Program-made: the position numbers and the translations under genes
The notes under the pieces: model-generated
What the model was told of the DNA's origin: nothing
Seen by the model: only the letters and a program-made list of their open reading frames with translations
Database searches by the model: none
Assembly (NCBI GenBank): GCA_945893365.1
Contig: CAMDED010000006.1
Span: 1 to 64,000 of the forward strand
Source of the DNA: Candidatus Sulfopaludibacter sp. SbA3
Lineage (GTDB): Bacteria; Acidobacteriota; Terriglobia; Bryobacterales; Bryobacteraceae
Length of the DNA stretch: 64,000 nucleotides
Direction of reading: 5' to 3'
Shown here: piece by piece, positions 1 to 64,000 of the stretch
Position numbering within the stretch: the stretch's first letter is position 1
Layout: every line of letters begins with the position of its first letter

Positions 1-157
1 AACTGCCGCGCTTGCGTTGCTTGAGACGATAACAACGCAGCTTTCGCCGAATCCATTCGTCTAGGCATTGGAGTTCGAACCGACAGGCCGCATAGCGGTA
101 GTAGGTGATCCACCCCACCAGAAACAAGTTGAGTTCGACGATCACTTGCACCAAGCT
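1..157 (-). pseudogene. Group II intron reverse transcriptase/maturase, C-terminal fragment
   Basis: Read on the minus strand, this stretch encodes a peptide with the run LNLFLVGWITYYRYA followed by LDEWIRRKLRCYRLKQRKR. That is the signature of the maturase (GIIM) domain at the C-terminus of group II intron-encoded proteins, which helps the intron fold and splice. The frame is open to the left window edge, so the C-terminal end lies outside. The right side stops matching within about 10 bases of position 157, where plus-strand IS1380 homology begins. The RT domain and the intron RNA are not in the window. It is a fragment and cannot be an active retroelement as seen here. The family call is confident; the exact right boundary is not. 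Confidence 0.75.
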
Positions 158-162
158 AACGC

Positions 163-810
163 CCCGTTTCTGCCGCAACGAACTGATGAGCTGGTGCGAA
201 GACAATCGAGTGCACTACATAATGGGCTTAGCGCGCAATCGGAAGCTGCGCAAGATTATCGGGGAAGCGATGTGGGAAGCGACGCAGGAGTGGGAGAAGA
301 CGGGCAAACCGGCGCGAGTGTTCCGCGAGTTCAGTTATCAGGCAAAGAAGACGAAGAAAGGAGGCTGGGACCGGGAGCGGCGCGTGGTAGCGAAGGCCGA
401 ACACATTGATGGCAAGGAAAATCCGCGCTTCGTGGTGAGTTCACTGACAAGCGAAGAATGGGCGTCGCAATCCTTGTATGAAAAACTCTACTGCGCTCGG
501 GGAGATATGGAGAACCGGATCAAGGAGCAGTTCAGCCTGTTCGCCGACCGGGTGAGCGCCGAGACGATGCGGGCCAATCAGATGCGGCTGTACTTGTCGG
601 TTATGGCCTATGTGCTGGTCAGCGGGTTGCGGCGCATCGGTCTGAAAGCGACGGAACTGGCACAGGCACAGGTATTCCACCATCCGCACGAAGTTGCTGA
701 AGATTGGCGCGCAAATCCGGGTTACGGTTCGCAAGGTCTGGATCTCGATGGCTTCCAGCTATCCCTCTCAGGACTTGTTCCGGCAGGTCTGGACCAACCT
801 GCGCTGCTAA
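163..810 (+). pseudogene. IS1380-family transposase, 5'-truncated and frameshifted
   Basis: The translated product has the IS1380 DDE transposase C-terminal half: FCRNELMSWCEDNRV, then ARVFREFSYQ, RERRVVAKAEH, NPRFVVSSL and the CARGDMENRIKEQ motif that carries the last catalytic Glu region. The N-terminal half is missing; homology starts abruptly near 163 beside the group II maturase tail. Near 676-690 the frame changes: the natural end KLLKIGAQIRVTVRKVW up to a TAA at 808-810 is in a different frame from the upstream part. So there are at least two lesions, truncation and a frameshift, and the element is dead. No terminal inverted repeats could be identified. Confidence 0.8.
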
Positions 811-1247
811 GGAAAACGTCAAAGGGAGCGCCGCTTTTCAAAACATAAATCAACCGAAAACCGCTCGGTTCGGATCGGTGCGCCGCTACTGCCTCTCACC
901 CGTTGACACTGCCGTCCGGGGAGCCAGAATGATCCCCTTTACAGGCCCTCAACGACCCCCATTTCTTCTTGCTACCTGAAAAATGCCTTGCCAGCACCCT
1001 CAACGCCCACTCTGACACCAAAATTCTCGCCTTCCAACTACCTTGTGAAATATGCGGGCTAAGGTTGGCAAGAAGGTTCGGTGATGCGGCGCATCGTCAC
1101 CATGGTGTAAGCAAGCTGCCTGAGGCAGTAAGCGAATGTCATGTCAAACGGGTTCGGTTGCCGGGCGGTTATAGTGCTGGAGTGGGTTTGGCGTCCAGTG
1201 CCGCGCTCGATGCAGCCGGGCCGAACGCCCCGATTTCGCTTCGAAGC
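811..1247. other. Intergenic stretch, no supported gene
   Basis: Between the IS1380 remnant and the degenerate secreted-protein gene. Open frames here are short and show no family features. It may hold further IS-flanking sequence, but no inverted repeat, RNA gene or promoter was recognised. Confidence 0.5.
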
Positions 1248-1975
1248 TCAATTCTGCTGCCGCAGAAGGCTTCCTGCGACGCCCCAGCCGTCATTCAGGA
1301 TCATCATCTGCACGATCTCGCCGTGGCCCCCGATCACGCCGTTGATCAAGATGGCCTCCGAGCTCGCCGCCGCTGGAGCCGCATATCTCAGCGTCACATG
1401 GCGCTTGGAACTAACGCAATAGGTCCCGCTGATGTTCTCGGGTATAACGCGACCGTTATAGCTGGCGACGGTTGACGCCGTGAAGCGGCCGTTGCCATCC
1501 GCAACCAGCCGTCCAATCCGTTGGAATCTGCCCGCCAGATCCTTTGGGGAATTGGTCGTACCATGAAACTCCGCGGAATAACCTCCGGCGAAGTCCGGCA
1601 AGCAGCAGAAGGTGAGATCCTGCTTCACGTGGTCCCCTTTGATCACCGTCCCCGATGGCGCGGTCGGTAACAAGGCCGCCTGCCGGGAGTGACCGTATAG
1701 GTGGCGGGGATGTCGCCGTTGATGACGATCCCGTTGTAACTGGCGTTGGTCTCGATGAAGGGCGCCTTTGCCGTCCGGGACGAAGCGGCCCGCCTGCGAC
1801 AGCATTCCAAGCAGCGCTCTTCCCCCAGGTGGCAATTCGACGAGCGTCCCGATAGACGAGAACGCGTTCGGCCCCGAATAGTCGGCGTCCGTACAAACTG
1901 TCGCGCCCGGAGCGCCTGAATACGACCCAACCGCAAGACAAAACGCGAGTGCCCCCGGGAATCCTCAAACCTTCT
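1248..1975 (-). pseudogene. Degenerate secreted protein gene with several frameshifts
   Basis: Stitching frames on the minus strand restores one coherent protein: a signal-like start (FPGALAFCLAVGSYSGAPGA), then a section ending GRFVPDGKG, then SYNGIVINGDIPATYTVTP, then TVIKGDHVKQDLTFCCLPDF through GRFTASTVASYNGRVIPENISGTYCV to the stop at 1248. Frame changes occur near the start, near 1765, and near 1660-1690. The two SYNG...I...(A/G)TY units are internal repeats of each other. A Shine-Dalgarno-like GGAGGAG lies at 1974-1980. The fold and role are unknown; it resembles small exported acidobacterial proteins. It is either a decayed gene or a gene hit by several indel errors. Confidence 0.55.
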
Positions 1976-2070
1976 CCTCCAAGTTTCGCGATCGAGGGTT
2001 CCGGCTACCATGCATGAATCTGTATCGCGGCAACCGGCTTCAGGCAAAACGCCTGCTATGATCTGAAGAG

Positions 2071-3180
2071 ATGGTGAGGCGCAGAGCAATTTTTCCTCTC
2101 CCCTTGGCGGCGCTTCAGGCCGCGCCCGCCGCCTCGGACCCTCGAGTGTACGCGTACGGCGACGGCGTGCCGCTGACTCCGGCGGAATACTCCCGGCTGC
2201 TGGCCAGCCTCGCCGGCTCGGATGGCGTCGCGGCGGACAGCTATTCACTGGGGGGCGTCGTCGAAAAGCTGGAGACCCGCATGGCGTCGCTGCTGGGAAA
2301 GGAGGCGGCAGTCTGGCTCCCAACCGGAACGCTTGCCAACCATCTCGCCGTGCGCTTGCTCGCCGGAGGCAAACGGCGCGTCCTCGTGCAGGCCGAAAGT
2401 CACCTCTACAACGATTGCGGCGACTGCGCCCAAACATTGAGCGGCCTGCATTTGGTTCCCCTGGCGAAAGGGCGGGCCACTTTCTCTCTGGAGGAAGCTG
2501 AGCGGGCCGCGAACGAGGCGATGCTCGGGCGCGTGGAAGTTCCCGTCGGCGCAATTCAAATCGAAACGCCCGTTCGGCGGCGAGACGGAGAGCGCTTCGA
2601 CTTCACGGAGATGAAGAAGATCTCCGCTTGGGCGCGCGACCGCAAGATCGGACTCCATTTGGATGGCGCGCGATTGTTCCTCGAGAGCGGCTACACGTCG
2701 AGGTCCGTCAAAGAGTACGGGGATCTGTTCGATACCGTTTACGTCTCGCTTTACAAGTATTTCAACGCGGCAAGCGGCGCGGTTCTCGCCGGGCCGAAGG
2801 CGCTGCTTTCCGGGCTGTTCCACACGCGCCGGATGTTCGGCGGAGGGCTGCCCCACGTGTGGCCGTTCGCCGCCGTCGCGCTTCACTATCTGGAAGGATT
2901 CGACCGGCGCTTCCGGACCAGTGTCGAGACCGCCGAACGCGTCTTCTCCACACTCCGCTCGGATTCGAACTTCGAGATCGAGCGGGTTTTGAACGGGACC
3001 AACAACTTTCGGATGCGGGTGAGCGGGGTGAATGCACCGGTTTATCAGGGAAGGCTTGAGGCGGCAGGCATCAGCGCGCGAGTTCCAACCGGAGACTGGT
3101 TCGCGATGCAAGTGAACGAAACCTGGGCACGGCTGCCTGCCGCCGAGATCGCAGCCAGATTCCGCAAAGCGCTCGGTTGA
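2071..3180 (+). CDS. Threonine aldolase / beta-eliminating lyase family PLP enzyme, with export-like N-terminus
   Basis: The 369-residue product belongs to fold-type I PLP enzymes of the low-specificity threonine aldolase/aromatic amino acid beta-eliminating lyase group, which cleave beta-hydroxy amino acids (for example threonine to glycine and acetaldehyde) or eliminate side chains. Visible features are the substrate/PLP region SYSLGGVVEKLE and LPTGTLANHLAV, the cofactor Asp in HLDGARL, and the Schiff-base Lys in VSLYKYFNAASGAVL at residue 229. The first ~22 residues (MVRRRAIFPLPLAALQAAP) look like a weak signal peptide, which is unusual for this cytoplasmic family; a later internal start is possible. 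It stands alone on the plus strand. The exact substrate cannot be told. Confidence 0.8.
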   Translation: MVRRRAIFPLPLAALQAAPAASDPRVYAYGDGVPLTPAEYSRLLASLAGSDGVAADSYSLGGVVEKLETRMASLLGKEAAVWLPTGTLANHLAVRLLAGGKRRVLVQAESHLYNDCGDCAQTLSGLHLVPLAKGRATFSLEEAERAANEAMLGRVEVPVGAIQIETPVRRRDGERFDFTEMKKISAWARDRKIGLHLDGARLFLESGYTSRSVKEYGDLFDTVYVSLYKYFNAASGAVLAGPKALLSGLFHTRRMFGGGLPHVWPFAAVALHYLEGFDRRFRTSVETAERVFSTLRSDSNFEIERVLNGTNNFRMRVSGVNAPVYQGRLEAAGISARVPTGDWFAMQVNETWARLPAAEIAARFRKALG

Positions 3181-3206
3181 AGCTCGGACGAAACAAGGCT
3201 CGTACC

Positions 3207-3238
3207 AAAAAAAAAGGCCGACCCTTGCGGATCGGCCT
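3207..3238 (-). terminator. Intrinsic terminator for minus-strand transcript
   Basis: Read leftwards, a GC-rich hairpin with stem GGCCGA/TCGGCC (3232-3237 and 3216-3221) is followed by nine consecutive T. It ends transcription coming from the glycosyltransferase operon or from the candidate small RNA just upstream. Confidence 0.75.
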
Positions 3239-3355
3239 CGAAGCGATAGACCGGAGGCCGTCCCCCCGAACCAACCTCCAGTCTCACGCGAACAACTTGA
3301 TTCTGACAGGGAATCGGCGTCCGAACAAGGACCAAGGGTCCCAGTCGGAGGGCTA
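3207..3355 (-). ncRNA. Candidate structured small RNA or structured 3' UTR
   Basis: The ~130 nt between the glycosyltransferase stop codon (3369) and the intrinsic terminator hold no convincing minus-strand gene but do hold two further good hairpins. One has an outer stem TCCGA/TCGGA (3320-3324, 3345-3349) with inner stem GGACC/GGTCC (3329-3333, 3337-3341). The other is a 9-bp stem at 3249-3257 with 3275-3283 (GACTGGAGG pairing CCTCCGGTC in the RNA). Three hairpins ending in a T-run is the layout of a free-standing sRNA. No clear promoter was found, so a long 3' UTR is equally possible. No known RNA family was recognised. Confidence 0.35.
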
Positions 3356-3368
3356 ATGCGTACTAGCA

Positions 3369-4064
3369 CTATCGGACTACGAGATATAAGCGCGCCAGAC
3401 GTTCGGGGGCGACGCCGAGGGAGTATAAGGCCTGGATGAGGACCCACGAAGCAAGCGTTGAGAAAGCCCCGCGGTCCCTCCAGCGGCGGCCGGAAACTTC
3501 AATCGGATCGTCAAGTAGCGCAAGGCAGCGGCCGTGATCGCTTTGCTGCCAGAGCCGTCGCGCGAACTCGTAGTCCTCCATGATGGGCCATGTCCGGTAG
3601 CCGCGGAATGTCTGAAAGACCTCGCGGCGGCAGAAAATGCCCGAATCGCCATAGAACACACCCCAGCGGCGGCGCCACCGGTTCACCCGGCTGAAAGTAG
3701 CCGAGATCCAACCCCCTTCATACCGGATATCGAAATTACCGCCCAAAACCTCCGGATTCGCCATGGCAGCCCGCAAGGTCTGAATGGCCCCCGGGCCAAG
3801 GCGCGTATCGGCATGCAGGAAAAGCAGGACGTCGGAGCGTGCGGCGTTCGCCCCCGTATTCATCTGATGCCCACGATTTGGAGTGGGGAGCGTAACGACG
3901 CAGGCGCGGCCGTTCTCTTGCGCCCTTTCGACGGTGCGGTCCGTCGAATTGCCGTCGGCGACGATGATCTCTTGCGCCCCGAGCGTCGCCAGGTGTTCGA
4001 GCAAGCCTGAAATCGTGGACTCCTCGTTAAGAGTCGGGACGACGATGGCGACGCTTGGAATCAA
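3369..4064 (-). CDS. Family 2 glycosyltransferase (TIGR04283-like)
   Basis: The 231-residue product is a GT-A fold family 2 glycosyltransferase, predicted to move a sugar from a nucleotide sugar. It opens with the typical strand SVAIVVPTLNEES and has VADGNSTD, the metal-binding HAD at residues 84-86 (FLHADTRLG), and the acceptor-side Glu-Asp in PIMEDYEFARRL. Length and the single-domain plan fit the TIGR04283 (transferase 2, rSAM/selenodomain-associated-like) group. The start is taken as TTG at 4064, overlapping the stop of the upstream gene (AATTGA), since the open frame upstream of it has no family resemblance. It forms a two-gene unit with the 167-residue hypothetical. Confidence 0.82.
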   Translation of the reverse strand: MIPSVAIVVPTLNEESTISGLLEHLATLGAQEIIVADGNSTDRTVERAQENGRACVVTLPTPNRGHQMNTGANAARSDVLLFLHADTRLGPGAIQTLRAAMANPEVLGGNFDIRYEGGWISATFSRVNRWRRRWGVFYGDSGIFCRREVFQTFRGYRTWPIMEDYEFARRLWQQSDHGRCLALLDDPIEVSGRRWRDRGAFSTLASWVLIQALYSLGVAPERLARLYLVVR

Positions 4065-4564
4065 TTCCGCGGGCCGATGCCTTCCGTGCGTCCAGCGAGC
4101 GGCTGCACGACCGCCCCACCACAGACGGCAACGCCGGTCTTGGTGAGCGCATTCAGGAAATTGAAGAAGAGCGCGTAGACCACCTGCTCCGTGATAGGTT
4201 GCCTGCCGGGCATGCGGAATCCCGCCGGCAGCTCCTTGGCAATTCGGACCCGGACCGAATTTGGAGCTGTCTTGCCGCCGCGATCCTTGGCGTTTGCTAC
4301 GGCGAGCGGAGTTTGCATCACGTTTCCGGAACGCCCATCGACGTAGAACTGGCATCGCGAAAACCAGCCCAGGTTGGCCGGATCGGCTGCGTCGAACAGG
4401 AGCAGTGGCGCCTGCCGGTCCAAAGCGGTGAGGTCCACCTGCAGGCAGCGGGCGGAGTCTTCGAGTTTCCCGTCAAAACCCGCCTGCTTGACCACGCTGT
4501 TGACCAGATCAAGATCGAGTTCGAGAAGAATCAGTTTATGCTGCCCGGCTTGCAAGACCTGCAT
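4061..4564 (-). CDS. Hypothetical protein upstream of the glycosyltransferase
   Basis: A 167-residue protein of unknown family. It starts MQVLQAGQHKLILLELD and reads like a soluble alpha/beta protein, with LDRQAPLLLFDAADPANLG, NSVRVRIAKELPAGF and a glycine/alanine-rich end NALTKTGVAVCGGAVV. Its stop codon overlaps the TTG start of the glycosyltransferase, so translation of the two is probably coupled. No motif pointing to an activity was seen. Support for it being real comes from coupling and protein-like composition, not from homology. Confidence 0.55.
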   Translation of the reverse strand: MQVLQAGQHKLILLELDLDLVNSVVKQAGFDGKLEDSARCLQVDLTALDRQAPLLLFDAADPANLGWFSRCQFYVDGRSGNVMQTPLAVANAKDRGGKTAPNSVRVRIAKELPAGFRMPGRQPITEQVVYALFFNFLNALTKTGVAVCGGAVVQPLAGRTEGIGPRN

Positions 4565-5334
4565 GAGACTACTACTTTACCACTCGCGCTAGCGGAAGGC
4601 GGGCGGTCGCAAGGCGCCGCCGGTATATAGGCCAGTGCTAAATAATCAGATGCTGCATGCACGCGGGAAAACCCAACCGCGCACCCGCCGATGAAGCTGC
4701 TTTGCCGGCGTCTTGGACCGGCGCATGCCTTCGCCCATGGCCGATGGTGGTGCTTCAGTGGCCCATTTCCACCACAATTGACCCGAACTCGGCCGTTCCG
4801 GCCGAAGCGGCGGGCTTTCCGCGCCGAAAGCACACCCCAAAGAATCAATGGAATAACCATTGGGCTATGCCCGCTCTCGGCCTTTGCGGCCTTTTGTCGC
4901 TTAAACTTTGCCGGAAAGAACCGCGCCTTCGGCTTCCGCCCAGCGGCTCGCCGCGGGTCCGGGATCATCGCAGCCAGGGCCTTCGCGGCCTCTTCTCCAC
5001 AATTGACGGCTGGGCGTCGGTCCGGGACGGCCCACCGCTTGAGGCGTTCGCTCGCCGGACAGACGGGTCCTGGCGGCGCGCTCTGGCTTGCCGGGCGCCA
5101 CCTGCGGTGAATGATAACCGTCACTGGCAGAATAATATAAGAGAAGTTTCCAAGTGCGTCGCGGCCGCGGGACGGGCCAAAATTCACTCGACCGGCATTT
5201 TACGGTACCGTTTCGGCCTCCCGAGCTTACCCGTCTCCTGTGCCACCGGTGATCCGGCTGTGGCGGTGCGTCACACCTTTTTGAAATTCAAACGTCTGAG
5301 AAGAAAGAGAAATGATTCTGGCGCCAATATTGCT
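4565..5334. other. 770-bp stretch without a supported gene
   Basis: Long frames exist on both strands because of high GC, but none shows protein-like composition apart from the C-terminal end used by the small membrane protein that follows. Short GC-rich inverted repeats occur around 4880-4990 (several GGCC-type hairpins). No promoter or RNA was recognised with confidence. Confidence 0.5.
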
Positions 5335-5586
5335 ATGAACCGGAGCATGGCGATCACGAAAATCACAGGACACGGTTTGGCGACGATAGCGGTACTGGTC
5401 GCTATTCTCTGGGGATGCCTCTTCCTGGAGCGGACTATCGTGCGCCGGGCACGGATTCAACATTACCGCGCGCTTCGCGACATCCGTACCATGCAGCTTA
5501 GAAAGGGCGTTCAGCCGGTCTCGACGCCTGCGCAACCCTCGAATCCGGGCTACTCAACCGGATCAAAGGGCCCCGCGATCGGGTAA
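5335..5586 (+). CDS. Small single-pass membrane protein
   Basis: An 83-residue protein, MNRSMAITKITGHGLATI onward. It has one strong transmembrane helix (approx. residues 13-32, ATIAVLVAILWGCLFLE), followed by a basic stretch VRRARIQHYRALRDIRTM and a Pro/Ser-rich tail. By the positive-inside rule the basic C-terminal part should face the cytoplasm. The frame is open far upstream, but only this segment looks like a protein; ATG at 5335 or 5347 are the plausible starts. Function unknown. It converges with the minus-strand secreted protein, overlapping it by about 24 bases. Confidence 0.5.
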   Translation: MNRSMAITKITGHGLATIAVLVAILWGCLFLERTIVRRARIQHYRALRDIRTMQLRKGVQPVSTPAQPSNPGYSTGSKGPAIG

Positions 5587-6216
5587 CGGAATCTCGAAAT
5601 AGAACAATTCCTTTCCCGAACCGGCTTCTCGAATTCCCGTCACGTACAATTTGGCTCCGCTGTGGTGCTGTGTCTGGAAGTAGAAGAAACCGCTGAAAGT
5701 TTCCTTTGGCGGCAGCATCTTCGCGGAAAACGCCCGCCCCTCGATTTGCCAGTCCATCAGGGGGTTCTTGCTCTTGCCGATTCGCCCCGGTATGCCCGGA
5801 ACCGGACCACCGGTGTTCACCTTCGGACGCTTGGCTCCTCCCAGGTAGGCGATGTCGGCGGCCGGCGTGGTTTCCAAATGGGAGCGGTCCTGCGCAATGT
5901 ACTCAATCCTGAGATTCTCGAACCGGATGGCTTGTCCGGAATCGTTCCGTATGGAGACCAGCATCGGGAGAATCCCGTACTTGCTCAGGTTCAGCTTCCC
6001 GAAGGCAGCCTGCATCCGCGCTTCGGTATCGTATGGCTGAGCGGCAATGGTAACGCCGGCCTGAGTCTGCTTCGCCTTGAAGCTGTCGACCGGCGGAGCC
6101 TCGAACCTCGCCTTATCCTTGTCGGCGGCCCATGCGCCGGTTATACTCAGGAAGGCGATACTCAGGGGGCTTATTCTTAGGAAGCCTAGAGCTAAATTTT
6201 TGGAAACAAAGGGCAT
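5563..6216 (-). CDS. Secreted hypothetical protein
   Basis: A 217-residue protein with a hydrophobic N-terminal segment (ISPLSIAFLSITGAWAADK) that fits a cleavable signal peptide ending AWA. The mature part contains AAFGKLNLSKYGILPMLVSI, FENLRIEYI and a beta-rich C-terminus (FSGFFYFQTQHHSGAKLYV), suggesting an Ig-like or beta-sandwich exported domain. No enzymatic motif is visible. Its start codon overlaps the start region of the divergently transcribed waaA-lpxK gene, so the two share a very compact promoter region or one of the starts lies further in. Confidence 0.65.
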   Translation of the reverse strand: MPFVSKNLALGFLRISPLSIAFLSITGAWAADKDKARFEAPPVDSFKAKQTQAGVTIAAQPYDTEARMQAAFGKLNLSKYGILPMLVSIRNDSGQAIRFENLRIEYIAQDRSHLETTPAADIAYLGGAKRPKVNTGGPVPGIPGRIGKSKNPLMDWQIEGRAFSAKMLPPKETFSGFFYFQTQHHSGAKLYVTGIREAGSGKELFYFEIPLPDRGAL

Positions 6217-8530
6217 CTTTTTACTCTATCGGGTTGCGTTGGCGCTTGCTTCGCCGTTTCTGTTCCTCTATTACCTGTACCGCGCCGGCCGTGGGCGCGG
6301 ACTGGGCTGGCTCTGGCAGTCCTGCGGCTTCCTGCCGCGTCCATATAGACAGACTCTCGATGGCGCAATCTGGTTGCACGCCGTCTCGGTAGGCGAGGTG
6401 ATCACCGTGGCCGGTTTGGTGCGCCAATTGAGGATCGAACTTCCCCGCACACCACTCTACATCTCGACCACGACGGCGGCGGGCTACGCCACAGCCCACC
6501 AAAAGCTCGGAGCGCTTGTGAATGGCATTTTCTACATTCCAATAGACTTCGCCTGGGCTATCCGGCGCGTCCTCAGAGCCATCCGGCCGTCTCTGGTGGT
6601 AGTCGCTGAAACGGAAATCTGGCCGAATCTCTTCCGGGAGATCAAGCGGATCGGCGCGGGTCTGGTGATCGTGAACGCGCGGATCTCAGACCGGGCGCTG
6701 CCGCGCTACCGGGCGCTACGCGGCTTCTTCCGGCATGTTTTGCGGCTGCCCGACGTCATTCTGACTCAGGATGAGGCGCTCCGGGACCGGTTCGTCGAGA
6801 TTGGCGCGCCTCCCGAAACCACCCTCTCAGGCGGTAACCTCAAGTACGATTTCGAGATCGGCCCCGCGCCGGCCGATCTGCGGGCATACCTCGAAGGGCT
6901 CGCGCCCACGCACGTCCTGATCGCGGCGAGCACCATGCCTCCCGACGAAGAGGATACCGTGATTTCGGCTTGGCGGGAATTGGCGGCCGCTGCCGCCGAA
7001 ACAGCCGGCGAAGGCCGTCTGCTGATCCTCGCGCCCCGCAAGCCCGAGCGCTTCGATCTCGTGGCTGAAAAGCTAAGAGCCGCGGGAATTCCCTTCGTCC
7101 GCCGAACCGCGCTCCGCAACCTGCCCCTTCCGGGCGTACTGCTTCTCGACTCGATCGGCGAGTTGAGCGCCCTGTTCGCTCTGGCTGACGTCGTGTTCAT
7201 GGGCGGCACGCTCGTCACCTGGGGAGGACACAATATCCTCGAGCCTGCATTCGCCGCAAAGCCGGTGGTGATGGGCCCCTATATGCAAAACTTCCGCCGA
7301 ATGGCGGCGGATTTTCTGCGCGCGGAGGCGTGCGTCGAGGTTCAAGACGCGGCGGGCCTGGTGCAAGCGGTACAGCGGCTATGGAACGATCCGGCTTTGG
7401 CGCGGGAAATCGGCGAGCGAGGGCTTCGCTGCGCGGAGGCGAAACGCGGGGCCACCAAACGAGCGGTCGAGGAGATTCGCCGGGTCTACGATCGCTCCTT
7501 GCCGAGGTTCCGCCCGGTGCTGCCGGCTCTAATGTTTCTGCGGCCTTTGTCTTGGCTGTGGAAGTGGGGCGGGGCATGGAAGCGTGCACGGCTGCTCGGC
7601 CGAATCCGCGAGCTTCGCGCGCCCGTCGTGAGTGTGGGAAACCTGACGATGGGCGGCGTCGGCAAAACGCCCGTCGTCCTCTACCTTGCCGAGCGGCTAC
7701 CGACGCCTGGCATCCTGACGCGCGGGTATGGCAGAAGAAGCGTTTTCAATGTGCTCGTTCTTCCACCTGGCGCGAGCGAGACCGCGCTCCGAACCGGCGA
7801 CGAGCCGCAGATTTTTCTCCGCAGCGGCATCGCCCCTGTCGCCATCGGCGCGGACCGCTTCGAGGCCGGCCGTTTGCTCGAACAGCAGTTTGCCGTGGAG
7901 ACGATCCTGATGGACGACGGTTTTCAGCACGCACGCGTCGACCGCGCCGCCGATATCGTGCTGATTGACGCCTTACGGCCTTTCGGGGGCGGCGAGCTAT
8001 TCCCGGTGGGACGGCTGCGCGAGCCTCTTGCTGCGCTAAGAAGGGCGGACATCATTGTGATTACGAGAAGCCGCGAGGGGAGGATGATTCCCGCCGTCGA
8101 ACGGGAGATCCGCCGCCACAATTTGCGGGCTCCGCTGTTCCGGTCCTGGGTGGAGCCGGAGCGATGGGTCAGGTGGAGCGACGAAGCGGCGGCGGTCGAG
8201 CTGCCGGAACGGGCAGCGGCTTTTTGCGGGCTCGGGAACCCCGAATCGTTCTGGTCGACGCTCGAGGACATCGGCATTAAGCCGCTCCATCGCAATGAAT
8301 TCCGCGACCATCATCGCTACACACCGCGGGAGTTGCAATGGCTGGGGCATCACGCCGTCGAGGCTGGGGCTCAGGCTCTGTTGACGACGCAGAAGGATGC
8401 CGTCAATCTGCCCGGCGATTGCGGGGGCCTGCTGACGGTGCCCATCTATTGGCTGAAAATTCGAGCTGTCGTGGAGAATGGCGAGGCGTTGATTCTCGAA
8501 ATCCGTAAGCGAACCGGACAATTGAAGTAG
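6200..8530 (+). CDS. Fused Kdo transferase (WaaA/KdtA) and lipid A 4'-kinase (LpxK)
   Basis: One uninterrupted frame encodes two lipid A-Kdo enzymes of the inner membrane's cytoplasmic face. Residues ~1-430 are WaaA/KdtA: a membrane-anchoring helix (LALASPFLFLYYLYRAGRG), the catalytic-Glu motif WLHAVSVGE, ETEIWPNL, and the donor-site motifs VFMGGTLVTWGGHNILEPA. Residues ~445-776 are LpxK: GNLTMGGVGKTPVV, whose P-loop GGVGKTP is at residues 485-491, then LTRGYGR and LMDDGFQHARV. LpxK phosphorylates the disaccharide and WaaA adds Kdo to the product, so the fusion joins consecutive steps. The start is set to TTG 6200, just before the first helix; the frame stays open upstream to 6077. A later start is possible. 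Confidence 0.88.
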   Translation: METKGIFLLYRVALALASPFLFLYYLYRAGRGRGLGWLWQSCGFLPRPYRQTLDGAIWLHAVSVGEVITVAGLVRQLRIELPRTPLYISTTTAAGYATAHQKLGALVNGIFYIPIDFAWAIRRVLRAIRPSLVVVAETEIWPNLFREIKRIGAGLVIVNARISDRALPRYRALRGFFRHVLRLPDVILTQDEALRDRFVEIGAPPETTLSGGNLKYDFEIGPAPADLRAYLEGLAPTHVLIAASTMPPDEEDTVISAWRELAAAAAETAGEGRLLILAPRKPERFDLVAEKLRAAGIPFVRRTALRNLPLPGVLLLDSIGELSALFALADVVFMGGTLVTWGGHNILEPAFAAKPVVMGPYMQNFRRMAADFLRAEACVEVQDAAGLVQAVQRLWNDPALAREIGERGLRCAEAKRGATKRAVEEIRRVYDRSLPRFRPVLPALMFLRPLSWLWKWGGAWKRARLLGRIRELRAPVVSVGNLTMGGVGKTPVVLYLAERLPTPGILTRGYGRRSVFNVLVLPPGASETALRTGDEPQIFLRSGIAPVAIGADRFEAGRLLEQQFAVETILMDDGFQHARVDRAADIVLIDALRPFGGGELFPVGRLREPLAALRRADIIVITRSREGRMIPAVEREIRRHNLRAPLFRSWVEPERWVRWSDEAAAVELPERAAAFCGLGNPESFWSTLEDIGIKPLHRNEFRDHHRYTPRELQWLGHHAVEAGAQALLTTQKDAVNLPGDCGGLLTVPIYWLKIRAVVENGEALILEIRKRTGQLK

Positions 8531-8539
8531 AATCTCAGC

Positions 8540-9607
8540 ATGGCCTACAACATCACACGACGTTCGTTCGTGGCCGCGAGCGCCGCGGCCTCAGCCGCCG
8601 CCCCCCTTCGCTTGCCCGGAAAAATCCGCATCGCGCTGCTTGGCGTCGAGGGGCACATGGGCGAGATTCTGGGACCTCTGAAGTCGCTTCCCGACGTCGA
8701 GTTGGTGGCGGCGGCGGACCGTTCCGCTGCCGCGGCGTCGAAGGCCGTCGCGCGGACGAATCCCAACGCGCGCGTCTACGCCGATTACCGCGAGATGCTC
8801 GACAAGGAAAAGCTGGACCTGGTCGGCATCGGCGGATCGAACGGCGAACGCGCCGCGGCTGTGCTCGCCTGCCTGGAACGGAAGCTGCATGTGGTGGCGG
8901 AGAAGCCGCTCGGCATCGAGCGCGCCGACGTCGACAAGATCAGAGCGTCCGTCAAGCAGAACAACGTGCGCTTGAGCATGCTGCTGCCGATGCGGTTCTC
9001 GCCGCCGTATCTGGCGCTGCGAGGGATTGTGGAGCGGGGAGAGATTGGCGAGGTCGCGCAGATCGGCGCGCAGAAATCGTATAAACTCGGTCCGCGGCCC
9101 GATTGGATGAAGAAGCGCGCCTCCTACGGCGGCACGATTCCGTATATCGGAATTCACATGGTGGACCTCATGCGATTCACAAGCCGGCGGGAACTGGTGG
9201 AAGCCGCATCGTTCCAGTCGCGGATCGGGCGCCCCGAGATGGCGGACATGGAGAACGTCACGAGCACGCTGTTCCGGCTCGACAACGGCGGAATCGCAAC
9301 GCTGCGGATGGACTACTTAAGGCCGGAGACCGCCCCGACGCACGGAGACGACCGGCTTCGTCTGGCTGGTATCGAAGGCGTCGCCGAGTACCAGCAGGCA
9401 ACTGGCGTGACGCTGGTTACCGGCAACAGCAAGCCGCGCGTAATCGTGGATCTGCCGCCGGCCCAGTCGCTTTTTATGGATTTTCTCGACTCCGTGTACA
9501 ACGGAAAGACGCCGGCGCTGACGCATGACGATATCTGGCGTGCAAACGAGATCTGCTTCGCGGCTCGGGAAGCGGCTGAAAAGCACGCGATAGTTAAGAC
9601 GGCATAA
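8540..9607 (+). CDS. Tat-exported Gfo/Idh/MocA family oxidoreductase
   Basis: A 355-residue NAD(P)-dependent oxidoreductase of the Gfo/Idh/MocA family, generally acting on sugars or cyclitols. The N-terminus MAYNITRRSFVAASAAAS has a twin-arginine motif (TRRSF) and a hydrophobic, Ala-rich h-region, so the folded protein with its cofactor is likely exported. The Rossmann start is IRIALLGVEGHMGEI; the usual GxGxxG is altered here to GVEGHMG. The conserved EKP (VVAEKPLGIE) is present, with GIHMVDLMRF following in the C-terminal domain. It starts 9 bases after waaA-lpxK ends, so it may be co-transcribed, although the pathway link is unclear. The substrate is unknown. Confidence 0.82.
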   Translation: MAYNITRRSFVAASAAASAAAPLRLPGKIRIALLGVEGHMGEILGPLKSLPDVELVAAADRSAAAASKAVARTNPNARVYADYREMLDKEKLDLVGIGGSNGERAAAVLACLERKLHVVAEKPLGIERADVDKIRASVKQNNVRLSMLLPMRFSPPYLALRGIVERGEIGEVAQIGAQKSYKLGPRPDWMKKRASYGGTIPYIGIHMVDLMRFTSRRELVEAASFQSRIGRPEMADMENVTSTLFRLDNGGIATLRMDYLRPETAPTHGDDRLRLAGIEGVAEYQQATGVTLVTGNSKPRVIVDLPPAQSLFMDFLDSVYNGKTPALTHDDIWRANEICFAAREAAEKHAIVKTA

Positions 9608-9648
9608 CTAAGACGGCATCGCGAAGACCCGACTGCCAGAAGCTCGTT

Positions 9649-9863
9649 TCAAAGGGCGGTAACCTCCCAATTGGCTCCGCGCCCTCTACCTCGCAGCCGG
9701 ACGCGCCCTTCTTTCTCGGAGAGTTGAACACGATCGGCTTCCTCGATGATGGCCTTGGCGGCACGCAATACGTGGCGAATGCCGAAATCCGTCAGGCTGT
9801 GTGGTTTAGAGTCACCGCCCGCAACAGCAGCGCTTTTTCCTCAGCTCGAATCGGCATCGACAT
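9649..9863 (-). pseudogene. DUF1778 (TacA-type) antitoxin remnant, frameshifted
   Basis: The minus strand encodes MSMPIRAEEKALLLRAVTLNH in one frame and, after a one-base shift near 9800, LTDFGIRHVLRAAKAIIEEA then DRVQLSEKEG to a stop at 9649. Together these match the ribbon-helix-helix DUF1778 antitoxins that pair with GNAT acetyltransferase toxins. The partner toxin, normally just downstream, is absent: downstream on this strand lies the end of the oppositely oriented oxidoreductase gene. The frameshift and lack of partner mark it as an orphan relic. Confidence 0.6.
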
Positions 9864-9989
9864 CCGCCTACTGCCTTAGACTGCCAGCCTCGGCATGAGG
9901 CGATTCCCCCACACTTGTACACATTGGAATCGTTCGATAAGACACCGGGGAAAGGCAAACTTGCACGCGTCCGAAAATGGGCTGCTTCC

Positions 9990-11417
9990 CTACCCGATCT
10001 CGCCCTCATCCGACAGCATCGGCAGCAGTTTTTCGAAGGCGGTCAGCGTACGGTCGACTTCGTCCCGCCCATGCACGCCCGACACCACGCCGCCCGGCCA
10101 TCCGACGACATCCACGCCTCCGAGCAGAAAGCCGGTCCGGACCTTGTGGGACAGCGCGAGGGGCGTTCCCCCCTTGAGTTTCGTCCATGAGACTTCGCCC
10201 GCCTGGATCTGTTCCGGCGTCACCGGCTCGTTGTCCGGGTTTGTAAAAAGGTGGAAACCCGAGAACTCTCCGTATGCGGACCACGCCACACCCGCCCGGC
10301 GCAAGATCGAATTCAGGCCGTCGCGTATGGCGGCCGCCGCCCGGTTCGCGCGTGCGATCAGGTCCGTCGAGCGCAGCAGCCGGAGCGTCGCAATGCCAGC
10401 CGCCGCGGAAATCGGACCGGCGTTATACGTCCCCTGATGGGGTACGGCCGGTTGCCGCGCACCCGCGTCCTTGTACTCGAGCGCACCGATGATGTCCTTG
10501 CGGCCGGCCAGCGCGGCTCCGGGAAATCCGCCGGCGATCACCTTGGCGAGCGTCGCCAGATCCGGCGTGATTCCATAGTGCCCCTGCGCCCCGCCGGGGG
10601 AGCACCGGAAGCCGGTGATCACTTCGTCGAAAATCAATAAGATTCCCAGCCGCGCCGTAATCTCCCGCAATTCCGCGAGAAAGCCGGCGGGCAAAGGCAC
10701 GTGTCCGAAGGTCGCGCCGGTAGGTTCGAGAATCACCGCGGCGATATCGCCCGAGGCCTCGGCAAGCGCGCGAAAATGGGCGATATCGCCAGGAGGCGCA
10801 ATAAGGATGGACGACGCCATCGCCGCGGGAATGCCCGCTGGAAGCTCCGCGCCGCTAAAGGCCACCTGATCGTGCCACCCGTGGAAGTGTCCCGCGAAAC
10901 GGACGATCTTCGATTTGCCGGTGTAGGCGCGGGCGATCCGGAAAGCGAGCATAGTCGCCTCCGTGCCGGTCACCGTGAAGCGCACCCGCTCCGCGCAGGG
11001 GATCAACTCGCGGACCAGTTCCGCCCACTCGATCTCAAGCTCGTGCGAAGCTCCGAAGTGGACGCCCTTCGCGAGCTGCGCGGTAACCGCTTCGATGACC
11101 GCCGGATGATTGTGGCCAAGCATGAGCGCGCCATGCCCGCCGAAGTAATCGACGTACTCGTTTCCATCCACGTCCCATTTGCGTGGACCGAGCGCGCGCT
11201 CGGCGTAAAGCGGATGGGGCTGTAAATATCGTCCAATATGCGTGACGCCGTTGGGAAAGATGCCGTCGGCGCGGGCGAACAGCCGCGCGGAGCCGGGCGT
11301 CATTGCGGCGTAGGCGCGGAGGATGCTCGATTCGGCGAGCGGAACTTTGGCGGCAGTTCGAGGCGTTGTGGTTTGAAGTACGGAGGTTTGAGGCACGAGA
11401 TGTTCCCTTTCAAACAT
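9990..11417 (-). CDS. Class III aminotransferase, glutamate-1-semialdehyde 2,1-aminomutase-like
   Basis: A 475-residue fold-type I PLP enzyme of the HemL-like branch. Features are the substrate entry WDVDGNEYVDYFGGHGALMLGHNHP, VRFTVTGTEATMLAFRIAR, GHFHGWHD, ILIFDEVITGFR with the PLP-binding Asp, and LAKVIAGGFPGAALAGR with the Schiff-base Lys. It is longer than typical HemL and lies in a catabolic-looking cluster rather than with heme genes, so it is more likely a broad-substrate transaminase or aminomutase than the tetrapyrrole enzyme. The start is ATG 11417; a GTG at 11396 with GGGA seven bases upstream is an alternative. Same strand as the enolase-family and creatininase-like genes, 350 bases away. 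Confidence 0.8.
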   Translation of the reverse strand: MFEREHLVPQTSVLQTTTPRTAAKVPLAESSILRAYAAMTPGSARLFARADGIFPNGVTHIGRYLQPHPLYAERALGPRKWDVDGNEYVDYFGGHGALMLGHNHPAVIEAVTAQLAKGVHFGASHELEIEWAELVRELIPCAERVRFTVTGTEATMLAFRIARAYTGKSKIVRFAGHFHGWHDQVAFSGAELPAGIPAAMASSILIAPPGDIAHFRALAEASGDIAAVILEPTGATFGHVPLPAGFLAELREITARLGILLIFDEVITGFRCSPGGAQGHYGITPDLATLAKVIAGGFPGAALAGRKDIIGALEYKDAGARQPAVPHQGTYNAGPISAAAGIATLRLLRSTDLIARANRAAAAIRDGLNSILRRAGVAWSAYGEFSGFHLFTNPDNEPVTPEQIQAGEVSWTKLKGGTPLALSHKVRTGFLLGGVDVVGWPGGVVSGVHGRDEVDRTLTAFEKLLPMLSDEGEIG

Positions 11418-11769
11418 GATACACGGGCCGGGGGAGTGTCCTGCTCTTGAGTTGCCGGCGGTTCAGGCACATCGATTATGCACGGATTGCCGCGCGACAA
11501 GCAAACCTATGGTGCTTGGTATGGTACACGATGGCGTTGCCTATCATGATCGAATGCCTTTGTCACACTCAGACGTGCGGGCCGCGGGAGGGAGAAGTAG
11601 ATTGCGGCTGCGCCTAGTGCGACACCCCGAGGAGGAGGCCGGCCTCGGCGGCGAAATGGCGGACCCTCGAAGCAAACCAACCATCCCACCACGGATCGAG
11701 CGTTTGCAGCGCTACAGGGCCAAGGGCGGACAAGCGGATAACAGCGGACTTCCGCAAGCAAGCGCTAGA
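11418..11769. other. Intergenic stretch, no supported gene
   Basis: 352 bases between the enolase-family gene and the aminotransferase. The only thing seen is the promoter-like pair at 11475-11504. Open frames on the plus strand through here are shadows of the enolase-family gene. Confidence 0.5.
11475..11504 (-). promoter_or_regulatory. Candidate sigma-70-type promoter for the aminotransferase
   Basis: On the minus strand TTGCTT (11499-11504) and CATAAT (11475-11480) are separated by 18 bases, about 57 bases upstream of the ATG at 11417. It is a reasonable match to -35/-10 consensus, but AT-rich hexamers by chance cannot be excluded. Confidence 0.3.
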
Positions 11770-12879
11770 CTAGACCCGAAACTCCGCAATCACGTCTTCG
11801 TCGAGTTCAATGCCGAGCCCGGGCGCTTGAGGCACAGGCACGCGGCCGCTCTCAAGCGGCGGCAAGTTCCGTACCAGCTTCCGCATCAGCGGCGACGGGC
11901 GCAGGCAATACTCCACCAGATCCCCGTCCGCGCACGACGCCATCCAGTGCAGCGACGCCGCCAGATTGACTCCCGTGCTGAAGCAGTGAGGAACGGCCCT
12001 CCGCCCCGCGGCGCGTGCCATTTCGGACGCCTGGCGCGCCACCGTGAGTCCTCCGCAGATCGCCACATCGGGCTGGATCACGTGCAGGCCGCGCTCAATG
12101 AGGTCTTCGAATCCCCAGCGAGTCGCTTCTCCCTCCCCGGCGGCGATCGGCACAGGCGACTGCCCGCACAGCTCGGCGTAGCCCTTCAGATCGTCCTGTG
12201 ATAACGGTTCTTCCAGCCAGGCGATTCCAAGCGGCGCCATCAGCCGCGCGCGCTCGAGCGCCGACGCAACGGTGAGCGAACAGCCGGCGTCCACCATGAC
12301 GCCGCGTCCTTCACCGGCGGCGCGTCGAGCCGCTTCCACGTGCGCAATGTCCGTTGAAAGATTCTTTCCGAACGGCCCCCAGCCGAATTTCATGGCGGTC
12401 AGGCCCAGATCCACGGCTTCGCGAGCCAACGCGCCCGTCTCCTCTGGAGTATTTCCAAACAGGTAGCTCGCATATGCGCGTACGGAGGTTCGATGCGCAC
12501 CCCCGAGGAGCTCGTACACCGGTTTGCCCAGCGCCTTCCCCCGCAAGTCCCAAAGCGCGATGTCCGCGCCGCTGATGGCGTGGATCGCCGCTCCGCGACG
12601 GCCGTAGCGGTTCGTCTGATGGTACATGTAGTGCCACAGACCGTCGACGTCGAGCGGGTCCCGCCCCACCAGCAGATTCGCCAGACCGTGTCTGCGTTCG
12701 GCCGAGCGCGGAGCCTCGAAAATCGCCTTGCACACGTAAGACTGGCTGCTGACCTCACCGATACCCGTGATCCCGGCGTCGGTGTGGATGCGAATGATGA
12801 GGACGTCTTGCGTGCCGTCGGCGATCTCCTCGATATTCGGAAGTCTCAGGTGAAGCGCTTCCACGGAGACGATCTTCAT
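11770..12879 (-). CDS. Enolase superfamily (mandelate racemase/muconate lactonizing enzyme) protein
   Basis: A 369-residue enzyme with the enolase-superfamily capping domain followed by a modified TIM barrel. These enzymes abstract the proton alpha to a carboxylate with Mg2+ bound. Metal ligands and acid/base residues can be matched: Asp in VDAGCSLT, Glu in LEEPLSQDD, Glu in AAGEGEATRWG, the HVIQPDVAICGG strand, and a catalytic His candidate in AVPHCFSTGVN. The barrel Lys region reads AMKFGWGPFG, with Gly where a second KxK Lys would be. That pattern points to an acid-sugar dehydratase or racemase, but the substrate cannot be assigned. Its start lies 31 bases after the creatininase-like gene ends. 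Confidence 0.85.
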   Translation of the reverse strand: MKIVSVEALHLRLPNIEEIADGTQDVLIIRIHTDAGITGIGEVSSQSYVCKAIFEAPRSAERRHGLANLLVGRDPLDVDGLWHYMYHQTNRYGRRGAAIHAISGADIALWDLRGKALGKPVYELLGGAHRTSVRAYASYLFGNTPEETGALAREAVDLGLTAMKFGWGPFGKNLSTDIAHVEAARRAAGEGRGVMVDAGCSLTVASALERARLMAPLGIAWLEEPLSQDDLKGYAELCGQSPVPIAAGEGEATRWGFEDLIERGLHVIQPDVAICGGLTVARQASEMARAAGRRAVPHCFSTGVNLAASLHWMASCADGDLVEYCLRPSPLMRKLVRNLPPLESGRVPVPQAPGLGIELDEDVIAEFRV

Positions 12880-12910
12880 GGCTGGGAGGCCTTTTGCATA
12901 CGGGACGCTT

Positions 12911-13720
12911 TCATCCGTGCAGATCGGTCTTCGGAAGGATTTCGAAGGCGCGGAATTCCCGGATGAACTCGATCAGGCTGGTCACCGTGGCGTCGTACCA
13001 GATCCTGCCTTTCTCCTTCGTGGCAAGCGTCGGATCGCCTATCACCCCGCTCTGAGACATGCGCGACCACCACTCCATCATGCGTACCGGCGGCCCTCCG
13101 CCCAAGTCGTGCCAGTAATACTTCGACTTGTGGAAACCGATCTCCTTTTCCGCGTTCTCCATTTGGACAGCCCGCTCATTCAGGTACAGGTAGACCGACG
13201 TTTCGAGTTCGCAGGCGTGCGCCATGCCGCCCGGGAACGGACTCTCTCGCGTTTCCTTGATCAGGCCCGAAATCAGAGACGGCCAGATAAAGCAGGCGCA
13301 CAAGGCATCGGATTGAATGATCGTTTTGCGCGCGGCCATGTCCAGGATCGGCATGTTGCTGCCGTGGCCGTCGGCGATCAGTATCTTCTTGAAGCCGTGA
13401 TGAGCGAGGCTCAGCGTGATATCGAGCACGAAAGCTTCAAGATGTTCCGCGCGAATCGTAATCGTGCCGGGGAAGCTCATGTGGTGATCTTCGAAGCCGT
13501 AGGGGATGCCCGGCAGCAGCAGCGCCTCATCCGGTATGCGCTTGGCAACGTCTTCGCACATTTCGCCGATCAGAAAGTTGTCCACGTCGAGCGGCAGGTG
13601 GCGGCCATGGTCCTCGACAGAGCCGATCGGGAGGATGCAGACAGGCTGGCGTGCGATGACATCCTTCATCTCCGGCCATGTGTAGTGGTCGTATCGATAC
13701 TTGAGCTTCGGTCCGAGCAT
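12911..13720 (-). CDS. Creatininase family amidohydrolase
   Basis: A 269-residue protein of the creatininase family, metal-dependent amidases acting on cyclic or linear amides. The metal-binding motif is seen as LPIGSVEDHGRHLPLDVDN (the family's GSxExHGxHLPxxTD), together with PGIPYGFEDHHMSFPGT, ILIADGHGSNM and the Glu in GGMAHACELETS. It is the first gene of the minus-strand unit that continues with the enolase-family enzyme and possibly the aminotransferase, so the cluster probably handles a carboxylated amide or amino compound. The identity of that compound is inference. Confidence 0.83.
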   Translation of the reverse strand: MLGPKLKYRYDHYTWPEMKDVIARQPVCILPIGSVEDHGRHLPLDVDNFLIGEMCEDVAKRIPDEALLLPGIPYGFEDHHMSFPGTITIRAEHLEAFVLDITLSLAHHGFKKILIADGHGSNMPILDMAARKTIIQSDALCACFIWPSLISGLIKETRESPFPGGMAHACELETSVYLYLNERAVQMENAEKEIGFHKSKYYWHDLGGGPPVRMMEWWSRMSQSGVIGDPTLATKEKGRIWYDATVTSLIEFIREFRAFEILPKTDLHG

Positions 13721-13760
13721 GAGTAATAGCTTACCTCAGCGCGGCGGCGCGTCGAATCGG

Positions 13761-14195
13761 CTATCGGCTTTCGAGGCCAAAAACGTCCCCGATTATGCCC
13801 GGCTCTATCTGAAACAAGCAGCCCACGACATTGTTGAATTCTTCGGTGTCGATGGGTTTGATCACGTAGGCGTCACAGAGCCCCTCGAACGCCTGGTTGA
13901 TGGTGCCCCGATCGTCGGACCCAGTGGTGACGATGATTTTAGTGTGTCTCGGGAGAAGCCCGGGATGCAGATCCTCTTCGCGGCGGATGAGTTTCAGAGC
14001 TTCGATGCCGCCCATCCTCGGCATGAGGACATCCATGCAGATCAGGTCGTACGGCTCGTCGCTATCGAGCGCCGTCCGGTACGCCTGTACCCCTTCGACT
14101 CCGTCCACGCAGGTATCGACTTCCGCATAACCGGACAGGATCTCCCGCAGGAGGATCCGGGTCGTCAAATCGTCGTCCACGACTAATGCCTTCAT
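13761..14195 (-). CDS. Single-domain response regulator
   Basis: A 144-residue CheY-like receiver domain without an output domain. The acidic pocket is ALVVDDDLTTR (D7/D8), the phosphoacceptor is D55 in LICMDVLMPRMGG, the switch Thr lies in IIVTTGSDD (about residue 90) and the conserved Lys is K113 in YVIKPID. It should shuttle phosphoryl groups from a histidine kinase or HPt protein to a partner. It overlaps by four bases with the upstream degenerate-GGDEF gene, so their translation is coupled. The likely phosphodonor is the hybrid kinase with HPt encoded divergently ~1.2 kb away. Confidence 0.88.
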   Translation of the reverse strand: MKALVVDDDLTTRILLREILSGYAEVDTCVDGVEGVQAYRTALDSDEPYDLICMDVLMPRMGGIEALKLIRREEDLHPGLLPRHTKIIVTTGSDDRGTINQAFEGLCDAYVIKPIDTEEFNNVVGCLFQIEPGIIGDVFGLESR

Positions 14196-15271
14196 ACTCC
14201 CACTTCCTTTTTGTACGACCGGCTTCGGTCATCGCGGAGTTGCGCCGGCAATGACGTCTCATTCTTCGTCAGGAAACTTTCTACTTCCGCAAGAATCGCC
14301 TCGAGAGAGGCGTGGTCCGACTGCGGGAAGATTGTCCAATCCACGCAAACGGCAAGCAGCGCCGATTTCTTTCCCACCTCGATAGACTGCACTCCAATTC
14401 TAGCGACGGCCTGAGCCAATTGGGCCCTCACGCCGGCGATTGTCGCCGTCGAGTTGATAAACATCACGAACGATCCACCCTTCCAGCGCAGGAGCCGGTC
14501 GCCTGGGCCTAGCGCGTCCTTCAGTTCCGCGCCAAGCGTGGAGAGCATCTTGTACTTCGCCGTTTCGCCGAACCGCATCGAGATGTGTTCGGCACGCTGC
14601 AATTTGAAGGCGGCGACGTACGAACTTTGAGCTTGAACCGATTCAGCCAGTTCGTCCCAATGGTCCGGGAGGAGGTCGATTTCGGCCTGTCCGAAGGGAG
14701 CGCGCCGCGGATCGCCGGAAATTCCCTCATGGACTATGCCGCTGCCATCCCGCGGCAGTTGAACGCTTGCGCCGCACTTGCTTCCAGGTTGGGCGGCCGC
14801 TTCACGCAACGCCAACAGGTAGATCTCCAGATGAGATCGTACCGCCCGCATGCCGTCCAGGCCGGAAGCCATTTGAAGCTCCTTTTCAATTGTCCGTAAA
14901 CGGGCAAGGGAGTCGTCCGTCTGTCCGGAAAGGCCGGCAAGCGCGCCGGTCAGCATGGCGACCATTGACTGCAACTGCTTCTTTTCTTTGCTAAAACGTT
15001 CGGTGGTCTGGTTACAAAAAGTCTCCAGAGCCACCGCTACGGCGCTCGAGGAGCTCACCAAACCGCTGGCGGATTCCGGCTCGTCAAGCTGCCGTTCCAG
15101 TCCATGCAACGCCCCGCGGAGGACGTTGAAATCCGTTTCATACCCGCGAACTCTGTGGTTGGCAATGCCCTTGAGGAGGAGACGGCCCATCTGCCGCAGC
15201 GCTTCGAATACGTCGCTCGACGGCGCATAGCCATTTCGGTCCCGACCGAGAAGGCGCTTGAGTGAAATCAT
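14192..15271 (-). CDS. Degenerate GGDEF-domain protein
   Basis: A 359-residue protein. The first ~200 residues are mainly helical with coiled-coil-like stretches (TTERFSKEKKQLQSMVAML). The last ~150 resemble a GGDEF domain: FKLQRAEHISMRFGETAKYK, then ALGPGDRLLRWKGGSFVMFI. The signature loop that reads GG[D/E]EF in active diguanylate cyclases is KGGSF here, so the catalytic acidic residue is missing and c-di-GMP synthesis is not expected. It may bind nucleotide or act as a partner for the co-translated receiver protein (ATGA overlap at 14192-14195). The domain call is moderate because only the second half is recognisable. Confidence 0.65.
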   Translation of the reverse strand: MISLKRLLGRDRNGYAPSSDVFEALRQMGRLLLKGIANHRVRGYETDFNVLRGALHGLERQLDEPESASGLVSSSSAVAVALETFCNQTTERFSKEKKQLQSMVAMLTGALAGLSGQTDDSLARLRTIEKELQMASGLDGMRAVRSHLEIYLLALREAAAQPGSKCGASVQLPRDGSGIVHEGISGDPRRAPFGQAEIDLLPDHWDELAESVQAQSSYVAAFKLQRAEHISMRFGETAKYKMLSTLGAELKDALGPGDRLLRWKGGSFVMFINSTATIAGVRAQLAQAVARIGVQSIEVGKKSALLAVCVDWTIFPQSDHASLEAILAEVESFLTKNETSLPAQLRDDRSRSYKKEVGV

Positions 15272-15382
15272 CGTGTTTCCGTGCTCCTGAGAAGCTTATC
15301 GGACACAGTTGGGTATTTCCCCGGGAATCGGCGAAAGTCTCGCGCCGGCAGCCGATAAGAGAGATGTCAAGAGGAGATTTAC

Positions 15383-18300
15383 GTGAGTTTGAGTTACAGT
15401 TACGTGAAGCCGAGGTCCTCGGGGCGGCAAGCCCTGCTCCTCGCGGCCGGAAGCATCTGCGCGCTACTAGGGGCGCTTGCTTTGACCGGGTGGATTTTCC
15501 ATCTGCCGGCGTTGACGCGCGCCGGGCGATTCTTCAATCCCATGGCCGCCAATACCGCCGTCGGATTCGTTTTGAACGGCTTGGCGCTTATCCTCATCGC
15601 GGGCGGGCGCAGAAGGGGCGCATTGGCGGGCGCCGCCTGGAGCCTGCTCGCCGGTGTCCTGACCCTGGCGGAATACGGCCTTGCGGTCGACCTCGGGTTC
15701 GACCAGATGTTGTTTGCCGATACCATCTCGCCCCTGTCCGCCTATCCAGGCCGGCTCGCGCCGAACACGGCATTCGCTTTCGTCTTGTGTGGCTTTGCGC
15801 TCTGGTACGGGGCGCGGCCCAACCGGCCGGGCAAGATGATGATAATCATCGGCGTGCCTGGTGCGGTGGTGCTGGCGATTGGGACGGCCTCGGTCTTCGG
15901 TTATCTGGCAGGCTATCCCAGCTACGTGTGGGGTAGCTGGACGCAGATGCCGGCAAACACCGGTTTCGGGTTTGCCGCGATGGGTCTTGGTCTGGTGACT
16001 TTGGCCTCGCTCGGCGGCGGACAGGACACGGATGCCCCGCGTTGGCCGGCAGTCGCCACGGGTTGCGGGGGACTCACAATCGCTCTGAGCTTCGCTTACG
16101 GGCTTGAAAAGGTGTTGCAGTCCGAGACCGGCCACATCCTCGGAGGCGGTCTCGAGCTCGGGAAGCCCTTGCCGCAAGCGGTCGCGCAATGGTTGCAACA
16201 TCAGACGCTTCTCATCACGGTGGCGGCCGTCATCGGCATCGCGGGCAGTGTCTTGATGGGTTTCATGGTCGACATGGCCCTAACCGGCAGGCGGCGGGCG
16301 AAAGCGCTGCAGTCGGCGATCGGGACCCTCGAGGACGAGATCGCGGACCGGGAACGGGCTGAAGCACTGCTGCTCGCCAGCGAGCAGCAGTTTCGGAGCG
16401 CTTTTGAACAGGCGCCGTATGGCATGTGTCTGACGGCGACCGACGGGCGTCTCCTGCAGGTCAACCGGACCTATTGTGAAATTGTAGGCCACTCCGAGGA
16501 GGAGCTGCTCGCCGGAAGCTGGTCGGACGTGACGCACCCGGACGATCTTGGCGTTTCGCGGGCGGCCGCGGCTCAACTGCTGACCGGACAGGCTTCCTCG
16601 CATGTGTTCGAAAAGCGATACATCGGCGGCCAGGGAAATGTTATCTGTGCCCGGGTGAAAATCTCGTGTCTGCGCGATCGCGAGGGGAAGCCGACGCACT
16701 ACATAGCGCACGTTGAAGACGTCACCCGCCGCAAATCGGCCGAACTCGCGTTACGCCAGCGGGAGGAGGGCTTCCGGACCGCTTTTGAATTCGCCCCTTT
16801 CGGTTTGGCATTGAGCTCGCGCGACCGCGGCATCGTTCAGGTAAATGCAACCATGTGCCGCATGCTCGGCTATTCCGAAGAGGAATTGCTCGCGTCCAAC
16901 TGGGACGATATCAGCCACCCCGACGACCGGACGCTCTCGGCGGAGCCGATCGCACGCCTGGAGCGCGACCGGCCCGAGTGGGTGGAGTACGAGAGGCGAT
17001 GCCTGCACAAGGATGGCCGGATTGTTTGGGTCCGATTCAGGCTTTCCCTGGTTATTGAAGGTTCCGAGACGCGGCACATCATCACTCATATCGAGGAAAT
17101 TACGGAACGGAAACGCGCGGAGGAAGCCATCCGGTCAGGCGAGGAGCGGGTGCGGCTGTTGCTCGATTCCACCGCCGAGGCCATTTACGGCGTCGACCTG
17201 GAGGGCGATTGCACCTTTGCCAACCGCGCCTGCCTGCGGATGCTCCGCTATGAAGGATCGGGAGACATGGTCGGCAAGAACATCGCCGGCCTGATTCATC
17301 ACTCGCGTGCCGACGGAAGCCCCTTTCCGGCCGACGAATGTCGTATGTTCCGGCTGCTCAAATGCGAGGATACCCACGTTGACGACGAAGTGATATGGCG
17401 CGCGGACGGAACGTGTTTTCCCGCGGAATACTGGTCACATCCCATGATTCACGAAGGCACGGTGGTGGGCACGGTGGTGGCGTTTCTGGACATCACCGGG
17501 CGCAAGAGCGTCGAGGACGAACTCGTCAAGGCCAAGGAGCTCGCCGAAGGCGCCACCATAGCGAAGACCCGTTTCCTGGCCAATATGAGCCACGAGATCC
17601 GTACCCCGATGAACGGTGTAATCGGCATGGCCCGGCTGCTGGTCGATAGCGGGCTTCCTCCGGAACAGCGCCGCTATGCCGAAATCGTGCGCGAGAGCGC
17701 CGAGACGCTGAAATCTCTCCTGGATGATATTCTCGACCTGTCCAAGATCGAGGCGGGAAAGGTCACGCTCGAGCGCCGCGACTTCGACCTGCGCAAGGTG
17801 CTGGAGGGAGTGGTCGGAATGCTGGCCGACTCAGCCGGTCGCAAGGGCCTGGAACTTACCTGCCTGGTGGCGCCGGAAACGGCATCCCTGCTGCATGGAG
17901 ACGCTGGGCGCCTCCGTCAGGTGATCGCCAACCTGGTTTCGAACGCCATCAAGTTCACCGAAGGGGGCGACGTGGGCATTCGGGTGAAGGCGGCCGACGA
18001 GGACGGGCGCACGGTCACGCTTGAATTCGCGGTCAGCGACACGGGCATAGGCATAGTGGAGGAACGGGCAGGGGCGCTCTTCACGCCGTTCGTTCAAGCC
18101 GACGAATCGACTACCCGCAAGTATGGCGGCACCGGATTGGGGCTTGCGATCTCGAAGCACCTGGCGGAGATGATGGGCGGCCGGATCGGATTCGATAGCC
18201 AGGAAGGCAGCGGGTCCACTTTCTGGTTCACCGCCGTGTTTGAAAAACGGCAGACGGCGCCCGCGGCGCCTGCGGCCCTTCCGGGCGGCTTTAGCGGAGT

Positions 18301-19468
18301 GAAGGCTCTTGTGCTCGACGATCGCGCGGCAAGCCGGCAGGTGGTGACGGCGCTGTTGACATCCTGGGGCTGCCGATGCAGCGAGGCCGCCAATGGGACC
18401 ACGGCGCTCGCGATGCTGCACCAGGCGGCTCATGAGGGCGAGCCGTTCGCCATCGCTCTGGTGGACAGGGATCTGCCGATTGCAGCGGACCCACGTTTGA
18501 CGGGCACCAGACTGCTTCTCATGACGCCTTTCGGCCGGCAGGCCTCCGAGATGCGTCCTCAACCCCCTCCATCCATCGTGTGTGTTTCCAAGCCGATCAT
18601 AGAGGGGCGCCTGCGCAGGGCTCTCACAGAGGCGTTGGGCGGAGAGGCCGCTTCGGAGGGGGACGAGACGCACGCGCCCGGCACGCTACTTCCCCTCCTA
18701 TGGAATCCCGGGACCCGAATCCTGCTGGCCGAAGATCATCCCGTGAACCAGGAAGTGTTCCTCGCCACGCTGGGCAGCCTGGGTTTGGCGGCGGATACGG
18801 TCGTCAACGGCGCCGAGGCCATACAGGCATTGCGGAGCATCGCCTATGACATCGTGTTCATGGACTGCGAGATGCCGGTGGTGGATGGATATGAAGCCAC
18901 GCGCCGGATTCGGGATCCTGCGACTGGAACGTTGAATCCGCGAATCCCGATCGTGGCCGTTACCGCTAACGCCATGGCGGGCGATCACGAGTTGTGCCTT
19001 TCGAGCGGAATGGACGACTACCTTCCGAAGCCCATAGACCTGGATGAATTGGCGCAGGTGCTGGCGAAGTGGATCGGCCGGCTCAAGCTTATCGGCAAAC
19101 CTTCGACGAAGGCGGCGCTATCGGCGAGCGACGGCGTTTTCGACAGGGCCGGACTAATGAAGAGGTTGTCGGGGAACAAAGGGCTGGCCGAAAGACTCGT
19201 CAAAGGATTTCTTGAGGACATCCCCTCCCAATTGTGTATTCTGCGAAAACAACTGGAGGACGGCGATGCTCCGAGCGCGCGCCGGCAAGCCCACAAATTG
19301 AAAGGAGCGGCGGCTAACCTGTCGGCTGGGGCTCTGCGCGAAGTGGCTTTCCAGGCGGAGCAGGCGGCCATGGCCGGCGAGCTGAACAAGCTCGCGGAGC
19401 TCCTCCTCACGATGGAAGTCGAGTTCGAACGAGTCAAAGCTATAATGCAGCCTTCGGAGTGGGCGTGA
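15383..19468 (+). CDS. Hybrid histidine kinase: membrane sensor, 3 PAS, HisKA-HATPase, 2 receivers, HPt
   Basis: A 1361-residue sensor kinase. Residues ~1-310 carry multiple membrane helices. Three PAS domains follow at ~335-450, 460-575 and 586-700. HisKA has the H-box FLANMSHEIRTPMNG with phospho-His H737. The ATPase domain (~835-955) shows the N-box LVSNAIKF, SDTGIGI and GGTGLGLAISKHL. A first receiver (~975-1090, D1028 in ALVDRDLP) is divergent and lacks a clean MP motif. The second (~1112-1230) is canonical with D1161 in FMDCEMPVVDGYEA. The HPt domain has H1304 in RQAHKLKGAAANL. The protein can therefore run a full His-Asp-His relay internally and pass phosphate to the single-domain regulator encoded divergently. 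The signal is unknown. Confidence 0.9.
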   Translation: MSLSYSYVKPRSSGRQALLLAAGSICALLGALALTGWIFHLPALTRAGRFFNPMAANTAVGFVLNGLALILIAGGRRRGALAGAAWSLLAGVLTLAEYGLAVDLGFDQMLFADTISPLSAYPGRLAPNTAFAFVLCGFALWYGARPNRPGKMMIIIGVPGAVVLAIGTASVFGYLAGYPSYVWGSWTQMPANTGFGFAAMGLGLVTLASLGGGQDTDAPRWPAVATGCGGLTIALSFAYGLEKVLQSETGHILGGGLELGKPLPQAVAQWLQHQTLLITVAAVIGIAGSVLMGFMVDMALTGRRRAKALQSAIGTLEDEIADRERAEALLLASEQQFRSAFEQAPYGMCLTATDGRLLQVNRTYCEIVGHSEEELLAGSWSDVTHPDDLGVSRAAAAQLLTGQASSHVFEKRYIGGQGNVICARVKISCLRDREGKPTHYIAHVEDVTRRKSAELALRQREEGFRTAFEFAPFGLALSSRDRGIVQVNATMCRMLGYSEEELLASNWDDISHPDDRTLSAEPIARLERDRPEWVEYERRCLHKDGRIVWVRFRLSLVIEGSETRHIITHIEEITERKRAEEAIRSGEERVRLLLDSTAEAIYGVDLEGDCTFANRACLRMLRYEGSGDMVGKNIAGLIHHSRADGSPFPADECRMFRLLKCEDTHVDDEVIWRADGTCFPAEYWSHPMIHEGTVVGTVVAFLDITGRKSVEDELVKAKELAEGATIAKTRFLANMSHEIRTPMNGVIGMARLLVDSGLPPEQRRYAEIVRESAETLKSLLDDILDLSKIEAGKVTLERRDFDLRKVLEGVVGMLADSAGRKGLELTCLVAPETASLLHGDAGRLRQVIANLVSNAIKFTEGGDVGIRVKAADEDGRTVTLEFAVSDTGIGIVEERAGALFTPFVQADESTTRKYGGTGLGLAISKHLAEMMGGRIGFDSQEGSGSTFWFTAVFEKRQTAPAAPAALPGGFSGVKALVLDDRAASRQVVTALLTSWGCRCSEAANGTTALAMLHQAAHEGEPFAIALVDRDLPIAADPRLTGTRLLLMTPFGRQASEMRPQPPPSIVCVSKPIIEGRLRRALTEALGGEAASEGDETHAPGTLLPLLWNPGTRILLAEDHPVNQEVFLATLGSLGLAADTVVNGAEAIQALRSIAYDIVFMDCEMPVVDGYEATRRIRDPATGTLNPRIPIVAVTANAMAGDHELCLSSGMDDYLPKPIDLDELAQVLAKWIGRLKLIGKPSTKAALSASDGVFDRAGLMKRLSGNKGLAERLVKGFLEDIPSQLCILRKQLEDGDAPSARRQAHKLKGAAANLSAGALREVAFQAEQAAMAGELNKLAELLLTMEVEFERVKAIMQPSEWA

Positions 19469-19583
19469 TCGGCGCATCGCCGCCCGTGAACGAATCGCGG
19501 CTGCGGGCTCCGGGGAGAAAACTTAACGAGTGGCGTATCACCCGTGCCCGGTTAGACCGGCTGAGAGCCGCCTTGTGTCCGCA

Positions 19584-19955
19584 TTAGCGGCGACCGATCC
19601 AGACTCCCAGGCAGACGGCGAGGTAACCGAAGACCACGCTTCCGGCAATATTTGCCAAACCGATCCACGGCGCGCCGCCGCGAACCGCTTGGAAGGTTTC
19701 GTACTCGAAGCTCGAGAATGTCGTGTACCCCCCGAGGACGCCGACGATCAGGAACAGCCGCCAGTTCGGATGAGGCGTGAGCCGTTCGGTCAGGAGCGTC
19801 ATCAGAATCCCAACGAGCAGCGAGCCTGTCACATTGACAACGAATGTACCCAATGGAAAGCGCCCTCCCCACCTGGCCATGATCGAAGTTCCCACGACGA
19901 AGCGGGCCAGTCCGCCCAAACCCGCCCCCGCCAACACAACGAGGTATCTATCCAC
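19584..19955 (-). CDS. crcB: Fluoride channel FluC/CrcB
   Basis: A 123-residue, four-helix membrane protein of the CrcB/Fluc family, which works as an antiparallel dimer to expel fluoride. Family motifs are GGLARFVVGT near the start, the pore Asn region FVVNVTGSLLVGIL, and GGYTTFSSFEYET with the Phe/Ser/Thr residues that line the pore. The length matches the family exactly. It stands alone, convergent with the kinase gene. The upstream leader holds a hairpin but not a convincing fluoride riboswitch. Confidence 0.92.
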   Translation of the reverse strand: MDRYLVVLAGAGLGGLARFVVGTSIMARWGGRFPLGTFVVNVTGSLLVGILMTLLTERLTPHPNWRLFLIVGVLGGYTTFSSFEYETFQAVRGGAPWIGLANIAGSVVFGYLAVCLGVWIGRR

Positions 19956-20503
19956 GCCTTATCGTAACAGCGGCCTGCCGCTCGCATCGCCGGATAGAGC
20001 CGCGACCTTGGGGTAGCGTTCCCCCCGCCTATCCCGCTCTCAACCAAACCGTTCACCTCAAGAATCGGATTCGCACTCCGCCCGCGGCGCCGGGAGCATA
20101 AAACGTCGTGTGCCGGACGGGGAATCCCCCATCCACGGCCGCCGCCGGAGGACCGAGCGTCATCGTAACGGTGCGCGAAATCGGGTTCGCCGACCGAGCT
20201 TCGCTTGCGACCGATTGCGCGCCGAATCCGGCTGATGAAACTTCCTGCCGGTATGTGCCATGAGGTGGACCCCCGAGAGTATGCAGCCCCCTGAGATCCG
20301 TCTGAAAACTGCGATTCATGCCGCGCGCGTGGTCCCTCGGATTTCACGAGGCTTCCATGGCGGCGCCGGACGGGTCCTTGACCTCCAGACCGTTCTCTCC
20401 GGCGGGGCGCTGGCCGGGCGGGAGGAATGGACAGAGGAACGCAGCCGCTATCGATCGGCTCAAGAAATTTCCCATGACAGTGATGTAAAGTTATATATTC
20501 CGA
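19956..20503. other. Intergenic region between crcB and the sigma factor gene
   Basis: On the crcB side a hairpin with outer stem GGATAG/CTATCC (19992-19997, 20029-20034) and an inner G4/C4 stem lies 37-79 bases upstream of the crcB start. A minus-strand frame at 20053-20319 (ending GGVRIRFLR) could be the decayed end of an outer-membrane-type protein, but this is too weak to call. Just before the sigma gene, ATGACA and TATATT-like hexamers occur around 20474-20500. Confidence 0.4.
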
Positions 20504-21100
20504 ATGCACGAGTCCTGCTCAGTTTTTGTCGATGCGGCGGTCGAATCCGGCGGGCCTCGGCCGCTTGAAGACGAGGTGACGGACTTGTACCTCGATCATC
20601 GCGGCGCCCTCCTGCGTTATCTGTTTTCGTTCGGCTTGTCTCCGCAGGATGGGGAAGAGGTGGTTCAAGAGGTGTTCCTTGCTCTATTTCAGCACCTGCG
20701 GAAAGGCAAGGCGCGCGAGAATCTCGCGTGCGGGAATCTTCTCCAAAATCTCCCGCCCCAGAATCTCAAAGGCTGGATTTTTCGCGTCGGCCACAATTTG
20801 GCTCTGAAGCGGCGGACGCAATCGGGGCGGGAATCTTTCGCTGCCAACCACCAGACGCTTTGGCGAAACCATTGGGACACCGCCCCCGGACCGGAGGAGC
20901 AGGCGATAGACTGCCAACGTCAAGCGCGGCTGCTGGCCGCGGTTCGCGCCATGCCGCGGCGGGACCAGTCGTGCCTCCACCTGCGCGCCGAAGGCTTGCG
21001 GTACCGCGAGATCGCCGAGGCTCTTGGCATTTCGCTCGGAGCCGTGGCGCTTTCACTTGGGCGATCGCTCGCCCGGCTGAGCCGCGCGGACGCACGATGA
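20504..21100 (+). CDS. ECF-type RNA polymerase sigma factor
   Basis: A 198-residue sigma-70 family protein with only regions 2 and 4. Region 2 is DLYLDHRGALLRYLFSFGL with GEEVVQEVFLALFQHL and the region 2.4-like KGWIFRVGHNLALKRR. Region 4 is QSCLHLRAEGLRYREIAEAL plus GISLGAVALSL, a helix-turn-helix for the -35 element. Its stop overlaps the start of the next gene (ATGA), the usual sigma/anti-sigma coupling. ATG 20504 has no clear ribosome-binding site; GTG 20576 is an alternative that keeps region 2 complete. Confidence 0.85.
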   Translation: MHESCSVFVDAAVESGGPRPLEDEVTDLYLDHRGALLRYLFSFGLSPQDGEEVVQEVFLALFQHLRKGKARENLACGNLLQNLPPQNLKGWIFRVGHNLALKRRTQSGRESFAANHQTLWRNHWDTAPGPEEQAIDCQRQARLLAAVRAMPRRDQSCLHLRAEGLRYREIAEALGISLGAVALSLGRSLARLSRADAR

Positions 21101-21906
21101 CCATGCGATACGACCCTCATATTCCCGATCGCGAACTGGTTCAATTGGCCGATGCCGAGCTGCCGGCCGTCCGGTCGAGCGAAGCCCGCGTCCATCTGGA
21201 GAATTGCGTCACATGCCGCGCCCGGCAGGACGAGTTGGAGCGCGCCAGGGAGCGGTTCTTCAGCGCCCGATCCGAAGAATTCGCTGCACAGGTACCGGCT
21301 GTCGATAGCTCCGCGGCGCTTCTGCGCGCGCGCATGGCTGGGTTGGCGTCTGAACGCGAAGTCCCGGGTTTTTGGAGCGGCCGCCACCGGGCCGCGCTCG
21401 CCGGATTGGCTGCGATTCTGGTTCTCGCGGCGGGCGTCGCATGGTGGATGGATGGGTACAGACGGTATCCGTTGAAGCCGGACGCGAATCTCACGCCGGG
21501 AGCAACCCTCTCCGTGTCCCGGGAGCAGTTGTGTTCGGCGCCCGAAGCGGACGGACTTCGCGTCATCCCCGCCGCCCTCGCCGGCGAGGTATTCCACAGT
21601 TACGGCATCCGGGGCCCCAAGCCGAGGAATTACGAGGTGGACTACCTGATCACGCCCGCATTGGGTGGCGCGACCGACGTCCGGAATCTCTGGCCTCAGC
21701 CCTATTCGCGCGGCGCATGGAACGCTCGCGTCAAGGACGCGCTCGAAGACCGCCTGCGTACCTTGGTCTGCCGGGGCGCGATCGATCTGTACACCGCGCA
21801 ACGCGAGATCTCGACGGACTGGATTGCCGCCTACCGCAAGTATTTTCACACCGGGACTCCGCTGCCGGAGCACGCCCGCTTCTTCAAAGATCGCCCTTGG
21901 GAATAG
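21097..21906 (+). CDS. Anti-sigma factor with zinc finger, one TM helix and a C-terminal HNH-like domain
   Basis: A 269-residue membrane protein. The N-terminal ~60 residues form an anti-sigma zinc-binding domain with the HxxxCxxC motif HLENCVTCRARQ. A single transmembrane helix (AALAGLAAILVLAAGVAWW, approx. residues 94-112) follows. The periplasmic part (LTPGATLSVSREQLC to WIAAYRKYF) matches the widespread small HNH-like module normally reading E[VI]DHLIPLxLGGSNDxxNLWPQ, but here the core reads EVDYLITPALGGATDVRNLW: the catalytic His is Tyr. It is translationally coupled to the sigma gene and presumably holds it inactive. The dead nuclease fold may act as a ligand or DNA sensor, which is inference. 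Confidence 0.78.
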   Translation: MTMRYDPHIPDRELVQLADAELPAVRSSEARVHLENCVTCRARQDELERARERFFSARSEEFAAQVPAVDSSAALLRARMAGLASEREVPGFWSGRHRAALAGLAAILVLAAGVAWWMDGYRRYPLKPDANLTPGATLSVSREQLCSAPEADGLRVIPAALAGEVFHSYGIRGPKPRNYEVDYLITPALGGATDVRNLWPQPYSRGAWNARVKDALEDRLRTLVCRGAIDLYTAQREISTDWIAAYRKYFHTGTPLPEHARFFKDRPWE

Positions 21907-22078
21907 CGTCCTCCGTATAGCCCGGAAACGAGTGTAAATTCTACACGCTTTTCCGCCATTCCCGCTTGAAGAGTCGGGCGATCGATGTTAGCATTGCTCA
22001 TCCCCCCGGAGAACGCTGCGAGTTTTGCGAGTAATGCAGGGTTATTTGCGGGGGGAATTCACGCAATGGAGAAACATC

Positions 22079-22666
22079 ATGATTCCCCCCAAGACACTTC
22101 CAAAGGTATTAATCCTGGCGGTCCTGCTTAGTTCGACCGCCCTTGCCATACCGATCTCGTACTCCGCCACTCTAAGCGGCGCCGCGGAATCCCCGCCGGT
22201 CCCATCGGGTGGGACTGGATTCGCCCAGGCAATCATTGACGTGGAGGCCCATACGTTGACGGTGAGTGCAACCTTTTCGGGCCTGACGGGCCTTACGACG
22301 ATGGCTCACATCCACTGCTGCACCGCTGTCGCGGGCGCCGGTACTATCGGTGTAGCCACCGAGCAGCCCTCGTTCCCTTTGTTCCCGCTCGGTGTTACTT
22401 CCGGATCGTTTACGGAGATCTTTGACACCACCGACACGTCGTCATTCGGCGCGGGGTTCGTCTCAGCCAACGGAGGAACCGCGGCGGGCGCCGAGGCCGC
22501 GCTGGCAGCGGGTCTCGCCGCGGGAAGGGCATACCTGAACATCCACACCTCCTTCGCAGGCGGCGGCGAGGTTCGCGGCTTTTTGACGGAAGTTCCGGAA
22601 CCTGCGACGTTTGTGCTAACTGGTTTCGCGCTCGCCGGGTTGGCCCTGCGCCGCCGTCTCCGATAG
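22079..22666 (+). CDS. CHRD-domain protein with PEP-CTERM sorting signal
   Basis: A 195-residue exported protein. A signal peptide (VLILAVLLSSTALAIP) is followed by a CHRD domain (SYSATLSGAAESPPVPSGG, then MAHIHCC and the second conserved histidine in YLNIHTSFAGGGEVRG). The C-terminus is a textbook PEP-CTERM signal: VPEPATF, a hydrophobic helix and a final RRRLR cluster. An exosortase elsewhere in the genome should cleave it and move the protein to the outer envelope or exopolysaccharide. ATG 22079 is chosen because GGAG stands about eight bases upstream; the frame is open to 22025. Confidence 0.88.
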   Translation: MIPPKTLPKVLILAVLLSSTALAIPISYSATLSGAAESPPVPSGGTGFAQAIIDVEAHTLTVSATFSGLTGLTTMAHIHCCTAVAGAGTIGVATEQPSFPLFPLGVTSGSFTEIFDTTDTSSFGAGFVSANGGTAAGAEAALAAGLAAGRAYLNIHTSFAGGGEVRGFLTEVPEPATFVLTGFALAGLALRRRLR

Positions 22667-22791
22667 CGCGTGCGCCGGCGGATACCGAAGTGAATCGCCG
22701 CAAGCCGGAGGAGCGGCGCTTCACCTCGGGCTGATCGCCAGACGCGGAACGTATAGCGATTGGCCCCGTGGGAGAGCCGTGTGCGCGTAGT

Positions 22792-24888
22792 CTACCCCAC
22801 CTGCACCAGACCATAGCGGCGCTGCCAGTGGTCGCGGATGTACGCCACCGCCAGGCGCAAATCCTCCTCGGATGGCGGAGCGTTCACGAAGGCCGCCGCC
22901 TCATGCCGCGCGATCTCCAGAATCTCGCGGTCCCGCAAGATGTTCGCAATACGCAGCGACGGCAGGCCCGACTGCTTCGTGCCGAAGAACTCGCCCGGTC
23001 CTCGCAGCTTCAAGTCCATCTCGGCGATCTCGAATCCGTCGTTGGTGCTCGTCATCGTGCGGATACGTTGCCGCGCGGCTTCGCCCAGCTTCTCCGTTAC
23101 CAGAATGCAGTAACTCTGCGCGGCCCCGCGGCCGACGCGCCCCCGCAGCTGATGCATCTGCGACAGGCCGAATCGCTCCGCTTGCTCGATCACCATCACC
23201 GACGCATTCGGCACGTCCACGCCCACTTCGATTACCGTCGTCGACACCAGGATCTGCGTGCGGCCCCGCTTGAAATCGTCCATCGCCGTTTCCTTCAGAT
23301 CGGGCGTCATGCGCCCATGCAGCAGGCCCACGGTAATCGACGGAAACACTTCCTTCGAAAGATGTTCGTGCATCTTCTCGGCGGCTTTCACGGCCTGCGT
23401 TTCAGACTCTTCGATGACCGGATAGACCACATAGGCCTGCCGTCCCTCCTCAATCTGCCGTTTGAGAAAGCTGTAGACGCGCTCGATCCGATCTTCCGTG
23501 CGATGCTTCGTAATGATCGGCTTCCTCCCCGGCGGAAGTTCGTCGATCACGGACGTGTCCAGATCGCCATACAACGTCATCGCCAGGGTCCGCGGAATCG
23601 GCGTGGCGGTCATCACCAGCACATCCGGATGCAGACCCTTCGTCACCAGGCCAAGGCGCTGCATCACACCGAAGCGGTGCTGCTCGTCGATAACCGCGAG
23701 CCCCAGGTTCTTGAACTCCACATCCCGCTCGATCAGCGCATGCGTGCCGATCGCCACATGCGCCAGTCCCTCGGACAGCAGCCTCTTGAGTTGCAGCTTT
23801 TCGCGCGCGCTCGACGATCCCGTCAGTTGCACCACCACATATCCCAGGCCGGCGAAAAGTTTCTTGAAGTACATGTAATGCTGCGTGGCCAGGATTTCGG
23901 TTGGCGCGAGAATGGCCGCCTGATAACCGTTCTCGATAGCGATGACCGCGGCTTCCGCCGCAACGATCGTCTTCCCGCTGCCGACGTCGCCCTGAAGGAG
24001 ACGGCTCATCGGACGCGGCGCCGCCATGTCTTCCGCAATTTCCTTGAGAACGCGCTTTTGCGCATTCGTCGGCTTGAACGGCAGCATCGCCTTGATCTTT
24101 TCACGCACGCGTTCGTTCAGTGAGAACGCTATTCCCGGAACCAGCCGGGCCTTGTTCCGCTTCAGCGCGAGGCCGCATTCGAGCCAAAAGAATTCCTCGA
24201 AAATCAGCCGGAATTGCCCCTGGGAGCGGAACCCATTGAGCAACCGCAGGTCGCTTTCGGGTTTGGGGAAATGCACTTCCTCAACCGCGGTCCACAAAAC
24301 GGGCAGCCTCAGCCGGTCGCGGATCCGCGCCGGCAGGTGGTCTTCCATGGGCGCGATTTCCCGCAACAACCGGTGCGTCCATGAGCGCAGCAGACGCGTC
24401 GAGATCTTCTGTACCGCCTCGTAGACCGGAACGATCCGGCCGGTATGCAGGGACTGGTCGCCGTCCTCGTCGCCCGCGAGGATTTCGAATTCCGGATGCA
24501 GGATGGAAAGCTCGCGGGTAAAGCTGTCGAATTCGATTTTCCCAAAGAGCGCCACTCTTTGCCCGGGCGCCAAAACGTTCGCAAGATAGCCGCCATGAAA
24601 CCACTTGCCGAGCAGAGTGGCGCGAGACGAATCGCCGAATGCGGCTTCAAACAAACCGAGGCTCTTGCGCTTGAAGCCGGACGCTTTCGCCGAACGCACC
24701 TCCGCGATGACGGTGGCCATCTCCCCCGGGGCGAGCTGGGCGATGGTTTTCAAGTTGCTGCGGTCTTCGTATCGAAACGGAACGTAGGCGAGCAGGTCCT
24801 CGATAGTCGCGAGACCCTTGGCGTGCAGCATCGCCGCGCGCGCGGAACCAATGCCCTTGATCTGTGAAAGCGGAGTGGTGAGAAGCAA
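22792..24888 (-). CDS. recG: ATP-dependent DNA helicase RecG
   Basis: A 698-residue branched-DNA helicase that reverses stalled forks and processes Holliday junctions. The N-terminal wedge/OB region starts PLSQIKGIGSARAAML. Helicase motifs are Walker A LLQGDVGSGKT, the DExH box AVIDEQHRFGV, motif III MTATPIPRTLAMT, and the C-terminal helicase lobe with LLHGRM and QAERFGLSQMHQLRGRVGRG. The start is set to TTG 24888, giving the usual family length (~690); the frame remains open to an ATG at 25035 but the extra N-terminal sequence looks non-native. Stop at 22792. Confidence 0.93.
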   Translation of the reverse strand: MLLTTPLSQIKGIGSARAAMLHAKGLATIEDLLAYVPFRYEDRSNLKTIAQLAPGEMATVIAEVRSAKASGFKRKSLGLFEAAFGDSSRATLLGKWFHGGYLANVLAPGQRVALFGKIEFDSFTRELSILHPEFEILAGDEDGDQSLHTGRIVPVYEAVQKISTRLLRSWTHRLLREIAPMEDHLPARIRDRLRLPVLWTAVEEVHFPKPESDLRLLNGFRSQGQFRLIFEEFFWLECGLALKRNKARLVPGIAFSLNERVREKIKAMLPFKPTNAQKRVLKEIAEDMAAPRPMSRLLQGDVGSGKTIVAAEAAVIAIENGYQAAILAPTEILATQHYMYFKKLFAGLGYVVVQLTGSSSAREKLQLKRLLSEGLAHVAIGTHALIERDVEFKNLGLAVIDEQHRFGVMQRLGLVTKGLHPDVLVMTATPIPRTLAMTLYGDLDTSVIDELPPGRKPIITKHRTEDRIERVYSFLKRQIEEGRQAYVVYPVIEESETQAVKAAEKMHEHLSKEVFPSITVGLLHGRMTPDLKETAMDDFKRGRTQILVSTTVIEVGVDVPNASVMVIEQAERFGLSQMHQLRGRVGRGAAQSYCILVTEKLGEAARQRIRTMTSTNDGFEIAEMDLKLRGPGEFFGTKQSGLPSLRIANILRDREILEIARHEAAAFVNAPPSEEDLRLAVAYIRDHWQRRYGLVQVG

Positions 24889-25438
24889 GCCCTTCAGTGT
24901 ACAATGCTCCGAATAGTCGGCGAGCCGCGAATGCGATCTCCCGTTTTGCGGCTCCGGGGCCTTTAGAGGTTTCAAACCGCCTGAGGCCGGCGGTGGTTGG
25001 CCCCAAACAGTGGGGGTGCGACATAGGAATGACAAGGAATGACAACTTGCTTAGAGGCCTTGGTCCGTGGGGACCACCGTTCAGATCGAGGCGAACTATT
25101 TCGAAGGCAATGCGGAACGGATGGGTTACCCGCGGTTCCGCGGTCGGACGTTCCTTGTTGGCGCCGGCGAGATGGAGGCCGCGTGCAGGACCATAATCGG
25201 AGGCCGCCTGAAACGCTGACGCATTTTCTGGACGGGTGCGGGGAGCCAACGGCGTCATCGCTCTTCGCCGCTGCCGCCTCCGCGGCAAATTCGAGGACTA
25301 CGGGAGGTCCGCCGCGCCGCCTAACCTCCACTTCTTACGTCGCACAACCGGTTTCCTTAGTTTCAAATTTCTTCCCGGCAGTTGCAAATGGAACCCGTAT
25401 CGGCGACACTGATAGGTTTTCGGCGTCCCGGTTCCTTC
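24889..25438. other. Intergenic region between recG and the DHH gene
   Basis: 550 bases without a convincing gene on either strand. The frames spanning it have compositions typical of GC-rich non-coding sequence. No tRNA, terminator with T-run, or clear promoter was recognised. Confidence 0.45.
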
Positions 25439-26392
25439 ATGAGGATTAGAGTCTTCTATCACGATCACTGTTTTGACGGCGCCGCCTCTGCCGCGTTCTT
25501 CAGCCGTTTCATCGAGGGCGCATTTCATCCCGGCGCGGAGTTCGTTTTTACCGGCCTCGCCCACAAGGCGTCGCAGCTGTTTGAAGACGATCTGTTCGAC
25601 GGTGACGAAAACGCCATCGTCGACTTCAAGTATTCGAACAACCCCAGGCTCACCTGGTGGTTCGACCACCATCAGAGCGCGTTTCTGACGCCGGAAGACG
25701 CGGAGCATTTCCGTCGCGATACGAGCGGCCGCAAGTTGTACGATCCGAGTTTCAAATCGTGCACGCTGTTCATCAGCAGAGTCGCCCGCCAGCAGTTCGG
25801 ATTCGAGGCTCCCGACCTCGCGGAGCTTGTGAAATGGGCCAACATCATCGACGGGGCTCAGTACGCGGATGCGAAAACCGCGGTCGAGCTTGGATCGTCC
25901 GCCATGAAGTTGACGCTCGTGATCGAAGGCTCGAAGGGTTCGGACATCGTGCACAAGATCATCCGCTGGATGCGCCGCGAAACGCTCGACGCAATCATCG
26001 CGAAGCCGGAAGTGCAAGCTCTCTACGAACCGCTTTATCGGCGGCACCTGGCATCGATCGGCGTCATCCGGGAGCGCGCCACGATGGAGAAGCGCGTGAT
26101 CTTCTTCGATCTCATCGGATACGAGATTGAAGGCTACAACAAGTTCATTCCCTACAACCTGTTTCCCGGAAGCACCTATACGGTATCGGTGAGCGCGTCA
26201 AGTTTCCGGACGAAGATTTCGGTCGGATCCAACCCCTGGTCGATCGTCGAGCCGGCGCACAACCTCGCGTCGATCTGCGAACGGTACGGCGGCGGGGGGC
26301 ACGCGAAAGTCGGCGCAATCAGTCTTGAGCCGGACGAAGTGGACAAGGCGCGCAAGGTGGCGGCGGAAATCGTGGCGGAATTGCAGACGTAA
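25439..26392 (+). CDS. DHH/DHHA1-type phosphoesterase-like protein
   Basis: A 317-residue protein. It starts with the metal-binding FYHDHCFDGAASAAFFSRF (the DHxDxDG-type motif), has IVDFKYSN and the namesake WFDHHQSAF, and ends with the DHHA1 glycine motif RYGGGGHAKVGAISL. The family includes NrnA-type nanoRNA/c-di-NMP phosphodiesterases and single-strand exonucleases; this one is a diverged, shorter member whose substrate cannot be told. ATG 25439 is the start that places the DHH motif at the N-terminus. Confidence 0.75.
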   Translation: MRIRVFYHDHCFDGAASAAFFSRFIEGAFHPGAEFVFTGLAHKASQLFEDDLFDGDENAIVDFKYSNNPRLTWWFDHHQSAFLTPEDAEHFRRDTSGRKLYDPSFKSCTLFISRVARQQFGFEAPDLAELVKWANIIDGAQYADAKTAVELGSSAMKLTLVIEGSKGSDIVHKIIRWMRRETLDAIIAKPEVQALYEPLYRRHLASIGVIRERATMEKRVIFFDLIGYEIEGYNKFIPYNLFPGSTYTVSVSASSFRTKISVGSNPWSIVEPAHNLASICERYGGGGHAKVGAISLEPDEVDKARKVAAEIVAELQT

Positions 26393-26464
26393 TACCGTGC
26401 GGCTCATAATGGCCGGCATCGAGCGGACAAGAAGCATTTTTGATGAAGGCGGGAGTTCCTCGCG

Positions 26465-26665
26465 CTGTCGGCGAGCAGGATTCGCCAACTGCTCGAACGT
26501 CACCGGACGCCGCCTGGCGTCAAACTTCCCGGGGACGCCATCAATGCCTCCACGGCCGCTACGATCATCCGAACCACCGGCGGAAACTTCCGTCTACGGA
26601 ATCGGCTCCTGACGGCGGTCGAACGGATTCTCGAAATCAACGCCCTACAAAGCTCGAGCTACAAT
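26465..26665 (+). pseudogene. C-terminal fragment of a transposition helper ATPase (TniB/ExeA-like)
   Basis: The plus strand encodes LSASRIRQLLERHRTPPGVK, then TIIRTTGGNFRLRNRLL and TAVERILEINALQSSS. The pattern (arginine-finger helix, then GGNFRLLxRLxxQIERI) is the C-terminal lid of AAA+ ATPases that accompany transposases. The Walker motifs and the rest of the gene are absent, and the end runs into the permease gene on the opposite strand. It is a relic of a lost mobile element. Confidence 0.5.
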
Positions 26666-27414
26666 TCGCGCAGTACCTGGGACGGCTGCGTGCGCGCGGC
26701 GCGAAGCGAAGGGGCTAGCGCACCGATAACCGTGAAGACCACTACGCAGGCAACGGCGGCCGAGATTGCTCTGGCGTCGAACGGCTCCACTTCGTAGAGC
26801 AGCGTCTGGATGCGTGGGCCGGTGAGCCACGCCAATGCGACTCCGATCGCGGCGCCCAAGGCGGCGAGCATCAGCGCGCGTCCACCGAAGAGCCAGGCGA
26901 TATTCGACCGTTGCGCTCCCAAAGCTACGCGGATCCCGATCTCGCGCCGCCGCTGCTCGACGGCGAAGGCGAGGAGAGAGTAGATGCCCGCCGCGGCGAT
27001 GAGCGTGGAGGCGAAGGCCAGCGCGGTTGCAAGGAAAGCGGCGGCGCGTTCGGCCCATAGAGACGCGTCGACTTCGTTTGACAGCGTGGTGACTTCGATG
27101 AAGGAGAGTCGAGGATCGATGCCGGTGAGCGCGGCTCGCATCGCGGAGATCACTGTCGAGTTCGGCGCACTTGTGCGTAGGTGGAGGATCGAGCTCCCGC
27201 CGCTCCGGAACGGGCCGTAGACGATAGGGTGGATCGGCTCGCGCAAGGAACGATAGCGGGTGTTCCCCACCACGCCCATGACCTGGAACTGCGGCTTGGC
27301 CACACCTTTCCCCACCAGTACGCCGCCGAAAGTGCGGCCAATCGGATCGCGACCGGGGAAGAACTTGCGGACGAACGCCTGAATCACGACGCGGCCCTCG
27401 GGTTCCGTGCGCAC
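26659..27414 (-). pseudogene. ADOP-type permease, C-terminal portion separated by a frameshift
   Basis: This frame continues the permease gene at 27384-29102 after a one-base shift near 27440. It supplies the end of the second periplasmic (MacB_PCD-like) domain (FVRKFFPGRDPIGRTFGG, VMGVVGNTRYRSL) and the last three membrane helices of the second FtsX unit (AAAFLATALAFASTLIAAAG, EQRRREIGIRVALGA). Without the upstream part it has no signal for insertion. If the shift is a sequencing error the two parts form one ~815-residue protein. Confidence 0.75.
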
Positions 27415-29102
27415 GATCTCGTCGGCGTCGGTGAACAGCTTCCCGCGAGCAGGGGAATTCCAAGTGTGGCGAAGTACCCGGGCGAGACGGCGTTGGTGGA
27501 ACTATTGAGGAACTCCGGCCGGGGCGCGCCTTCGCCCGTGCGCGCGATTGTCATCTTGAGGCCTGTGCCGCGCATGAGCCCGCGGCTGGCGATACCGGCC
27601 GACACCGTGCCGGGAAGTTGGCGCGCTTCGGCAATCAGACGGCGGCGGAACTCGCGCTCTTGCAGTTCGTCATAGCCTGCCATCCCGGTATCGATAGAGA
27701 ACGTCACGACGCCCTCGCGGGTGAAGCCGCCGTCCATGCGGTTGAGGCGCTGAATGGTGAGCAGCGTGAGTCCGGCGCCGGACAGCAGCAACGTCGCGAG
27801 AGCGACCTGCGTCACAACCAGGAGTTGACGTCGGCGCCAGCCGCCACCGGCGCGGAACTCTTGGAGCAGCGGATGGATGTCGCGGCGGACACAGGCGAGC
27901 GAGGGGGCGAGCCCGAACAGCAGCATCGCCGCGGCGGAAGCAGCGGCAGAGAAGCCGAAGACGCGCCAGTCGAAGGCGACGTCGAGGGTAAGGGGCAGCC
28001 GAGTGGCGGTGAGGTCGCGGATCGGCGGGAGCGCGGCGGTTATCCGCGGAACCAGCAGGGCGGACACCGCGAACGCGCCGGCCGCGCCGCCGAGCATCAG
28101 CAGCAAGCCTTCGGCGAGCAGGTGACGGACGAGCGAGCCGCGCGTGGCGCCCAGCGCCACGCGAACCGCGAGTTCGGTTTGGCGCGACGAGATGCGGGCC
28201 ATCACGAGTCCCGCGACGTTGGCGCACACCATCATCAGGAGCAACAACAAGCCGCCCATCAGCAGCCGGAGCACGGACGAGAATTGCGTGCGCATGCGCG
28301 AAACGCCCCGCCATGCCGCCTCAAGCTCAAAGCGGCCGGTGGGACCTTCGAGCGTGGTTCCGGCGAGTTCGCGGCCGACTGCCGCGCGGATCGCCTCGGC
28401 TTCGGCCCGCGCGGATTCTACCGAGACGCCGGGCTTCAGCCTGCCGACGACGGAACACTCGATGCGGCCCTCGTAGAGCAGCTTCGGCCAGAGCTTGGCG
28501 GCGCTCACGGGCGAGCGGAGTTCAGGGCCGGTTTCGACGGTGAGTCCATTGAAGCCTTTCGGCGTCACTCCAACGATGGTGAAGGAATGGCCTTCGATGC
28601 CGATGGCGCGGCCGAGAACCCCGGGATCGCCTTGGAAGCGGCGCTGCCAGTAGGGGTAGCTCAGGACAGCCGGCTGGCTTGCGCCCAGCGCTTCGTCGGC
28701 GGACGTCAGCAGGCGTCCGATCGCCGCCCGTGTTCCAAGGGCTTCGAAGAAATTGCCGCTGACCAGGTGGATGCGCAGGCGCTCGGTAGAGTCGCCCGCG
28801 CGGACGAAGCGGTCCTGCTCGGACCATGCGAGCAGGTCGGCTAGGCCGGTCGCGTTCTTGCGCCACGCCTCGTACTCTTCGTAGAAGAACTCACTCGACG
28901 CGGCGAGGGGCGGGCGGATGGTGACGAGGCGGACCAGGCGCTCGGGATCGCGCACGGGCAGGGGGCGGAGCAGGAGGGCATCGACCAGGCCGAACATGGC
29001 GGTGTTGACGCCGAGGCCGGCGGCGAGGATCGCGATGACGGCGATGGTGAAGAGCCTGTCTTTCGCCAGGAGCCGCGCGGCGAATTGGACGTCGCGCCAC
29101 AT
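27384..29102 (-). CDS. ADOP (acidobacterial duplicated orphan permease), N-terminal portion
   Basis: 572 residues of a MacB/FtsX-type permease lacking its own ATPase. The start MWRDVQFAARLLAKDRLFTI is typical of the family, followed by TM1 (VIAILAAGLGVNTAMFGLVD), a large periplasmic domain (VSGNFFEALGTRAAIGR, SYPYWQRRF), the first FtsX unit with RQTELAVRVALGATRG, and the start of the second unit. At ~27440 the frame runs out of register: YFATLGIPLLAG should continue into DADEIVRTEPEGR, which is found one base off. One missing base explains it. Transport substrate is unknown; acidobacteria carry many such paralogues. Confidence 0.83.
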   Translation of the reverse strand: MWRDVQFAARLLAKDRLFTIAVIAILAAGLGVNTAMFGLVDALLLRPLPVRDPERLVRLVTIRPPLAASSEFFYEEYEAWRKNATGLADLLAWSEQDRFVRAGDSTERLRIHLVSGNFFEALGTRAAIGRLLTSADEALGASQPAVLSYPYWQRRFQGDPGVLGRAIGIEGHSFTIVGVTPKGFNGLTVETGPELRSPVSAAKLWPKLLYEGRIECSVVGRLKPGVSVESARAEAEAIRAAVGRELAGTTLEGPTGRFELEAAWRGVSRMRTQFSSVLRLLMGGLLLLLMMVCANVAGLVMARISSRQTELAVRVALGATRGSLVRHLLAEGLLLMLGGAAGAFAVSALLVPRITAALPPIRDLTATRLPLTLDVAFDWRVFGFSAAASAAAMLLFGLAPSLACVRRDIHPLLQEFRAGGGWRRRQLLVVTQVALATLLLSGAGLTLLTIQRLNRMDGGFTREGVVTFSIDTGMAGYDELQEREFRRRLIAEARQLPGTVSAGIASRGLMRGTGLKMTIARTGEGAPRPEFLNSSTNAVSPGYFATLGIPLLAGSCSPTPTRSCARNPRAAS

Positions 29103-29394
29103 GCAGTTGATTATGACTCGGCGCTAGGGGGAACTGCTCGCGCGGAGTTGACCGCGTCCTCATCCGATTCGCCGTGCCGTCGACAGGATTGGTCATGACG
29201 CCAACGGAGCGATCGACACGACTACATCTACAGGCCGAATGACGATGCACGGAGCGTTCACCGAATTTGAGCGCGTCATCCTTCGGGGATGGACCAAGGC
29301 CGGACTGCCCGCGAAGAGGGCGGATCGACGTACGCCGCCCGAAGCGCTCCATTAACGGCAACCGCAGCCTGCCCTTCCGCGCTGCGATGCTCCG

Positions 29395-29691
29395 CTAGCG
29401 CCCGGCGGCGGCACGGAAGAGCCGCAGGCCGAGCCCAATCGGGAGGCTCACCACGCGCAGCCCGATGATGAAGGCGATGCTTACCGCCGCCATGCCCGCC
29501 GCAATCGCTCCGGCCGCCGCATCCACCAGACTGGAATCCTCGGTCCGCGGCTGCGGAGCGGCTGCCGCTACTACAACCGCCGGCTTGGGTTCCGTCCGGT
29601 ACACCCAGCCCGCCTGAGAGGACGAGAGCACTTCTTCCGGTACGCTAAACGACGGCTTCCGCCGTGTGGGCGCTTTCTTATGTTTTTCCAT
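29395..29691 (-). CDS. Small hypothetical protein with hydrophobic C-terminal segment, downstream of parA
   Basis: A 98-residue protein starting MEKHKKAPTRRKPSFSVPEE. The first half is basic and polar; the second half is an Ala/Gly-rich hydrophobic segment (AGAIAAGMAAVSIAFIIGLR, then VVSLPIGLGLRLF) that could form one or two membrane helices. It overlaps the end of parA by 14 bases, so the two are co-translated. It might tether or respond to the ParA-like ATPase, but nothing in the sequence shows this. Unknown family. Confidence 0.5.
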   Translation of the reverse strand: MEKHKKAPTRRKPSFSVPEEVLSSSQAGWVYRTEPKPAVVVAAAAPQPRTEDSSLVDAAAGAIAAGMAAVSIAFIIGLRVVSLPIGLGLRLFRAAAGR

Positions 29692-30439
29692 ATGCCTCCA
29701 CGAAATCGACGAAGCGAGAGTAATCTTCCGCGGCCCGGCTGCGGGGCGCATACTCCCATATCGTCTGTCCCTGCGACGTTGCGTAGTTCAAGTCGATGCA
29801 CTGCCGGATTCCAGCGCGGTACAAGTTCCGGCTGAGCTGCGCGTCGGCTTCGAGCGCCTCGAGAGCCGCCCGCGTTGCGTTCGTTTGTGTGTTCGCGAAC
29901 GTCGGGACCACCGCCATCAAGTCCATCGGACGGTCGGGCCACAACTCGCGCACTTCAGCCACGCCGTTCAGAGTCTGGCGGGCGCCGATGATCGCCATCA
30001 GGTCCATCGCCACCGGCACGACCACCTGGTCCGCGTAGAGCAAGGCGTTGTAAGTCAGCAGATTCATCGCCGGCGAGCTGTCGATAATGACGGCGTCGTA
30101 GCTGTTTGTAGAGCTCAGCCTCCGCGCCAGAATGGTCTCCCGCTGCGTTTCGCCCGCCAGACGCCGCTCGAGCGAAAAAGCGGATGTCGACGACGGGATG
30201 ACGTCCAGCCCGTCGCGCACGCCGCGCACGATGGCATGTTCGACCGGAACTTCGCCCAACATGACTTCCTGCATCGTGTGACTCGCGCGAATCCGAAGGG
30301 CGTGTCCCACATTTCCCTGCGGGTCCGTGTCGATGAGCAGCACTTTCCCGCCCCGCATGGCCAGACCCGCCGCCAGATGGATAGCCGTCGTCGTCTTCCC
30401 AACGCCGCCCTTCATGTTGGCCACCGCGATTTTTCGCAT
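29678..30439 (-). CDS. ParA-family ATPase
   Basis: A 253-residue ParA/MinD-type ATPase. It starts at the family's usual position, MRKIAVANMKGGVGKTTTAI, with the deviant Walker A signature Lys in KGGVGKTTT. Switch I is VLLIDTDPQGN and Walker B is YDAVIIDSSPAMN. Orphan ParAs of this size usually position a cargo such as a plasmid, chromosome region or protein cluster. No parB is visible nearby; the co-translated 98-residue membrane-like protein is the only partner candidate. The frame is open upstream to 30646 but that part overlaps the divergent promoter and HAD gene. Confidence 0.87.
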   Translation of the reverse strand: MRKIAVANMKGGVGKTTTAIHLAAGLAMRGGKVLLIDTDPQGNVGHALRIRASHTMQEVMLGEVPVEHAIVRGVRDGLDVIPSSTSAFSLERRLAGETQRETILARRLSSTNSYDAVIIDSSPAMNLLTYNALLYADQVVVPVAMDLMAIIGARQTLNGVAEVRELWPDRPMDLMAVVPTFANTQTNATRAALEALEADAQLSRNLYRAGIRQCIDLNYATSQGQTIWEYAPRSRAAEDYSRFVDFVEAYGKT

Positions 30440-30485
30440 AACGCGATTATTCTCCGGTCCGCGCCGATTATGGTCTGCGCCAATT

Positions 30486-31319
30486 ATGCCACAATACGAT
30501 GAGATGATCGAACAACTTCGCCAGGGCGTTTCGGCTGAGCGCGCCCGCGTGGTCCTCTTCGACTTTGACGGCACAATTTCCCTGATTCGCTCCGGATGGA
30601 TGGAAGAGATGGTTCCCATGATGGTGGACCTTCTGCTTGAAGCCAAGACCGGCGAAAGCGAAGAGGAGTTGCGCGTAATTGTGCGGGAGTTTGTCGGAAA
30701 ATTGACTGGAAAGCAGACTGTGTATCAGATGATCGAGCTTGCGGACCAGATCCGGGCGCGCGGCCGTGAGCCGCTCGAACCGCTAGTCTACAAGACGATG
30801 TATCTCGACCGGCTGCACGAAAAGATCAAAGACCGCCTGGACGCCCTCGAATCGGGCCGCGTTTCGAAGGAGCGCTATATGGTCCCGGGAGCCCGCGCTT
30901 TGCTCGAAGCGCTCCGGGCGCGCGGCCTGAAGCTCTATCTCGCAAGCGGCACCGACCACCCCTACATGAGTCGCGAGGCGGATCTGCTCGATGTTTCGCG
31001 CTACTTCGACGGCGGCGTCTTCGGCGCGCGCGACGACTTCAAGAGCTTTTCGAAAAAGATACTCGTCGAGCGGGTGATCGCGAGGTCCGAATGCCGCGGC
31101 GAGGAGTTCCTCGGCTTCGGCGACGGCTACGTCGAGATCGAGAACGTGAAGGAAGTGGGAGGCGTCGCCGTCGGCGTGGCGACCGATGAGCCCGATTGCC
31201 TTCGGGTGGACGAGTGGAAGCGCAAGCGGCTTGCCGCGGTCGGCGCGGACTTCATTGTTCCCCATTTCGGCTGCCACGATGAGCTGATGAGCGCGCTTTT
31301 TCCCGGCAATGCCCAGTAA
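30486..31319 (+). CDS. HAD-superfamily hydrolase
   Basis: A 277-residue HAD phosphatase. Motif I is VVLFDFDGTISLI with the nucleophile Asp; motif II is LYLASGTDHPYM; motif III Lys lies in FKSFSKKILVERV; motif IV is FLGFGDGYVEIENV. The helical insertion between motifs I and II (C1-type cap) fits phosphoglycolate- or sugar-phosphate phosphatases. It heads a four-gene run (HAD, DHS-like, PfkB, ROK) whose members overlap, so its substrate is probably a phosphorylated sugar. ATG 30486 is used; ATG 30501 is possible. Confidence 0.82.
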   Translation: MPQYDEMIEQLRQGVSAERARVVLFDFDGTISLIRSGWMEEMVPMMVDLLLEAKTGESEEELRVIVREFVGKLTGKQTVYQMIELADQIRARGREPLEPLVYKTMYLDRLHEKIKDRLDALESGRVSKERYMVPGARALLEALRARGLKLYLASGTDHPYMSREADLLDVSRYFDGGVFGARDDFKSFSKKILVERVIARSECRGEEFLGFGDGYVEIENVKEVGGVAVGVATDEPDCLRVDEWKRKRLAAVGADFIVPHFGCHDELMSALFPGNAQ

Positions 31320-32277
31320 GTACGAGACGTTCGACCGGTCGCGTCTGCTCATCAAGCCTCTCGCGGAACGCACGCACGATTTGCAGCTGGATCGCTGGCT
31401 CGCGCTCGACGATCCGGCGCCGCCGTACTCGCATCCCCAACTGGCGGATCTCGCGCGGCGTCTGCGCGACGCCCGGGACCGCGGTGCGGCCCGGATTCTG
31501 ATGATGGGCGCCCACGTACTGCGCGCGGGTGTAAACCGGCACCTCATCGACATGCTGGAGCGCGGCGCGATCGGGCTGGTTGCGATGAACGGAGCGGGCG
31601 CCGTTCACGATTACGAAATCGCGCGCATCGGCGCCACTACCGAGAGCGTCGCGCGCTATATCAAGAGCGGCGAATTCGGATTGTGGCGCGAGACCGGCGA
31701 GCTCAACGACTGGATTCGCGAAGCCGCGGATCTGTCCCTCGGGCTTGGGGAGAACGTGGGCCGCCGCATCGCCGAAAGCGATTTCCCGCACCGCGATTTG
31801 AGCGTGTTCGCCGCGGCCTTCCGGTTGGGCGTGCCGGTGACCGTGCACGTGGGAATCGGCTACGACATCCTGCACGAGCATCCTAACTGCGACGGCGCGG
31901 CTCTGGGAGCCGCGAGCTACCGCGATTTTCTGATCTTCGCCAGAGGCGTGGAAAATCTGGAAGGCGGCGTCATGCTCAGCTTCGGCTCGGCCATCATGGC
32001 GCCGGAAGTTTATCTGAAGGCGCTCGCGATGTCGCGCAACGTCGCGCATCGGGAGGGCAGGGAGATTCGCCGGTTCACGACGGCCGTTTTCGACGTCGTG
32101 CCCATCGCCGGCGATATTCACCGCGAATTGCCGAAGTCCGACCCGGGCTACTATTTCCGTCCGCACAAAACCATCCTCGCGCGCACCGTTGCCGAAGGCG
32201 GGGAGAGCTATTACTTTTGCGGCGATCATCGCGCCACACTTCCCGCTCTGCGGAAGGCGGTAATCGAGCTGACATGA
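31309..32277 (+). CDS. Deoxyhypusine-synthase-like conserved protein
   Basis: A 322-residue protein. The segments ILMMGAHVLRAGVNRHLIDM, LVAMNGAGAVHDYEIARIGA and PVTVHVGIGYDILHEHPNCD resemble the NAD-binding core of deoxyhypusine synthase homologues found in bacteria, which do not act on eIF5A. It overlaps the end of the HAD gene by 11 bases and the start of the PfkB gene by four (ATGA), so it is firmly part of this operon. Its reaction is unknown; context suggests a sugar or heptose-related step. The fold assignment rests on motif resemblance only. Confidence 0.6.
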   Translation: MPSKYETFDRSRLLIKPLAERTHDLQLDRWLALDDPAPPYSHPQLADLARRLRDARDRGAARILMMGAHVLRAGVNRHLIDMLERGAIGLVAMNGAGAVHDYEIARIGATTESVARYIKSGEFGLWRETGELNDWIREAADLSLGLGENVGRRIAESDFPHRDLSVFAAAFRLGVPVTVHVGIGYDILHEHPNCDGAALGAASYRDFLIFARGVENLEGGVMLSFGSAIMAPEVYLKALAMSRNVAHREGREIRRFTTAVFDVVPIAGDIHRELPKSDPGYYFRPHKTILARTVAEGGESYYFCGDHRATLPALRKAVIELT

Positions 32278-33251
32278 CGGCCTCCGAGATCCTTTTCGCG
32301 ATTCCGAAGCTTTCGGCGCTGGTGGTGGGCGATATCTGCCTGGACCGCTGGTGCGCGTATGATCCCTCGGCCGCCGAGCCCTCGCGCGAAACCGGCATTC
32401 CACGGATCGCGGTCACGTCGGTCGAAGTAACGCCCGGCGCGGGGGGCACGGTCGCGAGCAATCTTGCGGCGCTCGGCGCGTCGCGCGTCGCGGTGCTCGG
32501 AGCGATCGGCGAGGACGGTTTCGGGCATGAGCTGGAACGCGCTCTATCGGCTCGCGGCATTTCCTCGGAGCTGCTGGTGAAGACGCCGGGAATACAGACC
32601 TTCACCTACACCAAGGTCATCAACGGCCGGACCGGCCGGGAAGACCGCCCGCGCCTCGATTTCATCAATACCGTTCCGCTGCCGCGGCCGGCCGAGCGCC
32701 GGTTGCTCGATAACCTGCAGTCCGCCGTCGAACGTTTCGACGCGATCCTGGTTTCCGATCAGGCTGAGACCGGCTGCGGCGGAGTGGTCACGCCCGCCAT
32801 GCGCGGTCTGCTGGCCGATCTCGCCGCCGCCTATCGCGAGAAGATCTTCTTCGCCGACTCTCGCAGCCGCATGGAGTTATTCCGCGGCGTGATCGTAAAG
32901 GGGAACGACCAGGAGGCCGGGGCCGCGTGCGCGCGGGTCGGCGCTTCGGGCTTCCAGTCTCTCTATGAGCGGCTTAGCGCTCCGCTCTTGATTGTCACGC
33001 ATGGACCGGGAGGAGTGGCGCTTTACGGCGAATCGGGTGAGACGCGGGTCGCTACGCGGAGGGTTGAGAACCCGGTCGATATCTGCGGCGCGGGCGACAG
33101 CTTTTCCGCGGGTGCGGCGCTCGCTCTGGCGGCGGGCGCGCAGCCGCTGGACGCCGCGCGCTTTGGCAACCTGATCGCGTCCATTACGATCATGAAGAAG
33201 GGTACGGGTACGGCTTCTAGGGAGGAAGTCCTTGCGAACGCTGGCGATTGA
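32274..33251 (+). CDS. PfkB/ribokinase family sugar kinase (RfaE/HldE kinase-like)
   Basis: A 325-residue PfkB-family kinase. It starts ALVVGDICLDRW, the order seen in RfaE/HldE heptose kinases, has the substrate glycine region VTPGAGGTVASNLAALGA, and the ATP/catalytic signature NPVDICGAGDSFSAGAALA with the base Asp in GAGD. There is no cytidylyltransferase domain. It is translationally coupled to the preceding gene (ATGA at 32274-32277) and overlaps the ROK gene. It likely phosphorylates a sugar phosphate in a nucleotide-sugar or heptose route; the exact substrate is not determined. Confidence 0.82.
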   Translation: MTASEILFAIPKLSALVVGDICLDRWCAYDPSAAEPSRETGIPRIAVTSVEVTPGAGGTVASNLAALGASRVAVLGAIGEDGFGHELERALSARGISSELLVKTPGIQTFTYTKVINGRTGREDRPRLDFINTVPLPRPAERRLLDNLQSAVERFDAILVSDQAETGCGGVVTPAMRGLLADLAAAYREKIFFADSRSRMELFRGVIVKGNDQEAGAACARVGASGFQSLYERLSAPLLIVTHGPGGVALYGESGETRVATRRVENPVDICGAGDSFSAGAALALAAGAQPLDAARFGNLIASITIMKKGTGTASREEVLANAGD

Positions 33252-34143
33252 TATCGGCGGGTCGAAGTTCTCGATGGCCGTATTCGAAAACGGCCGGATG
33301 GCGCGCCGCGAGAGCCGAGAGACCGACAAGGATGGCGGCCGCGAATGGATGCTCGCGCAGATCGTTCCACTCGCGCGCGAGTGGCGGGGGGAAGCGGCGT
33401 TCGACTCTTGCGGGATCGGTTTTGGCGGCCCGGTAAAGTATCTCGAGCAGCGGATCGCCCTTTCGACGCACGTCGGCGGATGGCGAGACTTCCCACTCGC
33501 GGCGTACATCGAAACGGAGCTCGGCGTCCCGTGCATCATGGACAACGACGCGAACCTGGGGGCTCTCGGAGAGGCCCGCTTCGGCGCGGGACGAGTCGCG
33601 GGGCGAGGGGCGGGCCAAACTCCCGAACGCCGCGTCACAAAGCCTCTCTCTCCTCTCTTCTACATGACGCTTTCAACGGGCATCGGGGGAGGCATTATTC
33701 ACGAGGGGACCGTCTGGCGCGGAGCGGACTCCTATGGCGGCGAAATCGGACACCTCACCATTCGTCCGAATGGCCCGGAGTGCCTCTGCGGGGCGCGGGG
33801 GTGCTTCGAGCGAATGTGCTGCGGACTATGGCTCGAAAAGGACTACGGCAAGTCCGCGAAAGAGCTGCTTGAAGATCCCGTGTTCGTTGCGTCTTACGTC
33901 GTCGATCTCGCTCTTGGCCTTAAGGCTTGCATCATGCTGTTGAATCCGGCGCGTATCGTCATCGGCGGCGGTATCGCGAAGGCGGGCGCCGCCTTGTTTG
34001 TGCCGCTACGCGTCGAGCTTCGGCGTCAGATTACCGCGTGGTCCGGCGCGCGCATTGACGTTGTACCCGCCGCTCTCGCCGACGACAGCGTGCTTTGGGG
34101 GGCGCTGGCTCTGGTGGAAGCGCCGCGAGGGACCGGGACGTGA
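33232..34143 (+). CDS. ROK-family sugar kinase
   Basis: A 303-residue ROK (repressor, ORF, kinase) family kinase without the N-terminal DNA-binding domain. ATP-binding phosphate-1 motif LAIDIGGSKFSMA, catalytic Asp in PCIMDNDANLGALGE, adenosine motif MTLSTGIGGGIIHEG, and the zinc site ECLCGARGCFERM are all present. A likely substrate is glucose, N-acetylglucosamine or a related sugar. TTG 33232 follows a GGAGG Shine-Dalgarno and overlaps the PfkB end by 20 bases, placing it as the fourth gene of the operon. Confidence 0.87.
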   Translation: MRTLAIDIGGSKFSMAVFENGRMARRESRETDKDGGREWMLAQIVPLAREWRGEAAFDSCGIGFGGPVKYLEQRIALSTHVGGWRDFPLAAYIETELGVPCIMDNDANLGALGEARFGAGRVAGRGAGQTPERRVTKPLSPLFYMTLSTGIGGGIIHEGTVWRGADSYGGEIGHLTIRPNGPECLCGARGCFERMCCGLWLEKDYGKSAKELLEDPVFVASYVVDLALGLKACIMLLNPARIVIGGGIAKAGAALFVPLRVELRRQITAWSGARIDVVPAALADDSVLWGALALVEAPRGTGT

Positions 34144-34817
34144 AGGGCGCAATCGAGAGGTAGATACCTCATGGCAATCATACTTCTTGGCGGCGCGGGC
34201 TCCGCCTACCTGAACGGCGTCGGATTCGCTGCCTGGCGTCCTGCTGGCGCACCTTCGCGCCACGAGGCCGTTCGGGGAAAGCGCATACAAGAAGCGCCGC
34301 GTCCGGCGTGAGTCTCGGAACCGATGCCGCGCATGATACTTCTCACGAAGGGATTTCCGCGGTTTACTCCTCTGCCGAACCTGTCGGGCGCCGTGGGCGG
34401 AACCGTGCCGGCTTCCCTTGCCTACGCAATCATTCGAGCGATCTCCCGTCAACCGGAGAGAACGTTCTTGTTCCTTGCCGTCGCCGCCTGCCGCACAGGT
34501 TATCCTCGTGCCGATGCACATCCCGGTTGCAACCATCGGCGTAGCGATCCTCGCCGAACGCGATTTGCGACTAATAGCTGCGTTCCGGGTAGTCGCCTTG
34601 TCCGGCCGATCGCGATGCCCGCGCATGCCAATGCCCTGTTTCTCAAAGCGGCTTAACCGCTCGCTTGGAAACGTGTGAAAAAAATGGGCCGCCGATAAAC
34701 GCGCAAAGGCGCACGTGGCCGGCCGGAGTTACACGACGGCGCGTTTCCGGCGCTTGCGGCGAGGCGGCTTCTTGTCCGGCGCGCCGCGCTTGTGCAAACC
34801 GGCCTGCGGACGCGTGG
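34144..34817. other. Intergenic region between the ROK gene and recX
   Basis: 674 bases with no supported gene. Plus-strand frames around 34320-34660 lack family features. On the minus strand just past recX a short Lys/Arg-rich reading (PDKKPPRRKRRKRAVV) ends near 34735 but has no start codon in a sensible place. No terminator with a T-run was seen. Confidence 0.45.
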
Positions 34818-35363
34818 CTACGCGTCTCCGGATTCTTCGGCGGGCGGTTCAAACTGGTCGAGCAGATCCGGGTCCGCGGCGAACTTCTTCAACGCGCGGA
34901 TCGCCTTGCCTGAATCGAAGCCGGCGTTGACCAGCCTGCGATACGCGGACGCGAGGTCCTTCGGATCGTGAAAGAGCGTATCGGACGCGGCATTGCGATA
35001 TTTCCGGCGGATGTAGGCGTCGATCATCCCCGCTTCGTCGGCTTCGTTGTAAACGTTCTCTACGGCACGCCCGGCGACGGTGGGCGCGATGCGGCGCTGC
35101 CGCAGGTCGCGGATCACGCGCGTCCGGCCGAACCCTTGGTTCTCCTTGCGCGCCGCGGCGAAGCTTTCGGCGAAACGCTTGTCGTCCAGATAGCCGAGGC
35201 CCTTGAGACGCGCGATCACTTGATCCACGTCGGCCGCAAGCTCGGCCTTTTGAGTCATTTTTTGCCGCAGGTCGCCGGTTGAATACGCGCGGCCCCGAAG
35301 CGCTCCAACGGCGTACTCGAACAGCCCGGCGGCGTTCAGCCGGCGGATCGGGCGCTGTGCCAT
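34818..35363 (-). CDS. recX: Regulatory protein RecX
   Basis: A 181-residue RecX homologue, which binds along the RecA filament and limits its activity. The three-helix repeat pattern is visible: YAVGALRGRAYSTGDLRQKM, IARLKGLGYLDDKRFAESFA, GFGRTRVIRDLRQRRI and MIDAYIRRKYRN. The ATG at 35363 (MAQRPIRRLNAAGLFEYAV) fits the family length better than the open extension to 35381. recA is not in the window. Confidence 0.87.
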   Translation of the reverse strand: MAQRPIRRLNAAGLFEYAVGALRGRAYSTGDLRQKMTQKAELAADVDQVIARLKGLGYLDDKRFAESFAAARKENQGFGRTRVIRDLRQRRIAPTVAGRAVENVYNEADEAGMIDAYIRRKYRNAASDTLFHDPKDLASAYRRLVNAGFDSGKAIRALKKFAADPDLLDQFEPPAEESGDA

Positions 35364-35462
35364 GAATACGAGTATACTCACCGCCGGCGGCGATGCGCGC
35401 GTCGGTGACGGAAGCGAGGTTATACTGAAATGGAAACCAGCATCTTATAGGAGATTTCGATT

Positions 35463-35792
35463 ATGGACGAAAACAAACTCTCTTTCTTCTGCCTCGGCCT
35501 GGGCCTGGGCGTGGCGCTCGGAATGCTGTTCGCGCCTAAATCCGGCGAGGAGACGCGTGAGTTGCTTCTCTCGAAAGCCGATGAAGGGAAGGATTTCGTG
35601 CTGCGCCGCAGCGAGAAGCTGCGTGAATCCGCGGCGGACATCGTGGATCGCGGCAAAGAAGCGCTCGGCCAACAGAAGGAGAAGCTGTCCGAGGCGCTCG
35701 GCCAGCAGAAGGACAAACTGTCCGAGGCCGTTGCGGCCGGCAAGCAGGCCTACAAGGATGTCGTGTCGGAGGGTCAGGCGGCCACGACCTAG
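35463..35792 (+). CDS. YtxH-like membrane-anchored protein
   Basis: A 109-residue protein with an N-terminal membrane helix followed by a helical tail: FFCLGLGLGVALGMLFAPKSGEETR is the YtxH hallmark (glycine-rich TM then LFAPKSGxETR). The tail has a tandem 10-11-residue repeat, LGQQKEKLSEA then LGQQKDKLSEA, giving an extended amphipathic helix. Such proteins are stress-associated envelope proteins of unknown action. It is followed 24 bases later by the DUF948-like gene, so a small envelope operon is likely. Its stop is TAG at 35790. Confidence 0.8.
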   Translation: MDENKLSFFCLGLGLGVALGMLFAPKSGEETRELLLSKADEGKDFVLRRSEKLRESAADIVDRGKEALGQQKEKLSEALGQQKDKLSEAVAAGKQAYKDVVSEGQAATT

Positions 35793-35816
35793 GGAAACGG
35801 AACGGTTTCGAAAATT

Positions 35817-36362
35817 ATGGACCAATCGTTTATGTATGTAATCACGGCCGCGGTTGTAATCGCCGGTCTCTCGATTCTGATACAGACGTTCCTGATTTTC
35901 GGGATTTTCCGGGCCGTGAAGCAAACCGGGTCCCGGGTCGACGCGTTCGCGGATGACGCGGAGCCGCTGGTCGGCGCGGCGAAGCTAATCATCGCGGAGA
36001 ATCGTCCGAAGATCGAGCGGATCGGCGACAGGGCGGTGGAAGTGGCGAGCGCGGCGGTGGAAATTGCAGAGGCCGCGCGCGAGATCGCCGTCACGGCGAA
36101 GCAGCAGGCGGCGCGCATCGACGTACTGCTCACCGATATCGTGGCCCGCACAACCGTGCAGGTGGCGCGCATCGACGGAATGGTCGGGGACGCGGCCGCG
36201 CGCGTACAGCACACGACGGCGGCGATCGAGAACACGATGATGAAGCCGGTTCGCGAGGTAAACGGAATCGTGACCGGAGTACGCACCGCAATTTCCGTGT
36301 ATAGCAAGGGAAAGCGCCCTTCAGTGGAGCACGTCACGCAGGACGAAGAGATGTTCATCTAG
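35817..36362 (+). CDS. DUF948-like single-pass membrane protein with helical tail
   Basis: A 181-residue protein with one N-terminal TM helix (YVITAAVVIAGLSILIQTFL) and a long alpha-helical, coiled-coil-like cytoplasmic or periplasmic region rich in A, E, V and I (EVASAAVEIAEAAREIAVTA). This layout, together with a YtxH gene immediately upstream, resembles DUF948 proteins. Its stop codon (TAG 36360-36362) is directly followed by the TTG start of the PHP phosphatase, so the genes are probably co-transcribed. Molecular role unknown. Confidence 0.65.
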   Translation: MDQSFMYVITAAVVIAGLSILIQTFLIFGIFRAVKQTGSRVDAFADDAEPLVGAAKLIIAENRPKIERIGDRAVEVASAAVEIAEAAREIAVTAKQQAARIDVLLTDIVARTTVQVARIDGMVGDAAARVQHTTAAIENTMMKPVREVNGIVTGVRTAISVYSKGKRPSVEHVTQDEEMFI

Positions 36363-37130
36363 TTGGTCGACATTCACACCCACATTCTGTACGGCCTGGA
36401 CGACGGCGCGCGCACGCTCGAGCAATCCGTCGCGATGGTGAGGATGGCGGGGGCGAACGGCACCACCGACATCGTCGCCACGCCGCATTCGAATCGGGAA
36501 TACACCTTCGATCCGGCCGCGATCGACAAGCGGATTCTCGAAGTGCGGGAGGCCGTGGGCGAGGCGCCGCGAATCCATCGAGGCTGCGACTTACATCTTC
36601 ATATGGAGAATATCCGCGACGCGCTCGAGAATCCGGCGAAGTACGCGATCAACCACAAGCGCTATGTCTTGGTGGAATTCAGCGATCTGCTGATTCCAAG
36701 CACCGCCTCGGACACTTTTGCACTGATGCTCGGCGCCGGAATGATTCCGATCGTAACGCATCCCGAGCGGAACGCGCTGTTGCGCGGCCGCGCGGAGAAG
36801 CTGCGCGCGTGGGTGGAAATGGGATGCCCGATTCAGGTGACCGCGGGTTCGCTTCTTGGGGCGTGGGGAAGGAATGCGGCCCGGTTCTCGGCGGCGCTTA
36901 TCGGCGAGGGATTGGCCCACTTCGTGGCAAGCGATGCGCATGACGAGACGTATCGCAACACGTCCTTGCGCGAGGCGTACGAGTTCGCCAGCGCAAGGTG
37001 GGGCGCGAAAACGGCTCAGACGTTATTCGTGAGTAACCCCAAGGCCACGTTGAGCGGCGCGGCCATAGAAAGGTATGCCAAACCGGAATCTCCGTCACGA
37101 AAAAAGTGGTACCGGCGGTGGTGGCGATAG
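36363..37130 (+). CDS. CpsB/YwqE-like PHP-domain tyrosine-protein phosphatase
   Basis: A 255-residue PHP-superfamily metal-dependent phosphatase of the CpsB/CapC/YwqE type, which dephosphorylate bacterial tyrosine kinases that control capsule and exopolysaccharide export. Metal ligands are clear: VDIHTHILYGLDDGA, VATPHSN, RGCDLHLHMENI, VTHPERN and VASDAHDETY. The start is TTG 36363, with zero spacing from the upstream stop, since the DIHTH motif must be at the extreme N-terminus. No polysaccharide genes sit next to it. Confidence 0.85.
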   Translation: MVDIHTHILYGLDDGARTLEQSVAMVRMAGANGTTDIVATPHSNREYTFDPAAIDKRILEVREAVGEAPRIHRGCDLHLHMENIRDALENPAKYAINHKRYVLVEFSDLLIPSTASDTFALMLGAGMIPIVTHPERNALLRGRAEKLRAWVEMGCPIQVTAGSLLGAWGRNAARFSAALIGEGLAHFVASDAHDETYRNTSLREAYEFASARWGAKTAQTLFVSNPKATLSGAAIERYAKPESPSRKKWYRRWWR

Positions 37131-37237
37131 TAGCCGGCACGGATAAAAGACAATAGCCTGCCCCACCGGCCGCCGAATGCAACAGTTGTTTCATTCCAAG
37201 CCCTCAGTGTGCTTTCAAGAGTATACTTTCAAAGAGT

Positions 37238-38650
37238 ATGTGGCTTCTCCTCGCGCTTGCGTGGCTCGGCGAAGGCAGGGTCCTGTTTGAGCGGAACAAA
37301 TTCACCGAAGCCCGAGTGGCGTTGGAAAGGGCGGTGCGGAGCGAGCCGGGCAACCATGAGGCGCGATACTGGCTGGGCTTCACCTGCCTCGCGCTAGCCG
37401 ACTACGAGGCGGCGATTCTGCAGTTCGAGCGGATTGAGCGCAAGTACGCCTCAGATCCGGAATTTCTCTTTGCGGCTTCCGAGGCGTACACACGGCGGGC
37501 GCGGCAGCTATCGGACCTGTTGTCGTCGCGCGGCGAGGCATCCCCCCGGCGGCATCAGCATCTGGCGCATCGTCACCTGGCGCGGGGCGATACGGCGAAT
37601 GCGCTAACCGAAATCGGCCTGGCTCTCCAGAGCGACCCGGCTCTGAGGGGCGCCAATGAGGAGCGCGCGGAGATCCTGTGGTCGCAACAGCGGACGGAGG
37701 AGGCGGTGGCCGCGGCGCGGGCGGAGCTGGCGTTGAACGCCACCGCGTTCCTGTCGAATCTGCGATTGGGACAATACCTGCTCACGCGGCGGCAGGCCCG
37801 GGAAGCGCTCGGCCCTTTGCGGGTTGCCGTGCGCTACCTGCGGTACCCGGAGGCCCATCAACTTCTGGCATACGCATATGAGCAGCTGGGCCAGGCGGCC
37901 GGATCGCAAGGAGTGGTCCGGGCAGGCCTCGAAGTGTTTGGAGGCCACGCGGGCTTACTCGAAATGCGAAAGCCGGAGATTCCCGCCGTTGCGTTTGCCG
38001 CCGGTCCCGCGCTGACGGAAAAACCGCCGGCTCTCGCGGCGCTGCGGTCTGCTTCGACTTCGGACGACTCGTTGTTTTGGCTGAACGAATTATATGGTGA
38101 GCGGGCCGGCGATCTTATGAACCGGCTGGAGCGCGTGGCTCCGCAGTCGGCGCGCCTCGCGCAGGCAAAGGGCTTGAGCGCCGAGTACGACGAGGATTAC
38201 GCGAAGGCCGAGGAGTTCTACCGCGAGGCGCTGCGGCGTTCGCCGGAAACGGCCGGGCTGCACTTTTCTCTCGGCCATGCGCTGCGCCGGCAAGGGAAGG
38301 ATGAGGAAGCGGAAGCGGAACTTGCGCGCGATCTTCAGAACCATCTCGCCTTGTTTGAACGGGCGTTGATTCGTGTGAAGGGAGGAGAATTCCGGGCGGC
38401 GATACCACTTCTAGAAGAAGCGGTGAGGCTTTCGCCTCAATTCTCCGATGCGAAAACAGAGCTTGCCAAGTGCTATCTGCAGACGGACCAATCCGCGAAG
38501 GCGGTTCCCCTTCTCGAGAGCGTAATTTCAGGGCGTCGGGACCATCCCACGGCGCACTTCCTGCTGAGCCGCGCTTATCGGGCGCTTCATCAGCCGGCGC
38601 TCGCGCAGCGCGAACTCGACGTTCACCGCAAGCTAATTCAACCGAAATAG
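37238..38650 (+). CDS. TPR-repeat protein
   Basis: A 470-residue protein with an N-terminal hydrophobic start (MWLLLALAWLGEGRVLFE) that may be a signal peptide, then tetratricopeptide repeats from end to end: ARVALERAVRSEPGNHEARY, ALTEIGLALQSDPALRGANE, AEEFYREALRRSPETAGLHF and AIPLLEEAVRLSPQFSDAKT. About eight or more repeats can be drawn. TPR solenoids bind partner proteins. It converges with the CRTAC1-like gene 19 bases away. A co-localised TPR plus CRTAC1 gene is common in acidobacteria, though here they face each other. Confidence 0.8.
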   Translation: MWLLLALAWLGEGRVLFERNKFTEARVALERAVRSEPGNHEARYWLGFTCLALADYEAAILQFERIERKYASDPEFLFAASEAYTRRARQLSDLLSSRGEASPRRHQHLAHRHLARGDTANALTEIGLALQSDPALRGANEERAEILWSQQRTEEAVAAARAELALNATAFLSNLRLGQYLLTRRQAREALGPLRVAVRYLRYPEAHQLLAYAYEQLGQAAGSQGVVRAGLEVFGGHAGLLEMRKPEIPAVAFAAGPALTEKPPALAALRSASTSDDSLFWLNELYGERAGDLMNRLERVAPQSARLAQAKGLSAEYDEDYAKAEEFYREALRRSPETAGLHFSLGHALRRQGKDEEAEAELARDLQNHLALFERALIRVKGGEFRAAIPLLEEAVRLSPQFSDAKTELAKCYLQTDQSAKAVPLLESVISGRRDHPTAHFLLSRAYRALHQPALAQRELDVHRKLIQPK

Positions 38651-38669
38651 GGCGCTTGCCTGTCCGGCA

Positions 38670-40259
38670 TCAGCGGGGAGCGACCGTGACGATGCGGCCG
38701 GTCTCGAGATTTTCCAGCTTGCGCGTCGAGCCGTCCGGCCACGTGACATCGAGCGAACGGATGCGGCGGTCCTGATCGAGGCCGAAGGTGACTCTGGGGT
38801 CGCCCGCGGAGAGGTAGCTGCCGGCTGTCGACACGAGGCGTTCGAGGACCGCCCCGGACTCACGGGTGAGCTTGATACGGGCTCCAATGGCCCGGTCCTG
38901 GACATTCACGGTGAGCCAGCGGTTGGTATTGCCTCTATTCTTGAGGATTACGGCGCGACCGTCATTGCAGTTGATGGCGACATCGGGAAAACCGTCATTG
39001 TCGAGGTCGCCGAAGGCAGCTCCCCGAGCGGCAAGTGGTGTCTTGAAGATTTCTCCACTCTCGTTCGAGACGTCTTCAAACTTTCCTTTGACGTTGCGCA
39101 TGAGGAGGGGCGGTTCGAGGTAGTGGAGGCCGGGTTGGGTGAGTTCGATGTTGTCCATGACGTGACCCTGGGCGACGAACAGATCGAGCCACCCGTCGTT
39201 GTCGTAATCGACGAAGCGGGTTCCCCAGCCGGAGTGCCGCGCGGTGATGCGGCCGACGCCTGTGCCTCCGGTAACGTATTCGAAGCTGTCCTTCAGATTG
39301 CGAAACAGGCTGTAGCGCTGGTTGGCGAGGGCGTTGATGAAGACGTCGGGCCAGCCGTCATTGTCGTAATCGCCGAAGTCGGCGCCCATGCCGGCGAAAG
39401 TGCGGCCGTCGTCGTCGTAAGCGAGACCGAGCGTAAGGGCCACTTCTTCAAACGTGCCGTCGCGTTTGTTGTGGAAGAGCTGCTGAGGGAAGGAATCGTT
39501 CGCCACCAGGATGTCGGGCCAACCGTCGCGATCGTAGTCCTGGAACGCGACGCCGAGGCCTTTGCCGAGCGCTTTGGCGATACCGGATTTTACAGTAACG
39601 TCGGTGAACGTGCCATCCCGGTTGTTGTGAAACAGCAGATGCGAGGCGGGCTGGAACTGATCGGGATGACAGTAAGCGCGGAAGCCGGGCTTGCGTTCGC
39701 CACAGAAAGGGTTGCGGGAGAAGTCCCAATCGACATAGCGCGCGACGAACAGATCGACCGCGCCATCGCGGTCATAGTCGACGAACATCGCTCCCGCGGA
39801 CCAGCCGGAGGCCGCAACGCCCGCGCTGTCCGTTACGTCGGCGAACGTGCCGTCGCCGCGATTGCGGTAGAGGATGTTGCGGCCGTAGTTCGTGACGTAG
39901 AGGTCCGTACGGCCGTCATTGTCGAAATCGCCGGTGGCGACGCCCATTCCGTAAGAGTGTCCCCGGACTCCGGCTCTTTCAGTGACGTCCGTGAAAGTAA
40001 AGTTTCCGTTGTTGCGGTAGAGGCGGTTCCAGTAGCGGGGGTTCGACTTATCGGTGGCGGGAAGGCTCGCTCCGTTGACAAAGAACAGGTCGAGCTTTCC
40101 GTCGCCGTCGTAGTCGAACATGGCGACTCCGCCGGTCATGGATTCGAGGAGGTATTTCTCCGGCGTGTGGCTGGCCTCGTTCTTGAAGCCGACTCCCGAT
40201 TGCGCCGTCACGTCCACGAATTGCGGGAGCGCGGCGGCGAGGAGAAGCAGGAACGGCAT
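38670..40259 (-). CDS. CRTAC1-like protein: VCBS/FG-GAP repeats plus ASPIC/UnbV domain
   Basis: A 529-residue secreted protein. A short signal peptide (MPFLLLLAAALPQFVDVTA) leads into at least seven Ca-binding FG-GAP/VCBS blades with DxDxDG motifs (MFDYDGDGKLDLFFVNG, ATGDFDNDGRTDLYVTN, FVDYDRDGAVDLFVARY, FQDYDRDGWPDILVAND, FGDYDNDGWPDVFI, FVDYDNDGWLDLFVAQG, FGDLDNDGFPDVAIN). It ends in the ASPIC/UnbV domain (AIGARIKLTRESG, SLDVTWPDGSTRKL). The beta-propeller likely binds extracellular ligands or carbohydrate. It follows a 79-residue gene by four bases. Confidence 0.9.
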   Translation of the reverse strand: MPFLLLLAAALPQFVDVTAQSGVGFKNEASHTPEKYLLESMTGGVAMFDYDGDGKLDLFFVNGASLPATDKSNPRYWNRLYRNNGNFTFTDVTERAGVRGHSYGMGVATGDFDNDGRTDLYVTNYGRNILYRNRGDGTFADVTDSAGVAASGWSAGAMFVDYDRDGAVDLFVARYVDWDFSRNPFCGERKPGFRAYCHPDQFQPASHLLFHNNRDGTFTDVTVKSGIAKALGKGLGVAFQDYDRDGWPDILVANDSFPQQLFHNKRDGTFEEVALTLGLAYDDDGRTFAGMGADFGDYDNDGWPDVFINALANQRYSLFRNLKDSFEYVTGGTGVGRITARHSGWGTRFVDYDNDGWLDLFVAQGHVMDNIELTQPGLHYLEPPLLMRNVKGKFEDVSNESGEIFKTPLAARGAAFGDLDNDGFPDVAINCNDGRAVILKNRGNTNRWLTVNVQDRAIGARIKLTRESGAVLERLVSTAGSYLSAGDPRVTFGLDQDRRIRSLDVTWPDGSTRKLENLETGRIVTVAPR

Positions 40260-40262
40260 GGA

Positions 40263-40502
40263 TTAGGCCTGGAGATGCTTGACCGCGTCGCCGTGGACAT
40301 CCGCGAGGCGGAAATCGCGGCACTGGAAGCAGTAGGGTTCGCCGCTTTCGCCGAGCGTGATGCCGGGCTTGATGCCGCCGGTCATCGACATGGCGAACGC
40401 TTTAAGGCGGCCTCGCGGCTCGAACGGGAGCCGCCGATCCGGGAACGAAGCCGACAAGACATCCCGCACAATATGCAGTTCGTTGGATTCAGATTGGTCC
40501 AT
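40263..40502 (-). CDS. Small hypothetical protein upstream of the CRTAC1-like gene
   Basis: A 79-residue soluble protein (MDQSESNELHIVRDVLSASF onward) ending GEPYCFQCRDFRLADVHGDAVKHLQ. A CxxC pair (YCFQCRD) could bind a metal or be redox active. The gene stops three bases before the CRTAC1-like start, so they are almost certainly one transcript. Family unknown. Confidence 0.55.
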   Translation of the reverse strand: MDQSESNELHIVRDVLSASFPDRRLPFEPRGRLKAFAMSMTGGIKPGITLGESGEPYCFQCRDFRLADVHGDAVKHLQA

Positions 40503-40680
40503 ATGCCCTCTCCGCGCCACCCCCTTTGGTTGTGGCAAAAAATCGAGAACCCAACGATGTTCGAACAAGTATATACCAAAGTCCTATTTCGATTCCCGGC
40601 CTGGATTCCTCCCGAACCGTCTCAAACCAGGGCTGCGCCGGAGGACGGTCTGTAAATCGGTTTGATGCTATTCTGAACCC

Positions 40681-42375
40681 GTGAAAGCAACGTTGTTGTA
40701 CCTAGCCGTTCCTCTACTTGCCGCGGATGCCGACTTGATTCTGCATAATGGGAAGGTCGTCACTGTCGACGCGGGCTTCTCCATCGTTCAAGCCGTCGCC
40801 GTGAAGGGTTCGCGGATCACGGCCGCGGGGACGAACGACAGCGTAATCAGGGCGGAGCGCGGCGGCGCCACGCGGATGATCGACCTCCACGGAGGCACCG
40901 TGCTTCCGGGGCTCTTCGACAGTCACGTCCACGCCCTTTCCGCGGGGCTCAGCGAGTTTCGCGAACCCCTGCCGCCGCTCGATTCATTCGATGCCGTCCA
41001 AAACTTCATCCGGGCGCGCGCCGCAAAAACGCCAACCGGCGAGTGGATCGTGGTCCCACGCACTTTCCCCACGCGGCTGCGCGAAATGCGCATGCCCACA
41101 CGTGAGGTTTTGGACGTCGCCGATAAGCATCCCGTCCTGTTCGACGCAAGCTACGTCGTCGTCGTGAACAGCTTGGCGCTGAGGGCAAGCGCCATTACGC
41201 GCGCGATTCCGAATCCGCCGGGCGGCGAGATCGTAAAAGACGCGGCGGGCGAACCGAATGGGATTCTCAAGAACGGGCAATCTTTGCTGAAGGGCTTGCA
41301 GCGCGCCGAGCGCTTCACGGAGGACGAGAAGCTGCGGGCGCTTGAAGAAATGCTGAAGCGCTACGTCGAAGCCGGTCTGACGTCCGTATCGGACCGCGCG
41401 GTGGACGCGGAGCAGATCGCGCTCTACCGGAAGCTGCGCGCCGCGGGCCGCTTGCCCGTCCGCGCGACGCTGACGTGGCGCGTGGAAGCTTCCCGCCCCG
41501 TCGAAACCGTCAACCAGGAGATCCGCGCGGCCGGATTCAAGACCGGAAGCGGAGACGATTGGCTGCGGTTCGGCGCATTCAAGGTCACGCTCGACGGAGG
41601 CATGACCATCGGCACCGCGTATCAACGCGCGCCCTACGGCGAATTCGGAAGGCAGCTCTACGGAACGACCAATCCGGACGACCGCGGGCAGCTCTTCATC
41701 GCGCCCGCGAAGCTGCTCTCGATCATGGAAACCGCGCGCGATCGGGGCTGGCAGTTGACGGCCCATTCCCAGGGCGGCGGGGCGATCGACAATTTTCTGG
41801 ATGCGATGGAAGAGCTCGACAAGCGCCGCTCGATCAAAGACTCACGCTCCCATCTGATGCATGCGAGCTTTCAAAAGCCGGAAGCGATCGCCCGCGCGAA
41901 GAAGCTTGGCATTGACGCGGATGTGCAATCGCCATGGCTCTACCTCGACGGAGCCGCGCTCGAGAAAGTGTTCGGCTCGCAGGGGCTGCGGTACTATTTT
42001 CCGCTGCGATCCTACCTGGACGCGGGCGTGATGGTCGCGGCAGGCAGCGATCACATGATCGGGCACGATCGGAATTCGGCGACGAATCCCTACAATCCGT
42101 TCCTGAGCATGTGGATCGCCGTCACCCGCAACCGGAAGGGCGCGGAGCCCATGTGGCCGGTTGAGCGGATCTCGCGTCCGGAAGCGCTTAAGATGCACTC
42201 GATCTGGGCGGCGCGGATGCAGTTTGCCGAGAAGGAAAAAGGGTCGATCGAGCCTGGAAAACTGGCGGACCTGGTCGCGATCGACCGCGACTATCTGACG
42301 TGCGCGGAAAACGAGATCAAGGACATCAGGCCGGTCCTCGTAATTCTCGACGGCAAGGCTGTCTATAAGCGGTAG
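40681..42375 (+). CDS. YtcJ-like amidohydrolase (amidohydrolase 3 family), probably exported
   Basis: A 564-residue metal-dependent amidohydrolase. A short hydrophobic start (MKATLLYLAVPLLAADAD) looks like a signal peptide. The urease-like beta-sandwich follows (LILHNGKVVTVDA, RITAAGTND), then the barrel with metal motif LPGLFDSHVHA, and the C-terminal GSDHM Asp and the LADLVAIDRDYLTC end. Members hydrolyse exocyclic C-N bonds in varied substrates. Start is GTG 40681. It is followed on the same strand by an MFS transporter and an OYE-like reductase, suggesting uptake and breakdown of an external compound. Confidence 0.85.
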   Translation: MKATLLYLAVPLLAADADLILHNGKVVTVDAGFSIVQAVAVKGSRITAAGTNDSVIRAERGGATRMIDLHGGTVLPGLFDSHVHALSAGLSEFREPLPPLDSFDAVQNFIRARAAKTPTGEWIVVPRTFPTRLREMRMPTREVLDVADKHPVLFDASYVVVVNSLALRASAITRAIPNPPGGEIVKDAAGEPNGILKNGQSLLKGLQRAERFTEDEKLRALEEMLKRYVEAGLTSVSDRAVDAEQIALYRKLRAAGRLPVRATLTWRVEASRPVETVNQEIRAAGFKTGSGDDWLRFGAFKVTLDGGMTIGTAYQRAPYGEFGRQLYGTTNPDDRGQLFIAPAKLLSIMETARDRGWQLTAHSQGGGAIDNFLDAMEELDKRRSIKDSRSHLMHASFQKPEAIARAKKLGIDADVQSPWLYLDGAALEKVFGSQGLRYYFPLRSYLDAGVMVAAGSDHMIGHDRNSATNPYNPFLSMWIAVTRNRKGAEPMWPVERISRPEALKMHSIWAARMQFAEKEKGSIEPGKLADLVAIDRDYLTCAENEIKDIRPVLVILDGKAVYKR

Positions 42376-42429
42376 ACCGCGGCCCATGTGTTATAAGTAA
42401 TGGTTCCCCTACGCTCGCCCGAGGGCCAG

Positions 42430-43713
42430 ATGAATCGAAAAACATTCTACGGTTGGTGGATTACCTTCGCCGCGTTCTGTACGTTCGGCATCGCCGTCGG
42501 CATCCCGTACTACAGCATGCCGTTCTTCTACGACTATTACGAAAAGTCGCCGGCGGACGGCGGATTCGGATGGTCGCGTCCGGATATCACCTTGGGATTT
42601 CCCTTAGCGGCTCTGGCAACGCTGTGGGTGGGGCCTCTGCTCGTGCACCGTTTCAGCCCTCGCAAGATGATCCTGATCGGAACGGCTGCGACGGCGTTGG
42701 CCATGGCCGGATTCGGATTGATGGGCGGCGGACTCGCGCCTTACTACGGGCTCTGGCTCATCTATTTGGTGGGCTACATTTTCTCGGGCCCAATTCCGCA
42801 TCAGGTCATCATTTCGCATTGGTTCCGGAAGAAGCGCGGCGTGGCGATGGGCGTCGCCTACCTGGGCGTGGGCGTCTTTGCAGCGGCGTCCACGAAATAC
42901 ATCGCAAAGCCCCTGGTCGAGCAGTTCGGATTTCATACCGCGCTGCAAGTGATGGGCGGCCTGATGCTTCTGGCCTGGCCGATCGCGATCTGGGTCATGA
43001 AGGACAAGCCTTCGGAAATCGGGCAATTCCCCGACGGCACGCCCGATTCCGGCGGCTACACCGCGCCGCCTCCGCAAAGCTTCCACTACCTGCTGCGGCA
43101 GAGCTCGTTCTGGCTGCTGGTTATAGGGAGCTTCTGCTCCATCGGCTCCATCGGGTCCATCAATCAGCACATGAAATTGATCTTCAAGGATCAGGGATTC
43201 ACGGATCAGAAGCTGCTGAACAGCGCGTTCGCCGATGCGCTTTTCTGCATCAGCGTTTCAAGTATCGCCGGGCGCCTGTTCATCGGTTGGCTCGCGGACA
43301 GATTCCCGAAAAAATATGTGATGACGATCACCTACGTCCTGGTGGCCATCACGATTCCGCTGCTGCTTCTCGTCAGGCCGCCCGAGACGCCCTATCTGTT
43401 CGCGATTCTGTTCGGCTTTGGAATGGGCGCGGACTACATGCTGATTCCGCTCATGGCCGCGGAGCAGTTCGGCGCCGCGACGCTCGCGCGGGCGATGGCG
43501 ATTATCCTCCCCACCGACACGATCGGACAGACCTGGTTTCCCTATGGCGTTTCGCTGCTGAGACAGCATTTCGGAGACTACAGCGTGGCCCTTGGCGCCG
43601 TATTCGGGCTGGCGGTAATCGGGGCATTGGCGGTGGGGTTGCTTCCCAAACATGGCCGGCAGGATGAGACATTTCACCTACAAGACCCTAAGCGAACTCC
43701 GGCAAGCCGCTGA
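42430..43713 (+). CDS. MFS transporter
   Basis: A 427-residue, 12-helix major facilitator transporter starting MNRKTFYGWWITFAAFCTFG. Helix 2-3 loop and central features include HWFRKKRGVAMGVAYLGVGV and the second-half loop AGRLFIGWLADRFPKK (the RxGxxxDRxG-like motif). The N-terminal GWWIT start and this layout fit the monocarboxylate/oxalate-formate antiporter branch. The gene overlaps the downstream OYE gene by 62 bases (or 47 with a later start). ATG 42430 is preferred to the open extension at 42400. Confidence 0.86.
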   Translation: MNRKTFYGWWITFAAFCTFGIAVGIPYYSMPFFYDYYEKSPADGGFGWSRPDITLGFPLAALATLWVGPLLVHRFSPRKMILIGTAATALAMAGFGLMGGGLAPYYGLWLIYLVGYIFSGPIPHQVIISHWFRKKRGVAMGVAYLGVGVFAAASTKYIAKPLVEQFGFHTALQVMGGLMLLAWPIAIWVMKDKPSEIGQFPDGTPDSGGYTAPPPQSFHYLLRQSSFWLLVIGSFCSIGSIGSINQHMKLIFKDQGFTDQKLLNSAFADALFCISVSSIAGRLFIGWLADRFPKKYVMTITYVLVAITIPLLLLVRPPETPYLFAILFGFGMGADYMLIPLMAAEQFGAATLARAMAIILPTDTIGQTWFPYGVSLLRQHFGDYSVALGAVFGLAVIGALAVGLLPKHGRQDETFHLQDPKRTPASR

Positions 43714-45085
43714 AGAGCAGGGCGCGAGGCACGTTCAGTTCGAAGACGATCCGGAACAGGTGAAGGACCTGCTCGCGCGGAAGGTGCGCGTAGGCGGACT
43801 CACTGTCGGCAACTCGCTGGCGATTCACCCGATGGAGGGCTGCGACTCGACGCCCGACGGGCGGCCGGACGAGCTGACGTGGAGGCGTTACGAGCGATTC
43901 GCCCGCGGCGGGGCCAAGCTGATCTGGTTCGAAGCCACGGCGATCCGCGAGGACGGCCGCGCAAATCCGCGCCAGCTCTGGATCAGACCGGACAACGTTT
44001 CAGACTTCGCGCGCCTCGTGGACCGCGTCCTCGAATTGCATCGCGAGCGGTTCGGCACCGTCGACGACTTGCTGATGCCGTGCCAGTTGACGCACTCCGG
44101 CCGGTACAGCGTGCCGCGGAAGATTATCGCGTACCACAATCCGCATATCGACAGGAAGAGCGGCACGCCGCCGGACTGGCCCGTGATCACGGACGCAGAG
44201 ATCGAGCGGCTGGAGGACGATTTCGCGGCGGGCGCGAAGCTAGCGGTGGCGGCCGGGTTCCGCTCGCTCGACGTGAAGGTGACGCACGGCTACCTGATGT
44301 CGGAACTGCTTGGCGCGAAAACGCGGGAGGGGCGCTACGGCGGTCCGCTTGAGAACCGCGTGCGGATGACGCGAAACGTGATTGGGAAGATCCGCGCCGC
44401 GGTGGGCGGCGGCGTCACGATCGCGATGCGCCTCGGGTGCTTTGACGGCGTGCCGTATTTCCGCGATCCGGCTACGGGCCTGGGCGTGCCGTGCGACTAC
44501 GAGACGCCTTATCCGTATGGCTTTGGCGTGGACGCCGCGAATCCGCTGGAACCGGATCTCGGCGAAGTGAAACGGGCGATTCGGTGGTTCAAGGAATCCG
44601 GCGTCGAGGTGTTGAACGCTTCGATGGCCTGCCCTTATTACAATCCGCATATCGGGCGGCCGTTCGAAAAGCCGGACGATGGAAACTATGAGCAACCGGA
44701 ACATCCGTTAGCCGGCGTGGACCGTCATTTCCGGGTTGCGGGTGAGTTGCAGCGGACGTTTCCGGACCTGCCGATGGTGGGGACCGGTTACAGTTGGCTG
44801 CAGAAGTACGCGCTGAATGCCGGGGCGAAAAATATTGCGGATGGCAACATCCGGTTCGTTGGACTGGGGCGGAACGCGCTGGCGTATCCGGATTTCGCCG
44901 TGGACGCGCTCGCGTCGGGGGAGCTGGACGAGCGCCGCGTGTGCAAGACGCTGACGTATTGTACATTCCTCATGCGTCAAAAGAACCATCCGCTGGGGCA
45001 GTTTCCTACCGGCTGTCCGCCCTTCGACAAGGAAGGCTATGGGGAGATCATGAAGATCGCCCGCGCGGCGCAGCGAGGACAGTAG
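43652..45085 (+). CDS. Old yellow enzyme-like NADH:flavin oxidoreductase
   Basis: A 477-residue FMN-binding TIM-barrel oxidoreductase of the OYE/2,4-dienoyl-CoA reductase barrel family but without the C-terminal FAD domain. Seen are the FMN-side strand GNSLAIHPMEGCD, QLTHSGRYSVP, the His/Tyr region VKVTHGYLMSELLG followed by the hallmark YGGPLENRVRMTRNVI, and the C-terminal FMN phosphate strand FVGLGRNALAYPDF. A cysteine-bearing tail (TYCTFLMRQKNHPLG) follows. The start overlaps the MFS gene; ATG 43667 is an alternative. Likely reduces an activated C=C bond of the imported compound. Confidence 0.86.
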   Translation: MAGRMRHFTYKTLSELRQAAEEQGARHVQFEDDPEQVKDLLARKVRVGGLTVGNSLAIHPMEGCDSTPDGRPDELTWRRYERFARGGAKLIWFEATAIREDGRANPRQLWIRPDNVSDFARLVDRVLELHRERFGTVDDLLMPCQLTHSGRYSVPRKIIAYHNPHIDRKSGTPPDWPVITDAEIERLEDDFAAGAKLAVAAGFRSLDVKVTHGYLMSELLGAKTREGRYGGPLENRVRMTRNVIGKIRAAVGGGVTIAMRLGCFDGVPYFRDPATGLGVPCDYETPYPYGFGVDAANPLEPDLGEVKRAIRWFKESGVEVLNASMACPYYNPHIGRPFEKPDDGNYEQPEHPLAGVDRHFRVAGELQRTFPDLPMVGTGYSWLQKYALNAGAKNIADGNIRFVGLGRNALAYPDFAVDALASGELDERRVCKTLTYCTFLMRQKNHPLGQFPTGCPPFDKEGYGEIMKIARAAQRGQ

Positions 45086-45110
45086 CGGAACTGCATCTTC
45101 AGGCAGAGCG

Positions 45111-46619
45111 TCAGTCAGGCACAACCGGAGCTGCCGGTCCGGCGAGTGTCTCGGGGGGCGATACGCCGGCAGCCTTCATGACGCGGTGAAACGCCGCCAC
45201 CGTAACCGGCGATGGCTTGAAGTTCCCGAACCGGTGGCCCTCCGCGATCGTGAGCGGCGTCCAGCCGAATTTGTTCTTCCGGTTCCAGACTTCGATGTTC
45301 GCGCCTTTGGCGGCCAGGAACTCGACGGCGCGAGGGCTGTTCTTGTAGGCCGCCCCGTGCATCGCCGTCTCACCGTTCTTGTTGACCGCGTTCAGATCCG
45401 CCCCGAGATCGAGCGCTGCCTGCAGCGCTTCCAATACTTCCGTCTCCGTTCCCGCGTCCTCGCCTGGAGATCGCGTCCCGAGTCCGGCTGCCGCCATCAG
45501 CGGAGTGGAACCCTCTTCGTTTGCCAGGAGAGGGTCGGCGCCCAGCTCCGCCAACAGCCGCATTAATTCGGCGTCCGCATTCTTGGCGGCGAGCATGAAA
45601 GGCGTCGCGCCCAGCGTATTCAGACCGGTGAGTCCGAAACTGACGCGCCTGGTCATGCGCGCATTCAGGTTCGCATCGCGCGACGCCAGCTTCCGTACTA
45701 TCTGGAGGCTGGTCATGTTCCCGGACCCTTGCGGGGCAGGGTCGTTGTCGCCGAGGCCGGGCTTGCGGACCGACGTAATCGCGTGTAGGGCAGTGTAACC
45801 TGTGAGCGACGCGTTCGGGTCCGCCCCGGCGTCAAGCAGGATCGCCGCAAGCTCGAAATGGGCGTTCGCGACCGCCAGTACCAGGGCGCTTGTTCCGTTC
45901 CGGGGCGCCCCGGCGCCGCTCGCGAGCTTCGTCACGGAATTCCGTTCGGTTTGGATGGTCTCGTTGACGTCCGCGCCGGCTTTGAGCAGCCCGCGGACGA
46001 CGCCTATCCGCCCCTCGCGCGCCGCAAACAAAAGCGGCGTAAACCCGGACTGCAAACGGACGCGAAAATCCGCGCCGGCCCCGATGAGCGCTTCGACAAC
46101 CCCGGCGTGGCCTTCCGAGGCGGCCCACATCAGGGCGGTCTGCTGGCGCCTGGACTCCTTCGCGTTGATGTCGGCTCCGTGCGAAAGCAACGCCTTCACC
46201 GCGGTCTCGTTTCCGGTGCGCGCGGCCGTCATGAGAGCGGTCTCCCCGCCGGGAAGAGCGGTATTCGGATCCGCGCCCGCTTTCAACAAAAGCTCGACCA
46301 GGGCGGCGTTTCCATTCGTGCAGGCGAGCGAGAGGGGCGTCACGCCGTAACGATTCACCGCTTTCACGTTCGCGCCGGCGTGAATCAGTAGTTCGGCCGT
46401 TTCGAGATCGTCCTGGTGCGCCGCCCAATGCAAGGCCGTGGTCCCATCGACTTGCGGTGCGTTGACCCCGGCGCGCTTTTCGATAAGGGCGCGAATGGCC
46501 GCACGGTCCGACTGTTTCGCGGCATCCGCCAGCCGCGCATCGGAGACGGCGGCGCCAGCGAAACTGGCGGCGGACAATACGGCGGCCGCTGCCCATCCGC
46601 CAATGCGTTTTGCGTTCAT
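45111..46619 (-). CDS. Secreted ankyrin-repeat protein
   Basis: A 502-residue protein with a signal peptide (AAAVLSAASFAGAAVSDARL) and about ten ankyrin repeats. Typical units are DGTTALHWAAHQDDLETAEL, YGVTPLSLACTNGNAALVEL, GETALMTAARTGNETAVKAL and RQQTALMWAASEGHAGVVEA. Ankyrin arrays bind other proteins; exported versions are common in acidobacteria, often next to DUF1552/DUF1592 genes as here. It starts eight bases after the stop of the upstream DUF1552 gene, so the three minus-strand genes 50321 to 45111 form one operon. Confidence 0.87.
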   Translation of the reverse strand: MNAKRIGGWAAAAVLSAASFAGAAVSDARLADAAKQSDRAAIRALIEKRAGVNAPQVDGTTALHWAAHQDDLETAELLIHAGANVKAVNRYGVTPLSLACTNGNAALVELLLKAGADPNTALPGGETALMTAARTGNETAVKALLSHGADINAKESRRQQTALMWAASEGHAGVVEALIGAGADFRVRLQSGFTPLLFAAREGRIGVVRGLLKAGADVNETIQTERNSVTKLASGAGAPRNGTSALVLAVANAHFELAAILLDAGADPNASLTGYTALHAITSVRKPGLGDNDPAPQGSGNMTSLQIVRKLASRDANLNARMTRRVSFGLTGLNTLGATPFMLAAKNADAELMRLLAELGADPLLANEEGSTPLMAAAGLGTRSPGEDAGTETEVLEALQAALDLGADLNAVNKNGETAMHGAAYKNSPRAVEFLAAKGANIEVWNRKNKFGWTPLTIAEGHRFGNFKPSPVTVAAFHRVMKAAGVSPPETLAGPAAPVVPD

Positions 46620-46626
46620 GCCGCCC

Positions 46627-47970
46627 TCACAATGAAAGCGGATCGAGCAGTTCCTTCACCTTGCCGTTGCTGTCGGCAAAGGAGTCGAGGCGGACTCCGG
46701 CTTTTTCAAGCAACGTCAGGTGCAGATTCGCGAGCGGAGCGGGTTGGGCGTAGCGGATATGACGGCCGCCCTTGAGATTGCCCGCTCCGCCGCCCGCGAC
46801 GAGGATCGGCAGATTCACGTGGTCATGCACGTCGGGATTTCCCATGCCGCTGCCGTAGAGCAGGACGGAATGATCGAGGAGCGAGCCGTTTCCATCTCGC
46901 GTGGACTTCAGCTTGTCGAGGAAATAGGCGAACAGCGACACATGGAACGCGTTGATTTGCGCCACCTTCGCCAGCATTTCGGGGTTCCCCTTGTTGTGCG
47001 TGAGCGGGTGATGCGCTTCGGAAACGCCGATTTCGGGGTACGTTCGCGTACTGGCTTCGCGAGCGAGCTGAAACGTGATCACCCTCGTGACGTCGGCCTG
47101 CATTGCGAGCACCTGCAAGTCGAACATCAGGCGCGCATGGTCGGCGTATGAAGCCGGTACTCCAACGGGACGATCGAGATCCGGCAGTTGGGAGCCGGCG
47201 GTTGCAGCCTCCGCCTTCTGTATACGCCGCTCCACTTCACGAACGGTATCGAGGTACTGCGTCACTTTGTTGCGGTCGCCGGCGCCGAGCTTTTTTTGAA
47301 GACGGGTGATATCTTCATTTACCCAATCGAGAAGGCTCGCGTTCTTCCGCAGTTCGGCGCGGCGGTCCGCCGTGCTGCCGCCCTCACCGAACAGGCGCTC
47401 GAAAACGATGCGCGGGTGAGCCTCGGCGGGAAGCGGCGTCGTCGGCGAGGACCAGGACAGGTTGTTCTGGTAGACGCAGGCGTAGCCGTTGTCGCATTGG
47501 CCAACGGTGGTGAGCAGATCCATGGCGAGCTCGAGCGAAGGCAGGCGCGTGTCGGCTCCCATGTTCTTCGCGGCGATCTGATCGACGGTCGTGCCCAGAT
47601 GGTAGTCGCTACTCTCGGTCCACTTGGCCGTGGCCGCGCTGAGGAAGCCGGCGTTCGAGGTCGCATGAGTGCCCGGATACGAGTTCTTCAACTCCATATT
47701 CGTGATCACGGTGAGCTGATCCACGAACGCGGCGAGCGAGCGAAGCGATGGGGAGAGCTCGGTGAGACGGTCCGCTCCGGGAGGGGTCCACTGCCTGATG
47801 TTCGAGCCCATGGGGACGTACACAAATCCAAGCCGGCGCACCGGTTTCGCGGGCGTCGCGGCGAGCGCGGTCATGGCCGGAACCATGGCGTCGAGCAGCG
47901 GCAATGCCAAGGTGGCGCCCATGCCCCGCAGCAAAGTGCGGCGCGGCAGAGATTTCTTCGTGACGATCAT
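46627..47970 (-). CDS. DUF1552 Tat-exported protein (first copy)
   Basis: A 447-residue DUF1552 protein. The N-terminus KKSLPRRTLLRGMGATLALP carries a twin-arginine motif and hydrophobic stretch, so it is exported folded. The body has family-typical segments FVYVPMGSNIRQWTPPG, TSNAGFLSAATAKWTES, LYGSGMGNPDVHDHVNLPIL and RHIRYAQPAPLANLHL, related to the DUF1501/alkaline-phosphatase-like group. It is always found with DUF1592-type cytochrome proteins. Here it follows that partner with a four-base overlap (47967-47970). The biochemical role is not established. Confidence 0.88.
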   Translation of the reverse strand: MIVTKKSLPRRTLLRGMGATLALPLLDAMVPAMTALAATPAKPVRRLGFVYVPMGSNIRQWTPPGADRLTELSPSLRSLAAFVDQLTVITNMELKNSYPGTHATSNAGFLSAATAKWTESSDYHLGTTVDQIAAKNMGADTRLPSLELAMDLLTTVGQCDNGYACVYQNNLSWSSPTTPLPAEAHPRIVFERLFGEGGSTADRRAELRKNASLLDWVNEDITRLQKKLGAGDRNKVTQYLDTVREVERRIQKAEAATAGSQLPDLDRPVGVPASYADHARLMFDLQVLAMQADVTRVITFQLAREASTRTYPEIGVSEAHHPLTHNKGNPEMLAKVAQINAFHVSLFAYFLDKLKSTRDGNGSLLDHSVLLYGSGMGNPDVHDHVNLPILVAGGGAGNLKGGRHIRYAQPAPLANLHLTLLEKAGVRLDSFADSNGKVKELLDPLSL

Positions 47971-50321
47971 TGTGACCTCCTCATCTGAAACGGTGTGCTC
48001 GCGGCGATTCCAACGATGAACGACGAGAATCGCAAATCTTTGGCCCGCGCTTCTCGAACGACCTTGCGGACCGCGGGGGCGTCGTAATATTCTACTCCCC
48101 TGCCAAGTGAATAAGTAAGAAGTTTTTCGGAAAAAGTCGTCAGAAAGGCTTCCGGACGGCTTTCGAACGCCTTCAGGAGTCCGGACACGCCGGTGAACTT
48201 GCTGCCGTCCGGGAGCCCTCCGGAAGCGTCGATGGGCGTGGCTTCCTCGGTGTTCCGCCAGCGGCCGACGGCGTCGTAGTTCTCAAGCGAGAAGCCGACG
48301 GGGTCCATCAATTGATGGCAGCCGGAGCAGGCGGGATTCGTGCGGTGCTCGGCCAGACGTTCCCGCATCGGCGGAATTTTTCCGGACCCCAGGTTCTCTT
48401 TCAATGCCGGCACGGCAGCCGGGGGTGGCGGCGGAGGCACGCCGAGAATATTGTCCAGTATCCACTTGCCGCGAATCACGGGCGAGGTCCGGGTGGCGTA
48501 GGAGGTGACGGTGAGAACGCTTCCCTGGCGGAGCAGGCCGCCTCGCTCGGCGTTGTTGCCGGGACCGAATTCGACGCGGCGGAAGCGGCTGCCGTATACA
48601 TTGGGAATTCCATAGTGTTTGGCGAGGCGCTCATTGAGGAAGGTGTAATTCGCCGTAAGCAAGTCGAGAACGCTGCGATCCTCGCGCATCACGCTCTCGA
48701 AAAACATTTCGGTCTCCTGGCGGAAGGACTGGCGCAGGTTGTCGTCGAAGTCCGGGAATAACCTCATGTCGGGATTTGCAGACGCCAGATTGCGCAGGTA
48801 CAGCCACTGCGCGGCAAAGTTGTTGGCGAGCGCCTGCGAACGCGAATCGGCCAGCATGCGGCGCACTTGTTGTTCGAGCACGGCCGGTGTTTTTAGTTTT
48901 CCGGCGATGGCCACGTCGAGCAGCTCGTCGTCCGGAATGCTGCTCCAAAGGAAGAACGAGAGGCGCGTGGCCAGCTCCAAATCGCCGATTCGGTAAGCGG
49001 TGTTCGGGGCAATTCCGGTGGGGTCCTGCTCGACGCGGAAAAGAAATTCCGGGCTGACCAGCACCGCTCGCAACGCCATTTCGATGCCCGCTTCGAAGCC
49101 CCCTTCCTTGCGCGCCTCATGGAAGAATTTCAGCGGGACTTGCAAGTCCGCATCGGTCACGGGCCGCCGGTACGCGCGGCGCATGAGTGCCGCAAGCGAT
49201 CGTTTGGCGCAGCCTGCTTCCTCTCCTGGGTTGACGGGACGGCATGCGAGGATGCGCCGTCTGCTGGGCGTGTCGCCGGGACCGCTCGCGTTGTAAGGGC
49301 CGTTGATCGTGATGGAGTAGACGGCGGGCTGAATTCGCGGATGCCGGTCCATGTTGAAATGGACTTGGTAGGGCTGGCGCTCGGTCTCGATCAGCGTTGA
49401 CGGATTTTTCAGAAACGCGGCGGCGAGCGAATGCGGACCAGCGTTCACGGGGACGCGGACGTTCAGGTGCGTGTCCACGGCGTGATGGTCGTTGTCTTTC
49501 GGGGGCGGCTTCACCGTGAACAGCTTCACGCGCTCGCCCTCGAGCGTCAACTCCACTTCGTGGGGCTCGTACAGGCCCTCGACATGCTCATTGCGGTCTC
49601 GCGTGAGGCGAAGCTGGATCTCGTATTCGGCGTCTTGCGGGAAGGTGTGTTGAATTACCGTTCCGCCGCGCGTACCGAACGGAAGCTTGTCGAAATGCTC
49701 CTCCTGCGTGAGGTCGGGCGGCAGGATGATAGTGTCGCCGCCGGGAGAACGGCTGGGGCTCCCCATCGCCAGACGGCTGATCTTCCGCGCCGCCGACAGG
49801 TATCGTTCCAATAAAGTGGGCGAGAGGTCTCCGACCGTCACGTTGTCGAAGCCGTGGCTCGATTCGTCGGCAGGCAGGAGCGGCCCGGCATCGACATCAA
49901 GCGCAAGCAGGTCCCGGATGGCGTTGCGGTACTCGGTCCGATTCAGACGACGGAAGGTATCGGTGCGGCCGGGGTTGGGCTTCGCCGCAGCCGCACCGTC
50001 GAGTGAGGTTTCAAGCGACGAGAGCACGGCTTTGTACGTCGTCTCGTCCGGCCGCGGCAATCCGGCGGGCGGCATGTAACGGCCGCTGAGTTTCCGGACG
50101 ACTTTCTCCCACGCTTCCGGGTGTTGGCTAACGAGGTCGGGGTTCAGGGCGTCGAGCGCGAGCGGCGGCGACTTCGTTTTGGCGTTGTGGCAGCCCACGC
50201 AATATTTATTGACGACAGCGCGCAATGGGGCGGCGGTGGGAGGCGGCGCGGCAGGCGCGCCGAGGAGGAATCCGCCGACGGCCAAGGAAAGCACCGGAAT
50301 ACGAATCGCGCGTGAGATCAT
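47967..50321 (-). CDS. DUF1592/DUF1588-type cytochrome c-like protein (first copy)
   Basis: A 784-residue exported protein with a signal peptide (SLAVGGFLLGAPAAPPPTAA). It has an N-terminal planctomycete-type cytochrome heme motif CVGCHNAKTK, DUF1587 (FRRLNRTEYRNAIRDLLALD), a jelly-roll-like middle, DUF1595 and DUF1592 (ATRLSFFLWSSIPDDELLD), DUF1588 (GLLRQGSVLTVTSYATRTSP) and C-terminal DUF1585. A second CxxCH (CSGCHQLMDPVGFSLENYD) sits in DUF1588. Two heme sites suggest periplasmic electron transfer coupled to an unknown oxidation, perhaps of polysaccharides. First gene of the operon with DUF1552 and the ankyrin gene. Confidence 0.9.
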   Translation of the reverse strand: MISRAIRIPVLSLAVGGFLLGAPAAPPPTAAPLRAVVNKYCVGCHNAKTKSPPLALDALNPDLVSQHPEAWEKVVRKLSGRYMPPAGLPRPDETTYKAVLSSLETSLDGAAAAKPNPGRTDTFRRLNRTEYRNAIRDLLALDVDAGPLLPADESSHGFDNVTVGDLSPTLLERYLSAARKISRLAMGSPSRSPGGDTIILPPDLTQEEHFDKLPFGTRGGTVIQHTFPQDAEYEIQLRLTRDRNEHVEGLYEPHEVELTLEGERVKLFTVKPPPKDNDHHAVDTHLNVRVPVNAGPHSLAAAFLKNPSTLIETERQPYQVHFNMDRHPRIQPAVYSITINGPYNASGPGDTPSRRRILACRPVNPGEEAGCAKRSLAALMRRAYRRPVTDADLQVPLKFFHEARKEGGFEAGIEMALRAVLVSPEFLFRVEQDPTGIAPNTAYRIGDLELATRLSFFLWSSIPDDELLDVAIAGKLKTPAVLEQQVRRMLADSRSQALANNFAAQWLYLRNLASANPDMRLFPDFDDNLRQSFRQETEMFFESVMREDRSVLDLLTANYTFLNERLAKHYGIPNVYGSRFRRVEFGPGNNAERGGLLRQGSVLTVTSYATRTSPVIRGKWILDNILGVPPPPPPAAVPALKENLGSGKIPPMRERLAEHRTNPACSGCHQLMDPVGFSLENYDAVGRWRNTEEATPIDASGGLPDGSKFTGVSGLLKAFESRPEAFLTTFSEKLLTYSLGRGVEYYDAPAVRKVVREARAKDLRFSSFIVGIAASTPFQMRRSQ

Positions 50322-50455
50322 TACAATAAGGTTTCCGGGGAACTATGATTAGTATACAATCTCACGGGCACTGGCGGAGCCGCGGGGAGTTCGTTTCGCG
50401 CAAATCCTCCACGGCCAGGGGCGAGTAATCCGGCCCAAACTGCTACACGACTGGT

Positions 50456-50848
50456 TCAGGCCTTTGCGGCCCCAATCACAAGGTCGAGGCCGGCGGCTTC
50501 GGCGAACGCCCGGAAGTCCCGATCTCGCGTAAGGAGGGGAATCCCGCGGTCGATACAACTCTGGGCGATCAGGGCATCGCCGAGTCGCGCCTTAGGCCGC
50601 TTCGCCAACACCTTCGCTCGCAGCGCGCCTGCCCGTTGCCAATAGCCGGGTCGGATTTCGATCAAAGGCAGTTGGGTGAGGGTTTGCGCAACGTCTGCAG
50701 GAAGGTTCGGGTCGCTCAGTACTTCGGTGAGCACAACGGGCGCCATTAGCACCTGCCGGTCCTCCAGCGCCGTGTCGAGCAGTTGGGCGTCCTCGCCGCC
50801 ATCTCCTTGCAGGAAGGCAATCCATGTGCTGGTGTCGACAGCGATCAT
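50456..50848 (-). CDS. vapC: VapC-type PIN-domain toxin
   Basis: A 130-residue PIN-domain ribonuclease. The acidic active-site residues can be placed: D5 in MIAVDTSTWIAFLQG, Glu in VVLTEVLSD, Asp in ARLGDALIAQSC and Asp in PLLTRDRDFRAF. VapC toxins cleave tRNA or rRNA when not bound by their antitoxin. It overlaps the upstream antitoxin gene by four bases (50845-50848), the classic antitoxin-first order. The module sits between two DUF1592 operons and is probably a mobile or stabilising insertion. Confidence 0.88.
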   Translation of the reverse strand: MIAVDTSTWIAFLQGDGGEDAQLLDTALEDRQVLMAPVVLTEVLSDPNLPADVAQTLTQLPLIEIRPGYWQRAGALRAKVLAKRPKARLGDALIAQSCIDRGIPLLTRDRDFRAFAEAAGLDLVIGAAKA

Positions 50849-51048
50849 CGGTCGGCCTTCAGATCGGCCAACGTGCGCGAGAAGCGAACCTTGCCCCGGA
50901 GTTGACGCAGCCGCGCGTAGGCCTGCGATGCCGCAACCAGCTGCAGCCCGGTACGGACGGTCTGCGTGATGCCGGTACCGCTGGCTCGTTGCGCCTTCTC
51001 GAGAAGTTCCAGTGGGACCTCGACGGTGATCTTGCGCGCTGTCTCCAT
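50845..51048 (-). CDS. vapB: VapB-type antitoxin
   Basis: A 67-residue antitoxin, METARKITVEVPLELLEKAQ onward. The N-terminal strand ITVEVP followed by two helices fits a ribbon-helix-helix DNA-binding fold; the tail RQLRGKVRFSRTLADLKADR would wrap the toxin. The ATG at 51048 is chosen because the RHH strand must be near the start; the frame is open to 51132. It should repress its own promoter and neutralise the PIN toxin whose gene overlaps it. Confidence 0.83.
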   Translation of the reverse strand: METARKITVEVPLELLEKAQRASGTGITQTVRTGLQLVAASQAYARLRQLRGKVRFSRTLADLKADR

Positions 51049-51128
51049 TACGCCCACGATACCATAAGCGCTACCAGCATCGAATATGGCCATGCTCCTC
51101 CAGGTGGATGCGAATGTTGAAGAGTCCG

Positions 51129-53489
51129 TCAACGTTTCGGAGTCAGGACTTCCGGTTTCACCTGGTTCAAGTGACTGGCGGCATCCTGTTTCAACGCGTT
51201 CAAACCCGAGATATTCAGCGTCCGCTGCGGTATGACCGGCTCCGGCGCGACCGCGCCTCCCTGCGAATTGCGGAAAGGCACGCTCAACACAATTTCCCGG
51301 ATGAGCGTCCGTGCCCGATAGCCGTCCTTCGCTGCCGTTTCGACAAGCCGCTCGACGGTGCAGCTATCGCCATCCTGCAGGCTCCGGCCGAGCGCGTAGC
51401 CGAGCACGCGGCCCGTCAGATTCCGCACGAAGTCGTCCTTGCGGTCAAGCAAAGCTTTGCGCAGCTCCACCGGGCCGTTGAACCTTTCGCCCGACGGCAG
51501 CACGCCCATCGCGTCAACCGGTTTGCCATCGGCCTCCTTGTCGCGCCAACGGCCCATCCAGTCGAAATTCTCCAAACCGAGACCGATCGGGTCCATCAGG
51601 TTGTGGCACGCCGCGCAGGAGGGGTCCGCGCGATGCCGCGCCAGTTGCTCCCGCACGTTGAGCTTCACGCCGTTTACTCCGCCGGCCTTCAACTGCGGCA
51701 CGTCGGGCGGCGGAGGCGGAACCGGCGTCCCAAGCAACGTTTCGAGAGCCCAGGCTCCGCGAAGCACCGGACTCGTCTCCTGGTAACGCGACGTCATCGC
51801 CAGCACGCCGCTGAGACCGAGGACGCCCGCGCGCCGGTTATCCGGCCACTCGACCAGGCGGAACTCGCTGTCGTTGAGCGCGGCTTTCACCCGATCCTCG
51901 ATCTGATAGAACTTCGCGAGGCGCTGCGTCAGGTGCGTATAGTCGGCATTCAGCAGCTCGATCACGCTGCGGTTTTCGCCGAGGATGCGGTCGAACAGCA
52001 GGACGGGCTGCGCCTTCAGATCGGCCGCGATGTCCGGGGTGTAGTAAGACTGGATTTCAGTGATCAGCGGCATCACGCGCCCGCCAATATCCTGCGTGCC
52101 CAGCCACTGTCCGACAAAGCTATTGACGAAGGTGCGCGACCGCGGGTCGTCGAGCATCCGCTCCACCTGAGCGGCGAGCACTTTCGGGTCCTGGAGCCGG
52201 CGCTGTTCGGCCAGCCGGAATAGCGGCTCGTCGGGCATGGTGGACCAAAGAAAATACGAGAGCCGCGTGGCGAGTTCGTATTGGCTCAGAGGATAGACGC
52301 CTGGCTTTTCCTGCTTCCGTTCGATTCGAAACAGAAACTCGGGCCACACGAGCACCGCTTTCAGAGTGAGCTTGACGCGCTCCTCGTAGGGGTCGCCGCG
52401 TTCCGCGGCCCGGTCGTACATTGCGAGGAACCGCTCGATCTCATCCGGCGTCACAGGTCTCCGGAAAGCCTTCGGAAGGAGCGTTTCGAGGATCTGGCGC
52501 GCGGCCTTGCGAGGCTGGAGCGGCCGCTCTCCGGGTTCCATGCCGAATAAGCGATAATGCAAGGCTCGCTTCTCGGATAGAGGCGGGTCCTTCTTCTGTA
52601 ATATGGTCAGACTCGTGAGCGCCGCAACGGATTCGCCGGGAGCCACCGACAACATGCGCGTGCCGCGCGCGAGGTTGACTTGAAGCCGGGCGACGGTCGC
52701 GCGGGGCGACGCTTTGCGATCCGCGCGCCTCCGCTGTATCGCCATCGCGCCCACATCCGCGCCGTCCACCTTGAGCGACAACGCGGGCGTGGACTCGCCT
52801 GCTTCGAAGGCTACCAGCACGTCATAGCTCCCATCCATGTAGACAGGGACGCTCGCGGAAAGCCCCTCGGCCGGCTTCAAGGGGTCGGCTGTGATGGTCA
52901 TCGAGAGCGGAGGAGAGATGAGGACGCGGTCGAGAATCTGCTGCGCGGCTTCGAGATAACGCTCCGTCAACACAGGCGGCACGAACAGCGTTTCGCCATT
53001 CGTATCGAATCCCGCGCCGCCGGTTCCATCGGCGGGGAGAATTCCCAGGACTTCAAAATCGATGCCCAGCAGATCGCGAATCGTGTTATGGTACTCGCGC
53101 CGGTTCAGACGCCGCGTGATCGCTGCGCCCGCGTACTCTCCGGCGCTGCAAGCGGTTTCGCGGAGGCGGTTGTCGATCCAGGCCGATACGCGAAAGCGAT
53201 CTTCCTCGCTGAGTTTGACCGCGGCCGTCTGCCCGGCGGGCGGCATGGTTCGGTTACGTATCTGGGCAGCCACGCTCCGCCACAATCCGCGGTTCGACTC
53301 GATTGCGCCGACGTCCTCGCCCTTCAGAAAAGCCGCCGGATTCTTCGGGTTGCCGGAGTTGTGACAGGCCGCGCAATTCCGCACCAGGACCGGTCGAATC
53401 TTCTGAGCGAATTCCTGGGCGGCATCGGGCGCGGACCGCGCTGCGCCCGGCAATAGAAGCGCCGCGAAGGCGAGTGAAAGAAGGCGCAT
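51129..53489 (-). CDS. DUF1592/DUF1588-type cytochrome c-like protein (second copy)
   Basis: A 786-residue paralogue of the protein at 47967-50321. It has a signal peptide (LLSLAFAALLLPGAARSAPD), N-terminal heme motif CAACHNSGNPKN, DUF1587 (ITRRLNRREYHNTIRDLLGI), DUF1592 (YELATRLSYFLWSTMPDEPL), DUF1588 with the second heme motif CAACHNLMDPIGLGLENFD, and DUF1585 (LTGRVLGYALGRSLQ). In this copy the gene follows its DUF1552 partner (four-base gap at 53490-53493), the reverse of the first pair. Periplasmic, function unknown, probably redox. Confidence 0.9.
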   Translation of the reverse strand: MRLLSLAFAALLLPGAARSAPDAAQEFAQKIRPVLVRNCAACHNSGNPKNPAAFLKGEDVGAIESNRGLWRSVAAQIRNRTMPPAGQTAAVKLSEEDRFRVSAWIDNRLRETACSAGEYAGAAITRRLNRREYHNTIRDLLGIDFEVLGILPADGTGGAGFDTNGETLFVPPVLTERYLEAAQQILDRVLISPPLSMTITADPLKPAEGLSASVPVYMDGSYDVLVAFEAGESTPALSLKVDGADVGAMAIQRRRADRKASPRATVARLQVNLARGTRMLSVAPGESVAALTSLTILQKKDPPLSEKRALHYRLFGMEPGERPLQPRKAARQILETLLPKAFRRPVTPDEIERFLAMYDRAAERGDPYEERVKLTLKAVLVWPEFLFRIERKQEKPGVYPLSQYELATRLSYFLWSTMPDEPLFRLAEQRRLQDPKVLAAQVERMLDDPRSRTFVNSFVGQWLGTQDIGGRVMPLITEIQSYYTPDIAADLKAQPVLLFDRILGENRSVIELLNADYTHLTQRLAKFYQIEDRVKAALNDSEFRLVEWPDNRRAGVLGLSGVLAMTSRYQETSPVLRGAWALETLLGTPVPPPPPDVPQLKAGGVNGVKLNVREQLARHRADPSCAACHNLMDPIGLGLENFDWMGRWRDKEADGKPVDAMGVLPSGERFNGPVELRKALLDRKDDFVRNLTGRVLGYALGRSLQDGDSCTVERLVETAAKDGYRARTLIREIVLSVPFRNSQGGAVAPEPVIPQRTLNISGLNALKQDAASHLNQVKPEVLTPKR

Positions 53490-53493
53490 GAAA

Positions 53494-54870
53494 CTAAGAA
53501 AGGCCTTCGAGCGCGCCGGTGCTGTCTCCGAACGACTTCTCCATGATCCCCATCCGGTTCAACATCGCCAGATACAGATTGCACACAGGCGTTCTTTCGG
53601 GAGCGCGCAGCCGGCGTCCGGGACGCAGCGCGCCTTTACCCCGCCCGGCCAGAAACAGCGGCAGGTTTTCCACGGCGTGGCGGTTTCCGTCTTTGAGCGA
53701 ACCGCCGAACATGATCATCGAATTGTCCAGCAGCGACGTTCCGCCTTCATCGAGGCTCTTAACCTTGCCAAGGAAATACGCCATTTGCTCCGTATGCCAG
53801 TTGATGATCTTTCCGTATTGCTCGCGGGTGGGCGGGTCGTCGGCGTGATGCGAAAGTGAATGGAAGCCGCCGCGTACGCCGGGCAGGAAGGAATAGTCCT
53901 GGCTCGATTGCGCGTCGCCGAACATGAAGGTGCCGATGCGCGTCGAGTCGGACCAGAACGCCAGTATGAAGATATCGAGCATCAGCCGGACGTGCTCCTC
54001 ATGAGTTGCCGGAATCCCCGCGGCGGGACGGTCGAGCGGGAACTTTCCCTGATTGATCCAGCGCTTCTGAGGGCGGAGGGAGGCTTCGAGGCGCTGCTCG
54101 ACCGAGCGCACGGATTCGAAATACTCGTCGAGCCTCACGCGGTCGGAAGCGCTGCCGTTTTGCCGCAGCGATTTCGCGCCTTCGAGCACCAGGTCGAGGA
54201 CGCTCTTGTCGTCGCGCTGGAGGGCGGAGAGGAGCGCCGGGTCCTTCGGATTGACGCTCGAAACCACGGGCGCGCGGTTGTTCCGGAACAAGCGGTCGAA
54301 GGCCAGTTGCGGGACGATTTCCTTGGGCACGGGCGTGTGCCGGTCCCGCCAGGAGATGAAGGAGCCGTACATGCGGGCGAAGCCGCCGCCAGCGGTATCG
54401 ATCCCGTTGCGCGGCGTGTCGAGGCCCAGTTCGATGGTCGGGATCGACGTCAGAGAGCCTATGCGCTGTCCGGCCAATTGATCGGCCGAGGTTGCGCCGG
54501 TGTCAAGATCGTCCGCGGTCGTGCGCTGGACGTAGCCGCCGGAGAGCCAGATCGGCACCTTCGGCCAGTGCCCGTTTCGCCCGACGGAATTCCGATTCCA
54601 GAGATTTTCCAGCAGGATGAAATCGTTCTTGAATTTTTCGAGAGGCTTCAAGTGGGGCGTGATCTCGTAGTCCTCGCCGTCACCGGGCGGTGTCCACTGC
54701 TCGGGGCGCACGCCGTTCGGCATAAACATGAATGCCATGCGGAGGGGCGGTTCGGACAGCGTTTGCACGCCGTTCGCGGGGGCGGCGTCCGACATCCGTT
54801 CAAGCCACGGCAGCGAGAGCGCTACGCCTGCGCCGCGCAAGAGTGTTCGTCTGGCGATCGATTTGGACAT
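53494..54870 (-). CDS. DUF1552 Tat-exported protein (second copy)
   Basis: A 458-residue DUF1552 protein with Tat signal SKSIARRTLLRGAGVALSLP. Family segments match the first copy: FMPNGVRPEQWTPPG, LLDNSMIMFGGSLKDGNRHA, NLPLFLAGRGKGALRPGRRL and TPVCNLYLAMLNRMG. ATG 54870 has AGGAAG about nine bases upstream and is preferred to the long extension to 55020. First gene of a two-gene operon with the DUF1592 protein. Confidence 0.88.
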   Translation of the reverse strand: MSKSIARRTLLRGAGVALSLPWLERMSDAAPANGVQTLSEPPLRMAFMFMPNGVRPEQWTPPGDGEDYEITPHLKPLEKFKNDFILLENLWNRNSVGRNGHWPKVPIWLSGGYVQRTTADDLDTGATSADQLAGQRIGSLTSIPTIELGLDTPRNGIDTAGGGFARMYGSFISWRDRHTPVPKEIVPQLAFDRLFRNNRAPVVSSVNPKDPALLSALQRDDKSVLDLVLEGAKSLRQNGSASDRVRLDEYFESVRSVEQRLEASLRPQKRWINQGKFPLDRPAAGIPATHEEHVRLMLDIFILAFWSDSTRIGTFMFGDAQSSQDYSFLPGVRGGFHSLSHHADDPPTREQYGKIINWHTEQMAYFLGKVKSLDEGGTSLLDNSMIMFGGSLKDGNRHAVENLPLFLAGRGKGALRPGRRLRAPERTPVCNLYLAMLNRMGIMEKSFGDSTGALEGLS

Positions 54871-55195
54871 AGAAGTACTTCCTGCGGGTGGGCACAACCT
54901 CCGCTGCCTGAGTTTATCAGAATCGTCGCTGCGGAGGAGGGCATAGTCTGGCCATTGTTGCCGATGCACAACGGGTTCCGTTGTGCTCGGGATGTGGAGC
55001 GGGAGGCGTCCAGTCCGCATGCCGGAGCCGGACTGGTCAAGGCTGCTTCGGGTGTGCGTTCTTCACTTCCGGATCGCGCTCCGGACGCGGCGCCCCCCGG
55101 CCCTGTGGTAGCGAAAGCGAAGCTTGGCCGGGGTGAAGGGGGGTGGCCAAAAACTTTCGAGCGGCTTCGGCGCTAAAGGGAAAAGGAAAAAAGAA
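54871..55195. other. Intergenic region upstream of the second DUF1552 gene
   Basis: 325 bases between the DUF1552 start and the ancestral end of the SIR2-NACHT-SUMF1 gene. It must hold the promoter of the DUF1552 operon, but no clear -35/-10 pair was identified. The purine-rich run near 55178-55193 lies just past the ancestral SUMF1 stop. Confidence 0.4.
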
Positions 55196-55390
55196 TCAAG
55201 GGAACACTTCCCGGACGCACCGGAACCCGATATCGCCGTTCCTGAAGCCAGGCACGAACCCGACCCGGCCGGCGGCGCGCAGGAGGACCGCTTCATCGAC
55301 GTAGAACGACGCCCCCCGCACGCTGCGATACTGCTTCGAGTCGCCGTACCAGTCCTCAACCCACTCCCAGACATTACCCGCCAGATCCCG
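55196..55390 (-). pseudogene. Out-of-frame C-terminal tail of the SUMF1 domain
   Basis: Shifting one base at ~55388-55391 (a G run on the coding strand) restores the conserved ending of the formylglycine-generating enzyme fold: DLAGNVWEWVEDWYG, then YRSVRGASFYVDEAVLLRAA and FRNGDIGFRCVREVFP followed by TGA at 55196. These 65 residues include the core Trp-Glu-Trp and the final GFRC strand of the domain. In the sequence as given they are not translated as part of the protein, which stops at TAA 55374-55376. Confidence 0.8.
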
Positions 55391-55451
55391 CGATCCCCTC
55401 GGGCGTAGAGCCTCGCGGAAAAAGCCCTACCGGGCTGGCTTGCCCAAGCTT
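55355..55451. repeat. Direct repeat copy A (97 bp), inside the SUMF1 region
   Basis: Matches 58345-58441 at 91 of 97 positions with no gaps, offset 2990 bases. It codes on the minus strand for LGQASPVGLFPRGSTPEGIA and the start of the NVWEW motif. Both copies carry the same extra base that breaks the SUMF1 frame. Confidence 0.9.
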
Positions 55452-58271
55452 CGTCTCACGGTAGTTCGCCCGGTCGGGATCGGGCTCCTCATTGCCCCAC
55501 GGATACTCGCGTCCCTCCGCGCCCCGCGCGGCCCGTTCCCACTCCGCCTCGCTCGGCAACCCCACCCGCGCCCAATCGCAGTAGGCTTTCGCCTCGAACC
55601 AGGTAACACCCTTGACAGGACAATTGGGCCGCAGTAACTGGCCGTCCCATCGCCCAGGTTTGGGCCCGCCATCGTCCACAAATCGCGCATACTCCTGAAC
55701 GGTCACCGGATACTTTCCGATCAGGAAGCCCTCCATCTTCACCCAATAATCCGAATCGCTCGGGAGACGAAACCTTGGATCCCCCGCCTGCCCCAACGCT
55801 TCCGCGGCCGCCAATCGCGTCTGCAAGGGAATTGCGGCGGCCTTATTCGTCTCGAAGATGCCCAGCACCGCGCTTTTCACCTCGGCATACCGCGGATCGG
55901 GCGGCGCGTAGCCAAGCGGCTGCAAATCCCGCAGCATGGCGCCCAACAAGCCGAAGCAACGCGCCTGCTCATCGAGCTTCGGCTTCGCTCCCGCCCGCTG
56001 GGGGGAGCCGTACAAATCGTCCAGCGCCGCCGACACCAGCGCGTCTACGTTCTGATCCCGCTGCTGATGCAGGATGCTGGCCAGCAGGAGCACCACCTCG
56101 CGCCACTCCGGCCGCCACGCGCGTCCTTCGGCGAACAGCAACGAGTGCCGCTCGGCGGGGTCGATGCTGGCCAGAAACCGCGCCGCCAGGAATTCTTGAA
56201 AGGTGAGGTGCCAGAACCCGATGTCCGCGCCGCGGTTGACCACAATTCCGCTATCCGCTTCCTCTTCCCTCAGAAACGCCAGCGCGCGCGCTGCGTCGCC
56301 CTGAAACTGCGACTTCACCGCGTTGGCCGCCCACTCGCGCGGAACCTGCACCTGCCTCCCTTCCGGATGCCCTTGCATCGCGCCCGCCAGCTCTTGCAGA
56401 ACCTTTATGCAGTCTTCCGGATGCAGCCTGCCCGAGCGCCGCTTTCGCGAGCGGACCAGCCACATCAGGATTGAATCGTACAGGTCGGCCCGCCGCTCGG
56501 GCATCCGCTTCTCGTTCCACTGCAGCGCAGCGAGCGCGGTCAGCATCACGGGATTGCTGGCGATGTGCCGGATCTCCACCCGGCTTTCCACCGCTTCGAT
56601 CAATTCCCGGGCATGACGTTCTGCCCGCTGCGGGTTTTCGGCCATCAGCGCGGCTGCCCATCGCTCCGGAAACGCTCGCACGGCTTCCGGCTCCAGAGGA
56701 CCGATTCGCGCGGCGTGAAAACCCGCGAGCATCGCCACTTTTTCATGGGCTTTGGGACGAGTCGTCACCACGAACCGGCAGTTCGGCCACGCCCGCGCCG
56801 CTTTCTCAATCAGCCGCGAAACGGTCTTGCGCGCAGCCTCGCTGGGAGCCTCATCCAACCCATCCAGCAGCAGCAGGCACGGTCCCCTGGTGAGTTGCCG
56901 CTTAAAGAAATCCTCGTCCAGTGGGACGGCGAGGTCTCGCGTCCGGTGGGCCAGCAGAAGCGGCATCAGCGCGGGTGCGTCTTTCCGCTCGTGGCGCTCG
57001 ACGAACTCGGAAAGCTCGGAGATCTGCAGCAGAAGCGGGAACGGCGCGGACGCATCGGCGAGCCGGGCCGTGCACTGCGCGTTCGCGATGCGCCGCAGGA
57101 AGGTCGTCTTGCCCGATCCCGGATCGCCCAGAATTACGAGCCGTGGATGGGCGAGCGACTCCTCAAGGGGCCGGCGGCCTCGCCCGCCGTCGATCTCGTC
57201 CGCCATTCTCATCTGGCCCATCTCGTCGAACAGCGGAATGTAAAGATCGTCGATCGGAAATCGCGGAGCCACCGCGCCCAAGCGCAGCCCGCGAATCTCG
57301 ATGAAATCCGTGTCGTTGCGCAGGTATTCGAGATAGGGCCTGGGATCGGCCTCCATTGGCGGCAACTGCGCCGCGGTCCGCGCGCCGCTGGAATCGGCAT
57401 GACTGGCTAGCTCGCCGAGCAGGTCGAGCAGCGGCTGTCCGAAATCAGCGAAGGGGACCGTCTGCACCGATAGTCCATGCAGTGTCTTCGCCATCGCCTC
57501 CTGGTCTTGGTCCCGAATCAATACGAAGTGCTCGACGCCTCCACCCGCGAAGGCTTCCCGCACCCAACGGATCTGCTGTTCCATAGCCTCTTCCATGCCG
57601 AACCCGATGAACAGGAACGTCTGCGCCATGAGCAGGTGGCGCAACGTTCCGGACGCCGTCCGGTAGTCTGCCTCCACCTGGCCATCGATTGGGTACAGCT
57701 TCTGGTAACCGTCGGGCGTGAGAATAATCTCTTCTGGCCGGTCGATGGAGCCGTGCAAATGCCATACAGCAGGTCTGACCAGGCGACCGCGATGGATTTC
57801 AGCGAGATTTACGCGGTCGCTTACGGTCCAATGCCGTACGTCGCGCTCTTGCGGACTCGCCCACCGCAGCACTTTGTCGTAGTTGGTGGTCACCACCAAT
57901 GGGCTTCCCAACCGCCAGACGGTGCGCGGCAAATCGAGACTCGCCTGCGGCACGCGCTCCGCCAGCGGATCGAATTGCGCTTTGAGAAAGTCGAACCACC
58001 CCACTCCCATCGCATCGCGAGCCGCTTTCGCCGCACCGAGGTGATCCTTGATTCCCAATGTCGCTTGAACAAGGTTCGCGTGCATGGGCTTGCCATCCGT
58101 GCGCAACCGTTCCGCTGCCGCCACCAGAAGGCCATCCCAGGTAGGAAAGAGAGGCTGCCCCGCCTCATCGGTGACCGCGCGCGAAACACCGGCCCCGGCG
58201 AACGGGATCACTGTGCGGGCTTTCAGCGCTTCGACCAAGTTGGAGGGTAAGTCCGGCATAGCGGTCGCCAT
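55374..58271 (-). CDS. SIR2-NACHT-SUMF1 STAND-type protein, candidate anti-phage NADase sensor
   Basis: 965 residues. The N-terminal ~290 are a SIR2-like domain: VIPFAGAGVSRAV, LVVTTNYDKVL, and VWHLHGSIDRP with the catalytic-type His173. Residues ~375-560 are a NACHT NTPase: Walker A GDPGSGKTT (382-390, K388), Walker B LLLLDGLDEAP (D470, D473), sensor-like RFVVTTRP. A helical section follows (FWHLTFQEFLAARFL). From ~840 a formylglycine-enzyme (SUMF1) domain begins, VKMEGFLIGKYPVTVQEY, then VTWFEAKAYCDW, LPSEAEWERAARG and YPWGNEEPDPDRANYRE. In known SIR2-STAND proteins (Avs5/DSR-type) sensing of phage activates NAD depletion; that role here is inference. A one-base insertion truncates the sensor domain by ~65 residues. 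Confidence 0.85.
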   Translation of the reverse strand: MATAMPDLPSNLVEALKARTVIPFAGAGVSRAVTDEAGQPLFPTWDGLLVAAAERLRTDGKPMHANLVQATLGIKDHLGAAKAARDAMGVGWFDFLKAQFDPLAERVPQASLDLPRTVWRLGSPLVVTTNYDKVLRWASPQERDVRHWTVSDRVNLAEIHRGRLVRPAVWHLHGSIDRPEEIILTPDGYQKLYPIDGQVEADYRTASGTLRHLLMAQTFLFIGFGMEEAMEQQIRWVREAFAGGGVEHFVLIRDQDQEAMAKTLHGLSVQTVPFADFGQPLLDLLGELASHADSSGARTAAQLPPMEADPRPYLEYLRNDTDFIEIRGLRLGAVAPRFPIDDLYIPLFDEMGQMRMADEIDGGRGRRPLEESLAHPRLVILGDPGSGKTTFLRRIANAQCTARLADASAPFPLLLQISELSEFVERHERKDAPALMPLLLAHRTRDLAVPLDEDFFKRQLTRGPCLLLLDGLDEAPSEAARKTVSRLIEKAARAWPNCRFVVTTRPKAHEKVAMLAGFHAARIGPLEPEAVRAFPERWAAALMAENPQRAERHARELIEAVESRVEIRHIASNPVMLTALAALQWNEKRMPERRADLYDSILMWLVRSRKRRSGRLHPEDCIKVLQELAGAMQGHPEGRQVQVPREWAANAVKSQFQGDAARALAFLREEEADSGIVVNRGADIGFWHLTFQEFLAARFLASIDPAERHSLLFAEGRAWRPEWREVVLLLASILHQQRDQNVDALVSAALDDLYGSPQRAGAKPKLDEQARCFGLLGAMLRDLQPLGYAPPDPRYAEVKSAVLGIFETNKAAAIPLQTRLAAAEALGQAGDPRFRLPSDSDYWVKMEGFLIGKYPVTVQEYARFVDDGGPKPGRWDGQLLRPNCPVKGVTWFEAKAYCDWARVGLPSEAEWERAARGAEGREYPWGNEEPDPDRANYRETKLGQASPVGLFPRGSTPEGIAGSGG

Positions 58272-58344
58272 TCTCTCAAATAACGCCGCGCGCCGCTTGC
58301 TCAGACGGTGGCGAACTTGTTCGCCGGCGCCAGCGGTCTACGTT

Positions 58345-58441
58345 CTCAACCCACTCCCAGACATTACCCCCCAGATCCCGCGATCCCCTCGGGCGTAGTG
58401 CCTCGCGGAAAGCACCCTACCGGGCTAGCTTGCCCAAGCTT
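58345..58441. repeat. Direct repeat copy B (97 bp), relic of a second SUMF1 gene end
   Basis: Upstream of the SIR2-NACHT-SUMF1 start. On the minus strand it reads KLGQASPVGCFPRGTTPEGI and then, one base out of frame, GNVWEWVE. It is the same piece of SUMF1 coding sequence as copy A, without the rest of a gene. Most simply it is what remains of a neighbouring paralogue. Confidence 0.85.
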
Positions 58442-58455
58442 AGTCATCGCTTTCA

Positions 58456-58689
58456 TCAATACGCATACGTATTGTGACGCTTGAAGAGTTCGCTCACGTA
58501 TGGCTCTTGAGCCGAGGAGTTCTTCACTTTGCCAAGATGGTTCTTCTTGCCGCCGAAGGCCTGTCCAATGATCGAATAGCCACTCGCGCTGACGCCCGTC
58601 GTGAAGTCGTTTTCAGTCAAGCCGCCGCCGGCTCCGACGGGATCAAACGGATTTCGTGGAGTCCGAGCCATTCGGGCCGATGAGCGCAT
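58456..58689 (-). CDS. Small hypothetical ORF upstream of the STAND gene
   Basis: A 77-residue frame, MRSSARMARTPRNPFDPVGA onward, ending VSELFKRHNTYAY. The composition (TENDFTTGVSASGYSIIGQA, then FGGKKNHLG) is protein-like but no family was recognised. It lies between copy B of the direct repeat and clpP and is separated from the STAND start by the relic, so co-transcription is uncertain. It may itself be a fragment. Confidence 0.28.
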   Translation of the reverse strand: MRSSARMARTPRNPFDPVGAGGGLTENDFTTGVSASGYSIIGQAFGGKKNHLGKVKNSSAQEPYVSELFKRHNTYAY

Positions 58690-58855
58690 TCAAAGATTGC
58701 AAATCGAGTTCTGGGGTATTCGTGCCGAAGGACGGGATGTTCCGAAGCTGAATGGTTCTCGGAAATCGCTTGTCGCCGGGCAGGCGCAATTCATTCTACC
58801 CGGCTTCGCAAAAACGCGTCCGCGCTCGGCAATTGGTCGCCGCCACTCCCTCCCC

Positions 58856-59443
58856 TTACAAATGCTTCTCAATAATCTTATCGATAATCCCGTACTCGCA
58901 CGCCTGGGGCGCTTCCATGATGAAATCCCGCTCCACGTCCCTCTGCAGCCGCTCGATCGTCTGCCCGGTGTGCTTCGCCAGAATCTCATTCGTCATCTCG
59001 CGCATCCGCAAAATCTCGCGAGCCTGAATATCGATATCCGTAGCCTGCCCCGACAACCCGCTCAGCGACGGCTGGTGAATCAGAATCCGCGCGTTCGGCA
59101 GCGCGAACCGCTTCCCCTTCGTCCCCGCGGTCAGCAGCAAAGCGCCCATCGACGCCGCCTGCCCCACGCAAATCGTGCTCACGTCGGGCCGGATAAACTG
59201 CATCGTGTCGTAAATCGCCAAGCCGGCCGTGATCGATCCTCCCGGTGAATTGATGTACAAGGAAATATCCTTCTCCGGGTCCTCCGCTTCCAAAAACAGC
59301 ATCTGAGCGGTCACCAGATTCGCCACCATATCGTCGATCGGCGTGCCGATGAAAATGATATTGTCCCTGAGCAGGCGCGAATAAATGTCGTAGGCGCGCT
59401 CGCCGCGGCTGGTCTGCTCCACCACCATCGGAACCAATGCCAT
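58856..59443 (-). CDS. clpP: ATP-dependent Clp protease proteolytic subunit
   Basis: A 195-residue ClpP serine peptidase. The Ser nucleophile is in [17 protein letters not shown], the His in ARILIHQPS, and the Asp follows in the [14 protein letters not shown] region. [19 protein letters not shown] forms the oxyanion/substrate strand. ATG 59443 ([19 protein letters not shown]) gives the family length. It starts ten bases after tig stops, the usual tig-clpP operon, but clpX, usually next, is absent; the SIR2-NACHT-SUMF1 region follows instead. Confidence 0.95.
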
Positions 59444-59453
59444 GGAGTCTCCT

Positions 59454-60755
59454 TTATACGCCTTCAGCGGGCGCCGCGGCCGGCTCTTCCGCAATCTTCG
59501 TCGCGTGCTCGAACAGGAAATTGAGCGTCTTCTCGGTCTGGATATGCGAGGCGATCCGTCCCAGCGTGCCGTCTTTCTCGAACCGGATTTTCACCGCCGC
59601 AACCGGCTCGCGCTGCTGGCGGGCGATCCGCTCCACTTCGCGGTCCACTTCATCCCGCATCGCGTGGATCGACTCGCGCTCCGACACCTTGCTCAACAGC
59701 AGGGACGCTTTCACCTCGCGAACCGCGCGGCCCCGCTCCTGTTCGTCCTTCATCACCTTCGCCCAGTCGAGCTTGAGCTTGCTGACGTCCAGGCCCTGCG
59801 CCGCCATCCCGCGAAGCGACTGCTCCACCCGCGTGCGGACCTGCCGCTCGATAAAGACCTCAGGCACTGGAAACTCGTGCAGGTCCACCAGCGATTCCAC
59901 CAGCGCGTTCTTCGCCTTCTGCTGGGCGTCGCGTTCCCGCTCCGCGTAGATCGACTTCCGTATCGCCTCGCGCAGCTCCCCAAGATCGCGGAAATCGCCC
60001 AAGTCCTTCGCGAACTCGTCGTTCAGCTCCGGCAATTCCTTGCGCCGGATGCCTTTCACCACGGCGTGAAAACTCACCGTCTTTCCCGCAAGCTTCTCCG
60101 AATCGTAGTTTTCGGGGTACGCGACATCGAAATTCTTCTCTTCGCCCGGCGACAGGCCGGTCAGGTTTTCCGAAAACGCCGGCAGCGTACTCTCGTCTCC
60201 CAGATGCAGCGTCATCTCCTCCTGCTTCACCGGCTCGCCATCCGTGCCGCCGACGCTCTCAAGGGAGATTACCGCGAAATCCCCCCTCTCAAGCGGGCGC
60301 GGATCCACGTTCGCGAAATTCGCCTTCTGCTCGCGAAGCTGCGCCACGCGCTCGTCGATATCGGCTTCGCCGGCCGAGGGCTCGCTATACGGAACCGTCA
60401 GCCCGCGGTATTCTTTCATCTCGATCTCAGGCGCTACCTCGAACTCCGCTTTGAAATGCAACGGCTCGCCCTCGTGAAAGTGAACGTCCGTCACGGTCGG
60501 GTCGCCAACCATCCGCAGTTCTTCCTGCTTCAGTTCCTTGTCGAAAAAGCGCGGCACGAGCTTCTCGAGCACCTGCTGCCTGATATCGGCCGCAAACTGT
60601 TTTCGAATGATGCTGACCGGCGCCTTGCCCGGACGGAATCCGGGAAGCTTCGCTCGCTTCTGTATGGACTCGACCACGCGACCGGTCTCGGCTTCCACGT
60701 CCGCGACGGGAATGGAGATTTCGAGCGAGTGCTTACAACCTTCAATGAAAGCCAA
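59454..60755 (-). CDS. tig: Trigger factor
   Basis: A 433-residue ribosome-associated chaperone and peptidyl-prolyl isomerase. The N-terminal ribosome-docking signature is [19 protein letters not shown]. The PPIase domain runs through [15 protein letters not shown] and [20 protein letters not shown], and the C-terminal chaperone arms follow. TTG 60755 is chosen because GAGGTGA (60763-60769) stands eight bases upstream and the length then matches E. coli (432); the ATG at 60791 lacks such a site. Divergent from the SYLF gene. Confidence 0.94.
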
Positions 60756-60762
60756 TCGGGAT

Positions 60763-60769
60763 TCACCTC
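60763..60769 (-). promoter_or_regulatory. Ribosome-binding site that fixes the tig start
   Basis: GAGGTGA on the minus strand, spaced 7-8 bases from TTG 60755. It supports the TTG rather than the upstream ATG at 60791 as the tig start. Confidence 0.6.
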
Positions 60770-60839
60770 GGAAGAGATTCCTTTTTATCATAACATCGGC
60801 GGAATAGACCGGTTAAAATGAGAGACGAGGAAAAGAACA

Positions 60840-61532
60840 ATGAAAAAACGAATGCCGCGTTTCCTTCTTTCTCTCGCTCTCGGCGCCGGCGTTGTGACCG
60901 CGAGCGCCGCCGCAACCAAGAGCGCGCAACGCCTGGCCGACGCCGCCACGGTGTTCACGGAAATCATGGATACGCCCGACCGCGCCATCCCGCAGGACCT
61001 AATCGAACGGGCGCAGTGCGTCGCGATCGTGCCCGGGCTCAAGAAAGCGGCGTTTGGCTTCGGCGGGAAGTTCGGTAGAGGTTTCGTCGTCTGCCGCAAT
61101 TCCGGCGCCGGGTGGGGAGCCCCGGCGGCCATACGCGTCGAAGGCGGCAGCGCCGGTTTCCAGATCGGCGTCTCGTCGTCCGATGTCGTCATGCTCGTGA
61201 TGAACAAGCGGGGAATGGAGAAGCTCCTCGGCAGCAGGTTCACCATCGGCGCGGACGCCCAGGCGGCCGCCGGTCCGGTGGGCCGCGAAGCGACGGCCGC
61301 GACCGACGTGCTCCTCTCGGCCGAAATCCTCTCCTGGTCCCGTTCGCGCGGCGCGTTTGCCGGAGTTTCGCTCGACGGAGCCACCCTTCGCCAGGACGCT
61401 GACGAGAACAAAGAGATTTACGGCAAGCCGCTCGAAAACCGGGACCTGATCGGCAAGGACGTGGAGATTCCCCCGGCGGCGGCCGCGCTGATTGCCGCGC
61501 TTAACAAACGCTCCATGAGATCGGGAAAGTAA
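60840..61532 (+). CDS. SYLF (YSC84) domain lipid-binding protein
   Basis: A 230-residue exported protein. Signal peptide MPRFLLSLALGAGVVTASAA is followed by a helical part and a SYLF/Ysc84 domain: AQCVAIVPGLKKAAFGFGGK, GRGFVVCRNSGAGWGAPAAI and SSSDVVMLVMNKRGMEKLLG. SYLF domains bind phosphoinositide-like or anionic lipids. Bacterial versions are periplasmic envelope proteins of unclear role. The YihY gene follows after seven bases, so they are probably co-transcribed. Confidence 0.87.
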   Translation: MKKRMPRFLLSLALGAGVVTASAAATKSAQRLADAATVFTEIMDTPDRAIPQDLIERAQCVAIVPGLKKAAFGFGGKFGRGFVVCRNSGAGWGAPAAIRVEGGSAGFQIGVSSSDVVMLVMNKRGMEKLLGSRFTIGADAQAAAGPVGREATAATDVLLSAEILSWSRSRGAFAGVSLDGATLRQDADENKEIYGKPLENRDLIGKDVEIPPAAAALIAALNKRSMRSGK

Positions 61533-61539
61533 CCGGCCC

Positions 61540-62373
61540 GTGCCTGCGCCGCGGCTCAACGCGAAAACGCTAGCATATCTTCTCAAGCAGACGCTGATCT
61601 CTGCGGTGGACGACGGCTGTTTCGCCGAGGCAAAGGGCGCCGCGTACTCGGCCATGCTCGCGTTCTTCCCGGTGCTGACTTCTTTCGCCACCGTTCTCGT
61701 GCAGACGCGCGCCGAGTTTGTGTCCGGCGCGATTGCGCAGTTTCTTTTCGACGTCGTCCCTCCCGGCACCGAGGACATTGTACGCCGGCCCTTTGAAATA
61801 AAAGCGGCGCAGCCTTTATTTCTCATCTCAGTTGCCGCCGTACTGGCCCTTTGGGCCGCGGCGGGCGTCATCAAGAGCCTGATGACCGGCTTCAACACCA
61901 CCTACCGGGTACCGCGCAGCCGCACTTTCTGGCAGGAGTCCGGCGTCGCGATTCTCCTCGTGCTATGGACCATCGCGCCTTTAATCGCGGCAAGCCTGCT
62001 CATCGTCTTTGGGAACTGGATCGACAGGCGTCTTACGGGGGCGCCGGCATTCTGGTGGCGTGTCCTGAGCCAGACCGCGCGCTACCTGCTGGCATTCGCG
62101 GCCACGGTAATCATAACCGCCGTGCTCTACTATTTCGGACCCTATCGCAAGCAGCGATGGACCTACGTGTGGCGCGGCGCGGTCTTCGCAACCGTGCTGT
62201 GGCTGCTCGCGACAGCCGGATTCGCCTGGTATGTTCGAAATCTGGCAACCTACAACGTCCTCTATGGAAGCTTGTGGACCGGCATCGCCCTGCTGGTTTG
62301 GATGTACCTCATCGCGGCCATCGCGCTGATCGGATGCGCATTCAACGCCGAATACGAGCGCATGGCGGAGTAG
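61540..62373 (+). CDS. YihY/BrkB-family inner-membrane protein
   Basis: A 277-residue polytopic protein with six predicted helices. Family motifs are AKGAAYSAMLAFFPVLTSFA near the start, AAGVIKSLMTGFNTTYRVP, AAVLYYFGPYRKQRWTYVWR and the last helix pair LYGSLWTGIALLVWMYLIAA with INCAFNAE-like GCAFNAEYERM. Start GTG 61540. Role in bacteria is not settled (once annotated ribonuclease BN in error). Co-directional with the SYLF gene. Confidence 0.88.
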   Translation: MPAPRLNAKTLAYLLKQTLISAVDDGCFAEAKGAAYSAMLAFFPVLTSFATVLVQTRAEFVSGAIAQFLFDVVPPGTEDIVRRPFEIKAAQPLFLISVAAVLALWAAAGVIKSLMTGFNTTYRVPRSRTFWQESGVAILLVLWTIAPLIAASLLIVFGNWIDRRLTGAPAFWWRVLSQTARYLLAFAATVIITAVLYYFGPYRKQRWTYVWRGAVFATVLWLLATAGFAWYVRNLATYNVLYGSLWTGIALLVWMYLIAAIALIGCAFNAEYERMAE

Positions 62374-63104
62374 AAGCCGCGCCGTTCGCGGCCTGCGGGC
62401 TCAGAGCTTTCATCGCACGGCATGTTTTCCCGCGTGGGCTGAAGGAATCTGTGGCGCTAGTCTGGCGGTGGCGTGGCAGACCGAGGCTTCAGTATCGACT
62501 TGATCCGCTCCTGAACGGCCGAGAACCCGGTCACTTCACGCTCAGTGGTTTCTGGCGGCGATCTTGGGTTGGCAGGTTGGCAACCAGTAGGCGGGATCAG
62601 GGATACGTTCGACCGTGCTGAACGCTCGGAACAATCTGTCGGTTAGAACCGAGCCCAAATCGTCAGGGACTGCTTCGAGAGAAGATAGCTTGGTGGCTAA
62701 TTCCTCTCCGGCGTTTGATCCGCGGAAGGTTTCTCGCGCCATCGACACTGAAATTTCGTGCCGTTTTGTGAATGTCACTCTCGAGGAGCGTATTTCCGGT
62801 TCCATCGGCGCGACTCGTGGAAGCGGTTGTTCTCCCGCTCGGGTTTTGGTGTCGCTGACCAGTACAGGCTCGCGGTTTGCGCAGCAGTTGCCTACCTGAA
62901 ATCTCATTGGGATCTTATACCGAATTTCCGTGCTTAAACCGACAACCAGAACGCTGAGGGTGCTAGGCGCACATTTCGCAATAACAGGCTTGACTCATCA
63001 GACTGCGTGAGTCATGATGGTTCAGGTCGTGCCGGAGGGGTGTGCAATCACCCGCGTAAAAACTCGACACGGCGCGCCTATACGTTAGCGGAGGTAGTAC
63101 CGCC
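62374..63104. other. Intergenic region with at most one weak ORF
   Basis: 731 bases after yihY. A minus-strand frame at 62542-62907 (121 residues, ending DPAYWLPTCQPKIAARN) is the only protein-like reading and is listed separately. The remainder, including 62908-63104, shows no gene; a GGAGGT stands just before the truncated ORF at 63105. Confidence 0.4.
62542..62907 (-). CDS. Hypothetical protein, weakly supported
   Basis: 121 residues, MRFQVGNCCANREPVLVSDT onward. The second half (RHEISVSMARETFRGSNAGE, DDLGSVLTDRLFRAFSTVER, IPDPAYWLPTCQP) is more protein-like than the plus-strand frame it overlaps (62615-62899). No family recognised, no clear ribosome-binding site. Either strand could be the coding one, or neither. 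Confidence 0.33.
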   Translation of the reverse strand: MRFQVGNCCANREPVLVSDTKTRAGEQPLPRVAPMEPEIRSSRVTFTKRHEISVSMARETFRGSNAGEELATKLSSLEAVPDDLGSVLTDRLFRAFSTVERIPDPAYWLPTCQPKIAARNH

Positions 63105-63188
63105 ATGGACCGCATCACCGAGAAGTACCTCGGCGAATTTTCGGATGAGCGGTGCGTGTCAACACTTTTGAGACACTCTGACGCATAA
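63105..63188 (+). pseudogene. Truncated ORF, N-terminal remnant
   Basis: ATG with a good GGAGGT ribosome-binding site nine bases upstream opens MDRITEKYLGEFSDE, then loses protein character and stops after 27 residues. The start resembles the beginning of larger acidobacterial proteins that open with MDxIxxxxLxEF, but this family link is a weak memory-based match. Immediately downstream sits a nuoA fragment in reverse orientation, so a rearrangement has cut it. Confidence 0.35.
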
Positions 63189-63214
63189 TTTTCTGAGTTT
63201 TGTTCTCTGACCGA

Positions 63215-63315
63215 CCCAAAATCGGCCGAGCGGTACTTAACCGCCCACGGGAACAGGAAGATCGTTTCCACGTCGAAGATCACGAAAAGGATCGCGATGA
63301 TGACAGTGTAGCGGC
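63215..63315 (-). pseudogene. nuoA: Fragment of NADH-quinone oxidoreductase subunit A
   Basis: The minus strand encodes RYTVIIAILFVIFDVETIFL then FPWAVKYRSADFG, the highly conserved second membrane helix and FDVExxFLxPWAV motif of complex I subunit NuoA. Both ends of the gene are missing: no start upstream and no third helix downstream. It is a ~34-codon relic in a rearranged region, not a functional subunit. Confidence 0.7.
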
Positions 63316-63342
63316 CGCGGCTTCTTGATTGGCCGATCACCC

Positions 63343-63376
63343 TTGACTAATGGTAACACTATCGTTACCATTAGTC
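63343..63376 (+). promoter_or_regulatory. Promoter with perfect palindromic operator for the toxin-antitoxin operon
   Basis: GACTAATGGTAAC (63345-63357) and its exact reverse complement (63364-63376) flank a 6-base centre. The palindrome covers a promoter-like pair TTGACT (63343-63348) and TACCAT (63366-63371) with 17-base spacing. The predicted start of transcription is one or two bases before the ATG at 63380, giving a leaderless message. This fits autoregulation by the antitoxin or toxin-antitoxin complex. Confidence 0.7.
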
Positions 63377-63379
63377 TGA

Positions 63380-63712
63380 ATGATCGAGCTGCGAGGCTAT
63401 ATCGATGAAACGGGAAATAAACGCTTCGCAAGCGGGCTGGAAGCACTCGATCCTACGGCCGCGGCCAAGGTAACCATTGCGCTGACGCGCATGGAGCAGG
63501 GAAATTTCTCAAAGACGAAGGGCGTCGGCGCAGGCGTGTACGAATACAAGATCGACTTCGGCCCCGGCTACCGCATTTACTTTGGCAAGAATGGCGAGTG
63601 CGTTGTCATTCTGATCGGCGGCGGGACGAAGAAACGTCCGCAAAACGATATCGCGACGGCGCAGGCCTGCTGGGCGGACTACAAACGACGAAAGAAACGG
63701 GAGACTGAATAA
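63380..63712 (+). CDS. HigB/RelE-type toxin (phage-derived Gp49-like addiction module killer protein)
   Basis: A 110-residue protein of the HigB-1/TIGR02683 type in the RelE/ParE superfamily, ribosome-dependent mRNA nucleases. Typical parts are the helix pair ASGLEALDPTAAAKVTIALT RMEQGNF, the beta core GVGAGVYEYKIDFGPGYRIY and LIGGGTKKRPQNDI with basic catalytic-type residues, and a basic C-terminus. It is first in the operon (toxin before antitoxin, the HigBA order) and its stop overlaps the antitoxin start (TAATG). No Shine-Dalgarno, in line with a leaderless transcript. Confidence 0.87.
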   Translation: MIELRGYIDETGNKRFASGLEALDPTAAAKVTIALTRMEQGNFSKTKGVGAGVYEYKIDFGPGYRIYFGKNGECVVILIGGGTKKRPQNDIATAQACWADYKRRKKRETE

Positions 63713-64000
63713 TGCCCCTTACCCACGACTTCAAAGAAACCATTCGAGCGCGAGCGCAGCGCGATCCGGATTTCCGCCAAGCTCTCCTATGTGAGGCCGT
63801 CGAGTGCATCCTCAACGGCGATCTTGAAACGGGGAAGGCCGTGCTCCGCAACTATGTGAACGCGACCGTCGGTTTTCAGAATCTTGAAAAACGCACGCGG
63901 ATTCCCGCCAAGAGTCTCATGCGCATGCTCAGTCCAAAAGGCAGCCCCTCGGCCGCGAACCTCACCAGCATCCTAACCGCCCTAAAGAAAACGGAAGGCG
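63712..64000 (+). CDS. HigA-type antitoxin, cut by the window edge
   Basis: At least 96 residues of an addiction-module antidote (TIGR02684 type). It opens MPLTHDFKETIRARAQRDPD and has a helix-turn-helix of the Xre kind: VGFQNLEKRTRIPAKSLMRM LSPKGSPSAANLTSILTAL. The ATG shares one base with the stop of the toxin gene. It should bind the palindrome at 63345-63376 and neutralise the toxin. The 3' end lies beyond 64000. Confidence 0.85.
   Translation, partial: MPLTHDFKETIRARAQRDPDFRQALLCEAVECILNGDLETGKAVLRNYVNATVGFQNLEKRTRIPAKSLMRMLSPKGSPSAANLTSILTALKKTEG

What the first reader, a model, noticed from the sequence alone, without database searches (positions are those of the whole stretch)
55196..58271. 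SIR2-NACHT-SUMF1: candidate NAD-depleting immune sensor with a C-lectin-like sensing domain
Seen: one gene joins a SIR2-like domain (GAGVS, TTNYD, LHG), a NACHT NTPase with intact Walker A and B, and a SUMF1/formylglycine-enzyme domain at the C-terminus. Known: SIR2-STAND proteins (Avs5, SIR2-containing defence proteins such as Thoeris ThsA and DSR2) protect against phage by NAD depletion, and C-terminal parts of STAND proteins do the sensing. Inference: here a SUMF1/C-lectin fold takes the sensor place. I know of no characterised defence system with exactly this trio. It sits in an accessory spot beside debris and housekeeping genes.
Basis: partly seen in the sequence, partly recalled or inferred. 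Interest (0 to 1): 0.88.

Follow-up and report, generated by a model that had tools for sequence, protein, structure and literature searches.

The report
Hypermutable SIR2-NACHT immune receptor gene
This gene joins a predicted NAD-destroying head to a molecular switch and a lectin-like sensor whose tip carries the mark of a reverse-transcriptase system that rewrites it at random, so it looks like a bacterial immune receptor with a self-mutating antigen-binding site, although this particular copy is broken in its reading frame.

Summary
The trio is real: SIR2_2, NACHT and FGE/SUMF1 domains in one gene. The reading frame breaks near 55375-55390, so the last FGE piece (55196-55378) is out of frame.

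That piece is the variable region (VR) of a diversity-generating retroelement (DGR). The template repeat (TR) and reverse transcriptase lie on another contig of the genome. In the 80-nt core, 16 of 24 template adenines differ in the VR and 0 of 56 other bases differ. A pattern with N at every template A hits only these two places in the 7.9-Mb assembly.

Relatives generalise this. SIR2-NACHT-FGE genes with RT, TR and VR in cis occur in a planctomycete and an uncultured bacterium. Of 94 NACHT-FGE tails, 21 have an adenine-only partner nearby; C, G and T controls give 0, 1 and 1.

Best reading: an Avs5-like SIR2 NADase-STAND receptor with a hypermutable C-lectin sensor. DGR-linked STAND-FGE sensors are known (PMC8195603, PMC10907252); my searches found none with SIR2 as effector. 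Function is inferred. As sequenced, this copy should lack its sensor tip; intact copies exist in a sister genome.

The parts
55377..58271 (-). Main ORF (965 aa): SIR2_2-NACHT-FGE (first part of FGE); likely true start about 58259
57372..58271 (-). SIR2-like effector domain with GAGVS, TTNYD and HG motifs
56655..57140 (-). NACHT (STAND NTPase) domain
55413..55745 (-). N-terminal part of the FGE/C-lectin domain, in the main frame
55374..55391 (-). Reading-frame break inside the FGE domain (main frame stops at 55374)
55196..55378 (-). C-terminal part of the FGE domain in the shifted frame, ending at a stop at 55196
55209..55321 (-). DGR variable region; its template repeat is on contig C245 (L018), not in the window
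55352..55455 (-). Copy 1 of the 104-nt repeat (inside the FGE domain, just before the VR)
58342..58445 (-). Copy 2 of the 104-nt repeat, a diverged FGE fragment upstream of the gene
54972..54996 (+). Convergent remnant resembling the 3' end of a VR/TR
   Evidence: resemblance judged by eye

Best explanation
The gene encodes (or recently encoded) an NLR-like intracellular receptor. The FGE/C-lectin tail is the ligand-binding sensor; a DGR rewrites its tip by copying a template repeat through an error-prone reverse transcriptase that randomises adenines, and the copy replaces the VR. Ligand binding switches the NACHT domain to an oligomeric state, which activates the SIR2 domain to hydrolyse NAD+ and stop or kill the infected cell. 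Shown here: the domain anatomy, conserved catalytic motifs, the adenine-specific TR/VR relation, a predicted C-lectin fold, and recurrence of the same arrangement with RT and TR in cis in other bacteria. Inferred: NADase activity, oligomerisation, phage or other non-self as the ligand, and that the DGR acts on this locus in trans. The window copy has a frame break just before the VR, so as sequenced it should make a receptor with a truncated sensor.
For: TR/VR: in the 80-nt core 16 of 24 template A's changed, 0 of 56 non-A changed; over 97 nt 18 of 27 vs 3 of 70, Fisher p 2.6e-10. Genome-wide pattern: 2 hits, both with 0 mismatches, control 0. The RT ORF ends at the edge of the TR; its best solved relative is 8ub7, E 3e-42 (a DGR RT by recall), against 1.8e-22 for the next, a group II intron RT. 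TR: 17 of 24 codons hold an A, 13/13/1 at codon positions 1/2/3. Cis loci: L089 (SIR2-NACHT-FGE and DUF4062-NACHT-FGE sharing one RT/TR: 15 of 30 and 13 of 30 A changed, 1 and 0 of 95 others) and L142 (two SIR2-NACHT-FGE; one VR 15 of 27 A, 2 of 103 others). Base control: A 21 of 94 tails, C 0, G 1, T 1. FGE model of a sister copy, pLDDT 95, matches the DGR proteins TvpA and Mtd. SIR2 model of the window protein matches ThsA, DSR2 and Avs5. Motifs equal those named for Avs5 in PMC12931631. dN/dS about 0.3.
Against: The VR of this copy is out of frame. RT and TR are on another contig, and the VR has one codon more than the present TR, so it was not copied unaltered from that TR. The paralogue C147 is also frame-broken, within NACHT. 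No DGR RT was found at E<=1e-20 in the sister genome with intact copies (86% complete). 73 of 94 relatives' tails show no A-only partner in the DNA held, many flanks being short. The four neighbours I scanned are not defence genes: clpP, trigger factor, PSD and HXXSHH genes. The fold match alone is not specific to DGR proteins. No functional data.
Confidence: 0.72

Rival explanations
1. The window copy is simply a dead pseudogene of a DGR-diversified receptor; its VR is a fossil.
For: Frame break before the VR; debris on both sides; second copy also frame-broken.
Against: 965 codons otherwise open and dN/dS about 0.3. In the 104-nt repeat sharing the break, all 8 differences are best read as changes of the upstream copy (6 sites where all four outgroup copies agree with the gene, 2 where three of four do) and 0 of the gene copy. 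VR non-A sites still match the TR at 56 of 56 in the core, which may mean homing more recent than the break.
Confidence: 0.45
2. The same receptor class, but serving self/non-self (kin) recognition instead of phage defence, as PMC10907252 also suggests for its systems.
For: The paper offers this alternative (passage); nothing here identifies the ligand.
Against: A SIR2-STAND protein of known function (Avs5) acts against phage (passages).
Confidence: 0.25
3. The FGE domain is an enzyme (formylglycine-generating or sulfoxide-synthase type) and the NACHT-SIR2 part regulates it.
For: Pfam name and strong similarity to EgtB and FGE structures.
Against: Adenine-only hypervariation in the C-terminal part; no cysteine between RGASF and GFRC in the window tail, where the FGE cysteine pair lies by recall; the only PDB sequence matching the sister-copy domain at E<=1e-20 is SUMF2.
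Confidence: 0.03
4. The frame break is a programmed frameshift or phase switch that hides or exposes the sensor.
For: The sequence around the break seems to have been held since the duplication.
Against: The C147 paralogue and the three sister-genome copies have no such break; I saw no slippery signal by eye and ran no search for one.
Confidence: 0.06

Closest known systems
DGR-diversified STAND/NACHT-CLec targets of Thiohalocapsa PB-PSB1 and other multicellular bacteria (PMC10907252)
   Same: Central NACHT/STAND NTPase, C-terminal FGE/C-lectin with VR, DGR RT and TR, proposed antigen sensors
   Different: Effectors named in the passages seen are adapter, peptidase, TIR and others; its main text has no 'SIR2'. 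Here SIR2, in a Bryobacterales-type acidobacterium, with RT and TR on another contig
STAND NTPase-FGS conflict systems (PMC8195603)
   Different: SIR2 occurs once in its main text, for another (GreA/B-C) system; the passages seen hold no TR/VR test for a SIR2 protein
Avs5 (SIR2-STAND), PMC12931631
   Same: SIR2 NADase with GAGXS, TTNXD (and HG or NG) plus STAND ATPase plus C-terminal sensor; fold match Z 18-19
   Different: Avs5 senses an early jumbo-phage protein; here the sensor place holds an FGE C-lectin with a DGR VR
ThsA / DSR2 / KomC SIR2 effectors
   Same: SIR2 fold, Z about 18-23
   Different: Different regulatory and sensor parts (from general knowledge)
TvpA and Mtd DGR variable proteins
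   Same: C-lectin fold with VR at the C-terminus (fold; VR place recalled)
   Different: Not fused to NACHT or SIR2 (recalled)

Membership tests
Diversity-generating retroelement target | TR/VR pair with substitutions confined to template adenines | tested here: met
   16 of 24 A, 0 of 56 non-A in the core
Diversity-generating retroelement target | DGR-type reverse transcriptase beside the TR | tested here: met
   RVT_1 ORF ending at the TR on C245, N-terminus cut by the contig end; best PDB match 8ub7 (DGR RT by recall)
Diversity-generating retroelement target | VR in a C-lectin-fold C-terminus | tested here: met
   (model made on the sister-genome copy)
Diversity-generating retroelement target | VR translated in frame with the target gene | tested here: not met
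   for the window copy; in frame in the three sister-genome copies, whose own TR was not identified
Diversity-generating retroelement target | Ongoing diversification in the population | not testable with these tools
   no reads; metagenome scans capped at 0
SIR2-STAND NADase defence proteins (Avs5-like) | SIR2 domain with NAD-binding/catalytic motifs GAGxS, TTNxD, HG | tested here: met
SIR2-STAND NADase defence proteins (Avs5-like) | STAND/NACHT NTPase with Walker A and B | tested here: met
SIR2-STAND NADase defence proteins (Avs5-like) | Recognised by a defence-system model as Avs5 | tested here: inconclusive
   12 PADLOC families at E<=0.1 (LmuA, ThsA, Dsr1, Dsr2 and weaker ones); no Avs5 row; whether the library has such a model is unknown
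SIR2-STAND NADase defence proteins (Avs5-like) | NAD+ depletion on phage infection | not testable with these tools
   needs assay
Formylglycine-generating enzyme | FGE fold | tested here: met
Formylglycine-generating enzyme | Active-site cysteine pair | tested here: inconclusive
   no Cys between RGASF and GFRC in the window tail; that the pair lies there is recalled, not computed

The most novel reading that the evidence does not exclude
SIR2 NADase receptors form a branch of bacterial immune receptors whose antigen-binding site is rewritten by reverse transcription. One RT/TR serves several receptors with different effectors (in L089 SIR2 and DUF4062, both NADase-type), and in the window genome a target lies away from its RT, so one mutator feeds a dispersed repertoire: hypermutation of sensors with NAD depletion as the common output.
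Probability: 0.5. Interest if true: 0.85.

Novelty: new variant of a known kind. Interest (0 to 1): 0.64.

Why it matters
It ties a well-understood bacterial suicide output (NAD+ hydrolysis by SIR2) to a sensor that appears to be hypermutated on purpose. The open question of what DGR-diversified cellular proteins recognise becomes testable, because NAD loss is a simple readout: libraries of VRs can be screened against phages or phage proteins. It is also a case where the target lies on a different contig from its RT and TR (a possibility already noted in PMC8195603), so finders that look only next to the RT would miss it.

Tried and rejected
Upstream 104-nt repeat as a template repeat: rejected, its differences are not adenine-specific and all are best read as changes of the upstream copy. 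RT-like hits on C242, C238 and C147 at 31-34% identity: taken as group II intron type from low identity and by eye, not classified further. A second DGR for the C147 VR: not found; N-rich TR-like sequences lie convergent behind the sister-genome copies, but fit the C147 VR poorly by eye. Mobility: 1 plasmid record of 72,556 (Thiodictyon, E<=1e-20) and 0 phage records of 50,697 (E<=1e-10). Promoter scan 0 hits, terminator scan at chance level. The hairpin at 55212-55200 after the VR might be a DGR target-site hairpin (recalled feature), but the scan total is at chance level. (first, uncontrolled TR/VR scan) also gave a few low-complexity or N-run hits (L104, L106, L107) that I dropped; one search replaces it for counts. 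Literature searches: 'diversity-generating retroelement' with NACHT, SIR2, anti-phage, STAND, Acidobacteri; 'SIR2, NACHT, formylglycine'; 'NACHT, SIR2, phage defense, C-terminal sensor'. Six papers hold both the DGR term and SIR2; I looked at the passages of five, and none describes a SIR2 DGR target; the sixth (PMC12611946, ageing) I saw in the listing only. Supplements were not readable, so figures or tables may hold one.

Full report
Observation. The ORF on the minus strand, 58271..55374, is 965 aa. Pfam gives SIR2_2 at residues 125-267, NACHT at 378-539 and FGE-sulfatase at 843-953; the rest of the FGE profile (positions 183-255) lies in the next frame, 55378..55196. The break is shared by a diverged 104-nt duplicate 2,990 bases away (92% identity). 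Aligned with the C147 paralogue and three sister-genome copies, all 8 differences between the duplicates are best read as changes of the upstream copy (at 6 sites all four outgroup copies agree with the gene, at 2 sites three of four do), and both duplicates carry the frame difference. The break is therefore probably older than the duplicate's decay and unlikely to be a random sequencing error.

What the tail is. A DNA search of the genome with the FGE tail found the gene itself, the C147 paralogue, the 104-nt duplicate and a match of 119 query bases on C245. C245 carries a reverse transcriptase ORF ending at the edge of that match. The match is a template repeat. From the shared ATGAAGCG onward, 16 of 24 template A's and 0 of 56 other bases differ in the first 80 nt; over 97 nt it is 18 of 27 against 3 of 70, Fisher p 2.6e-10, the three non-A changes lying at the 3' edge. 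On the 5' side the shared stretch has one non-A change, and the VR is one codon longer than the TR. A pattern with N at each A and up to 3 mismatches allowed finds just these two places in 7.88 Mb, each with none; the backward control finds none. In frame, the template has A in 17 of 24 codons, at codon positions 1, 2, 3 in 13, 13 and 1 cases. The RT's best solved match is 8ub7 (E 3e-42; I recall it as the BPP-1 DGR enzyme), ahead of group II intron RTs (1.8e-22).

Where RT and TR are. No RT hit falls in C6, the contig of the window, so the RT and TR lie at least 5.7 kb from the gene. C274 carries Metallophos-NACHT-FGE and ends exactly at the first variable codon, after 18 bases identical to the TR start. 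I infer that C274 may hold the main target of the C245 element and the window gene a remote one; contig breaks leave this open.

Relatives. In 200 genomes of the family (at most 4 candidates scored per genome, so counts are lower bounds), 40 have a match at E<=1e-30, mostly to the NACHT-FGE part; 6 of the 200 have matches reaching into the SIR2 part. Two of those six show the full trio (own genome and G061); G106 is cut by a contig end; in G163, G083 and G052 the four SIR2-NACHT genes I scanned have no FGE match, two of them carrying WD40/pentapeptide tails. G061 has three copies with different VRs, open through the FGE end; one is cut at its N-terminus by the contig start. No DGR RT was found there at E<=1e-20, while 9 of the 13 genomes of that call have one. 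L074 and L075 (record SYKU01) appear to be the same genome as G061, judged by coordinates. The genome scan gave 79 loci. By BLAST (E<=1e-5, ORFs of 150 aa or more) 18 of 79 have an RT ORF like that of C245 in the DNA held, many flanks being cut by contig ends. The controlled scan of 94 FGE tails found an A-only partner for 21 (16 loci), against 0, 1 and 1 for C, G and T. Two of these loci carry SIR2-NACHT-FGE: L089, a planctomycete, where SIR2-NACHT-FGE and DUF4062-NACHT-FGE share one RT and TR, and L142, an uncultured bacterium with two SIR2-NACHT-FGE genes; in one of the latter NACHT scores just below Pfam's cut-off (25.9 against 26.7). That gene's VR has a one-base offset inside it and scored badly in the ungapped comparison (25 of 27 A and 38 of 103 other bases differing), though 66 nt of it pair cleanly (14 A, 0 other).

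Effectors. Of 81 N-termini scanned (those of the 94 ORFs with at least 150 residues before the NACHT match), DUF4062 matches 26, Metallophos 26, TIR_2 7, SIR2_2 6, Trypsin_2 2, SEFIR 1 and HD-CE 1, among 17 families; families may overlap, and the call does not tell how many members match nothing. A 2026 preprint reports that DUF4062 is a TIR-like NADase with anti-phage action (PMC13174449; start of abstract and passages seen). NAD+ destruction may thus be a common output of these receptors. The sample was found with the window protein, which biases it.

Mechanism. The SIR2 part holds GAGVS, TTNYD and HG; GAGXS, TTNXD and HG are the motifs discussed for Avs5 in PMC12931631 (passages seen). Among 12 relatives aligned, HG is invariant and TTNYD kept wherever the row covers it; L089 has GSGVS, and the two L142 rows were cut to start after GAGVS, one of them after TTNYD. 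The model of the window SIR2 part (pLDDT 81) matches ThsA (Z 22.7, rmsd 3.2, 261 aligned), DSR2 and Avs5 filaments. The FGE model (sister copy, pLDDT 95) matches TvpA (Z 24.7, rmsd 2.1, 179 aligned) and Mtd (Z 16), but equally FGE, EgtB and CalU17, so the fold alone does not decide; the adenine-only variation does. The sites that vary most across 49 relatives (202-204, 206-207, 212, 214-217, 219-220, 222-224 of the modelled domain, besides loop and end positions) sit between conserved RGGS, R and GFR positions. Sensor binding, NACHT switching and NAD+ hydrolysis follow from knowledge of Avs5 and NLRs, not from a test here.

State of the window copy. Changes unique to the window copy fall at codon positions 1, 2, 3 in 37, 28 and 61 cases, those of C147 in 30, 25 and 53; dN/dS is 0.35 against C147 and 0.30 against a sister copy: the gene was under selection for most of its history. 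As sequenced it stops before the VR. C147 has an intact FGE frame but its own break in NACHT. The locus looks accessory: in a comparison with one sister-genome contig, synteny covers 58854-62373 (clpP, trigger factor) and stops at the gene side, while the sister copies sit elsewhere, a few kb from an ORF that reads by eye as an ABC ATPase (not Pfam-tested).

Known and new. PMC8195603 (passages seen) predicted STAND-FGS receptors with TIR, DRHyd or calcineurin effectors and DGRs nearby or elsewhere in the genome. PMC10907252 (abstract and passages seen) showed DGR-diversified NACHT/STAND-CLec targets. PMC7159879 (passages seen) links FGS domains and DGRs to ternary conflict systems. I found no text with SIR2 as the effector (searches; passages; open-licence papers only). 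I therefore rate this a new variant of a known kind.

Noticed in passing
L015 (C147) 2516-5573 (-); 471-722 and 851-1285: Paralogue of the window gene with an intact FGE frame and different VR but a frame break in NACHT, next to broken fragments of a reverse transcriptase that look like a group II intron type.
   Followed up: partly
L017 (C274) 1-3210 (-): Metallophos-NACHT-FGE gene whose contig ends exactly at the first variable codon; its last 18 bases equal the start of the TR on C245, as if assembly failed at a hypervariable site.
   Followed up: partly
L074 9290-9640 and 12900-13300, L075 2700-3200 (reverse strand): TR-like, asparagine-codon-rich sequences lie convergent behind each SIR2-NACHT-FGE copy of the sister genome with no RT found in that genome; only a 3' remnant is left in the window (54972-54996).
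   Followed up: partly
L089 4815-12502: One RT/TR serves two targets with different effectors, SIR2 and DUF4062 (the latter reported as a NADase), a compact locus for bench work.
   Followed up: yes
L174 6763-9792, L176 123-3371: Related SIR2-NACHT proteins carry WD40/pentapeptide tails instead of FGE, so the sensor module is swapped.
   Followed up: partly
L016 4780-7824 (-): DUF4062-NACHT-FGE in the same genome with a VR-like tail; the C245 TR pattern does not hit it.
   Followed up: no
window 51129-55020 (-): PSD-type (DUF1592/1588/1585) and HXXSHH (DUF1552) genes beside the receptor, an ordinary pair.
   Followed up: no
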